From Marinifilum sp. (GTDB lineage: Bacteria > Bacteroidota > Bacteroidia > Bacteroidales > CG2-30-32-10): DNA of 45,057 nt. Position numbers and translations under genes: made by a program. Below are positions 1-45,057 of this stretch, piece by piece. The stretch spans positions 1 to 45,057 of the forward strand of contig DYDE01000016.1 in NCBI GenBank assembly GCA_020718065.1. Reading direction: 5' to 3'. The notes under the pieces are model-generated. The model saw only the letters and a list, made by a program, of their open reading frames with translations. It was not told the DNA's origin and did no database searches. Numbering within the stretch: position 1 is the first letter of the stretch; the number at the start of each line of letters is the position of its first letter.

Positions 1-191
1 TGATAATTTGTGAAATCTGTGGCAAAGAAATAACAACAACAAAATGCTTAAGCACAGCCCGAGGCAGAGCCTCGAGGAATTCATTGATTAAAACTTCCTA
101 TTTGAATAAAAAACATTACAATTCTTTATATTGAAGTTTTGATCAACTTTAGGCATTTTAGACAATCCATATTATAGGCAATTAAGCACCC

Positions 192-395
192 TTATTCTTT
201 CTTTCGATGAGTTAAAATATAAATAATGGGCAAAATTCCAATTGTATTTATAATTGCAATACAAATAAACCAAGCCAAATGATTATTTCTTGCAGATTTC
301 CATAATGCTATAATTTTCCATACAGATTCCCATAAAGCTAAAATAATAATAACCGGAATAATCCAGGCTATCATTGATAATTGTTGACATTCCAT
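192..395 (-). CDS. Small membrane protein, DUF5652/PLDc_N-like
   Basis: 67 aa, two hydrophobic segments, motif ALWKSARNNHLAWFICIAIINTIGILPIIYI typical of DUF5652. Confidence 0.75.
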   Translation of the reverse strand: MECQQLSMIAWIIPVIIILALWESVWKIIALWKSARNNHLAWFICIAIINTIGILPIIYILTHRKKE

Positions 396-608
396 AATGT
401 TTGAGTTTTAGATTGTGAATAATTGTTTTTATTATTAAGGATTTTAAAATATTAATAACAAAAATAATATTTTTTACTGTTAATACAAATCCCCTATTAT
501 AAATTAATATCACAAAAGAAAACATTCCATTTAATCATAACAAGAAAGCAATTTGCTTTCAGCTCCAAAATGAAGTATCTTTATACTATTATTCATATTA
601 CAATTAAA

Positions 609-1223
609 ATGAACAGTATAAAAAACAGATACCTTATTTTCTTTTTATTTATTGGAGTAAACACTTTTGCTTTTGCACAACAAGTGGCAACTTTAGATAA
701 TTTTACTGTTTATGAAAGAAATGGGAAAGTATATTTAAACTGGGTAATTTCTGCAGGCAGTACATGCAATGGCATAAAAATTTTACGTTCATCAGACACC
801 ATCAACTTTACAGAAACAGGTTTTATAGTTGGAGTTTGTGGCAATATCACAACCCCACAACCTTATGACTTTGTAGATGAAAATCCAATTATAAACTCCC
901 TAAACTATTATAAATTAGAACTTGGAGAAAATGGCAGGTCTGGTATTATTTCCATCGAAGTAATTGATATTGGCACTAATAATTACCAGTTAAGACCCAA
1001 TCCCATTGTTTCAAAAGCAAAGCTATACTTCAACAATCCACAAAAGGAATTACTGAAATTATCCATTTACCATATTAATGGAAAAGAAGTTTCAACACTA
1101 ACAACCCGTGAAAGATATTTTGATATAAATGCCGAAAACCTAAATTCAGGCATTTATCTTTTTGCAATTATATCTGCAAAAGAAGATATTCTTATAAAAG
1201 GAAAACTTATTGTTGCACACTAA
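609..1223 (+). CDS. T9SS type A sorting domain-containing protein
   Basis: Internal Met start with signal peptide (MNSIKNRYLIFFLFIGVNTFAFAQ); C-terminal domain RPNPIVSKAKLYF...NSGIYLFAI..KGKLIVAH. Confidence 0.75.
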   Translation: MNSIKNRYLIFFLFIGVNTFAFAQQVATLDNFTVYERNGKVYLNWVISAGSTCNGIKILRSSDTINFTETGFIVGVCGNITTPQPYDFVDENPIINSLNYYKLELGENGRSGIISIEVIDIGTNNYQLRPNPIVSKAKLYFNNPQKELLKLSIYHINGKEVSTLTTRERYFDINAENLNSGIYLFAIISAKEDILIKGKLIVAH

Positions 1224-1226
1224 TTC

Positions 1227-1586
1227 CTATCTTTTTATTTCCACTGGCTTGTCTATTTTTACCAGCTTGTAGGATGGAATTGTAAACGTATAATTTGGCT
1301 CAATATAATACAACTCATTATTAAAATTCACATAGTTGGTTTTTGCATCAAGTTTTATAACGTTATTAAACTCTTTCTTTTTTATTATTCCAAGTTTTGC
1401 ATTTATAATTAAGGTATCATTTGAAAATTTATAATCAAACGATTTCAGGTATTTTGCAGTACTCAATACCTCCACTTTTATTGAATCCTTCTTATATAGA
1501 TTTAAAAAGAATTCATCATATTTCTCCATTTGACCAAAAGAGGCAGATGTAATGGCTAGTAATACTGCAAAAATAAAAATTCTCAT
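1227..1586 (-). CDS. Hypothetical secreted protein
   Basis: Start trimmed to MRIFIFAVLLAITSASFGQ signal peptide; the longer ORF start overlaps the upstream gene. Confidence 0.55.
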   Translation of the reverse strand: MRIFIFAVLLAITSASFGQMEKYDEFFLNLYKKDSIKVEVLSTAKYLKSFDYKFSNDTLIINAKLGIIKKKEFNNVIKLDAKTNYVNFNNELYYIEPNYTFTIPSYKLVKIDKPVEIKR

Positions 1587-1608
1587 ACTTAAAACAAATT
1601 CAGATAAA

Positions 1609-3642
1609 TTATTCTTTAATAAACTTTTTGATTGAAATACAATCATTGCTGAATATTTTCACAAAATAAACACCGCAGGCAAAATTAGTAATATTTATTT
1701 TTATTTTACAATCATCTATTTTTTTTGTAAACAATTGTTGTCCATTTATATTAAATATTGATACAATGCCACTTTCAAACAACCTTGTTGATTCTATAGT
1801 TAATTGCTCATTGGCAGGATTTGGATAAATATTGAAAGAAAGGTATGAATCAAAAGTATTTATTCCTGTTATCTCAGAAAGTGGACGTTTCCAAACACCA
1901 CCAGCATCAATTCCTGCATAAAGATTTGCACCTGAAACACACAAAGATAGAACAGGAGAGCCAACCAAACCTGTCGTTACAGATATCCAATTACCTCCAT
2001 AATTATTACTTGCAAATATTTCTCCATTTCCTGTTCCAATGAAAACATTGTTCCCATAAACACACATACAACGGATATTTGATTGAGAAGGTAACCCATT
2101 AGAAGATGCACTCCAGTTATTACCATTGTTTGTTGAAACAAAAACACCATCTGCATTCGTTCCGGCAAATAAATATCCATTTAATATCTGTATAGAAGTA
2201 ATCCATGTCGAATTGAGACCATTGTTTATGGCAGACCAGTTTGAGCCATAATTTGTTGACATATATATACCATAATCAGCAGTACCTGCATATACATTGG
2301 TTCCATCCGATGCAAGAGAAAGTATGTTATTACTAATAAGACCCGTATTAACGGCCAACCAGCTAGTCCCATTATTTGTTGAGACGAATACACCCATTTC
2401 GCCACTACCTGCAAATATCCTGCTTCCACAAAAGGTAAAAGATTGTATCCAATTACTTGTAACCCCTGTATTAGCAGCAATAAAAGAAGAACCACTGTTT
2501 GTAGATTTAAAAATTCCTAAAAGATCTGTTCCGGCAATTACCAGTGATCCATTTGCGATTACCGACCTAATTTCAACAGTTCCTATTGTAGTTCCTTTTG
2601 TCCAGTTACCACCGTCATTGGTTGAAGTGAAATAATTTGAACCATGTGAGCCAGCATTTAAAGTAGAGTTACTTAGAGCTAAAGAACCAATTCCTGTCTT
2701 GAATGTATTACTATTATTGCATAATATCCAATTAGCTCCTTCATTGGTGCTTTTATAAATGTGTCCACTGCTCACTCCAGCATATAATACTGAGTTACTG
2801 GCTCCCAATGCCCAAAGATCAGTTTCACTTAAACCAGTATTAACGGTTATCCAATTAATTCCGTTATCAGTAGATTTATATACACCATTTCCATATGAAC
2901 CAGCATAAAGATTTCCATTCAAATTGGTAAAAGCCTTAATTGAAGGCAAATTAGTCACTGTCAATGTCCACGAATTTCCACTATTTGTTGAAACAAAAAC
3001 TCCGGAACTCATAGTACTAGCGTAAAGTTTACCTGAAAAATACGTCATCGTCATAATATTGGATTCAGAAATTCCACTTCCAGATAAAACCCAATTATTC
3101 CCCATATCGGTTGATTTATATAATCCATAACCATATGTTCCAGCAAAAATATTTGTACCATCAGTCTCAAGCCAGTAGATATTTTTAGAATTAATCCCAT
3201 TGCTTGTTGATTCCCAATTAGAACCATTGTCAGTAGAACGGAATACACCACGAAGATAAGTACCTGCAAACAATACGTTATTACAAGCTACTATGGTTTT
3301 AACATATTTACCATTTAAACTAGTTCCAACTGATTCCCAGTTGATACCAGCATTGGTTGTTCTAAAAACATTCTCATCTGTTGAGATAAAAATATAACTT
3401 CCAATTCTTGCAAATGATTTTGTATCACAGCTCTTCAACCCGTTATTACAAAAATTCCAGGAAGTACCATTGTTATCACTAACAAGTACACCTCCTCCGG
3501 TAGCAGCATAAACAGATGCTCCATCATAAATGAAGTTTCTTACATATCCACCTATTGGTCCATTTGTAGGTTGCCATTGTGCATTTAAATTATTGAAAAA
3601 TAGCAATAATAAAATTGCAATTATATTTGTTCTTTTAATCAT
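1609..3642 (-). CDS. T9SS-sorted BNR/sortilin-like double beta-propeller protein
   Basis: 13 Asp-box-like S(T/N)xxGxxW motifs plus a terminal blade (14 blades); C-terminal YPNPANEQLTIES...ACGVYFVKIFS sorting domain. Confidence 0.85.
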   Translation of the reverse strand: MIKRTNIIAILLLLFFNNLNAQWQPTNGPIGGYVRNFIYDGASVYAATGGGVLVSDNNGTSWNFCNNGLKSCDTKSFARIGSYIFISTDENVFRTTNAGINWESVGTSLNGKYVKTIVACNNVLFAGTYLRGVFRSTDNGSNWESTSNGINSKNIYWLETDGTNIFAGTYGYGLYKSTDMGNNWVLSGSGISESNIMTMTYFSGKLYASTMSSGVFVSTNSGNSWTLTVTNLPSIKAFTNLNGNLYAGSYGNGVYKSTDNGINWITVNTGLSETDLWALGASNSVLYAGVSSGHIYKSTNEGANWILCNNSNTFKTGIGSLALSNSTLNAGSHGSNYFTSTNDGGNWTKGTTIGTVEIRSVIANGSLVIAGTDLLGIFKSTNSGSSFIAANTGVTSNWIQSFTFCGSRIFAGSGEMGVFVSTNNGTSWLAVNTGLISNNILSLASDGTNVYAGTADYGIYMSTNYGSNWSAINNGLNSTWITSIQILNGYLFAGTNADGVFVSTNNGNNWSASSNGLPSQSNIRCMCVYGNNVFIGTGNGEIFASNNYGGNWISVTTGLVGSPVLSLCVSGANLYAGIDAGGVWKRPLSEITGINTFDSYLSFNIYPNPANEQLTIESTRLFESGIVSIFNINGQQLFTKKIDDCKIKINITNFACGVYFVKIFSNDCISIKKFIKE

Positions 3643-4111
3643 TTCTCCAATTTTTATAAGGATTTATAGATAAAAAGGAATTGTAAAATCTTTCATCATT
3701 TGTAACATCTTGTCCCACCCAATCAGGCAGCTCATATTTTTCATTTTCATTTTTCAATTCAATTTCAGCAATGATCAAACCTAAATTGTCTTCTAAAAAT
3801 TCATCAACTTCCCAAAGCTTATTTTTATATGTTATTTTATATCTAACTTTTGCGATAACAGATTTAGTGAAATTATCCAGTAACTGAATCGCATCTTTTT
3901 GAGGAATTTCATATTCAAATTCAGTTCGAGATATTCCAATTGAATGTCCTTTAATTGTTATATATCCATGGGTGTCTGTAACTCTTACTCGAATAGTTTT
4001 GTCAGGTTCCGTCAACAAATAACCCTGACGGTAAAAGTGTTTTTCAGGCTTACTTACCTTATTCCACTTTTCTTTGTTCACCAAATATTTGCGTTCTATT
4101 TCAATACCCAT
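3635..4111 (-). CDS. CYTH domain protein (triphosphate tunnel metalloenzyme family)
   Basis: N-terminal EIERKYLV signature; IRVRVTDTHGYITIKG, EVDEFLEDNLGLIIAEIEL. Confidence 0.9.
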   Translation of the reverse strand: MGIEIERKYLVNKEKWNKVSKPEKHFYRQGYLLTEPDKTIRVRVTDTHGYITIKGHSIGISRTEFEYEIPQKDAIQLLDNFTKSVIAKVRYKITYKNKLWEVDEFLEDNLGLIIAEIELKNENEKYELPDWVGQDVTNDERFYNSFLSINPYKNWRND

Positions 4112-4222
4112 ATTATTTATGTTTAGTACTTAGTAAAAATGCCACAAATTATGAGATTAAAATTGTTGTATTAAAATCATTAAATCTGTGGCAATTCTTA
4201 GTTTGTTTTAGTCAGCAAATTA

Positions 4223-4720
4223 TTATAAATTTTTCAGTGCCTGTGCATAATCTGGTTCATTCACAATATCAGGAACCTGTTCAGTATAAATTATTTTGCC
4301 TTCTTCATTCAGTATGATAACTACCCTTGAGTGTAAATTTTGTAATGGGCCATCTATTATTTCCAAACCATAGTTTTTCCCAAATGCTCCACTTGCAAAA
4401 TCTGATAAAGTAATTACATTTGCCAAACCTTCGGCACCACAAAATCTTGCCTGAGCAAAAGGAAGGTCACGAGAAATACATAATACTTTGGTGTTCTTTA
4501 ATTCTCCTGCTGCCTTATTAAAATATCTTACTGAAGCAGCACAAGTTCCTGTATCGAGACTTGGGAAAATATTTAATACTACTCTCGAACCTTTAAAATC
4601 GTTGAGAGATGCTTTTGATAAATCTGCTTTTACGAGTGAAAAATCTTTTGCTTTTTCACCCACTTTTGGTAATTCTCCAATGGTATTGATTGGATTTCCT
4701 TTTAATGTTATTTTTGCCAT
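4223..4720 (-). CDS. tpx: Thiol peroxidase, Tpx family
   Basis: MAKITLKGNPINTIGELPKVG; SLDTGTCAASVRYFN peroxidatic Cys, SRDLPFAQARFCG resolving Cys. Confidence 0.95.
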   Translation of the reverse strand: MAKITLKGNPINTIGELPKVGEKAKDFSLVKADLSKASLNDFKGSRVVLNIFPSLDTGTCAASVRYFNKAAGELKNTKVLCISRDLPFAQARFCGAEGLANVITLSDFASGAFGKNYGLEIIDGPLQNLHSRVVIILNEEGKIIYTEQVPDIVNEPDYAQALKNL

Positions 4721-4854
4721 AATGTGTTTAATATTTAAGGTTAAAAAAATTAAATTAATTAAACTTCTATACAATAGATAGAATGTTTTCTACAAATTTA
4801 ATGCTTTTTGAAAAGCAAGCCTTAAAAATTTAATTAGTTTTTGCAAGAAAACTC

Positions 4855-4979
4855 AGTGTCAGATAAGAAAAACTCAAGAATGAGACTTTCGCAGTTTTGA
4901 AAATCAAGGAGTTTACTTGGGTAAACGACTGTTTTCAAAACAAGAATAACGAAATTATTGGCGTTTTATTGCTGACACT
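4855..4979. repeat. 125-nt imperfect inverted repeat (MITE/REP-like or structured RNA)
   Basis: Outer perfect arms AGTGTCAG (4855-4862)/CTGACACT (4972-4979); inner GTTTTGAAAA (4894-4903)/TTTTCAAAAC (4932-4941); apical GTTTAC/GTAAAC with TTGG loop. Confidence 0.6.
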
Positions 4980-7647
4980 AATTAACAACAGTAAGCAACT
5001 CTCTTAATCTAATGTCTTTTGACGAAGCACCAATCATCAACCTAAATTCACCTGCTTCCACAACCCATTGCATTTTATCGTTCAACATTTGTAGTGTGGC
5101 TGGAGTGATGAGAAAAGAAACATCCTTTTGTTCCCCAGCTTTTAAGTGTATCCTTTGAAACCCTTTTAGCTCTTTTACTGGACGAACAACAGAAGAAAGC
5201 AAATCTCTGATATATAACTGTACTACCTCATCTCCTTCGACAGCTCCAGTGTTTTTAATTTTACAATGTACACAAATAGAATCTCCTTTTGATATTGGAT
5301 TTTTATCAAAGGTCATATCGCTGTATTCAAAGTTAGTATAACTCAATCCAAAACCAAAAGGGAACATAGCTTGTCCGCTTAAGTTCAAATAATCATCATT
5401 TCGTCCTGTTGGTTTATGATTATATACCAATGGAACTTGACTCACATCCATAGGAAAGGTTATTGGAAGTCTTCCGGCAGGATTATAATCTCCGAATAAT
5501 ACATCAGCAACAGCATTTCCTCCTTCTTCTCCAGGATACCAAACATCAATAATTCCTTCTACATTGTTTATCCATTTGGTCATGGTAATGGCACTGCCAC
5601 CTACTAAAACTACAATAACAGGTTTGCCAGTTGCTGCAATACTGTTTATCATTTCCTCCTGATGACCTGGTAAATTGAGATATGCCCTGTCTAACGATTC
5701 ACCCTCATCAATACCAACCACCACAATTGCTACATCTGACTTTTTGCTTAGTTCCACAGCATTATCGATTTTCTTTTGCCAGTTGTCATCTACTCCGCAA
5801 TTCCAAATTAATTTAAAACTGGCATTGCCTGAAGATTCGCAAAATTCTATGATTATATCATATTCTTTGTCTTTTTCGAAGTAATAATCCACAAGAATAG
5901 TACTGTAAGTTTGGCCTTTCCAATTGTCAATTATCAATTTACCATTTAGATAGAGACGATATCCGTCATTACCATCTAATCCTATCTTGAATTTTCCAGT
6001 TGCAGGAGACTTAATTTTACCAGTCCATTTGACAGAATAAAAATCATTGTTTATGTCAGGATGAGGAGAATATAGTGTCCAATGAAAATTGATCTCTTTA
6101 TCAATTCTGCTTAAAACAGCTTTACCACTTAAGGTAATATTGTTGAAATATTCACCCAATAAACCATTCTCATTCTTACCATCTTTCATGCATGACAAAT
6201 TGGAAGAAGGAACACACACCCATTCAACTGTCTGACGGCCGCAACCAGATGCATAATAAACATTTGCTGATTTAATAAATTTATTTTTAATACCATCCAG
6301 TATATTCACTTTCCCATTACCAGGACCACTATAACCTCCCAGCCTTGCTTCAATTGCATCTGTTCCTATTACAGCAATTGTTTTAAGATTTTTGCTTAAG
6401 GGCAATATATTATTTTGGTTTTTCAATAAAACAATTGATTTGAGGGCTGCTTCCTTTGCCAATAATTTAAATTCAGGATTCCCATTCCATTTATTCACAG
6501 CTGTTTCATCTACATAAGGATTTTCGAACAAGCCCAATTGAAATTTAATACGTAATATTCTTGCAACTGCTTCATTAATTATATTTGTATCAATTCTACC
6601 ATCTAAGAATGGAGGTATAAATAGTTTATAATGCTCATAATCTGTTTGAAATACAACATCAAGTCCATTGTTAATAGCATTAGCAGAAGCATCAGGATAA
6701 TCTTTTGCAGTAAAGTGCAATACATTTGCACCTCCCACAGCGCATGCATCAGAAATAACAAATCCTTTGAATTTTTTTTGTTGTTTAAGTTTAACATTTA
6801 ACAACCAACTATTCGCGGTGCAAGGGCTTCCATCCAAAGAATTATAGGAAGTCATCACTGAACGCGAACCTCCTCTTTCGAAACAAGCCCAAAATGGAGG
6901 TAAATAGATTTCTTCTAACAATCGTTCATTAATATCTATAGGATAACTATCACGACCACCGTCGCCACTATTGGCTAAAAAATGCTTGGGTGTGGTTACT
7001 ATCCCTAGTTTTTCAAAAGCAGTAACAAAAGCAACCCCCATTTCTGAAGTTAAAAAAGGATCTTCCCCATAGGTTTCTTCCACTCTTCCCCATCGTACAT
7101 CACTGACAATATTAACAACAGGAGATAATACTTGTCTTATTCCCCTACTTTTTGTTTCTTTTGCAATAACATCAGCAACACGACCCATCAATTCAATATC
7201 CCATGTTGCAGAAAGACCAATTGCTTGCGGAAAAGAAGTGGCTCCTTCTCTTTTAAGACCATGTAATACCTCATCAAAGAAAATAAGTGGAATACCTAAA
7301 CGACTTTCTTCTACAAAGTATTTTTGAATGGTATTGATCTTTTTTGCTGTTTCCATTGCATTAACAGAAGAACTATAATTTAACAACTGACCTGCAGCAT
7401 CCATATTCCCATTTGCACTTACCTGAAAACCAAAGATGCCCTGTTTGTATTTTTCTTTTCCATTTTCAAGATCACCAGAGATCATAAACAACTGCCAGAA
7501 CTTTTCTTCCATTGTCATTCTTGATAGAAGATCTTGCACCCTGACTTCTATGGATAATTTTGGATTTTTATAGGGGACTTGCGCTATACTATGAATGGAA
7601 TAGCCTAAACAAATAATTATTATAAGACATTTATTAAGTAAATTCAT
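4978..7647 (-). CDS. Glycoside hydrolase family 3 beta-glucosidase with PA14 insert
   Basis: VSDACAVGG catalytic region, KHFLANSGDGGRDSYPIDI, PA14-like WTGKIKSPATGKFKIGLDGNDGYRLYLNGKLIIDNW, C-terminal Fn3-like domain. Confidence 0.93.
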   Translation of the reverse strand: MNLLNKCLIIIICLGYSIHSIAQVPYKNPKLSIEVRVQDLLSRMTMEEKFWQLFMISGDLENGKEKYKQGIFGFQVSANGNMDAAGQLLNYSSSVNAMETAKKINTIQKYFVEESRLGIPLIFFDEVLHGLKREGATSFPQAIGLSATWDIELMGRVADVIAKETKSRGIRQVLSPVVNIVSDVRWGRVEETYGEDPFLTSEMGVAFVTAFEKLGIVTTPKHFLANSGDGGRDSYPIDINERLLEEIYLPPFWACFERGGSRSVMTSYNSLDGSPCTANSWLLNVKLKQQKKFKGFVISDACAVGGANVLHFTAKDYPDASANAINNGLDVVFQTDYEHYKLFIPPFLDGRIDTNIINEAVARILRIKFQLGLFENPYVDETAVNKWNGNPEFKLLAKEAALKSIVLLKNQNNILPLSKNLKTIAVIGTDAIEARLGGYSGPGNGKVNILDGIKNKFIKSANVYYASGCGRQTVEWVCVPSSNLSCMKDGKNENGLLGEYFNNITLSGKAVLSRIDKEINFHWTLYSPHPDINNDFYSVKWTGKIKSPATGKFKIGLDGNDGYRLYLNGKLIIDNWKGQTYSTILVDYYFEKDKEYDIIIEFCESSGNASFKLIWNCGVDDNWQKKIDNAVELSKKSDVAIVVVGIDEGESLDRAYLNLPGHQEEMINSIAATGKPVIVVLVGGSAITMTKWINNVEGIIDVWYPGEEGGNAVADVLFGDYNPAGRLPITFPMDVSQVPLVYNHKPTGRNDDYLNLSGQAMFPFGFGLSYTNFEYSDMTFDKNPISKGDSICVHCKIKNTGAVEGDEVVQLYIRDLLSSVVRPVKELKGFQRIHLKAGEQKDVSFLITPATLQMLNDKMQWVVEAGEFRLMIGASSKDIRLRELLTVVN

Positions 7648-7659
7648 TTTAAAAAATAT

Positions 7660-9042
7660 TTAAACTTTTTTATAAATAGTTTCTTCTACTGGTTCTATAT
7701 ATTCACCTTCCCATTTAGCAATTACAACCGTTGCCAGACAATTTCCTATAACATTTACAGAGGTTCTCGCCATATCCATTAATTCATCAATACCTATGAT
7801 GATAAATATTGGTTCAACGGGCAATCCAAAAGAAGCAGCTGTTCCAAGAAGAATAACAAGCGAAGCACGAGGCACTCCTGCAACACCTTTACTGGTGAGC
7901 ATAAGTGTAAAAACCATAAGTAGTTGTTCCCCCCATGTCATGTGAATACCAGCTACCTGTGCTACAAATACAGAAGCAAGTGAAAGATATAAAGTTGTTC
8001 CATCAAGATTAAAACTATAACCTGTTGGTAGAACGAAAGCAACAATTTTGCGGGGTACACCAAATTTCTCAAGATTCTCCATAGCTTTGGGAAGAGCAGC
8101 TTCAGAACTGGTGGTTGCAAATGCAATGGTAACTGGTTCAATGATTGCCTGTATAAATCTTTTTATTGGAATCCTAAATATTAATGCAATTGGAAACAAA
8201 ACAAACAAAAGAAAAAAGATGAGTGCTCCATATAACGTTGCAAGTAACTGAAATAAATTAACAAGAATACCCAATCCCATATGGCTTACAGTATATGCTA
8301 TCGCTGCTCCAACACCTACAGGAGCAAAATACATTACAATTCGGGTAAACTTGAACATAGTTTCAGCTAAACTTTCAGCAAAATCGAGCATGGGTTTACG
8401 TTTAGCTTCATTAACCAATGCTAGTGCAATAGCAAATAATATACTAAAGACAACAATTTGCAATATTTGTCCTTCTGCAATAGATTTGGCAATATTTTCA
8501 GGAAAAATATGGAGAATAATATCTTCCGTAGTTTGTGGAGTAACAATCTGCAAATCTGTTTTATTAACATTTACAGGCATTTCAACTCCAACACCTGCTC
8601 TGGTATAGTTAATTGCAAACAAACCAATAAAAAGAGCAATGGTTGTTACTATTTCGAAATATAACAAAGCTTTTACTCCCATTCTGCCAACTTGTTTCAG
8701 GTTGGAATGGCCTGCAATTCCAACAACAAGGGTAGCAAATAAAAGGGGAGCTATAATAGTTTTGATAAGTTTGAGAAATACCTTACTGCATATTTTCAGG
8801 TGAATGGCAAAATCTGGTATATCATGCCCTACTTCAACCCCAATAAACATACTAAAAAGTATCCAGGCAGTGAGCGACTTCTGTTTAATAACAAAATAGC
8901 CAAAAACAAGAAGGATTATTATTCTTAAAAGAACAAATACAGAAGAAGTAATACCTAACCAATTATTAACCTCTGTCATTAACAAAAGACCATAGATTGA
9001 AACAATAGAAAGGTAAATAAGCGAAAGACGACCTTTGTTCAT
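7660..9042 (-). CDS. Dicarboxylate/amino acid:cation symporter (DAACS)
   Basis: Multi-TM; AFATTSSEAALPKAM, GYSFNLDGTTLYLSLA, DELMDMARTSVNVIGN signatures. Confidence 0.95.
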   Translation of the reverse strand: MNKGRLSLIYLSIVSIYGLLLMTEVNNWLGITSSVFVLLRIIILLVFGYFVIKQKSLTAWILFSMFIGVEVGHDIPDFAIHLKICSKVFLKLIKTIIAPLLFATLVVGIAGHSNLKQVGRMGVKALLYFEIVTTIALFIGLFAINYTRAGVGVEMPVNVNKTDLQIVTPQTTEDIILHIFPENIAKSIAEGQILQIVVFSILFAIALALVNEAKRKPMLDFAESLAETMFKFTRIVMYFAPVGVGAAIAYTVSHMGLGILVNLFQLLATLYGALIFFLLFVLFPIALIFRIPIKRFIQAIIEPVTIAFATTSSEAALPKAMENLEKFGVPRKIVAFVLPTGYSFNLDGTTLYLSLASVFVAQVAGIHMTWGEQLLMVFTLMLTSKGVAGVPRASLVILLGTAASFGLPVEPIFIIIGIDELMDMARTSVNVIGNCLATVVIAKWEGEYIEPVEETIYKKV

Positions 9043-9191
9043 ATTTTATTTTTGGATCAAAAAAAAGTAAAAATAAGAAGGAAAAATTAAAGTTTTGGAT
9101 TTAAAATAAAAATTTGTTTCAATAATCTTGAAAAACAATAAAAAATACAATTACCATTTATCCTTGTTTTTATACAGCTCATCATTTTTTT

Positions 9192-9221
9192 ACCGTTAAA
9201 TTAAAAATCACTACCGTTTAT
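9192..9221 (+). promoter_or_regulatory. Putative LytTR-type direct-repeat operator
   Basis: ACCGTTAAA-N12-ACCGTTTAT, 21-bp centre spacing, 12 bp upstream of a TTG (-33-like) at 9233. Confidence 0.5.
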
Positions 9222-9317
9222 GTAATACCCCCTTGACTTTATAGAATTTTTAATTTTAATTTGCTTAAAAATAACAAAACAAATTATTTGTATTATTTAT
9301 TTAAAAAATTAAACAAC

Positions 9318-11420
9318 ATGAAAAAAATTTACATTTATCTTAGTTTAATGCTTTTATCAGCATTTTCATTTTCGCAATGGGCATGGCAAAATCCTTTGCC
9401 ACAAAGTAATGATCTTTGGAATGTCTATTTTACCAATACAAACGTAGGTTATGCTGTTGGAAATATTGGAGGTATATTAAAAACAACAGATGAGGGCAAT
9501 AATTGGGTTGTTCAAATAAGCGGAACAACTAAAAACTTATGTTCTGTATACTTTACCAATGATAATACCGGTTATGCAGTAGGTTATTATGGAACTATTC
9601 TAAAAACCACTAATGGAGGGGCAAATTGGTCAAATCAAATCAGTGGAATAGGTGAACAATTATGGTCTGTATATTTTGCTGATGTTAATACGGGTTACGT
9701 GGTCGGTAATAATGGAAAAATACTAAAAACAACCAATGGAGGGGCAAATTGGTCAAATCAAATTAGTGGAATAGGTGAACATTTATGGTCTGTGTATTTT
9801 GCTGATGTTAATACGGGTTACGTGGTCGGTAATAATGGAAAAATACTAAAAACAACCAATGGAGGAACAAAATGGAATACACTAATATCCAACACGAATG
9901 TTGCCTTAAATTCGGTTTGTTTTACCGGTATCAATACCGGATATGTAGTAAGTGATCAAGGAGACATATTAAAAACGACAGATAGCGGAGCAAACTGGAT
10001 TTCTCAATCAGTAACATATTCATATTTAAATTCGATATATTTTATCAATGACGATACAGGTTATGTGGCAGGTGGCAATGGTGAAATTTTTAAAACCACT
10101 GATAGTGGGGAAAGCTGGCTACCTCAAATTACTAGTTTATTTTCCAGGTTATATGCTATTTTCTTTTCCAATGCAAGTAATGGTTATGCAGTTGGACAAG
10201 GAGGTGTTATATTAAAAACAAACGATGGTGGCAAAAACTGGAAGAATACAATTAATTCAAATAAAGATTTATTAGATGTTTATTTTACGAATGAATATAC
10301 TGGCTATGCTGTCGGTGGATTTACACATGCTCTTGAACCACCATATTCCTATACTGAAAGTAAAATTTTAAGAACAACAAATGGAGGAATTGATTGGACA
10401 GACCTGAAGTGTGATGCAAATAAGTATTTATATTCTGTTTACTTTACCAATGATAATACCGGTTATGTTGTAGGTGATAATGGAACTATTCTAAAAACCA
10501 CTAATGGAGGAACCAACTGGATATCACAAACCAGTGGCACAAATAAACATTTATATTCTGTTTATTTTACAGATTCTAATACTGGCTATGCAGTTGGAGG
10601 ATTAAATCTGTTTCATAATAAAAATGGAATCATTCTAAAAACGACCAATGGTGGCAATAATTGGGTAGTTCAAGCAAATCAATTAAGTGAATGGCTAGAG
10701 TCTATTTACTTTATCGATGCCAATATTGGTTATGTGGCTGGAGGAAAGGGAAATATCTTAAAAACAACTAATGGTGGAACGAACTGGGCATCTCAAATAA
10801 GTGGAACAAATATAAACTTAAATTCTATCGTATTTCCTGAAATCAATACAGGTTATGCGGTTGGATGGGATGGGGTAATTTTAAAAACAACAAATGGAGG
10901 AACAAACTGGTTGACACAATCAAGTGGAGTATTAAACTGGTTTGAATCAGTTTACTTTTCTGATACAAATACTGGTTATGTAGTAGGTGACTGGGGGATA
11001 ATTTTAAAAACAACAAATGGAGGAACAAACTGGATAAACCAAGAAAGTGGGGCACAAAATTTTTTAGCTGATATACACTTTACTGAAGCAAATATAGGCT
11101 ATGTGGTTGGCGGATTTGGGACCATTCTTAAAACAACCAACGGAGGTGCTTCTTTTGTTGAAGAAAAAAAATTACAGGAATCCATTTTTAATCTTTATCC
11201 CAATCCTTCAAACAACAAAATCACCATTTCAGTCATTAGAGATTCTCAAAAGAAAATGATTGTAAGTATTTATAATATACAAGGCGAGCAGATATTATAC
11301 AATACTTTTAACAATCAAAACTCAGTGGAATTGGATGTGAGTTCTTTGGCAAAGGGAGTTTATTTGGTTAAAATACAAAGCAAGGAAGGATTTGGAGTTA
11401 AGAAGTTGGTAGTAGAATAG
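9318..11420 (+). CDS. T9SS-sorted YCF48/BNR-like repeat protein
   Basis: 14 copies of an approximately 41-aa NTGYVVGxxGxILKTTNGGxNW repeat; C-terminal NLYPNPSNNKITISV...AKGVYLVKI sorting domain; start trimmed to MKKIYIYLSLMLLSAFSFS. Confidence 0.88.
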   Translation: MKKIYIYLSLMLLSAFSFSQWAWQNPLPQSNDLWNVYFTNTNVGYAVGNIGGILKTTDEGNNWVVQISGTTKNLCSVYFTNDNTGYAVGYYGTILKTTNGGANWSNQISGIGEQLWSVYFADVNTGYVVGNNGKILKTTNGGANWSNQISGIGEHLWSVYFADVNTGYVVGNNGKILKTTNGGTKWNTLISNTNVALNSVCFTGINTGYVVSDQGDILKTTDSGANWISQSVTYSYLNSIYFINDDTGYVAGGNGEIFKTTDSGESWLPQITSLFSRLYAIFFSNASNGYAVGQGGVILKTNDGGKNWKNTINSNKDLLDVYFTNEYTGYAVGGFTHALEPPYSYTESKILRTTNGGIDWTDLKCDANKYLYSVYFTNDNTGYVVGDNGTILKTTNGGTNWISQTSGTNKHLYSVYFTDSNTGYAVGGLNLFHNKNGIILKTTNGGNNWVVQANQLSEWLESIYFIDANIGYVAGGKGNILKTTNGGTNWASQISGTNINLNSIVFPEINTGYAVGWDGVILKTTNGGTNWLTQSSGVLNWFESVYFSDTNTGYVVGDWGIILKTTNGGTNWINQESGAQNFLADIHFTEANIGYVVGGFGTILKTTNGGASFVEEKKLQESIFNLYPNPSNNKITISVIRDSQKKMIVSIYNIQGEQILYNTFNNQNSVELDVSSLAKGVYLVKIQSKEGFGVKKLVVE

Positions 11421-11455
11421 CTTTAATAAATTCGCTAAACTATTAATAGTATAAA

Positions 11456-11490
11456 CAAAGAAACCATCGTTTCATGCGATGGTTTCTTTG
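11456..11490. terminator. Bidirectional terminator hairpin
   Basis: Perfect 14-bp arms CAAAGAAACCATCG/CGATGGTTTCTTTG, 7-nt loop, between convergent genes. Confidence 0.8.
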
Positions 11491-11515
11491 CTTTATTTAT
11501 ACGTTTTTTAATATT

Positions 11516-13570
11516 TTACCAAATATTTGCTCTGCTATTAATGTCTTTAAACAATTTATCTGCTGAAGTTATTTCGGGAAATGCAGCATAGAATTCAGGC
11601 ATATTATAAACTATGCCCAATACTCTGAATTTTGCAGGAGAATGTACATCTTCCTTCACCAATCGTACCATTGCTTTGTCACGAATGTTCTTTTTCCAAA
11701 CCTGTGCATAGCTTAAAAAGAATCTTTGATTTGGAGTGAATCCTTCAATTTTGGTATCTTTATTTTTTGCTTCATCGGTCAATTGAAATGCAGCATACGA
11801 AATGGTTAAACCACCCAGATCGGCAATATTTTCACCAAGGGTTAGTCTTCCATTCAATTTAATGGTATCAATAGCTACAATATTGTTGAATTGTTCCACC
11901 AAAACATCTGCTCTTTTATTAAACTCATCTGCATCAGACTTTGTCCACCAATCGCGAAGATTACCTGTTTTATCAAATTGTCTGCCTTGGTCATCAAACC
12001 CATGGGTCATTTCGTGTCCGATAATAGCACCAATTGCACCATAATTTGCAGCATCATCTGCATTCATATCAAAGAAAGGCGGTTGCAAAATCCCGGCTGG
12101 GAAAACAATTTCATTTTTATCAGGACTATAGTAAGCATTCACCGTTTGAGGTGTCATTTCCCATTCATTCTTATCAACTGGTTTTCCAATTTTATTCATT
12201 TCAAATGCTGTATTAAACTTGCTTGCTTCAAGCACATTTTCAAGATAGGATGTTTTTGTAATGTTGATACCCGAATAATCTTTCCATAAGTCTGGATATC
12301 CTATTTTAAAATTCATGCCATTCAATTTTTCAATAGCTTCAATTTTTGTAGCACTGCTCATCCATGCAAGATTCTCAATCCTGACTTTCATGGCTTTTTT
12401 CAGATTTAAAACGAGTTCTGTCATTCTTTTTTTGGCAGCTGGTGGAAAATATTTTTCAACGAAAAGTTGTCCAAGCAATTCTCCCAATGCACCATCTGTT
12501 TCATTTAAAACTCTTTTCCATCTTGGACGTATGGTTTTTTGTCCATATAGATAGGTCCCATAAAACTCAAAACGAGCAGTAATAAAGTCTTTAGTAAGAT
12601 AAGAAGCATAACTATTGAGTAAATTCCATTTAAGAATTATTTTCCAATCATTAACACTGGTTTCTTTTAGTATCGTATTAAATCCTTCGATAAACTTTGG
12701 CTGACATATATTTATTTCATTAATTTCAGGATGCTTTAATGTGGTAAATAATAATTTCCAATTATAATTGGGGCAGAGCTTTTCTAATTCAATAATGGTC
12801 ATTTTATTGTATCTCTTATTAGGATCTCTGTTTTCAAGTCTGGTGTTTGACACCAATGCAAATTTCTTTTCAATATTGAAAATGATTTCTGCATTTTTAA
12901 CAGCTTCAGTTTCTACAACACCTCCAAGAACTAATATTTTTGATATGAACTTTTTATATTCTTTTTGGATTTCTATGGTAGTTTCATCTTCATTTACGTA
13001 ATAGTCTCTGTCAGGTAAATTCATTCCCCCTTCCCAAAGTTGGGCAATTACCATATTGCTGTTTTTTTGATCGGGTGATGCAAAAATTGTAAAAAAAGGG
13101 TTGCTTCCGAATGTTGCATAATGTGCACTCACCTTTTCAACATCATTTATTGTTTTTATGCTGTTGATCAAATCAAATTCTTTTTTTAAAGGAGTAGCAC
13201 CTGCTTTATCAATTGCTATAGTATCCATACCTGCCAGATAAAAGTCTCTAATTTTTTGGGCACTACTGCCTTTTGGTGCAGTGGTATTTTTTACAGTTTC
13301 TTCCATTATATCTTTAAGGGCAAACTGATTAAAATCATCCAATTCTTCACCAGATCCATACATTATTTTATCATCTGGTATGGGATGGTTTTTCAACCAA
13401 CCTCCATTGGCATACTGAAAAAAATCATCACCAGGTTTTACACTTAAATCCATATTGGTTTTTGATAACACTTGAGGTTTGTTTACTGTTTGGGAGTTCA
13501 ACTTTTGATTAAACATACACATTATTGACATACTCATAACAATAGTGCTAATTAAAATTTTGTTTTGCAT
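11516..13570 (-). CDS. M13 family metallopeptidase (neprilysin/PepO-like)
   Basis: GAIIGHEMTHGFDDQG (HExxH), ENIADLGGL, INSRANIW C-terminus; signal peptide. Confidence 0.95.
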   Translation of the reverse strand: MQNKILISTIVMSMSIMCMFNQKLNSQTVNKPQVLSKTNMDLSVKPGDDFFQYANGGWLKNHPIPDDKIMYGSGEELDDFNQFALKDIMEETVKNTTAPKGSSAQKIRDFYLAGMDTIAIDKAGATPLKKEFDLINSIKTINDVEKVSAHYATFGSNPFFTIFASPDQKNSNMVIAQLWEGGMNLPDRDYYVNEDETTIEIQKEYKKFISKILVLGGVVETEAVKNAEIIFNIEKKFALVSNTRLENRDPNKRYNKMTIIELEKLCPNYNWKLLFTTLKHPEINEINICQPKFIEGFNTILKETSVNDWKIILKWNLLNSYASYLTKDFITARFEFYGTYLYGQKTIRPRWKRVLNETDGALGELLGQLFVEKYFPPAAKKRMTELVLNLKKAMKVRIENLAWMSSATKIEAIEKLNGMNFKIGYPDLWKDYSGINITKTSYLENVLEASKFNTAFEMNKIGKPVDKNEWEMTPQTVNAYYSPDKNEIVFPAGILQPPFFDMNADDAANYGAIGAIIGHEMTHGFDDQGRQFDKTGNLRDWWTKSDADEFNKRADVLVEQFNNIVAIDTIKLNGRLTLGENIADLGGLTISYAAFQLTDEAKNKDTKIEGFTPNQRFFLSYAQVWKKNIRDKAMVRLVKEDVHSPAKFRVLGIVYNMPEFYAAFPEITSADKLFKDINSRANIW

Positions 13571-14166
13571 AAATAAATAGTTTTATAATTTAATTAATTA
13601 TTATTGTTTATTTTAATTTCTTCTTTTAACATTTTCCAGCATCCCCTATTGTGAGGGAATGTGGAAAATATTAAGTTGATATGAAAAAGCATTATTCTTG
13701 GAACAAATTTGATAATAATTAAATTGTTTTTAAAATGAAATCTACCATTTTGTTAAAATAATCGATGATTGCATTTGTTAAAATAAATGCCATTTAAAAT
13801 GGAAATATTTTAAACTATTTAGTAAAAACAAAACCACCAAGACTCTCAGTTAAACTCCTTTGAGAAAATAAAAAATTATCTGCATACTATATTAATAATT
13901 AAAACAAAAATGCTTTTCAACAATTGAAACTTTAGTAAGAGGTTATATTAAAAATATTTATCAGTAAATATTGTTAAAGCCTTATATATTTCATTCATAC
14001 AAACCACGACATAAAGGTCGTAGCAATATTGTTAATAGCTCTTACATTTAAATTGAGGAAAAAAACAATAGATTAGGACTTAACCCTAATACGATATTCT
14101 TGTAAAACTAATTTTATGCGAAATCCACTGCATCAAATTAATTATCTTCAAAACGCTTTATAGCAA

Positions 14167-14280
14167 AATTCCTATGCTAAAATTCTTCCCAGCAAAACGC
14201 CGGAATAAATTCTTACGTCAAAATGTTCTCTGGGAATTTCCCAGAATAAATTCTTACGTCAAATAGTTCTCTGGGAAATT
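14167..14280. repeat. Three-unit tandem repeat, 41-bp period, in a gene-free gap
   Basis: AATTCcTAtGctAAAAT..(14167), AATTCTTACGTCAAAATGTTCTCTGGGAA(14208), AATTCTTACGTCAAATAGTTCTCTGGGAA(14249); embeds dyad TCTGGGAA-T-TTCCCAGA. Confidence 0.65.
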
Positions 14281-14725
14281 AAAAGTCAAGGGGCATTTAT
14301 TCATGCTTTTGTTTTATTTAGTGTTTAGGATTCGCATTGCATAATTGTAAAGCTGTCTGGAACATTGTTGATTATGCGAATAAACACAACAATATAAGAG
14401 TATTTTGAGCCTTAAAAACATAGGTTTTTTATAATAATATTAGAAATAGGATTAAGTAATAAAATAAATTTGTTCTTTGAAGTCGTTTAAATGTTTGTCT
14501 CGAAGCATTTAAGATTTTCATGAATTCTTGGTGTTCCTGCCTTCCGAAAAGGTCGGTTTGTTTTGTAGAAAAAAAATCTTAAAAAACATATTGATATGAA
14601 ATCTTTTAAATTAATAACCTTTTTGAATTATAAATTTCAAACAACCTCTAAGTAAACAACTTTTGTTTTATCACATGCAACTATAAAAATCAGACCAATC
14701 AATCAAAAGCATCTGCAATAAAATT

Positions 14726-15052
14726 TCAATCATTATTAAGCATTCTATTATTAAGAAAAGAAAGGGCAACTGAATTTATTTCTCCAGAATACCCTTTATA
14801 AACCTTTATTCCAAATTTAATACAAACCTCTTCGGCATAATCAGGTATTGAGCCTGCAAGCATAATAGTTACTCCTTTCTGTTGCATAATTAAAGGAATA
14901 TTATTTTTGCAATCGCAACCCTGAGGTGTACATAATATTTCCGAATCAATAATTTTGATGGATGCATTAACTGAAAATATTGTAAAGACTTCACAATAAT
15001 TTAAGTTTTCGTCAAGTAAACTACCAATAGTTGGTATTACGATCTTCATCAT
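14726..15052 (-). CDS. NifX/NifB-like dinitrogenase Fe-Mo cofactor-binding family protein (divergent)
   Basis: MKIVIPTIGSLLDENLNYCEVFTIF..QGCDCKNNIPLIMQQKGVTIMLAGSI; shares fold motifs with 17534..17920 but lacks the HFGH segment. Confidence 0.8.
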   Translation of the reverse strand: MMKIVIPTIGSLLDENLNYCEVFTIFSVNASIKIIDSEILCTPQGCDCKNNIPLIMQQKGVTIMLAGSIPDYAEEVCIKFGIKVYKGYSGEINSVALSFLNNRMLNND

Positions 15053-15123
15053 AATGATTTTTCCTTTCTTTAATTTATAATTGAGAATGAAAATCTGAAA
15101 GAATAAAAGATAGTGCTAAAATT

Positions 15124-15527
15124 TCATGCTAACTGACTGAAATGTTCTTTAAAACCAATAGGAATAGGTTTGTTTGAATCATCAATTGCTGCAAAAGTAA
15201 AAAGTGCATTGACAGCTTTTTGTCTGTTTTCAGTATACATATCTTCAATATAAATTTCTACCTGAACTTCGATAGTTGCATTTTTTGTTTTGAAAATTTT
15301 ACCAATAATCTCTGCAATAGTGCCCGATTTAACAGGAAGAAGAAATTGCACTTTATCAGATGAAACGGTTACCATTTTTTTCTAGTGAAGCGTGTTGCTG
15401 TGATATAAGCTACTTCATCCATCCATTGCATGGCGGTTCCTCCAAATAAAGTGTCATGGTCATTTAAGGTGGAAGGAAAAATGACTTTAAACTGTCTTGT
15501 TTCAGATTTTTTTATACTATCATTCAT
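15124..15527 (-). CDS. Acyl-CoA thioesterase (hotdog), split into two frames at an A7 run; -1 slip restores the full-length product
   Basis: ORF 15369..15527 (MNDSIKKSETRQFKVIFPSTLNDHDTLFGGTAMQWMDEVAYITATRFTRKK) and ORF 15124..15375 (MVTVSSDKVQFLLPVKSGTIAEIIGKIF...) form one contiguous hotdog domain. Confidence 0.75.
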
Positions 15528-15531
15528 GATG

Positions 15532-15565
15532 AAAATTATTTTGTACAAACGTACAAAATAATTTT
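15532..15565. promoter_or_regulatory. Perfect 15-bp inverted repeat, putative operator
   Basis: AAAATTATTTTGTAC-AAAC-GTACAAAATAATTTT in a divergent intergenic region. Confidence 0.7.
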
Positions 15566-15594
15566 TGATTATGAACGTAAGTTCATTATCTTTG
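15564..15594 (+). promoter_or_regulatory. Bacteroidetes-type promoter with operator dyad in the spacer
   Basis: TTTG (15564-15567)-N19-TATCTTTG (15587-15594), matching TTTG/TAnnTTTG; dyad ATGAAC-GTAA-GTTCAT at 15571-15586. Confidence 0.65.
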
Positions 15595-15634
15595 TCAAAA
15601 TATTTATTAAATAGTTTTATAATTATAATAAATA

Positions 15635-16060
15635 ATGGCAAGACCAGAGAAAAACAGAAAAATTTGTCAACCACCAAAAATGAAAGGATTTAAACCTTTT
15701 GGCATACCATCCTGTAAAATTGAGACCATCAGGTTGACATTTGAAGAATATGAGAGCATCAGATTGGTGAATTACGAAATGTTGCCTCAGGAAAATGCTG
15801 CAGAACAGATGAATGTTTCGCGACCAACTTTGACCCGCATCTATAATAAGGCATTAAAAATCATTGCAAAAGCATTTGTTGAAGGGAAAGCCGTAGAAAT
15901 TGAAGGGGGTAATTATCAATTTGAACAAGACTGGTTTAGGTGTAAGAAATGCCACAAACTTATAGAAGGACTTGATAATCATGTTAAATGTGAAAAATGT
16001 CCATTTTTTGATGAAAACGAATTGATAAGTTTAAATCAAATAGTAAAGAATAATAAATAA
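15635..16060 (+). CDS. DUF134 family HTH protein with C-terminal zinc-ribbon-like CxxC pairs
   Basis: MARPEKNRKICQPPKMKGFKPFG..IRLTFEEYESIRLVNYEMLPQENAAEQMNVSRPTLTRIYNKAL; CKKC...CEKC. Confidence 0.92.
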   Translation: MARPEKNRKICQPPKMKGFKPFGIPSCKIETIRLTFEEYESIRLVNYEMLPQENAAEQMNVSRPTLTRIYNKALKIIAKAFVEGKAVEIEGGNYQFEQDWFRCKKCHKLIEGLDNHVKCEKCPFFDENELISLNQIVKNNK

Positions 16061-16109
16061 ACATTCAATCACACAATTTAAAATAAAATAACATATAAAA
16101 GTTTACAAA

Positions 16110-17291
16110 ATGAATAAAGAAAATTCAGGTTTTAGTACCAAATTAATTCATGCAGGGGAAATACAAGATCAGTTCGGGTCAGCTACAGTACCAATTTATC
16201 AAACTTCAACATTTTCATTTAAAAGTGCCGAAGAAGGAGCAAAATGTTTTGCAGGAGAAAGTGACGGATACATTTATACACGAATAGGAAACCCAACCAT
16301 CAATGCTTTAGAAGAACAAATTGCCATATTGGAAAATGGGTATGGAGCAATTGCAGTAAGTTCCGGAATGGCAGCTGCAACAACTATTTATCTTTCATTG
16401 TTAAGCTCAGGCGATCACATTGTGAGTACTGATGCCATATATGGGCCTGCCCGTGGTGTAATGGAAAAACAATTTGTCAGGTTTGGTTTTCAATCTACTT
16501 ATATCAATACTACAGATGTTGAAGCAATAGAAAAAGCGATACGTCCCAACACCAAGGTTTTGTATATAGAAACACCGGCCAATCCAACCATGGACATTAC
16601 AGATTTGAAAGCTTGTGCAGAAATTGCCCATAAACATAAAATTTTATTAGTTGTGGATAATACTTTTTGCAGTCCATATTTGCAAAATCCACTGGATTTG
16701 GGAGCAGATGTTGTTTTTCATTCAATGACGAAATTCATTAATGGACATGCTGATATAGTTGCTGGTATAATTATTACCAAAGAAAAAAATCTATATCATC
16801 AGTTAAGGACGATGATGATCAATATGGGTTGCAACATGGACCCACATCAGGCATATATGGTATTGAGAGGGTTGAAAACTTTAGCTATCCGTATAGACAG
16901 AGCGCAAGAAAATGCGATGAAAGTTGCCGAATTTCTTGAAAAACATCCAAAAGTAGCATGGTTAAAATACCCTGGATTAAAATCACATCCACAATATGAA
17001 TTGGGAAAGAAACAAATGAAAGGCGATGGTTCGATGATCAGTTTTGGGTTAAAATCAGGTTATGAAGGTGCAAAAACATTAATGAACCATGTTCATCTGG
17101 CACTTTTAGCAGTTTCGTTAGGAGGTGTGGAAACACTCATACAACATCCTGCCTCTATGACCCACTCAAAAGTTTCGAAGGAGGATAAACAAAAAGCGGG
17201 TATTACTGACGATTTGATTCGATTTGCAGTTGGTATTGAGGATGTAAATGATATAATTGAAGATCTAAAACAAGGATTAGAAAAATGCTAA
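16110..17291 (+). CDS. Trans-sulfuration PLP enzyme, methionine gamma-lyase-like
   Basis: GFSTKLIHAG, YTRIGNPTINALEEQIAILE, SGMAAATT, VVDNTFCSPYLQNPLDLGADVVFHSMTKFINGH (PLP lysine). Confidence 0.92.
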   Translation: MNKENSGFSTKLIHAGEIQDQFGSATVPIYQTSTFSFKSAEEGAKCFAGESDGYIYTRIGNPTINALEEQIAILENGYGAIAVSSGMAAATTIYLSLLSSGDHIVSTDAIYGPARGVMEKQFVRFGFQSTYINTTDVEAIEKAIRPNTKVLYIETPANPTMDITDLKACAEIAHKHKILLVVDNTFCSPYLQNPLDLGADVVFHSMTKFINGHADIVAGIIITKEKNLYHQLRTMMINMGCNMDPHQAYMVLRGLKTLAIRIDRAQENAMKVAEFLEKHPKVAWLKYPGLKSHPQYELGKKQMKGDGSMISFGLKSGYEGAKTLMNHVHLALLAVSLGGVETLIQHPASMTHSKVSKEDKQKAGITDDLIRFAVGIEDVNDIIEDLKQGLEKC

Positions 17292-17322
17292 TATTTCAGA
17301 ACCTTTACTAAAATTACACATT

Positions 17323-17532
17323 ATGCCAAAATTAGACCACACAGGACCAGAAGGTAAGGGTCCAAAAACAGGAAGAAAGCTCGGTAAATGCCATAAAAAC
17401 GAAACCGATTTTAAAGAATCCGGCGAATTGGGAATTGGACAAGGGGAACGCCGACATGCAAAGGATTCAAATTCACAAGGTAAAGGAAAACGACTAAATT
17501 ATTTTAAAACATTATTAAAAAAAGGAGAATAA
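17323..17532 (+). CDS. DUF5320-like small protein
   Basis: MPKLDHTGPEGKGPKTGRKLGKC N-terminal Gly/Pro motif. Confidence 0.7.
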   Translation: MPKLDHTGPEGKGPKTGRKLGKCHKNETDFKESGELGIGQGERRHAKDSNSQGKGKRLNYFKTLLKKGE

Positions 17533-17533
17533 A

Positions 17534-17920
17534 ATGAAAATTGCAGTACCGGTAACTGAAAATTACCAAATTGATGACCATTTTGGTCATTGTGAATATT
17601 ATGGAATATATACTATTTCAGAAAAAAATGAAATAACAAATGTTGAAAAATTAGAATCGGTACAAGGATGTGGTTGCAAATCGAATATAGCTACTGTGCT
17701 ATATGAAAATGGAGTGACCATTATGCTTGCAGGTGGAATAGGAGGCGGTGCAATAAATGTTTTAAACAGCGTTGGAATAGAAGTTATACGCGGTTGTTCT
17801 GGAAATGCAACAGAGGTTGTAAAATTATTTATTGAAGGAAATATCAGTGATAGTGGTTCTAATTGCCAACAACATGAAAATCATCATGAAAATGGACAGA
17901 ACCATGTTTGTAATCATTAA
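17534..17920 (+). CDS. NifX/ORP-like iron-molybdenum cofactor-binding family protein with His/Cys-rich tail
   Basis: MKIAVPVTENYQIDDHFGHCEYYGIYTI..QGCGCKSNIATVLYENGVTIMLAGGIGGGAINVL..; tail CQQHENHHENGQNHVCNH. Confidence 0.9.
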   Translation: MKIAVPVTENYQIDDHFGHCEYYGIYTISEKNEITNVEKLESVQGCGCKSNIATVLYENGVTIMLAGGIGGGAINVLNSVGIEVIRGCSGNATEVVKLFIEGNISDSGSNCQQHENHHENGQNHVCNH

Positions 17921-17964
17921 CATTTGAGTTGTATTTTACTTTTCATCCTTAAAAATTTGCAATA

Positions 17965-18819
17965 ATGGATAACAAACATATAGGAAATTCCAGTATAAAG
18001 GAAAAGCCCAGTGATGTTTTAACATATATGGGGAGCCCTTTTAGAAAGAATTCATTATATGGTGTCAAGAGAATTATTGCAGTTGCCTCAGGTAAGGGAG
18101 GTGTTGGCAAATCAACCGTGGCAGCTAACCTTGCAATTGCACTTGTCAATAGTGGCAAAGATGTAGCTATTATAGATGCCGATATTTATGGACCATCCAT
18201 ACCTCAATTATTTGATATTGAAAATGAGCTACCAAAAGAAACAATTGATGGTGCAAAAAAAATGATGATACCTATTGAAAAATATGGGGTTAAAATTATG
18301 TCAATAGGTTTTTTTAAAACTAATAATAAAGGGTTATATTGGCGTGGATCGATGGCAGCAAATGCAATATTACAGCTTGTAAAAAACACAAAATGGGGAG
18401 AAATTGACTATATGATAGTAGATTTTCCTCCAGGAACAGGCGATATACAACTAAGCTGCCTTCAAAAAATAAAATTTAGTGGAGCAATCATTGTCACCAC
18501 ATCGCAAGAAATTGCACTTTGTGAAGCCAGAAAAGCAGCATCTATGTTTACCCACTATGAAATTGAAGTACCAATACTTGGTATTGTAGAAAACATGTCA
18601 TGGTTCATATCAGAAAAACATCCGGATGAAAAAAATTATTTGTTTGGTAAAGATGGTGGAAGAAAAATTGCCTCTGAATTGAAAACAGTGCTACTTGGAC
18701 AAATACCTTTGGTGAAGGAGGTTGGTGAAGCCACAGAAAAGGGGAATAGCGTTTTAAGTCAAAAAAACAAGATTATAATATCTGAATTTAATAAAATAGC
18801 CAATTTTTTGCTTTCGTGA
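17965..18819 (+). CDS. Mrp/NBP35-family P-loop ATPase (Fe-S cluster carrier-like)
   Basis: Deviant Walker A GKGGVGKST, DADIYGPSIPQLF, VDFPPGTGDIQL, VENMSWF; no CPxC motif after VENMSWF. Confidence 0.93.
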   Translation: MDNKHIGNSSIKEKPSDVLTYMGSPFRKNSLYGVKRIIAVASGKGGVGKSTVAANLAIALVNSGKDVAIIDADIYGPSIPQLFDIENELPKETIDGAKKMMIPIEKYGVKIMSIGFFKTNNKGLYWRGSMAANAILQLVKNTKWGEIDYMIVDFPPGTGDIQLSCLQKIKFSGAIIVTTSQEIALCEARKAASMFTHYEIEVPILGIVENMSWFISEKHPDEKNYLFGKDGGRKIASELKTVLLGQIPLVKEVGEATEKGNSVLSQKNKIIISEFNKIANFLLS

Positions 18820-18867
18820 AAAATATCATATACCAGATTTTATTGAATTATAAATGGTTAAAAAGAA

Positions 18868-19143
18868 ATGTTTAAAGAGAAAAGAATTAACAAAACACAT
18901 TTGCCAGTAATTGACATTTCAAAATGTAGCAATTGTGACTTGTGTTATATTGCATGCACTTATGGTACTATAAATAAAAGAAACAGTATGGCATGTGCAA
19001 AATGCATTAAATATTGTTTTTCTATTAATGTCCCATGCAACCCTGAACATTATGTATTCGATTATAAGCATTGTAATGCATGCGGTTTATGCATTTCGGT
19101 GTGCAAAAACAAAGCAATTTTTTGGTATAAGATTAATGGCTAA
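18868..19143 (+). CDS. 4Fe-4S ferredoxin-type protein
   Basis: CSNCDLCYIAC and CNACGLCISVC motifs plus an additional central CAKCIKYC...C. Confidence 0.88.
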   Translation: MFKEKRINKTHLPVIDISKCSNCDLCYIACTYGTINKRNSMACAKCIKYCFSINVPCNPEHYVFDYKHCNACGLCISVCKNKAIFWYKING

Positions 19144-19177
19144 GGTTAAAAAATTGATCATTAATACTATAAACTTA

Positions 19178-19211
19178 TGCTATATTAAATTACAAATAAT
19201 TTAATATAGCA
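19178..19211. terminator. Perfect 15-bp hairpin between convergent operons
   Basis: TGCTATATTAAATTA-CAAA-TAATTTAATATAGCA. Confidence 0.55.
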
Positions 19212-19336
19212 ACAATCGGATCTCTTTAATTTAAATAATACATATTTGCAAAGATTAGTAAAATTCAATGAAAAGAATTGCTCAGAAAAATCTGTTACAA
19301 ACCAATGTGTCATCAAATTGTATTTAAGTGAATATT

Positions 19337-19732
19337 TTAAACAGTTTTTGTATATACCTCAAACAAAGGTGGCATAGCAATATGCTTTTTAACAGCACAT
19401 AAATTGGCGACACTAATTAAAGCATCCTTATATTTTTCGGGGAAATCGGAAGGAATTTGAATCTCAATATTGATATCGCTGACCATTTTGGTAATTTCAT
19501 CCACAAAGATTTCCTGAACAATTTTTATGTTTTCGGTTGGTAGTTTGCGTTCGTTGCAGAATGACTTTACATATATGCCGGCACAAGTGCCAATGGATGC
19601 CAAAAACAAATCAAAAGGAGAGGGAGCAGAAGCATCCCCTCCTTTACTAACAGGTTGGTCTGTTTTTACAACATAGCCATTTATGTTGGCATTCACTTTT
19701 TTGTTGCCTGCAAAAGTTACTTCAATTTTCAT
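19337..19732 (-). CDS. OsmC family protein
   Basis: GGDASAPSPFDLFLASIGTCAGIYVKSFC; second Cys in ANLCAVKKHI. Confidence 0.9.
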   Translation of the reverse strand: MKIEVTFAGNKKVNANINGYVVKTDQPVSKGGDASAPSPFDLFLASIGTCAGIYVKSFCNERKLPTENIKIVQEIFVDEITKMVSDINIEIQIPSDFPEKYKDALISVANLCAVKKHIAMPPLFEVYTKTV

Positions 19733-19757
19733 AAATTCTTAAATTAACATAATTACT

Positions 19758-20828
19758 TTAACAACAAGATTTCAAAGTGGTCATTTCTGGTTTACCCAAG
19801 TCTTCGCCATTTATACCTTTAAATTTATCTTCGAGAATATAAGGATATCCCATTTTATTGAGCAAAGGAACCACATCTACCTGATGTACCTGCAAGCCAA
19901 TATCCCATGGATTGTACCCAAGAATTAAACCTGCCAATTCCTCATAGGTGAGAACAGGTATTCCATATCCTTTATCATCATAGGTTTTGCCTTCCATCTC
20001 AGAGATCACATATTGCCATCTATCCATAAAAAAAGTGCAACCCGGACAGTTGGCAATAATCAAGTCGGGTTTGTAATTCTTCATAGATTCAAATTTTCTT
20101 TTGGTATTGGCAATGGAGTATCCCCTATTTGCTTTGATGAGGTATTGCCTGAATCCAAATCCACAACAATGTCTTCGTTCTGGATAATCGACCTGAATGC
20201 CTCCCCACTCATCAATTAAACCAGCCAAAACATAAGGATATTCAGCACCTCCAACTCCTTTGTCGGGAAATATCTTGGCATAGTGGCAACCAATATGTTC
20301 TACTACTTTCAAAGGTTTACCGGTTTCTTTATTTATGAGGCTGAATTTTGCTTTATCAGATATTTCTTTTCTGAATTTGAAAATGATATCGCTGGTATGA
20401 ACCAGGTTTTTAGGAATAGTAAATGTTTTGCCCGTAGAATCTAATAATAGTTTTCTGATTTTTACTTCCAAAGCGGGATTGTGCTTCCATGTTTCCAACA
20501 CTTCGGTATAAATACCGAAAGAAGTAACACAGGAACAAACAAAATTTTCATAACCGGCTTCGGTCATCAGGGCAAACTGACGGGCAACGACTGTCATGGT
20601 AGTTTCCATAGGAACAATGCCTGAGTGATAGGCTATACCGGTACAAGTAGTTTGTTGCGGATCGTCGAAAATATCTTTATGTAATTCGTTTTTCAGGATT
20701 TTTAAAAACAATTCTTCAGCGGCAGGAAAGAAGTTCTGACGGATACAACTCCTTGCAAAATAATAATGATCTTCAGCAATATCTTTCTGATAAGTCGACC
20801 ATAGTTTTGATACCCCTTCTTTTATCAT
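19758..20828 (-). CDS. HdrB-like CCG-domain protein (heterodisulfide reductase B family)
   Basis: Second CCG motif GCHYAK..RRHCCGFGFRQYL..NCPGCTFFMDR; degenerate first motif CTGIAYHSG..CSC. Confidence 0.88.
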   Translation of the reverse strand: MIKEGVSKLWSTYQKDIAEDHYYFARSCIRQNFFPAAEELFLKILKNELHKDIFDDPQQTTCTGIAYHSGIVPMETTMTVVARQFALMTEAGYENFVCSCVTSFGIYTEVLETWKHNPALEVKIRKLLLDSTGKTFTIPKNLVHTSDIIFKFRKEISDKAKFSLINKETGKPLKVVEHIGCHYAKIFPDKGVGGAEYPYVLAGLIDEWGGIQVDYPERRHCCGFGFRQYLIKANRGYSIANTKRKFESMKNYKPDLIIANCPGCTFFMDRWQYVISEMEGKTYDDKGYGIPVLTYEELAGLILGYNPWDIGLQVHQVDVVPLLNKMGYPYILEDKFKGINGEDLGKPEMTTLKSCC

Positions 20829-21526
20829 ATCTTATCTTTTTTTGTGTTATAAACAGATTTAAAATAATCGTTGTTGACACCTTCGCCATATTCAACTCCA
20901 AGTTCTTTGGCTTTCATTTTGGAATATCTTTCTATCTTCGCGAAGCGTTCAGTTGCTCCAGTGATATCGAAGATACGCTGCAGATCGTTGAGAGATTCTT
21001 TGGAAGTATTGCGTAATGTGCCAGCACCTTCGTGTTTGTAATTGGTGCCAAGTCTTTTTAAAACTGAAGAGGAATTCTTTTGCATCCATTCCCATACAGG
21101 ACCCTGTTCGGGATACATTTCAGTATTAACTTCATCAATATAGACACAGTACCCGTGTTTAAGAATATGTTCACCTATGGTACGTTTGAGGGCTAATTGT
21201 TGCCTGCCTTTTTCAGACTCTGTAAAATAGCCTAAATCAGTGGATAAAGCCCGTAAAGCCTGAATAATATAACCCGGGACATTGCTTCTGGGACAACGGG
21301 TTTTGCAGGACAAACACTCGCCACATTGCCAGATGGTATCACTTTTGAGCAATTGTTCAATCTCGTCGTTGTTTTTATGCTGAACAGTATCCACCACCAA
21401 TCGGGGGTCATAATCGTAAAACTGTGCAGCCGGACAAATGGCAGTACATGTACCACAATTGATACAAGCATTCATCCCTTCCATAAACCGGATGTCTTCA
21501 GTTAACTTATGATATAAGTTTTCCAT
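20825..21526 (-). CDS. HdrC-like 4Fe-4S protein
   Basis: CINCGTCTAICP and CGECLSCKTRCP; ATGA-type 4-nt overlap with the HdrB-like gene. Confidence 0.9.
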   Translation of the reverse strand: MENLYHKLTEDIRFMEGMNACINCGTCTAICPAAQFYDYDPRLVVDTVQHKNNDEIEQLLKSDTIWQCGECLSCKTRCPRSNVPGYIIQALRALSTDLGYFTESEKGRQQLALKRTIGEHILKHGYCVYIDEVNTEMYPEQGPVWEWMQKNSSSVLKRLGTNYKHEGAGTLRNTSKESLNDLQRIFDITGATERFAKIERYSKMKAKELGVEYGEGVNNDYFKSVYNTKKDKI

Positions 21527-21538
21527 ATTGTGATTTAA

Positions 21539-22345
21539 TTATTTAATATATCCTATTGAAAAAACATCCCAGCCATTTTCTTTTGCCATTTGCATGGCAG
21601 GCTGCTTTTGCATAATGGCTCCACCCCAAAAATTGTGGTCATATATATGAGGTGTTTTAAACCAACTTTCAATATTCATAATGATTTGGATCTCCTTTGT
21701 TTCATCTTTATTAATTGTAAATGATGAAGCTGGAAGATTTACTTTAAAACTATTATCAACGTAGGCAATTATTGAATCAGTATTTATTATATTGTTTTTA
21801 TATATCTGCCCAATTCCCATATGGAAATTAAATGGGGCATTTTGATTACTGCTATTTTTCCAGAAACCATTTATCATTAGTAAATGATAACCACCTCCCA
21901 ATATATCGGGCCACATCATATTCACTTCTGGCGGATTAACAAACATAAATGATTTATTTTTCTCACTTCTAATACCAAAAACAAAGGTGATAGAATCGTA
22001 ATTTCCCACAGTAATATTATCATATATATTCCAGATTTTGGTATCAGGGATATCCTCATCAATATAATGTATCTCTTTCCATTCATTAATTGTTTTTGTT
22101 GAACCATCAGATTTATGTAGGTTAATTTCAGAAACAAAATACTTAATTTCAGAAACAGAATAATGATTACCAGCAGCATTCACATATTTCATTGAATCTT
22201 TTTGCAGTGGTTGTCCATCAACAAAATGGGTAAATTTAAGAATAAGCTTTCCCGTTCCAGTAATTGGCTCAGGTTTGTGTTTTTTACAAGAACAGAAAAC
22301 CAAAATACTAAAGATAAGAATTAGAATAAGTTTATATTTTAGCAC
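21539..22345 (-). CDS. MbnP-like lipoprotein
   Basis: Lipobox LVFCSC; GTGKLILKFTHFVDGQPL, YSVSEIKYFVSEINL, FVFGI, MMWPDILGGGYHLLMINGFW, FNFHMG motif series typical of the MbnP family. Confidence 0.85.
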   Translation of the reverse strand: MLKYKLILILIFSILVFCSCKKHKPEPITGTGKLILKFTHFVDGQPLQKDSMKYVNAAGNHYSVSEIKYFVSEINLHKSDGSTKTINEWKEIHYIDEDIPDTKIWNIYDNITVGNYDSITFVFGIRSEKNKSFMFVNPPEVNMMWPDILGGGYHLLMINGFWKNSSNQNAPFNFHMGIGQIYKNNIINTDSIIAYVDNSFKVNLPASSFTINKDETKEIQIIMNIESWFKTPHIYDHNFWGGAIMQKQPAMQMAKENGWDVFSIGYIK

Positions 22346-22347
22346 TT

Positions 22348-24468
22348 TTAAATATTTACGATAAAATTAATAAAAAACACCCTACCAGGTTCATAAAGTT
22401 TTTCGGTACTCCCAATAATCTTCCTATTCAGATGTTCATAATAAGGCCGATCCAAAATGTTATTAGCACCTACTGTAATATTAAAATATTTTAAAGGTTT
22501 GTAATTGACAGAGAAATTAAGTAACCCAAAACCAGAAGTTTCCATTTCATAAAAAGCATCTGACACACTTTTTTGAGATGCCACTAATCTGAAAGATAAT
22601 TTTGGAACCAATTTGTTGTTAAAAATTTTGTAATAAATAGAAATTGTTGATTCAAATGGTGGTATTTCAGGTAAAGGGTCGTTCTTGATCTCTTCTTCAC
22701 CAGTAACCTGATTATTAGTGATAATATATTTTGTTATTGTAACAGCGAAAGCCTGAGTATAAGCAGCAACTAGAGATACACCTAATTTATAATTTTCAAT
22801 GCTATTGAAGCCGAACTCAAAACCTCTGAAAAAGGCGAGGTCTATATTTGTAAATTGTTTTACCCCCAATGCTCCCTGCGTGGAAGGGTTAGCAATGGAA
22901 GGAGGTAATTTTTTACCAGAGATATAATCCGAAACATAAGAATAAAATCCATTCAAATACATATTCCCTAATATTTCATTCTTATACAGGAAAGTTAAGT
23001 CTGCCTGGTAATTGGTTTCTGGTTTCAAGAGAGGATTTCCAATATAATCATAATTATCGAAACCAACAGTCATAAACTTAATATACCTTTCAAGCATATT
23101 AGGACTGCGCACTCCCCTGCCTAAAGCAATGCTGATAGAAAATGATTTTGACAATTCGGTAGTAGCTCCGATACTACCACTTAAATTAAAATATTTAGAA
23201 CTATTGTTTTGAAAATATGAAATATCATCTCTAATAATCTTCAACGTATCGGCTGAAGAAGCATAATTGTAATCTCCCCTTAATGAAAGAATAAAATTAA
23301 AATTTCTGATATTTTTTTTTAGTTCTGTAAACAAACCAGTATTCTGTATTTTTGATTGGAGCCAAACATTTGTTTTTTTTGTAGATATAGTAGTTAAAGT
23401 ATCCATCGTCATTTTCATTGTCATCGATTTTGTGCCGTCTTTATATATGTCCTCATAATCTACACCAACATTTATTAATAATGATTTACTCTGCAAGTAT
23501 GACAATTCCATTCTTCCTCCTCTATTCGTAGCATCAACCATGGTCTTTGCTTGCATGGTAGCATAATTGGCTCTTTTGGAATTATCCATAACATGTTTCA
23601 CTTCTGAATTATATGCTCCAATGGTTAGTGATTTATATTTTTCAGATAGATTTGTTGCCTGATAATTAAAAGAAGTAATATATGTATCATCACTAACTTC
23701 ATCCATTGGCAAAGCGGAGTATGAAACATCTCTACCATGATCTTCCATATATGATAAATAAATGGTATGGTTTTCTTTTGGGGAATAGCCGATACTTCCA
23801 TTGTAATTGTATTTCTTGAAAGATGATTTAATCATCTTATCATTTCCATCATGATAATTACCATAGTTTTTATATCCACCTGCAAGGTTGAAGAAAATAG
23901 AATTATTACCACCATAGAGAGAAAGATGTTCACGCTGTCCATTCCAATTGGTTTCAAAACCATACAATGCCTTGGCATGTATTTCAAATTTATCGAAAGG
24001 TTGTGCTTTAATTGTTTGAATGTTTATAGTGCCTCCTAAAACAGATCCATATTTTAATACATATGGACCTTTAATTACTTCCATTTTTTCTATTTCTTCC
24101 GCTTCGATGTGCGATGTAACAGGATCCATGCGACTAGGGCATCCACCTTCAATTTTGATACCATCATTTAAAACCACATTAATCTGGCTTGCTCTAAAAC
24201 CTCTGACAACTGGATCAATTGCAGCTCCACCTTTTCTAACTCCTGATACATTTGGTGTTGTGCGAAGAAAATCACCAATATCGCGGATGGCGGTTTGCTC
24301 AATATCTAACTTGCATATCTTCGGAGATAAGTTGTAGTATGGTAATTTACTTTCAATCAAAACCTCTTTAAGAGGAATAATAGTATCATCAGCTATTTGT
24401 GCCGATAAATTGTATGTAATATTTAGTAAAATTACAAATACAACAAAAATTAGTTGATATTTTTTCAT
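22348..24468 (-). CDS. TonB-dependent receptor, OprC/NosA-like (putative copper)
   Basis: Signal peptide; plug with GGCPSRMDPVTSHIEAEEIEKMEVIKGPYVLKYGSVLGGTINI; C-terminal aromatic beta-barrel signature. Confidence 0.9.
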   Translation of the reverse strand: MKKYQLIFVVFVILLNITYNLSAQIADDTIIPLKEVLIESKLPYYNLSPKICKLDIEQTAIRDIGDFLRTTPNVSGVRKGGAAIDPVVRGFRASQINVVLNDGIKIEGGCPSRMDPVTSHIEAEEIEKMEVIKGPYVLKYGSVLGGTINIQTIKAQPFDKFEIHAKALYGFETNWNGQREHLSLYGGNNSIFFNLAGGYKNYGNYHDGNDKMIKSSFKKYNYNGSIGYSPKENHTIYLSYMEDHGRDVSYSALPMDEVSDDTYITSFNYQATNLSEKYKSLTIGAYNSEVKHVMDNSKRANYATMQAKTMVDATNRGGRMELSYLQSKSLLINVGVDYEDIYKDGTKSMTMKMTMDTLTTISTKKTNVWLQSKIQNTGLFTELKKNIRNFNFILSLRGDYNYASSADTLKIIRDDISYFQNNSSKYFNLSGSIGATTELSKSFSISIALGRGVRSPNMLERYIKFMTVGFDNYDYIGNPLLKPETNYQADLTFLYKNEILGNMYLNGFYSYVSDYISGKKLPPSIANPSTQGALGVKQFTNIDLAFFRGFEFGFNSIENYKLGVSLVAAYTQAFAVTITKYIITNNQVTGEEEIKNDPLPEIPPFESTISIYYKIFNNKLVPKLSFRLVASQKSVSDAFYEMETSGFGLLNFSVNYKPLKYFNITVGANNILDRPYYEHLNRKIIGSTEKLYEPGRVFFINFIVNI

Positions 24469-24666
24469 AATAATTATAAAGAGAATTTTATTTTTTTTGT
24501 TTTTTCGATGTAAACATTATTTAATTCTTTATTATATGGAATAAATTAGTATTTTAAATCAAAAACCAATAAAGAAAAGATATTAATAAAGTCCATTAAA
24601 ATTCAAGCAAAATTGATTATACAATAATTTATTGCTGAAAGTTCATCGTTTCTAGTCTCTATAATC

Positions 24667-24684
24667 TATATATATATATATATA
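24667..24684. repeat. (TA)9 microsatellite
   Basis: TATATATATATATATATA in the intergenic region. Confidence 0.9.
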
Positions 24685-24745
24685 CTATGATAATTAAAAC
24701 CAAGCTCAAACTCATGTTGCATAGAAGGTAATTTAAGTGTTTTTA

Positions 24746-26524
24746 TTACGCATTCGATTTTACATAGTTCACCATACCTTTTGAGTCGAATATTGCCATT
24801 AATTTTGCTGGTAATGGGGAGAATTTAAATTGTTTACTCCCAACCAAAACAACACCTTCTGCATAGTTAATAGAAACCTTGTCCCCCTGTTTATAATTAT
24901 CAACAGCTTCTGGCAAAACAATTATAGGCAAACCTTGGTTAACAGATGAGCGATAAAATATTCTGTTTACAGATTTACAAATAACAGCTTTAATACCTGC
25001 GTATGCTAACCCAACAGATGGATGTTCGCGGGAACTACCACAACCAAAATTTGCACCAGCAATTATAATATCATTTGGTTTTACTCGTTCAGTAAAACTG
25101 TCATCAAATCCTTTAAAAAGATAAGGCATTATTTTATCACCTTCCGAACTATTAATGTTATATGTTAATTTTCCAGCGAACATCTGATCAGTATTAAGAT
25201 TATCAACATCAGCATAATGCCATGTGTTTTCAGCATACCTATCTTCACCTTGTTTAATTTCAACAGTCTTGCTTTGCTCGGCAGCATAGGGGAATTTATC
25301 ATTTGCAGTAATGCCCCTTGGGTCTATAATCTCACCTTTAACAGCAGAAAGCGCCACCGTAGCAGGTGAAGCAAGCCATATATTGGCATTTTTATTACCC
25401 ATTCTTCCAAGAAAATTGCGATTTGCTGTAGAAATAACATTATAACCATCTGCAGGAATACCTTGACCAGTTCCCAAACAAGGACCACAAGAAGGAGAAA
25501 GTATGTTTGCACCAGCATCGAAAAAGATCTTTATCAAACCTTCATCCATTGCGAGCATATATATCATTTGTGAAGCAGGAATAATCAAAAGCTGAACATC
25601 TTCATAGACTTTTTTCCCTTTAAGAATTTCTGCAGCAATTCTTAAATCTTCAATTCTTCCATTGGTGCATGTTCCAATTAAAGCTTGATGTAATTTAGTT
25701 CCTTGAACTTCCGAAATAGCTTTTACATTATCAACATTGTGTGGACATGATGCTACTGGAAAAATACTATTTAAGTCAATTTCAATTTCTTTAAAGTATT
25801 TTGCATCCTCATCAGCCCAAGTACCCTGTATTTTTTCTCCTAAAAATTCACTTAGTATGTCATCTGAAGGGAAAGCAGCATTTTTCGCACCCATTTCAGA
25901 AGCCAAATTAGCTATTGTCATTCTATCAGAAATGGAAAGTGCTTTTACACCTTCACCATGATATTCGATTGACATATAATCTGCTCCGCTTGAACCAATC
26001 ATTCCAATAATCCATAAAGCTAAATCTTTTGCATAAACTCCTTTTTGAAGTTTCCCTTTTAAGGTTATTTTAACTGACTCAGGAACCCTAAACCATGTTT
26101 CCCCTTGTTTCCACAACCCTGCAGTTTCAGTTCTGTCTATTCCTGCTGCAAATGAATTAAAAGCTCCTGCAGTACAAGTATGACTATCACTACCTACAAT
26201 TATCATATTGGGTTTTGCATAAAAAGAAACCAACTGATGACATATTCCTTTTCCAACATCATGAAACTTTTTAATACCTTGTTTTTTTACAATATTCCTG
26301 ATTTTCTGATAATCATTTGCAAGTTTTTCGTTTGTTGGTGGAGCATTATGATCAAGAATAATTAATATTTGCTCAGGAAAAGCAACCTTTTCACCATTCA
26401 TTTTTTTAAAAGTACTTTCTATACTTGCTGTATTATCGTGCGATAACACAATATCCGGTTTTTTAAATACAATACTTCCAGTCTCAGCTCCTAATATTTT
26501 TTCGGCAAATGTTTTTCCTTTCAT
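24746..26524 (-). CDS. Aconitase-superfamily dehydratase (homoaconitase/isopropylmalate isomerase-like), large and small subunits fused
   Basis: VGSDSHTCTAGAFNSFAAGIDRTE, IGTCTNGRIEDL, SPSCGPCLG, then swivel domain GANFGCGSSREHP. Confidence 0.93.
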   Translation of the reverse strand: MKGKTFAEKILGAETGSIVFKKPDIVLSHDNTASIESTFKKMNGEKVAFPEQILIILDHNAPPTNEKLANDYQKIRNIVKKQGIKKFHDVGKGICHQLVSFYAKPNMIIVGSDSHTCTAGAFNSFAAGIDRTETAGLWKQGETWFRVPESVKITLKGKLQKGVYAKDLALWIIGMIGSSGADYMSIEYHGEGVKALSISDRMTIANLASEMGAKNAAFPSDDILSEFLGEKIQGTWADEDAKYFKEIEIDLNSIFPVASCPHNVDNVKAISEVQGTKLHQALIGTCTNGRIEDLRIAAEILKGKKVYEDVQLLIIPASQMIYMLAMDEGLIKIFFDAGANILSPSCGPCLGTGQGIPADGYNVISTANRNFLGRMGNKNANIWLASPATVALSAVKGEIIDPRGITANDKFPYAAEQSKTVEIKQGEDRYAENTWHYADVDNLNTDQMFAGKLTYNINSSEGDKIMPYLFKGFDDSFTERVKPNDIIIAGANFGCGSSREHPSVGLAYAGIKAVICKSVNRIFYRSSVNQGLPIIVLPEAVDNYKQGDKVSINYAEGVVLVGSKQFKFSPLPAKLMAIFDSKGMVNYVKSNA

Positions 26525-26574
26525 ATATAATTGGGTTTAATAGTTTTTCAAAAATACAATTATTTTAAAATATT

Positions 26575-26979
26575 CTAAAAAAATGGTAATAGTTTTTCTA
26601 ATAACCATTCGGGAGCAGGACTTGGCCGTTTTGTTTCTCTTTTTACGAAAACATGAATGGTTTCCCCGAAATTTATCAATAGATTTTGTTCATTAAATAT
26701 TTCATAATTATATTTTATTCGGGTATCAGGTAATTCTTTAATGCTCGTTTTTATTGTCAATAGATCATCATAAAAAGCAGGTTTAATGTATTTGACGTAT
26801 AATGACAATACTGGCATTATAAATCCCTTTTCTTCTACCATTTTATATGGAAGACCAAGCTGTCTCATTGCTTCTACACGGGCTACTTCATAATATTGAC
26901 CATAGTTGCCGTAATAAACGTAACTCATCTGGTCTGTTTCAGAATACCTTACCCTGATTTGTGTTTCAGATATATACAT
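26575..26979 (-). CDS. Acyl-CoA thioesterase, YbgC/4HBT hotdog type
   Basis: RVRYSETDQMSYVYYGNYGQYYEVARVEAMRQLG. Confidence 0.92.
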   Translation of the reverse strand: MYISETQIRVRYSETDQMSYVYYGNYGQYYEVARVEAMRQLGLPYKMVEEKGFIMPVLSLYVKYIKPAFYDDLLTIKTSIKELPDTRIKYNYEIFNEQNLLINFGETIHVFVKRETKRPSPAPEWLLEKLLPFF

Positions 26980-27135
26980 GGGTTTAAAAATGTTTTTTAT
27001 TTCTTAGCAAAAATACTTATTTATATTTTATTATTTTTTTGTAATAAAAATTAATTCTAAATAACAAAAACACTTGTTTATTCAATATTCTTATATTATC
27101 ATTGTAAATCTATCATAATAGAAATTAGTATTGTA

Positions 27136-27906
27136 ATGTATAAATATATTTTTCGGAATTCTTTATTCTTTGTATCTTTAATTTTACTCGTTATTGCCTG
27201 CAAACCAACAGGTATAATCACAAAATATGAAGCTCAAATTATAGCATTAGACACAACCCATGTAGCAAAAGATGATTCTGTTGCTCTACTTATTATAGCC
27301 CCATACAAACAAAAAATTGAAGCAGAAATGAACCAGGTTATAGGTTACACCACTATTGCCATGGATAAAGGTAAGCCAGAAGCTCTTTTAAGCAATTTTA
27401 TTGCAGATCTTATTTTAAAGAAAGCAAATGACTACTATATCACGTCAGATAGCCAGAAAATAGATATGTGTTTGTTGAATACAGGTGGATTAAGAGCTTC
27501 ATTACCTAATGGAAAAATTTTAAAATCTAATATATTTGATTTAATGCCTTTTAACAATGAATTGGTTGTTATAACTTTGAATGGAGATAAAACAAAAGAG
27601 ATGTTTGAATATATTGTATCCAAAGGGGGAGAACCAATATCTGGTTTTAAAATGGGGATTAAAGATACAAATGCTGTTAACATAATTATAAACAACACAC
27701 CTTTTGATAAATCTAAAGCATATAAAATTGTTACTTCTGATTACTTAGCTAACGGTGGCGACAAAATGATTTTCTTTAATAATCCAATAAAAGTAGAATT
27801 ACTTAATCATCAAATACGCGATGCTATTATAGAATATTTTATTGAAGAGAATAATAAGGGAAATAAGTTAAGATCAAAATTAGATAAAAGGATATACTAT
27901 GAGTAG
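27136..27906 (+). CDS. 5'-nucleotidase C-terminal domain lipoprotein
   Basis: Lipobox LLVIACK; NTGGLRASLPNGKILKSNIFDLMPFNNELVVITLNG. Confidence 0.88.
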   Translation: MYKYIFRNSLFFVSLILLVIACKPTGIITKYEAQIIALDTTHVAKDDSVALLIIAPYKQKIEAEMNQVIGYTTIAMDKGKPEALLSNFIADLILKKANDYYITSDSQKIDMCLLNTGGLRASLPNGKILKSNIFDLMPFNNELVVITLNGDKTKEMFEYIVSKGGEPISGFKMGIKDTNAVNIIINNTPFDKSKAYKIVTSDYLANGGDKMIFFNNPIKVELLNHQIRDAIIEYFIEENNKGNKLRSKLDKRIYYE

Positions 27907-28828
27907 CAGAAGAGATTTTATTAAATCAATGATTATGGGCGGGGCTTTGCTTGGCTTAAATGCTACTCCACTTCGTTTATTAGCCAAAAACAATCTAATT
28001 AAAATTACAATACTTCATACGAATGATACCCATAGTCGTATTGAACCATTTCCTTATTCTGATCCTAAATATCCTGGCTTAGGAGGCTTTGCCAAAAGAG
28101 CTGCACTTATTAAGGAAATCCGAAAAAAAGAACAAAATGTACTCTTACTTGATGCAGGCGATACTTTTCAAGGTTCTCCCTATTTTAATTTTTATGGTGG
28201 TGAGCTTGAATTGAAATTAATGAATGAAATGGGTTACGATGCAGCAACTCTTGGCAATCATGAATTTGATAATGGATTGCTTGGACTCCAAAAACAAATA
28301 CCCAATGCAAAATTCCCTTTTATATGTTCAAATTATGATTTTTCTGATACAATTATAAATGGAATGACAAAACCCTACATTGTTTTAATGAAAGATGATA
28401 TTAAAATTGGCATATTCGGATTGGGTATCGAACTAAAAGGTTTGGTAGATAAAAAGAACTATGGAAACACGCTCTATTTTAACCCCTATGAGAAAGCTGC
28501 AGAATATGCCCATTTATTAAAAAAAGAAAAGAAATGCGATATTGTAATTTGTATGTCTCATTTAGGATATAGCTCAAATGATAAACAAGCTTGCGATTAT
28601 AATTTGGCAAAGCAATCAAAGAACATTGATTTAATAGTTGGCGGACATTCTCATACTTTGCTTAAGAATCCTGTTAAAATGTATAACTCAGATGGGAAAA
28701 TAATATATATTGGACAAGTTGGTTGGGGTGGTGCATACTTAGGGCGATTTGATTTTTATATAGATAAATCAACAAGAAAAAAATTCGTCGAAAACAATAC
28801 AATAAAAATTTTTAATAATCAAGTGTAA
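27899..28828 (+). CDS. Metallophosphatase (5'-nucleotidase N-terminal domain), Tat signal
   Basis: SRRDFIK twin-arginine start; LHTNDTHSRIEP, DAGDTFQGSP, LGNHEFDNG, GGHSHT. Confidence 0.92.
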   Translation: MSSRRDFIKSMIMGGALLGLNATPLRLLAKNNLIKITILHTNDTHSRIEPFPYSDPKYPGLGGFAKRAALIKEIRKKEQNVLLLDAGDTFQGSPYFNFYGGELELKLMNEMGYDAATLGNHEFDNGLLGLQKQIPNAKFPFICSNYDFSDTIINGMTKPYIVLMKDDIKIGIFGLGIELKGLVDKKNYGNTLYFNPYEKAAEYAHLLKKEKKCDIVICMSHLGYSSNDKQACDYNLAKQSKNIDLIVGGHSHTLLKNPVKMYNSDGKIIYIGQVGWGGAYLGRFDFYIDKSTRKKFVENNTIKIFNNQV

Positions 28829-28968
28829 ATATATTTTTTTATTATTTTTTTTTCACAAAAATTTGCCTTCTTGAAATGAATACGCTAAGAAAATGCGTAA
28901 TGTAAGAGTATCAGCAAGTAATAAATTTAAGAACGAAAAAACACAAAAAAAAGGAATAGGAAAGTTAA

Positions 28969-30405
28969 ATGGAAAAGAATTTCGAGACAATTTGGTCAAA
29001 TTGTTTGAATATAATAAAAGATAATATCTCGCATGAGAAGTATAAAACTTGGTTTGAGCCGATTGTACCGGTCAAACTAGAGGAGAATATCCTTACTATT
29101 CAAGTACCAAGTCAATTTTTCTATGAATGGCTTGAAGAAAATTTTGTTGATCTATTAAAATCCACTATAAAAAAAGAATTAGGAACCAAAGGCAGGCTAG
29201 AATATAGTGTTATTATGGATAATTCTTATAATAACAATACTCCTTACACTGTTAAAATTCCTGCTTCAAACAGAAAAGTACTGAATAATTCTCCCATTTC
29301 AATGCCATTAGATATAAATAAAGGAGGGGGATCTTCTATACCCAATCCTTTTATTATTCCTGGCCTGAAAAAAGTCAATGTTCCTTCACAACTTATAGAG
29401 AGTTATTCTTTTGATAATTTTATTGAAGGTGATTGTAACAGATTAGCCCGATCTGCAGGTCTCGCTGTTGCAAATAATCCTGGCAAGACATCTTTTAATC
29501 CTTTACTTATATATAGTAATGTCGGTTTAGGAAAAACACATCTTGCAAATGCAATTGGTATTCAGATAAAAAACAATTTTCCTGAAAAAACTGTATTGTA
29601 TGTTTCATCCGAACAATTTCTAAGTCAATACATAAGTGCTATTAGAAATGATAGTTTGAACGATTTTGTTCATTTTTATCAAATGATTGATGCACTCATA
29701 ATAGATGATATTCAATTTTTTGCTAAGAAAGAAAAAACACAGGATATCTTTTTCCAAATTTTCAATCAACTCCATCAAAGTGGTAAACAGATTGTGATTA
29801 CTTCTGATAAGGCACCAGTTGATATGGAAGGCATAATTCCCCGCTTATTGTCAAGATTTAAATGGGGGCTTTCTGCTGATATTCAAGCACCGGATTTAGA
29901 AACCAGAATTGCAATTTTGCAAAAGAAGCTATATAAAGATGGTGTGGAGATGCCTGAAGATGTTATTGAATATATAGCTTATAGTATTACAACAAATGTG
30001 AGAGAACTAGAAGGTGCATTAATTTCTATGCTTGCACAGTCTTCTCTTAATAAAAAAGAAATTAATCTTGAATTGGCTAAACATATCATTGACAAATTTG
30101 TTATAAGCTCATCAAGAGAGATTTCAATTGATTATATTCAAAAGGTAATTTGTGATTATTTTAGCATTCCTTTAGATGCGATAAATTCTAAAAGCAGAAA
30201 AAGAGAAATAGTTCAAGCTCGTCAGTTGGCAATGTTTTTTTCAAAAAAACTAACTAAAACCTCCCTAGCTTCTATTGGTTTACATTGTGGAAATAAAGAT
30301 CACGCCACAGTTCTTCATTCATGCAGGACTGTTAAGAATTTAATTGATACGGATAAACAATTTAAAGTATATGTTGAAGAGTTAGAGAAAAAGATAAAAC
30401 TTTAA
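28969..30405 (+). CDS. dnaA: Chromosomal replication initiator protein DnaA
   Basis: NPLLIYSNVGLGKTHLANAIG, LIIDDIQFFA, SRFKWGL, and KDHATVLHSCRTV DnaA-box-binding signature. Confidence 0.98.
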   Translation: MEKNFETIWSNCLNIIKDNISHEKYKTWFEPIVPVKLEENILTIQVPSQFFYEWLEENFVDLLKSTIKKELGTKGRLEYSVIMDNSYNNNTPYTVKIPASNRKVLNNSPISMPLDINKGGGSSIPNPFIIPGLKKVNVPSQLIESYSFDNFIEGDCNRLARSAGLAVANNPGKTSFNPLLIYSNVGLGKTHLANAIGIQIKNNFPEKTVLYVSSEQFLSQYISAIRNDSLNDFVHFYQMIDALIIDDIQFFAKKEKTQDIFFQIFNQLHQSGKQIVITSDKAPVDMEGIIPRLLSRFKWGLSADIQAPDLETRIAILQKKLYKDGVEMPEDVIEYIAYSITTNVRELEGALISMLAQSSLNKKEINLELAKHIIDKFVISSSREISIDYIQKVICDYFSIPLDAINSKSRKREIVQARQLAMFFSKKLTKTSLASIGLHCGNKDHATVLHSCRTVKNLIDTDKQFKVYVEELEKKIKL

Positions 30406-30481
30406 TATTGTTTAAAATTCTTGTTAAAAAGCAAGATTATGATTTGAGTTTGTTTAGTTCATGTTTTAATAGTTTCTAGTT

Positions 30482-30532
30482 AAACCACAGATTGCCGGAT
30501 TGATAAAAATCTTTTGCAATTTGTGGTTTTTT
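30482..30532 (+). terminator. Rho-independent-like terminator after dnaA
   Basis: AAACCACAGATTGC...GCAATTTGTGGTTT followed by a T-run. Confidence 0.75.
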
Positions 30533-30546
30533 AATAATACAATGAT

Positions 30547-31251
30547 ATGAAAGGAAAGCTTTATTTAATTCCGGCAACACTTGGTGAATCTGATGTTAAT
30601 TCTGTTATTCCATCAAAAGTATTTGAAATTGTTGAAACACTTGATGAATTTATTGTGGAACAAGAGAAAACTGCACGACATTTTCTAAAAAGCATTGGTT
30701 ATACAAAATCTTTCGATTCTATTATTTTACATCCACTAAATAAACATACTTCCTTTGATGAGATATTACTTTATCTTGACAATGCAGTTAAAGGAAAAAA
30801 TATTGGTATGCTTTCCGAGGCAGGTTGCCCTTGTATTGCAGATCCTGGCAATGTGATTGTAGAAATGGCTCACGAAAAACAAATTCAGGTTATTCCATTG
30901 GTTGGACCTTCTTCTATTTATCTTTCATTAATGGCTTCAGGATTTAATGGACAGAGCTTTGCTTTTAACGGCTATCTGCCTATTGATAAAAAAGATCGTG
31001 CCAGAAGAATTAAAGAACTAGAAACAATAATATATAATAGATCTCAAACACAGATATTTATTGAAACTCCATACAGGAATAATCAGTTAATACAAGATAT
31101 TTTGAAAACATGTAAGGGTGAAACAAAACTATGTATTGCAAGTTGTGTTAGCTTGCCAGATGAATTTATTGTTACCAAAACAATTAATCAATGGCAATTT
31201 AAAATACCTGATTTTAATAAAAAAAATTGCATTTTTCTTTTATACAAATAG
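30547..31251 (+). CDS. SAM-dependent methyltransferase, tetrapyrrole methylase/RsmI-like
   Basis: LYLIPATLGE, GMLSEAGCPCIADPGNVIV, PLVGPSSIYLSLMASGFNGQSFAFNGYLP. Confidence 0.9.
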   Translation: MKGKLYLIPATLGESDVNSVIPSKVFEIVETLDEFIVEQEKTARHFLKSIGYTKSFDSIILHPLNKHTSFDEILLYLDNAVKGKNIGMLSEAGCPCIADPGNVIVEMAHEKQIQVIPLVGPSSIYLSLMASGFNGQSFAFNGYLPIDKKDRARRIKELETIIYNRSQTQIFIETPYRNNQLIQDILKTCKGETKLCIASCVSLPDEFIVTKTINQWQFKIPDFNKKNCIFLLYK

Positions 31252-31284
31252 TTTTAATTATTACCTTTCACAAAAAATAAATTA

Positions 31285-32001
31285 ATGCAAAGCAACAAAA
31301 CAAATATAATTATAACAGGTGCTGGAAAAGGCATAGGTTTTGAGTTGGTGAAATTGTTTGCCTGCATTGAGAACAATAACATAATAGCAATTAGTAGAAA
31401 AATTGATAACCTTCTTGTTTTTTCTGAAAACAAAGAAATAAAACAATCCAGTAAAGTAATTCCGTTTCAATTTGATCTTGAAAATGACAATTACGAAGAA
31501 AAACTTTTACCTTTCATTTTAAAAGTTTCTGATAAAATAGATATTCTTATTAACAATGCAGGTGTTTTAATAAATAAACCATTTTTTCAACAAACAGAAG
31601 ATGATTTTGATAAACAATTTAATGTTAACATTAAATCTGTTTTCAAATTAACAAAATTATTATACCCATATTTAACAAATAATTCACATATTGTAAATAT
31701 AAGTAGTATGGGTGGATTTCAGGGAAGTGCAAAGTTTAAAGGATTATCTTTATATAGTGCAAGCAAAGGAGCTCTTGCTGTATTTACTGAGTGTCTTGCT
31801 GAGGAATTAAAAGATAGAGGAATAAAAGCAAACTGTCTTGCATTAGGTGCTACGCAAACTGAAATGCTGGAAAAAGCATTTCCCGGATTTAAAGCACCGG
31901 TATCAGCTGAAAAAATGGCTATTTTTATTGCTGATTTTGCAATGAATACTCATCATTTTATAAATGGGAAAGTAATACCGGTATCAATTGCAACACCCTA
32001 A
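31285..32001 (+). CDS. SDR family oxidoreductase
   Basis: TGAGKGIG, NNAGV, YSASKGAL. Confidence 0.93.
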   Translation: MQSNKTNIIITGAGKGIGFELVKLFACIENNNIIAISRKIDNLLVFSENKEIKQSSKVIPFQFDLENDNYEEKLLPFILKVSDKIDILINNAGVLINKPFFQQTEDDFDKQFNVNIKSVFKLTKLLYPYLTNNSHIVNISSMGGFQGSAKFKGLSLYSASKGALAVFTECLAEELKDRGIKANCLALGATQTEMLEKAFPGFKAPVSAEKMAIFIADFAMNTHHFINGKVIPVSIATP

Positions 32002-32031
32002 TCTTTTTTATTTTACTTTAAAATAAATTTT

Positions 32032-32039
32032 TATCTTTG
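32032..32039 (+). promoter_or_regulatory. Bacteroidetes -7 element TATCTTTG
   Basis: TAnnTTTG match 33 bp upstream of the ATG at 32073. Confidence 0.45.
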
Positions 32040-32072
32040 AAATAAATTATAACCAATTAAAGAAAAGAAAGT

Positions 32073-32687
32073 ATGAAAAAAATTAGTGTTTTAATAGTAG
32101 GTTTGTTGTTCTTATTTAGTTCAACCAACCTTTTTGCACAGAAAATTAAACTTGTTTCTGGTGATTTGAGCTTTTTAAAAGGTCAAACAAAATTAAATGT
32201 AGAATATATTTATGATGGGATGATGGTTGGTAAAAAAACTGAAGTCGAATACATCAAAGATAGAATGGAAAAATACAATAAAGATGAACCAGGAAAGGGA
32301 GAAAAATGGCTTACAAGTTGGAAAGGTGATAGAACTAAGAGATTTCAACCTAAATTTGAAGAGCTTTTAAATAAATATCTTGAACCTGCTAAAGTAAGCG
32401 TTAGTGCTAATAACTCAGATGCAAAGTACACTTTGGTATTAAAAACTACTTTTACTGATCCAGGTTATAATGTTGGAGTATCAAGAAAACCTTCTTATAT
32501 TGATGTTGAAGTTACATTTATTGAAACTGGAAAATCAGCTACAGAATTAGCTAAAATTACAATGTTGAAAGCACCTGGACAAGACTGGGGTGGCTATGAT
32601 TTTGAAGCAGGTTATAGAATTCAGGAATCTTATGCAAAATCTGGTAAAACACTTGGAGCTTTCTTAATGAAAAAAGCTTTTAAATAA
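32073..32687 (+). CDS. Conserved secreted hypothetical protein
   Basis: Signal peptide; independent ORF flanked by promoter-like motif and terminator. Confidence 0.8.
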   Translation: MKKISVLIVGLLFLFSSTNLFAQKIKLVSGDLSFLKGQTKLNVEYIYDGMMVGKKTEVEYIKDRMEKYNKDEPGKGEKWLTSWKGDRTKRFQPKFEELLNKYLEPAKVSVSANNSDAKYTLVLKTTFTDPGYNVGVSRKPSYIDVEVTFIETGKSATELAKITMLKAPGQDWGGYDFEAGYRIQESYAKSGKTLGAFLMKKAFK

Positions 32688-32705
32688 AACTCTTTTATAT
32701 ATAGG

Positions 32706-32738
32706 ACGCCCTGAACAAAATAGTTTAGGGCGTTTTTT
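32706..32738 (+). terminator. Rho-independent terminator
   Basis: ACGCCCTGAA...TTTAGGGCGT followed by a T-run. Confidence 0.85.
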
Positions 32739-32800
32739 ATTTTCTCAATTGTAATGTTTATCAATTTTTTTATTTTTATTAAATTAAATATGACTGTGAA

Positions 32801-34303
32801 ATGAACAACAAACTTATTATTAAAACTTTATTTATCTCATTATTAACATCTTTCTGTCTGCAGGCTTTTTCTCAAAATACTAAGAAAGATACTACTTTAA
32901 TAAAACTAAAAAATGAAATAGAATTACTGAAAAAGGATAAAGTTTTTAAACATGCTTCATGGAGTATATGTGTGATGTCTCAGAAAACAGGAAAAACAGT
33001 TGCTGAATACAATAGCGAAATGGCACTGACACCTGCTTCTACAATGAAAATTTTCACAACTGCCACAGCATTATCTGTTCTGGGAGGGAATTATAAATTT
33101 GAATCCAAATTGGAATATTCTGGCAAAATTGATTCTAATGGAACATTGCATGGAAATGTTTATATAAATGGAGGTGGAGATCCAACTATTGGTTCTGACA
33201 GGTTTAATAGCACCAATGCTGATGTTGTCTTAAATGAATGGATTGAAAAAATAAAATCAAAAGGAATAAAGAAGATTGATGGAAAAGTGATTGCTGATGC
33301 TAAAATATTTGACAACCAATTGGTTTCTCCTGAATGGACATGGGAGGATATCGGTAATTATTACGGAACCGGTGCATGTGGATTATCAATATATGAAAAT
33401 CAATATCATATTTACTTTAAAGCTGGTAACTTCACTGGGGACTCTGCTAAAATAGAAAGCATATATCCTGAAATTCCTTTTTTAGAATTGACAAACAATG
33501 TTAAAACTGGGAAATCAAATTCTGGGGATAATGTTATTATTTACGGTTCGCCATATTCAAATGGTCGCATTTTGGAAGGAACCGTTCCATTGGGTAAAAG
33601 TAACTATTCTGTTGAAGGCTCTATTCCTGATCCTTCTTTTTTCTTTGCTTATTATTTAAATAAAAAAATGTTGGAAAATGGAATTGCTATAACACAATTA
33701 CCTACAACATTAAGAATAATGAAATTAAATAAAGAGACAATTGATACTGCAAGGGTTTTGATCGCAAATTATTTTTCACCAAATCTCGAAAGTATTGTTT
33801 ATTATACAAATCTAAAGAGTGTAAATACTTTTGCTGAGCATATGCTAAAAATGATGGGTGCAAAGAAAAAAGGGGAAGGCTCATTTGATGCAGGAGCAAA
33901 AGTGGTGGGGGATTTTCTTTCTTCCAAGAAAATAGATATTGCTGGTTTTAATATGAATGACGGAAGTGGTTTATCTCCATTAGATAAAGTTACTACCAAA
34001 CAGATGGCTGGATTTCTTTTACAATTTATAAACGACCCTGCCTACGAAGCTTTTTATAATTCACTTCCTATTGCGGGAAAAAGTGGTTCTATTGCATCTC
34101 TTTTTAAGGGAACTGTCGCAGAAAATAACCTGAGAGCTAAAAGTGGTTTTTTATCAAGTGTTAGGGCTTTTGCTGGTTATGTTAAAAATAAAAGCAATGA
34201 TATGCTTTCGTTTTCAATAATTGTCAACAATTATGATTGTAAGCCACTGGAAATGAAATCAAAACTTGAAAATTTAATGTTGCTAATTGCAGAGCTTGAA
34301 TAG
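32801..34303 (+). CDS. dacB: D-alanyl-D-alanine carboxypeptidase/endopeptidase (PBP4, S13 family)
   Basis: TPASTMKIFTTATAL (SxxK), NGGGDPTIGSDRF, NDGSGLSPLDKVTT, GKSGSI (KSG). Confidence 0.92.
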   Translation: MNNKLIIKTLFISLLTSFCLQAFSQNTKKDTTLIKLKNEIELLKKDKVFKHASWSICVMSQKTGKTVAEYNSEMALTPASTMKIFTTATALSVLGGNYKFESKLEYSGKIDSNGTLHGNVYINGGGDPTIGSDRFNSTNADVVLNEWIEKIKSKGIKKIDGKVIADAKIFDNQLVSPEWTWEDIGNYYGTGACGLSIYENQYHIYFKAGNFTGDSAKIESIYPEIPFLELTNNVKTGKSNSGDNVIIYGSPYSNGRILEGTVPLGKSNYSVEGSIPDPSFFFAYYLNKKMLENGIAITQLPTTLRIMKLNKETIDTARVLIANYFSPNLESIVYYTNLKSVNTFAEHMLKMMGAKKKGEGSFDAGAKVVGDFLSSKKIDIAGFNMNDGSGLSPLDKVTTKQMAGFLLQFINDPAYEAFYNSLPIAGKSGSIASLFKGTVAENNLRAKSGFLSSVRAFAGYVKNKSNDMLSFSIIVNNYDCKPLEMKSKLENLMLLIAELE

Positions 34304-34318
34304 TAAATTAAATAATTT

Positions 34319-34475
34319 TTATTCAAAAGAAATTTGCATATCATCAATATAACCAACTTCTTTATTGGGTGACCATACAAAAACTTGAATATAGCATTTT
34401 TAGGTAGATTATTTGTAATATCTATTGACTCAGAAACTAAAGTCCAAGAGTATTTATCTTTAATAAAATCCTAAA
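34319..34475 (-). pseudogene. Remnant C-terminus of a secreted/adhesion-type protein
   Basis: Minus strand reads DFIKDKYSWTLVSESIDITNNLPKNA, frameshift, QVFVWSPNKEVGYIDDMQISFE*; no ORF start. Confidence 0.6.
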
Positions 34476-34504
34476 AGAAATGAAGGTTTTTAATAAATTT
34501 TAAA

Positions 34505-35911
34505 TTATTTACTTAGTTTGCCAATAATTTCCTGATATTTAGTTAATCCTTTAAGATTATTGAGCATATTGTCTTTAAGCATACGGTCTTTATCATTAAA
34601 ACCTAAAGAAATAGCCTTTTCAAGGGCATTAAAAGCTTTGTCGGTATTGCCTTGTAATGAATTTAAGCAGGCTTCAAAATAATAATGATCGGTGTTTGTG
34701 GGATCAACTAAAGCATATATTTTAATATATTTGCTTGCATCTTCCAGTTTATTTGCATTTAAAGCGCCTGATGAATTCATATAGGCTACAAGACTTAAAT
34801 AGCTCAATGTTCGTTTCATTAAAAGTACTTCTTGAATATTACTAATGTCTATTGTTTTTTTATTAATTTTCTCCATTTCTTTGTTCCACCAAGTTGTATC
34901 TTTAGTAATCATAGCTTCAGAATACGTTTGTTGGAGTTTGTTCTCTCTAACTGCTATTTGTTCTTTCTGTTTCATTATTTTGTTTAATGCAGATGAGGCT
35001 TCTATTTCTTTAAGCATTTTCTGGTATTCTGAAATGTCCGTTAGTTGGTCAAAGAAGCTTATAATTTTTTCATACATCTGGTATTCATTGTAAATATCTT
35101 TATTTCGGTTGAAAGTTTCTAATTGTTTCTGGTAACGAAGTAGTGTATTAATCAATAATGTGTCCTTTCTTGCAATGAAGTTATCTCTTGCAGCATTAAA
35201 TTCCATCCATATAAATGCTTCTGATAGAATAGACTTAGTAGGCCATTCGTGTTTTCCATTAAATACTTCGATATAATGTTTGAACCCCATATTTGTTAAA
35301 TCTTTATCGAGTTGGTTCATTTCCGACATATTGAAATCGGCATTGCCAACAAAACCAAGATATGAAAATTTGTTTTCAATTGGTTTGTTCATGCCTGGAA
35401 AACCTGCACCACAACCAATAACACCATTTATTCCACCCTTAGTTATTGCAACTAAACTGGCTACCCTAGAACCACCAGAAAATCCCATTGTATATATCCG
35501 ACGTTTGTCGATATTAAATTTTAAAAAGATATCATCAAAAAGAATATCAATCATTTTGCTGTTAGTTTGCCAATCTAATCCATTTTTTGAGAAATCGGAA
35601 CCAACAACAATATATCCGAATCTTTCTGCATCATCTTTAATTAGATCTACAGGTAATTTTCCATTTCCATGTGGGTCGAAAGCAAATATAACAGCTGTGT
35701 TTTTATCAGCATCGTAATTTGATGGCACATAAATGCAATATTTAACTGTTGCATCTTTAATACAAGTTAAGTTTGTATTTACTTTGCCATAGGTAATTTT
35801 AATTGTATCATTATTACCATTGTTTTTCTTACGAGAATGTTTTGAATTGCAAGAAAAACAAATAACAGGAACAATTAAAAAAAGAAATAAATATTTGATG
35901 CGATTTTTCAT
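34505..35911 (-). CDS. Alpha/beta hydrolase (PHB depolymerase/esterase-like) with C-terminal TPR region, lipoprotein
   Basis: Lipobox VICFSC; GFSGGSRVASLVA nucleophile elbow; FAFDPHGNGKLP; DPTNTDHYYFEACLNSLQGNTDKAFNALEKAI. Confidence 0.82.
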   Translation of the reverse strand: MKNRIKYLFLFLIVPVICFSCNSKHSRKKNNGNNDTIKITYGKVNTNLTCIKDATVKYCIYVPSNYDADKNTAVIFAFDPHGNGKLPVDLIKDDAERFGYIVVGSDFSKNGLDWQTNSKMIDILFDDIFLKFNIDKRRIYTMGFSGGSRVASLVAITKGGINGVIGCGAGFPGMNKPIENKFSYLGFVGNADFNMSEMNQLDKDLTNMGFKHYIEVFNGKHEWPTKSILSEAFIWMEFNAARDNFIARKDTLLINTLLRYQKQLETFNRNKDIYNEYQMYEKIISFFDQLTDISEYQKMLKEIEASSALNKIMKQKEQIAVRENKLQQTYSEAMITKDTTWWNKEMEKINKKTIDISNIQEVLLMKRTLSYLSLVAYMNSSGALNANKLEDASKYIKIYALVDPTNTDHYYFEACLNSLQGNTDKAFNALEKAISLGFNDKDRMLKDNMLNNLKGLTKYQEIIGKLSK

Positions 35912-36157
35912 TGGTTTTGTGTTAATTATAAAAAAAAAGAGAGATTCACACTTTAAATGAATACATACAAAAATAATTTATTTACAGTTTTTTTCAAACT
36001 TATTTTAATTTTTATCTTTAAATCAATAGCTGGTATAAAAAACAGGGGAAAATACTCATAAAAAAGAGCAGCATTATGGTTACTTTTGTATTTAATTTTC
36101 GTATTAATAAATGTTAAGCAATATTTATTATCTCTTAATAATTATTGTGATAAAATG

Positions 36158-36958
36158 AAAAAAAGAATTACTTTAGATTCAAAACTTAAATCTTATATAG
36201 CATTAGCAATGGGGGTATTGGGTGTTGGAGACATGAATGCTCAGATTATATATAAGGATCCTCCTGACAAGACTATTTCTGAAAATAATGATACTGTTAG
36301 AATTAAGTTTGACAATGATGCTACAATAGATTTTATTATTAGGAAAAATGTTTTTCCAACCAGTCAAACTATATCTTTGATACCAAATTCTGGTAATTCA
36401 AATATTGGAACTTCAATTTATATCGCTGCAATGGGGTTGAATGAACCAATTACTTTAGGTAATTCGCATTGGGTCAATAATTCGGTGGGTTATTTGGCAG
36501 GTTCTTATTCTGGAAGTTATTGGGGAAACTTTGGTGATAGTCTTGATCACTATATTGGATGCAAGTTTAAAATAGGGAGTAACAATCATCTTGGATGGAT
36601 TAGGGTTGGCGATATTCCTCCTAATGCATCTTCTTGTACAGTTAAAGATTGGGCATATAACACAACATCTGGTGATCCGATAAATGCCGGACAAACAACC
36701 ATTGTTGGAATTGATAAGAATAAAGTTGATGAAATTATTAAGATATCTAATTTCAACAATCGATTAATTATAAATAACCCTAATATTTCTAATAAAGGTG
36801 TTATTACAATAAGTAATATTCTTGGACAGCAAATGAAAAACGTTCCTGTTTCTGATAAAAAGATGACAATAGATTTAAGCAGTTTTACTCCTGGTATTTA
36901 TCTTCTCTCTATCTGTAATGGAAAAAACACTGTTACCCGAAAGTTTAGTGTGAAGTAA
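36158..36958 (+). CDS. T9SS type A sorting domain-containing protein
   Basis: Start MKKRITLDSKLKSYIALAMGVLGVGDMNAQ; C-terminus ISNILGQQMKNVPVSDKKMTIDLSSFTPGIYLLSICNG. Confidence 0.8.
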   Translation, partial: KKRITLDSKLKSYIALAMGVLGVGDMNAQIIYKDPPDKTISENNDTVRIKFDNDATIDFIIRKNVFPTSQTISLIPNSGNSNIGTSIYIAAMGLNEPITLGNSHWVNNSVGYLAGSYSGSYWGNFGDSLDHYIGCKFKIGSNNHLGWIRVGDIPPNASSCTVKDWAYNTTSGDPINAGQTTIVGIDKNKVDEIIKISNFNNRLIINNPNISNKGVITISNILGQQMKNVPVSDKKMTIDLSSFTPGIYLLSICNGKNTVTRKFSVK

Positions 36959-36989
36959 TAATTCTATAATAAAACAATAATAAAGCCTA

Positions 36990-38126
36990 TTAAGTATTGT
37001 ACAAAGTGTTGTGATACAAATTGATCATTTGTTCGCTTAGTTTTGCTGGTGAGAATTTGTTAATTGCATATTGATAACCTTTTTCTATCATTGTATTTCT
37101 GAATTTTTCGTCAATCAATATTTTTGTAATTGCTAATGCTAATTCTTCTGCATTATTCGGATTAATATATAAGGAATCAGGACCACCAGCTTCTGGTAGT
37201 GAGGAAGTGTTTGAAGTTATAACAGGTGTTTTGCTTAATAAACATTCAACTACAGGCAATCCAAATCCTTCGTATAAGGATGGGTAGATAAAAGCCTTTG
37301 CATTTTGATAAAGCGTTTTGAGGTGATTGTTGTTTTCAAAGTAATTTGTCCAAATAATCAGTTTTTCCAGTCCTTTGGTTTTTATCAGATCTTTTGTTTC
37401 GATCATATATTCATTGCCTTTTCCTATAACTACCAGCGGTATTCTTAAATCTTCAGGCAAATGTTCGTATGAGTTGATAATGGTTTTTAGGTTTTTACGT
37501 CTTTCTATAGAACCTACATATAAAAGATATTCATTTGGAATGCCATATTGCTGAAGTATAGGTTTGGCATCTTTAGATTCGTCTATTTCATAATATATCG
37601 GATTGCATGCCTGGTATATTACTTCTATTTTATCTGGTTCTATTTTGTAAAGTTTTATAATATCGTTTTTTGTGCTTTCGCTAATAGCAATTATTTTATC
37701 GGCATTTTTGCAACTATTTCTGAACTTTAAATCATACATTTTTCTATCAAAGTATGGATAAGTTTCGGGATATACTTTGAATATCAAATCGTGAATGCTT
37801 ACTATGCTTTTTATGTCTGACTTGTTTATATTAAAAGGAAGTTCATTGCTCAAACCATGATACAATTCAATTTTATCTTTTTGCAATTGCTTAACAATGG
37901 AATAACTTCTCCATAAAGATTTGTTGATTGAGCCTGATTGATATGTTCTATAATTTATATCGTTTATAAAAGGAGCAGTATCAGTGTTGTTAGTTATTTT
38001 AGGAGTATATAAATGATATTCATTATCGGAATAATACTTTGTAAGGTTCTTTAATAATGTTCTGCTATAGTTTCCTAATCCGGTGAAGTTGCAAAAAAGC
38101 CTTTTTGAGTCGAAACCTATTTTCAT
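36990..38126 (-). CDS. Glycosyltransferase family 4
   Basis: YVGSIERRKNLKTIINSYEHL, FIYPSLYEGFGLPVVECLLSKTPVITSNTSSLPEAGG. Confidence 0.95.
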   Translation of the reverse strand: MKIGFDSKRLFCNFTGLGNYSRTLLKNLTKYYSDNEYHLYTPKITNNTDTAPFINDINYRTYQSGSINKSLWRSYSIVKQLQKDKIELYHGLSNELPFNINKSDIKSIVSIHDLIFKVYPETYPYFDRKMYDLKFRNSCKNADKIIAISESTKNDIIKLYKIEPDKIEVIYQACNPIYYEIDESKDAKPILQQYGIPNEYLLYVGSIERRKNLKTIINSYEHLPEDLRIPLVVIGKGNEYMIETKDLIKTKGLEKLIIWTNYFENNNHLKTLYQNAKAFIYPSLYEGFGLPVVECLLSKTPVITSNTSSLPEAGGPDSLYINPNNAEELALAITKILIDEKFRNTMIEKGYQYAINKFSPAKLSEQMINLYHNTLYNT

Positions 38127-38242
38127 TTTATATAATACTATTTAATTTACTTTATTAAAGAAAATGGATAATTGCCTGCGACTTGGATTTATTTGTTACA
38201 AAAGTAAATATTTTTTTCTTATTCCTTACTTTTCGTATATGG

Positions 38243-38345
38243 GAACTTACATTTTGATCATGGTGAGTTACTTTTTGATCATGGTTAATAACTTTTCGAT
38301 CATAGGGAAGTTCCATTTAAAAATCAGTAATAACTCTTTGATAAT
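38243..38345. repeat. 21-bp-period tandem direct repeats (TTTTGATCATGG), possible IS21-type end remnant
   Basis: GATCA core at 38256, 38277, 38298 (exact 21-bp period), degenerate GATAA at 38340. Confidence 0.6.
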
Positions 38346-38478
38346 AAAAATCAGATTGTATAAGAAAGATTGGAATTTACAGGAAAGAATCTGGTTACAA
38401 AAAAATAATCTAACATTTTAAACGTGGACATTTGACAGAAATGCTGGTTGAGATGGAGAGGGATTAAGAAAGGAGATG

Positions 38479-38508
38479 CAGCCACTCTGGCTTCCGCCAG
38501 AGTGGCTG
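38479..38508. repeat. Perfect 13-bp inverted repeat
   Basis: CAGCCACTCTGGC-TTCC-GCCAGAGTGGCTG. Confidence 0.9.
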
Positions 38509-38513
38509 GAGAA

Positions 38514-38563
38514 ACTCACCATAGAAGGCATATAGCGTTATTCTTCGTTCTTCTATGGTGAGT
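38514..38563. repeat. Perfect 14-bp inverted repeat with 22-nt loop
   Basis: ACTCACCATAGAAG-N22-CTTCTATGGTGAGT. Confidence 0.9.
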
Positions 38564-38644
38564 GATTATTAAATTCTAAATTATATTTGTTTGTATTTCA
38601 ATGATTATTTTTATTTTTGACTTAAATTTCTCATTTAAAACCAA

Positions 38645-40132
38645 ATGAAATTCGAAAGAAGCAGTGGTATTCTCCTTCATCCTACTTCCCTTCCCGGGAA
38701 ATATGGCATTGGAACTATAGGAAAAGAAGCCTATTTTTTTGTAAATTTTCTAAAAGCTACCAAACAAAAGCTTTGGCAAATATTACCAATTGGTCCCAGC
38801 GGAATGGGTAATTGTCCTTATCAGAACATATCTGCCTTTGCAGGAAATCCATTGCTTATCGACCTCGAACTATTGATGGAGGAAGGTTTATTAAATGAAA
38901 CAGACTTTGAAACAGATTATCTTTTTAGTGATTTAGAAGCTGAATTTGATAAAGCAGCAGCTTTTAAATATCCCTTATTAAAAAAAGCATATAAAACATT
39001 CTTTTCGCAAAGCGACAATCCGAAAATTGAAGCCTACAAGCTCTTCTGTTCAAAAAACAAAGAATGGCTCAAAGATTTTAGTCTTTATATGGCGATAAAA
39101 GAACATTTTGATCAGAAACCCTGGTTCGAATGGGAAGAAACATTAAGAAACCGTTCTTCAAAAGTACTAAAAGACTATAGTATTCTTTTAAAAGATGAAA
39201 TACAATACCATCGCTTTGTACAGTACTTATTTTACTCACAGTGGAACAAGTTAAAAGCGTATGCCAACAAAGCAAATGTGCAGATAATCGGAGACATTCC
39301 CATATTTGTTGCACATGATAGTGCAGATGTATGGGCAAATCCTGAGCTGTTTCAACTTGATAAAAACAACAACCCCTTATGCATTTCGGGTGTGCCACCC
39401 GATTTTTTTAGTAAAACTGGTCAGTTGTGGGGCAATCCATTGTACGACTGGCAAAATTCGAGGAAAAAACTATATAAATGGTGGGTAAAAAGATTTAACC
39501 ATCTCTATAAAATGGTTGATATTGTGCGCATCGATCATTTCATAGGCTTTGTAAGGTACTGGAAAGTACCATTTGGTGAACAAACTGCAATTAACGGAAA
39601 GTGGGAAAAGGGACCCGGAATAGATTTTTTTAAACATGTAAGGAAAAAGTCAGGAAGTTATCCTATAATTGTTGAAGATTTGGGTGCAACTACAAAAGAA
39701 GTATTTAAATTGAGAGATCAATTGGGTTTTCCGGGAATGAAAATACTTCAATTTGCATTTGGCAGCGATGGCGGAAATGGGTTTTTGCCACATCTTTATA
39801 TTCCAAACTCAGTGGTTTATACCGGTACACACGATAATGATACACTTATAGGGTGGCACAAAACATTGAACAGAAATGAACGAAAGTTTATTAAAAATTA
39901 TATTGATTGCAAAGAAACTAACATTAACTGGGATATGATCAGGCTTGCGTGGTCATCGGTAGCCGTGTTTGCAATTACTCCTTTGCAAGATGTACTCTCT
40001 TTGGGTAGTGAAGCTCGCATGAATACTCCAGGAACCAATTTAAATAACTGGAAATGGAGATACGAATCAAACCAAATTACCAGAAATATTAAGTTCGATC
40101 TAAAAAAAATCACTAAGCTTTACGCAAGATAG
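38645..40132 (+). CDS. malQ: 4-alpha-glucanotransferase
   Basis: RSSGILLHPTSLPGKYGIGTIG, GDIPIFVAHDSADVWANPELF, VRIDHFIGFVRYW, GTHDNDTLIGW. Confidence 0.97.
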   Translation: MKFERSSGILLHPTSLPGKYGIGTIGKEAYFFVNFLKATKQKLWQILPIGPSGMGNCPYQNISAFAGNPLLIDLELLMEEGLLNETDFETDYLFSDLEAEFDKAAAFKYPLLKKAYKTFFSQSDNPKIEAYKLFCSKNKEWLKDFSLYMAIKEHFDQKPWFEWEETLRNRSSKVLKDYSILLKDEIQYHRFVQYLFYSQWNKLKAYANKANVQIIGDIPIFVAHDSADVWANPELFQLDKNNNPLCISGVPPDFFSKTGQLWGNPLYDWQNSRKKLYKWWVKRFNHLYKMVDIVRIDHFIGFVRYWKVPFGEQTAINGKWEKGPGIDFFKHVRKKSGSYPIIVEDLGATTKEVFKLRDQLGFPGMKILQFAFGSDGGNGFLPHLYIPNSVVYTGTHDNDTLIGWHKTLNRNERKFIKNYIDCKETNINWDMIRLAWSSVAVFAITPLQDVLSLGSEARMNTPGTNLNNWKWRYESNQITRNIKFDLKKITKLYAR

Positions 40133-40274
40133 GTTTCCGAATTATTAAAAAATTGATACTTGTTTTAATATTAATGATGGTAGTTGAAACAATTCATATC
40201 TAGTTATTTAGTTTAAAATTTGTATATTTGATTTTATAAACATTGCAATACAATTAACAAAATTCTTAGAAGTT

Positions 40275-41309
40275 ATGAAAAATATTTTCCTTAAACTAAC
40301 TGTATTAATAATACTTATAAATTGTTTTTCATTCAAAACATATTCTCAAAATGAGGATAAATATGTTATAAATCTGAAAACCACCATTTATACTTCATTT
40401 ATGCAAACAGCCAGTATGAAGATGAAAGAAATATTGAGCAATACATCCATTCAGATCATTTCGCAATCAGAATCGACAACAAAACTATACTACGAATTTT
40501 ATATAAATGAGGAAGGTTTCAAGCAAATGGATTCGCTTTTACCAAAAATAGGCTATATTTCAGAAAAGAACATTACCACCACCAACAACAATGATAGAAT
40601 ATCAAAGATAAATCTTGAAATAGAATACCTGCAAAAGAAAAAAGAAGCATATGACAAAGAAATACAAAGCATGACAGAGAAGAACGACCGCTATTTTAAT
40701 TATTGGAACGAAATAAGAACCATAGAAAAAGACATATTTGACCTGAAAACCGAATTAAGTAGCTTCGAAAAAGACAAAAAGTATGCAGTAACTTTATCAA
40801 TTTATGACGAAATGCACGATTATACCGATACAAAAGTCAGTTGGGTGAATATGCCTGGTGTTGCCTTCGATTTTCTTGTTATAGAATCACCAAAGTCATC
40901 TATTTCAGCAAAACAATATATGGGATATGGCATTAAATACCTTTTTACCAGAGGCAAAAGTTATGCAAATATTGGAGCATTAAAAGAATATTCCAGCGAA
41001 ATTCCCGACACTACGCGATTCAAAGAATTGTTTTATATTGGTTTCGGACAAGATTATTATTCAAAACACTTTGGAAGAGGAAAAAACAAATGGATGAACC
41101 TTTATACAGGTTATAATGTTGGAGGTTTTTTTGCTACAGGTGACACAAAAAAGAAATCTATCATATACCTCACGCCCTATCTTGGAGTAGAATTATTTAA
41201 AAACCAATATATTCTTATTGATAACAGGGTAGGATATTTTGTACCCTTTGCAGAAAACAGAAATCTAAGAGGAATCTCTTATAGTTTTTCTTTTAATTTT
41301 GTATTTTAG
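40275..41309 (+). CDS. Secreted protein: DUF4349-like coiled-coil region plus C-terminal beta-barrel-like region
   Basis: Signal peptide; coiled coil KINLEIEYLQKKKEAYDKEIQSM; terminal ISYSFSFNFVF. Confidence 0.7.
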   Translation: MKNIFLKLTVLIILINCFSFKTYSQNEDKYVINLKTTIYTSFMQTASMKMKEILSNTSIQIISQSESTTKLYYEFYINEEGFKQMDSLLPKIGYISEKNITTTNNNDRISKINLEIEYLQKKKEAYDKEIQSMTEKNDRYFNYWNEIRTIEKDIFDLKTELSSFEKDKKYAVTLSIYDEMHDYTDTKVSWVNMPGVAFDFLVIESPKSSISAKQYMGYGIKYLFTRGKSYANIGALKEYSSEIPDTTRFKELFYIGFGQDYYSKHFGRGKNKWMNLYTGYNVGGFFATGDTKKKSIIYLTPYLGVELFKNQYILIDNRVGYFVPFAENRNLRGISYSFSFNFVF

Positions 41310-41801
41310 TGTTATGTTAATTATTATAGTTATACTAAAATTGCTTATAACTTACGATTCTTCATTGTAAACTCAATATTGTACATCTAATTTGATTATG
41401 CCTTAATAAAAGGATCATTGAAAGATTGATTGGGTTCCAGATACAGCATTTCATTAAAAAACTCCTATACAAATTGGATAATTATAAAGTTAAACGCAAA
41501 ATAAAATCCCCCTTTTTCTCATTATAGTCGATAACATCTTTTATTGGCACTTTAAATGTTTGTGCAAACTTCTAACTAAAATAAATATTCTTTAGGTCTG
41601 ATTAAATAATAAGCGCAATAAATGATTAAACGACAAATTCAACAAAAACAAAAATCAACACACAAGACTTTACCAAGCTAAAATATATAATTTGATAATA
41701 CCCTTTATTTTTGTAATTTTGAGGTATTGGACTTATCAGTCAATGATTGATAAAGTGAGGATCAGGGAGGTATCTCATATTTATTTTGGTTAAAAAACAC
41801 A

Positions 41802-42377
41802 ATGAAAAAACAAATCATATATAAAGGTCTTCTGTTCTTGCTCCTGTTTGTTTGTCAAGTTTGTTTTGTAGATGGGCAAAACACCAATAAAAGACCTGAT
41901 TCCTGGTCCGTGAAAATCGAAAATCCCTACCTTAAAAATTTATGGAAAGTAAATGATACCCTCTTTAGAAGTGAACAACCAGACAAGATCGATTTTGCTT
42001 ATATAAATAGTTTGGGGTTCAAAAGCATTCTCAATTTACGTTCCAAACACCTTGACAAAGGCTTTATTGGAAACCTTAACATTATTGAATACAATGTAGA
42101 AATGGAAGCAAATGATTTTACGGAAAAAGAAATCATAGATGCTTTAAAAGTAATTCGGTCTTCTCCCAAACCCCTCCTTGTTCACTGCTATCATGGAAGC
42201 GACAGAACCGGAGTAATCATGGCCATGTATAGAATTATCTTTCAAAACTGGACAAAAGAACAAGCACTTAATGAATTATTAGATGGAGGATATGGATTCC
42301 ATACTTCCTATAAAAATATTACAAATTACATAAAAAATGCAAACATCGAAAAGATTAAAAAGAAAGTACTTAAATAA
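41802..42377 (+). CDS. Secreted dual-specificity/tyrosine phosphatase
   Basis: Signal peptide; HCYHGSDRTG (HCxxxxxR) active site, FRSEQPD. Confidence 0.88.
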   Translation: MKKQIIYKGLLFLLLFVCQVCFVDGQNTNKRPDSWSVKIENPYLKNLWKVNDTLFRSEQPDKIDFAYINSLGFKSILNLRSKHLDKGFIGNLNIIEYNVEMEANDFTEKEIIDALKVIRSSPKPLLVHCYHGSDRTGVIMAMYRIIFQNWTKEQALNELLDGGYGFHTSYKNITNYIKNANIEKIKKKVLK

Positions 42378-42408
42378 CTTCTATACAAATTAAATACAAA
42401 CAATTAAT

Positions 42409-43146
42409 ATGATATTAGCTGCTGCTCAAACAAAACCTAAACGAGGAAATATTCAGGAAAATTTAATTGACCATTATAGATTGATTGAAATTGCTGCGGA
42501 TAAAGGTGTGAATTTAATTGCATTTCCGGAGATGTCAATTACCGGCTACGAACGAGAAGAGGCAGAAAGTTTGTGCTTTTCCAGCAATGATATGCGCTTA
42601 AATAAATTGATTGAATTGTCAGTTGATAAAAAAATTACAATTATAGCTGGTGCTCCTATAAAGATAAATTCTGATTTATTTATTGGCAGTTTTATAATAC
42701 AAGCTGATAATTCGGTGATGATTTATACAAAACAATTTCTGCATCCGGGTGAGGAAGAATATTTTAAATCATCTTTTGATTACAATCCAATGATAAGAAT
42801 TGGTAATGAAAAGATTTCTTTTGCAATTTGTGCTGATATTGATAATCCTTTGCATCCAGAAAATGCCAGCAAAGCAGGTTGTTCTGTTTATATGCCTGGA
42901 ATATTTTTCTCTCCCAAAGGAATACCATCGGCACACAGTATATTGAGCAATTACGCTAAAAAATACAACATGAATTGTTTAATGTCTAATTTTAGTGACG
43001 AATCGTGGGGGCAAGCTGCTGGTGGCAGAAGTGCTTTCTGGAATAATCAGGGGGAATTGATCGCAGAAATGAATGATACCAATTCAGGTTTATTAATTGT
43101 TGAGAAAAAAAATGAAATCTGGATAGGGCAAATATTTAATGATTAG
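42409..43146 (+). CDS. Carbon-nitrogen hydrolase (nitrilase superfamily)
   Basis: AFPEMSITGYE (Glu), K..LHPGEEEYF (Lys), ICADIDNP (Cys). Confidence 0.9.
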   Translation: MILAAAQTKPKRGNIQENLIDHYRLIEIAADKGVNLIAFPEMSITGYEREEAESLCFSSNDMRLNKLIELSVDKKITIIAGAPIKINSDLFIGSFIIQADNSVMIYTKQFLHPGEEEYFKSSFDYNPMIRIGNEKISFAICADIDNPLHPENASKAGCSVYMPGIFFSPKGIPSAHSILSNYAKKYNMNCLMSNFSDESWGQAAGGRSAFWNNQGELIAEMNDTNSGLLIVEKKNEIWIGQIFND

Positions 43147-43151
43147 AAAAA

Positions 43152-43177
43152 CTAAGCAGCATAAAAATACTGCTTAG
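43152..43177. terminator. Hairpin between convergent genes
   Basis: CTAAGCAG-N10-CTGCTTAG. Confidence 0.55.
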
Positions 43178-43254
43178 CAATATTCTTTATTTTGTTAATC
43201 TCCATCTCTTGCTTGTATTCGATCTACAATGCAATCAACACAATGTAACCATCC

Positions 43255-43545
43255 TTATTGTTGAAAAAGTTTTTCAAAAGGAGTAAAAGGTTGTAAAGGA
43301 ATCACTTCAAATTCTATTAAATTGTGTTTAACCAAAGGTAGTTCTGCCAGGTCTTTTTTTGCATCCTCAATGCTGTCGCATTCAAGTATTATTGCTGCAC
43401 CAGGTCTGTCGCCCCTCATATACAATTCCCGATATACACCTGATTTATACATCTTCCAGGCATGCTCTGCTTCTTCCTGCAAATGCGGGAGAATTTGTTC
43501 CAATGTAACTCCAGGCAAAGTTTTGTCTATTGCTAATATTTTCAT
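43255..43545 (-). CDS. Muconolactone isomerase-like/dimeric alpha-beta barrel small protein
   Basis: 96 aa; YMRGDRPGAAIILECDSIEDAKKDLAELPLVKHNLIEFEVIPLQPFTPFEKLF. Confidence 0.7.
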   Translation of the reverse strand: MKILAIDKTLPGVTLEQILPHLQEEAEHAWKMYKSGVYRELYMRGDRPGAAIILECDSIEDAKKDLAELPLVKHNLIEFEVIPLQPFTPFEKLFQQ

Positions 43546-43563
43546 ACGTTTCCTTTTTTAAAT

Positions 43564-44127
43564 TTATTTTGTTTGTAATTCTTTACCAATGCTCCATGCT
43601 TTTCCTAATTTATGACCAAATGACCAATAATTATTATCGGGCATGGTCAAAAAGAATGCTTTCATATCATCAAAAAGAACAGTATTTGATTTTACCAATT
43701 CCGATTTGCAGAAGGCTTCTTTAATTTCGCCAATTATCAGTGTATTTGATGGAAGTTTAATGCTTTCAACCACTGAACATGCAAGATTAAGTCCACATTC
43801 CTTAATGAGCGGAGCATTGTTCAATGTCCCATAAAAAGTATTAAAAACATTGGATTTATCTGTTTTATCTCCAGAAACAACACCCACAAAATCTGTTTGT
43901 TTTAGGATGTTCTCACCCGGAAAATTAACACTGAATTCTTTATTTTCTAACACTCCTTTTAAGGTATGATGATGTGTGCCAATACCCATGGCAAGCATGG
44001 GTGGATTTGCATTGATTCTGCAAATCCACCCTACTGCCATAAAATTATCTTTCCCATTTACCTTTGCTCCCAATATGGTCATAGGCATTGGAATATAAAC
44101 ATTATTGCTGATCTTAACTTTCTCCAT
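43564..44127 (-). CDS. Flavin reductase family protein
   Basis: PMTILGAKVNGKDNFMAVGWICRINANPPMLAMGIGTHHHT, EFSVNFP. Confidence 0.92.
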   Translation of the reverse strand: MEKVKISNNVYIPMPMTILGAKVNGKDNFMAVGWICRINANPPMLAMGIGTHHHTLKGVLENKEFSVNFPGENILKQTDFVGVVSGDKTDKSNVFNTFYGTLNNAPLIKECGLNLACSVVESIKLPSNTLIIGEIKEAFCKSELVKSNTVLFDDMKAFFLTMPDNNYWSFGHKLGKAWSIGKELQTK

Positions 44128-44132
44128 ATATA

Positions 44133-45029
44133 TTATGAATTTTGATAAGCCATTGCAAATGTTTTAGCAAACTCTTCGAAAGTAGTAGGAGAAGAATTTT
44201 CTGGAGTTCTTTTATGTGCATTTAACATTGTTCCATTGTTCATTCCATCTGCCAGGCCTGTCATCAAACCTGCTACATTCTCTGAACAGAAACCTGCCAT
44301 AACCATTCCTTTTATTGCATCTGCATTTGGAAACTGAACATACTTTAAATCTGGTTTGCCAATTTCTTTTCCAATAATTCCGGTGATTTCATTATAACTT
44401 ATGTCGCGTGGACCAAGTACATACTCTATACTATTACCTTTAAATTGCAACTCAAGCAAACGTTTAACAACCACAGCAGCAATGTCTTTAGATGCTACTA
44501 AAGGAAATTTAATATCTCCTTTAACAGGTGAACCTGCCATTCCCATTTGTTTAATGGTACCAATTTGTCCGAATACATTTTCCATAAAATATGTAGGACG
44601 TAAATTTAACACATTAACATCCTTCAATGTAAGAAATAGCTCTTCCATATCTCCCAGTCCGTCAACTATACCGGCACCATTGCGCAAATGAGCACCAATA
44701 CTGCTAAGCAATATTACATTTTTAATACCATTTGCCTGAACAGCATCTCTATAATTGGCAGCAATTTTTCTTTGTTCACTTCTAAAATCATTTGAATGAA
44801 AAGAAGGAGGAATTAGACAAAAAACTGCAGTTGCTCCTGCAAATGCTTTTTTAACAAATACAGGATCATTCACATCTCCAACCAAAGCTTCAGCACCGGC
44901 TTTTGTAAATTCTTTTAGCTTATCCGCTGAGCGTCCTATAACTTTTACTTTTTCACCTTTTAATAGCAATTCGTTTGCTACTATTTTACCAATATTACCG
45001 GTTGCACCGGTGATCACATAATTTTTCAT
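44133..45029 (-). CDS. NmrA-like NAD(P)-binding protein
   Basis: YVITGATGNIGKIVANELL, ATAVFCLIPPSF, VILLSSIGAH. Confidence 0.93.
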   Translation of the reverse strand: MKNYVITGATGNIGKIVANELLLKGEKVKVIGRSADKLKEFTKAGAEALVGDVNDPVFVKKAFAGATAVFCLIPPSFHSNDFRSEQRKIAANYRDAVQANGIKNVILLSSIGAHLRNGAGIVDGLGDMEELFLTLKDVNVLNLRPTYFMENVFGQIGTIKQMGMAGSPVKGDIKFPLVASKDIAAVVVKRLLELQFKGNSIEYVLGPRDISYNEITGIIGKEIGKPDLKYVQFPNADAIKGMVMAGFCSENVAGLMTGLADGMNNGTMLNAHKRTPENSSPTTFEEFAKTFAMAYQNS

Positions 45030-45057
45030 TGTTTTTAAATTTTAAATTAATAATAAA

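Follow-up and report, generated by a model that had tools for sequence, protein, structure and literature searches.

What do NifX-like proteins do at a locus that encodes them together with a predicted DNA-binding regulator, an Mrp-type ATPase and a copper receptor? The locus lies at 14726-24468 of a 45,057-nucleotide stretch of DNA from Marinifilum sp. (the window, meaning this whole stretch) and consists of a divergent unit and a convergent run, forming two facing operons. Based on sequence comparison, we read it with a probability of about 0.45 as a DUF134-controlled metal-sulfur/thiol module that is joined here with copper acquisition. Its features are as follows.

14726..15052, minus strand: NifX2, a NifX-like paralogue (PF02579, 37.3 bits)
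15124..15527, minus strand: 4HBT acyl-CoA thioesterase, frameshifted (PF03061 match on the 3' part)
15532..15565, no strand: perfect inverted repeat with 15-bp arms, read directly, centred on GTACAAACGTAC (15543-15554)
15571..15586, plus strand: operator palindrome ATGAACGTAAGTTCAT (ATGAAC-N4-GTTCAT), the genome's single exact copy
15587..15594, plus strand: TATCTTTG, which we take to be a Bacteroidota-type -7 promoter box (TAnnTTTG), abutting the operator
15635..16060, plus strand: DUF134/UPF0251 predicted DNA-binding regulator (PF02001, 79.9 bits) with a CxxC...CxxC tail
16110..17291, plus strand: Cys/Met-metabolism PLP lyase (PF01053, 522 bits)
17323..17532, plus strand: DUF5320 small protein (PF17253, 41.9 bits)
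17534..17920, plus strand: NifX1, a predicted metal-sulfur cluster protein (PF02579, 72.8 bits)
17965..18819, plus strand: short Mrp/NBP35-type ATPase (PF10609, 288 bits)
18868..19143, plus strand: ferredoxin with two Cys-rich 4Fe-4S-type motifs (PF00037, 36.2 bits)
19337..19732, minus strand: OsmC-like protein (PF02566, 51.2 bits)
19758..20828, minus strand: HdrB-like subunit (NF041780, 139 bits)
20825..21526, minus strand: HdrC-like 4Fe-4S subunit (NF041779, 99.6 bits)
21539..22345, minus strand: MbnP-family lipoprotein, a predicted copper binder (PF20243, 91.1 bits)
22348..24468, minus strand: OprC-type TonB-dependent copper receptor (best PDB match OprC, E 7e-34)

The initial annotation had placed eight genes between 14726 and 19143, and all eight were recovered there as open reading frames with profile matches to the families it had named. 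The short plus-strand gaps that it described were also borne out (49, 31, 1, 44 and 48 bp between 15635 and 19143). Its boundary was drawn too tightly, since the gene set goes on past 19143 through the convergent run of OsmC, HdrB, HdrC, MbnP and receptor genes to 24468. The divergent thioesterase that it listed is present, but a frameshift breaks it in two within an A7 run near 15370-15380. In relatives the gene is intact. An Rfam search of 13500-25000 gave no matches, and scans for Sigma-70-type promoters and terminators returned counts about equal to those in shuffled sequences. A plasmid search returned only six matches, all below 60% identity and on plasmids typed as non-mobilizable, so spread of the module by plasmids was rejected. 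The host genome is that of an anaerobic-type Bacteroidota and is ~90% complete.

The DUF134 protein, which also gives a weak Sigma70_r4 match (21.6 bits), is probably a regulator that binds ATGAAC-N4-GTTCAT. In 1.395 Mb of related loci this palindrome occurs exactly 56 times, compared with a mean of 0.13 and a maximum of 2 for 119 permuted palindromes, and its half-sites are found at a spacing of 4 only. Forty-nine of the 56 copies lie upstream of DUF134, c8 or thioesterase genes, the latter two being the usual first neighbours of DUF134, and 49 of 59 DUF134 genes carry it. The -7 box stands at an identical fixed spacing from the operator at 50 of 64 sites. Moreover, the palindrome recurs before the matching gene set in dozens of relatives and also precedes MGL, OsmC and MTase genes in related loci, as well as remote c8-DUF134-MGL-peroxiredoxin sets. 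Copies within coding sequence (L247, L257-L259) were judged to be chance. Tandem operators ~30 bp apart are found in loci L117, L119 and L124, and the inverted repeat in the window, which lies 30 bp from the exact operator, is probably a second copy that has diverged. Taken together, the evidence for a DUF134 regulon is strong. The copper receptor operon in the window has no copy of the palindrome and thus may not belong to this regulon.

NifX1 carries the motifs HFGHC, GCGCKS and RGCSG and a disordered Cys/His tail (residues 109-128). Across 39 sequences, H16-F17-G18 is invariant, together with C20, C46, C48, C88 and C111. The HFG histidine is a cofactor ligand in NafY (H121) and NifX (H35) (PMC8496260, PMC13128457), and since NifX1 keeps this histidine and the invariant cysteines, binding of a metal-sulfur cluster by NifX1 is plausible. 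NifX1 thus resembles NifX and NafY in its fold and cofactor-binding histidine (PMC8496260, PMC13128457), but differs from them in its additional invariant cysteines and Cys/His tail, in an identity of 19-20% in structure matches, and in belonging to a genome where nitrogenase genes were not found. The initial annotation had likewise seen no nitrogenase genes, and a search of the ~90% complete genome gave no nifH match over the cut-off, on which ground a FeMo-co role for the NifX proteins was rejected. NifX1 also shares its domain family with the thioferrate-storage protein IssA, whose tail of ~70 residues is cationic and rich in Gly/aromatic residues, whereas that of NifX1 is short and Cys/His-rich (PMC5524996). 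The only other PF02579 gene found in the whole genome is NifX2, also at the locus. Aligned with NifX1 and the L067 copy, NifX2 retains the equivalents of Cys20, Cys46 and Cys48 and has NLN at the HFG position, hence no cluster-binding histidine.

The copper receptor has the full CxxxM-HxM copper site (C110xxxM114 and H292xM294, aligned with OprC). TIGR01778 is its best-scoring model at 249 bits, short of the cut-off of 472. It is like OprC/NosA in this complete site and in homology over most of its length, but it is distant by that score and is encoded with MbnP and HdrBC in a genome where no NosZ was found (PMC8610252). Copper import for nitrous oxide reductase was rejected, NosZ having been found in 2 of 14 genomes examined and not in that of the window. 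The receptor gene directly follows NifX1 in L055, L059 and L067; these loci and the facing operon here give independent support to the copper link that the initial annotation had implied. Receptors of ~50% identity or more are encoded in 7 of 49 NifX1 genomes, four of them linked to NifX1, and in none of 395 other genomes of the phylum, where the best reaches 38%. A copper receptor gene lies near NifX1 in only 4 of the 80 loci. A second TonB type near NifX1 (L070, L085, L123) was not counted as copper because it is without CxxxM and its highest scores are against models of haem/zinc receptors. MbnP, below the cut-off of TIGR04052, means little by itself and was rejected as a module marker, since 65 of 396 phylum genomes encode homologues of it, in most cases without NifX1. 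No inner-membrane copper transporter was recognised here. The genome also has a heme-copper-oxidase-family gene that could by itself use copper.

Mapping the neighbourhood across relatives, we found DUF134 to be the commonest neighbour of NifX1, within 6.5 kb in 51 of 80 and more often than expected by chance. A core of NifX and DUF134 in the neighbourhood proposed in the initial annotation is conserved, whereas its exact six-gene order was found nowhere else, and the cargo between DUF134 and NifX1 varies. Two loci speak for the facing operons being one unit. In L069, HdrC sits between DUF134 and the lyase. In another genome, L067 is a single operon of 13 genes (1970 to 11653, gaps of -17 to 63 bp) that joins DUF134, NifX2, HdrC, HdrB, lyase, NifX1, copper receptor, MbnP and ferredoxin, nearly the whole inventory of the window. 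The close HdrB type occurs only in the window's genome among 396 sampled.

The PLP lyase accompanies the module in 10 of 80 NifX1 loci and stands under the same operator in L082, L104 and L243, which agrees with its earlier assignment to the module. Its description as methionine gamma-lyase-like holds at the family level, as fold family, PLP lysine region and overall length are shared, but not for specificity: by the residues that define methionine gamma-lyase, Cys116 and Lys240-Asp241 (PMC11568061), it has Pro for Cys116 (YGP for YGC) and lacks the Lys-Asp pair, and its TIGR01328 score of 507 bits does not reach the cut-off of 549.7. On these residues it is not a canonical methionine gamma-lyase, and it is a possible local source of sulfide.

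The short Mrp has the deviant Walker A GKGGhGK[ST] near its N-terminus (GKGGVGKS), no N-terminal FSCA domain, and SEKHPDEK where the CXXC for a bridging [4Fe-4S] cluster would sit; the 19 related Bacteroidota Mrps that were examined also lack CXXC. It is the sole Mrp found in the ~90% complete genome. Despite this, a role as the housekeeping Mrp was rejected, as the tree places it among the short Mrps of NifX loci (100/99) and separates it from the Mrps of relatives, which are 356-404 aa long.

In the mechanism that we propose, DUF134 would probably bind its palindrome next to the -7 box; the site and its conservation are observed, and we infer binding and its sign. It would thereby probably control its own expression together with that of the divergent thioesterase/NifX2 unit and of the lyase-DUF5320-NifX1-Mrp-ferredoxin operon. 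NifX1, with the observed His16 and invariant cysteines, would hold a metal-sulfur cluster; the lyase may supply sulfide or a thiol, and ferredoxin and HdrBC may supply electrons or reduce disulfides. Mrp, in which the absence of CXXC is observed, would drive loading or release while carrying no CXXC-bridged cluster itself. In the window's variant, the receptor and MbnP would bring copper into the periplasm, from which we infer copper to be the probable cargo or regulated metal, in a Cu-S or mixed Cu-Fe-S form. The fuller version, with NifX1 as a cytoplasmic copper-sulfide or mixed Cu-Fe-S cluster protein fed through dedicated OprC-MbnP import and a DUF134 switch sensing metal-sulfur state, possibly via NifX, we regard as unlikely.

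Among other explanations, the one that goes back to the initial annotation is a diverged orange-protein (ORP) locus, which would make a Mo-Cu-S cluster. The locus does resemble Desulfovibrio orp in combining NifX-fold proteins, an Mrp/NBP35 ATPase and ferredoxin-type proteins in divergent operons of an anaerobe (PMC6345978), a copper receptor is present, and the NifX1 model matches the ORP fold (2wfb, E 4.4e-5), but only as the 11th structural match. Unlike orp/MrpORP, the window has no Orp3/Orp4 pair of ATPases with inserted ferredoxin motifs, no Mrp-NifX fusion and no CXXC in Mrp; it has instead the DUF134 palindrome, lyase, OsmC, HdrBC, copper receptor and MbnP (PMC6345978). Moreover, genuine ORP-type loci occur separately in Bacteroidota (L044, L048, L250), with the paired ATPases in, e.g., L250. 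Membership in the Desulfovibrio-type system was therefore rejected, and this reading is very improbable. A likelier, though still doubtful, alternative is general Fe-S assembly or repair, in which NifX1 and Mrp would be a split MrpORP serving HdrBC, ferredoxin and others, with the copper receptor and MbnP separate. The two proteins, encoded by separate genes, each match one half of the MrpORP model (NifX1 59 bits, Mrp 241 bits, cut-off 450), binding of [3Fe-4S] by a Di-Nase domain and transfer of Fe-S by MrpORP have been described (PMC6345978), and the copper receptor is missing from most NifX1 loci. However, neither Mrp nor its close locus relatives have the CXXC by which a cluster is held for transfer, and the receptor shares operons with NifX1 in L055 and L067.

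It is also rather unlikely that NifX1 is a sensor that, by binding a metal or metal-sulfur species, exerts control over DUF134, the enzymes being the response. The frequency of DUF134 beside NifX1 is consistent with this, as is a Roseburia gene in which DUF134 and a NifX domain are fused, the latter having HFGH and a tail rich in Cys/His; yet the fusion is a single record from another phylum, and DUF134 is missing from the vicinity of several NifX1 genes. The Roseburia gene, whose fusion also speaks for the DUF134-controlled module, is without ATGAAC-N4-GTTCAT and has a different palindrome, ATTGACATATGTCAAT. A thiol/peroxide and sulfur-compound stress module, with lyase, OsmC, peroxiredoxin, HdrBC and thioesterase central and NifX accessory, appears similarly improbable. 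Lyase and peroxiredoxin do stand directly under the operator in L243 and L244, and OsmC (18/80), HdrC (9/80) and TrxR (9/80) recur at NifX1 loci, but NifX1 occurs where most of those enzymes are absent, and NifX1 and DUF134 persist as the cargo changes.

The analysis sets the DUF134-controlled module apart from the ORP system that it resembles. A literature search found no study of the function or binding site of DUF134 (UPF0251); this family now gains a specific candidate operator and a putative regulon, which comprises genes for metal-sulfur, thiol and electron-transfer functions in anaerobic-type Bacteroidota and in some Ignavibacteria. The operon link between a NifX-fold protein and a receptor with the complete OprC copper site offers a concrete route to asking which cluster non-nitrogenase NifX proteins carry.

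The strongest result of our analysis is a candidate operator and regulon of DUF134 (UPF0251), a predicted DNA-binding regulator for which we found no functional study in the literature searched. Upstream of its gene (15635-16060, plus strand), the palindrome ATGAACN4GTTCAT occurs as ATGAACGTAAGTTCAT at 15571-15586, with TATCTTTG abutting its downstream end. Across the window and 98 compared loci from other genomes or contigs (L-numbers; 1.395 Mb), 49 of its 56 copies immediately precede DUF134, the thioesterase or c8, a small-protein family that is the common first neighbour of DUF134. The copies are not all independent, with related species among the loci, but 119 half-site-permuted palindromes, which share that relatedness, averaged 0.13 copies (maximum 2), none at those gene-upstream positions. 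The spacer is restricted to 4 nt (56 copies versus 0 or 1 for spacers of 0-3 and 5-9), the palindrome is present at 49/59 DUF134 genes, and a TAnnTTTG box, a Bacteroidota-type -7 promoter element, stands at a single fixed distance from it in 50/64 sites.

Exactly one copy exists in the window's genome; 30 bp away, within a perfect 15-bp-arm repeat, GTACAAACGTAC (15543-15554) is probably a diverged second copy. Tandem copies about 30 bp apart are also found in L117, L119, and L124, and since the distant DUF134 paralogues there (44-46% identity to that of the window) retain the same half-sites, DUF134 itself is the likely binder. The palindrome also lies upstream of the lyase (L082, L104), OsmC (L103, L109), and methyltransferase (L117, L120). 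Away from NifX1, it heads c8-DUF134-lyase-peroxiredoxin (L243), c8-lyase-peroxiredoxin (L244), and DUF134-small NifX operons (L244, L248, L255). c8 itself, often the first gene downstream of the operator (for example L087 6884-7195, L243 5136-5372), is a small uncharacterised membrane protein with a conserved Cys and no Pfam match.

Contig C8 of a 4.08-Mb assembly (206 contigs, 90% complete), whose relatives belong to the Bacteroidota, carries the window. By reading-frame and family checks, all eight genes of the initial annotation are real: on the plus strand DUF134, a Cys/Met PLP enzyme, DUF5320, NifX1, Mrp, and ferredoxin (gaps of 49, 31, 1, 44, and 48 bp), and divergently the thioesterase and NifX2. 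The thioesterase frame, intact in relatives, is broken at 15369-15380, where an A7 run shifts it; the cause is an indel in the assembly, or else the gene has recently become a pseudogene. A search of the genome turned up no further PF02579 gene and, as stated earlier for nitrogenase, no nifH above its cut-off. The locus is larger than described, with a minus-strand run facing the plus-strand operon (neighbouring genes 2 bp and 12 bp apart, then overlapping by 4 bp, then 25 bp apart):

22348-24468, minus strand, TonB receptor
21539-22345, minus strand, MbnP
20825-21526, minus strand, HdrC
19758-20828, minus strand, HdrB
19337-19732, minus strand, OsmC

In a sample of 396 genomes from the phylum, this close HdrB type was found in the window's genome alone. 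A second HdrC-HdrB pair (HdrB 67% identical) lies away from NifX in the same genome (L212, G000:C11, 112-5213), followed by HdrA-like, HdrC-like, and HdrD/E-like genes. At 24746-26524 the window encodes a member of the aconitase/3-isopropylmalate dehydratase family whose single chain contains both large and small domains.

Scanning genome contigs for NifX1, then calling and clustering open frames, gave 80 loci. Within 6.5 kb of NifX1, DUF134 is found in 51/80, methyltransferase in 22, OsmC in 18, DUF5320 in 13, PLP lyase in 10, HdrC in 9, HdrB and Mrp in 8 each, thioesterase in 7, and a CxxxM receptor in 4. The neighbourhood proposed earlier is conserved in its DUF134-NifX1 association, and the exact six-gene order was not found elsewhere. 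L067 carries thioesterase (minus strand), DUF134, small NifX, NifX2, HdrC, HdrB, DUF1847, lyase, methyltransferase, a small exported protein, NifX1, copper receptor, MbnP, and ferredoxin; its 13 genes from DUF134 onward have intergenic gaps of -17 to 63 bp, uniting members of both window operons in a single run. L069 has the order DUF134-HdrC-lyase-ferredoxin-NifX1. In L055, a 69-residue C-terminal lyase remnant between DUF134 and DUF5320 (7573-7782) suggests recent loss of the lyase. Cytochrome bd oxidase-like subunits recur adjoining NifX1, and ECF sigma, anti-sigma, and periplasmic metal-sensor-like genes adjoin others (L103, L105, L107, L109, L113, L127, L128).

Alignment of 39 NifX1 proteins shows invariant H16, F17, G18, C20, C46, C48, C88, and C111 and almost invariant H19, H124, and C126; NifX2 has NLN at the HFG position. 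The HFG histidine is a cofactor ligand in NafY (H121; PMC8496260), and NifX binds NifB-co through H35 (PMC13128457). A DUF134-NifX domain fusion with HFGH and a Cys/His-rich tail, encoded on a Roseburia plasmid (NZ_CP135163.1; L261 3662-4396), keeps open the reading that NifX is the sensor of the system; a different palindrome, ATTGACATATGTCAAT, overlaps the likely -35 region of the fusion gene.

The initial annotation had read the locus as an orange protein (ORP)-like cofactor module; its observation holds and its interpretation does so in part, the unsupported part being that this is a diverged ORP locus. The AlphaFold model of NifX1 (pLDDT 79, pTM 0.72; residues 109-128 of low confidence) has the common fold, with no particular pointer to ORP, because 2yx6 and 1o13, the best matches, and NifX 9ian rank above ORP 2wfb, with NafY 1p90 following. 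The window Mrp has the deviant Walker A motif and SEKHPDEK at the CXXC position; CXXC is likewise missing from the 19 Bacteroidota Mrps examined and from the short Mrps encoded at close NifX1 loci. In MrpORP, the Mrp-NifX fusion, the transferred cluster sits on the CXXC (PMC6345978); since this motif is missing, a plain Fe-S carrier role for the window Mrp cannot be assumed. The clade that contains the window Mrp (support 100/99) consists of nine short Mrps, of which eight come from NifX loci. ORP-type loci occur separately in Bacteroidota, with CXXC-bearing Mrps (310-314 bits to MrpORP) or paired ferredoxin-ATPases.

The best PDB match of the TonB receptor is the Pseudomonas copper receptor OprC (E 7e-34), whose ligands C143, M147, H323, and M325 (PMC8610252) all align with counterparts, C110, M114, H292, and M294. 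Its TIGR01778 score is 249 bits against a curated cut-off of 472, so by this measure it is a distant OprC-type member. Receptors of about 50% identity or more are found in 7/49 genomes chosen for NifX1 (one in two frames) and in 0/395 other phylum genomes (best 38%). Linkage to NifX1 in four of the seven (18-46 bp in L055, L059, and L067; 4.6 kb in L128) has by our own arithmetic a chance of ~1e-9 (10 kb out of 4-7 Mb, ~0.2% each). An RND efflux system follows the NifX1-receptor-MbnP operon in L055. Three observations speak against an exclusive copper link: the CxxxM receptor is absent within 6.5 kb of NifX1 in 76/80 loci, no palindrome lies upstream of the window receptor, and a heme-copper-oxidase-family protein encoded elsewhere in the window's genome could be the copper user.

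The closest PDB relatives of the PLP enzyme are methionine gamma-lyases, as its earlier label implied, but it has YGP instead of YGC and lacks the Lys240-Asp241 pair, both criteria for methionine specificity (PMC11568061). It could plausibly free sulfide or thiol.

From the observed gene content, conservation, operator, and residues, we infer each biochemical step of the most likely mechanism. DUF134 would act at the promoter-overlapping palindrome and tune the module, and NifX1 would carry a metal-sulfur cluster on His16 and cysteines. The lyase would be the source of reduced sulfur, ferredoxin and HdrBC would supply electrons, ATP hydrolysis by Mrp would drive cluster loading or release, and OsmC would serve as a thiol guard; copper would be the metal imported in the window's variant. 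The gene set is a new variant of the known NifX/Mrp gene sets of anaerobes.
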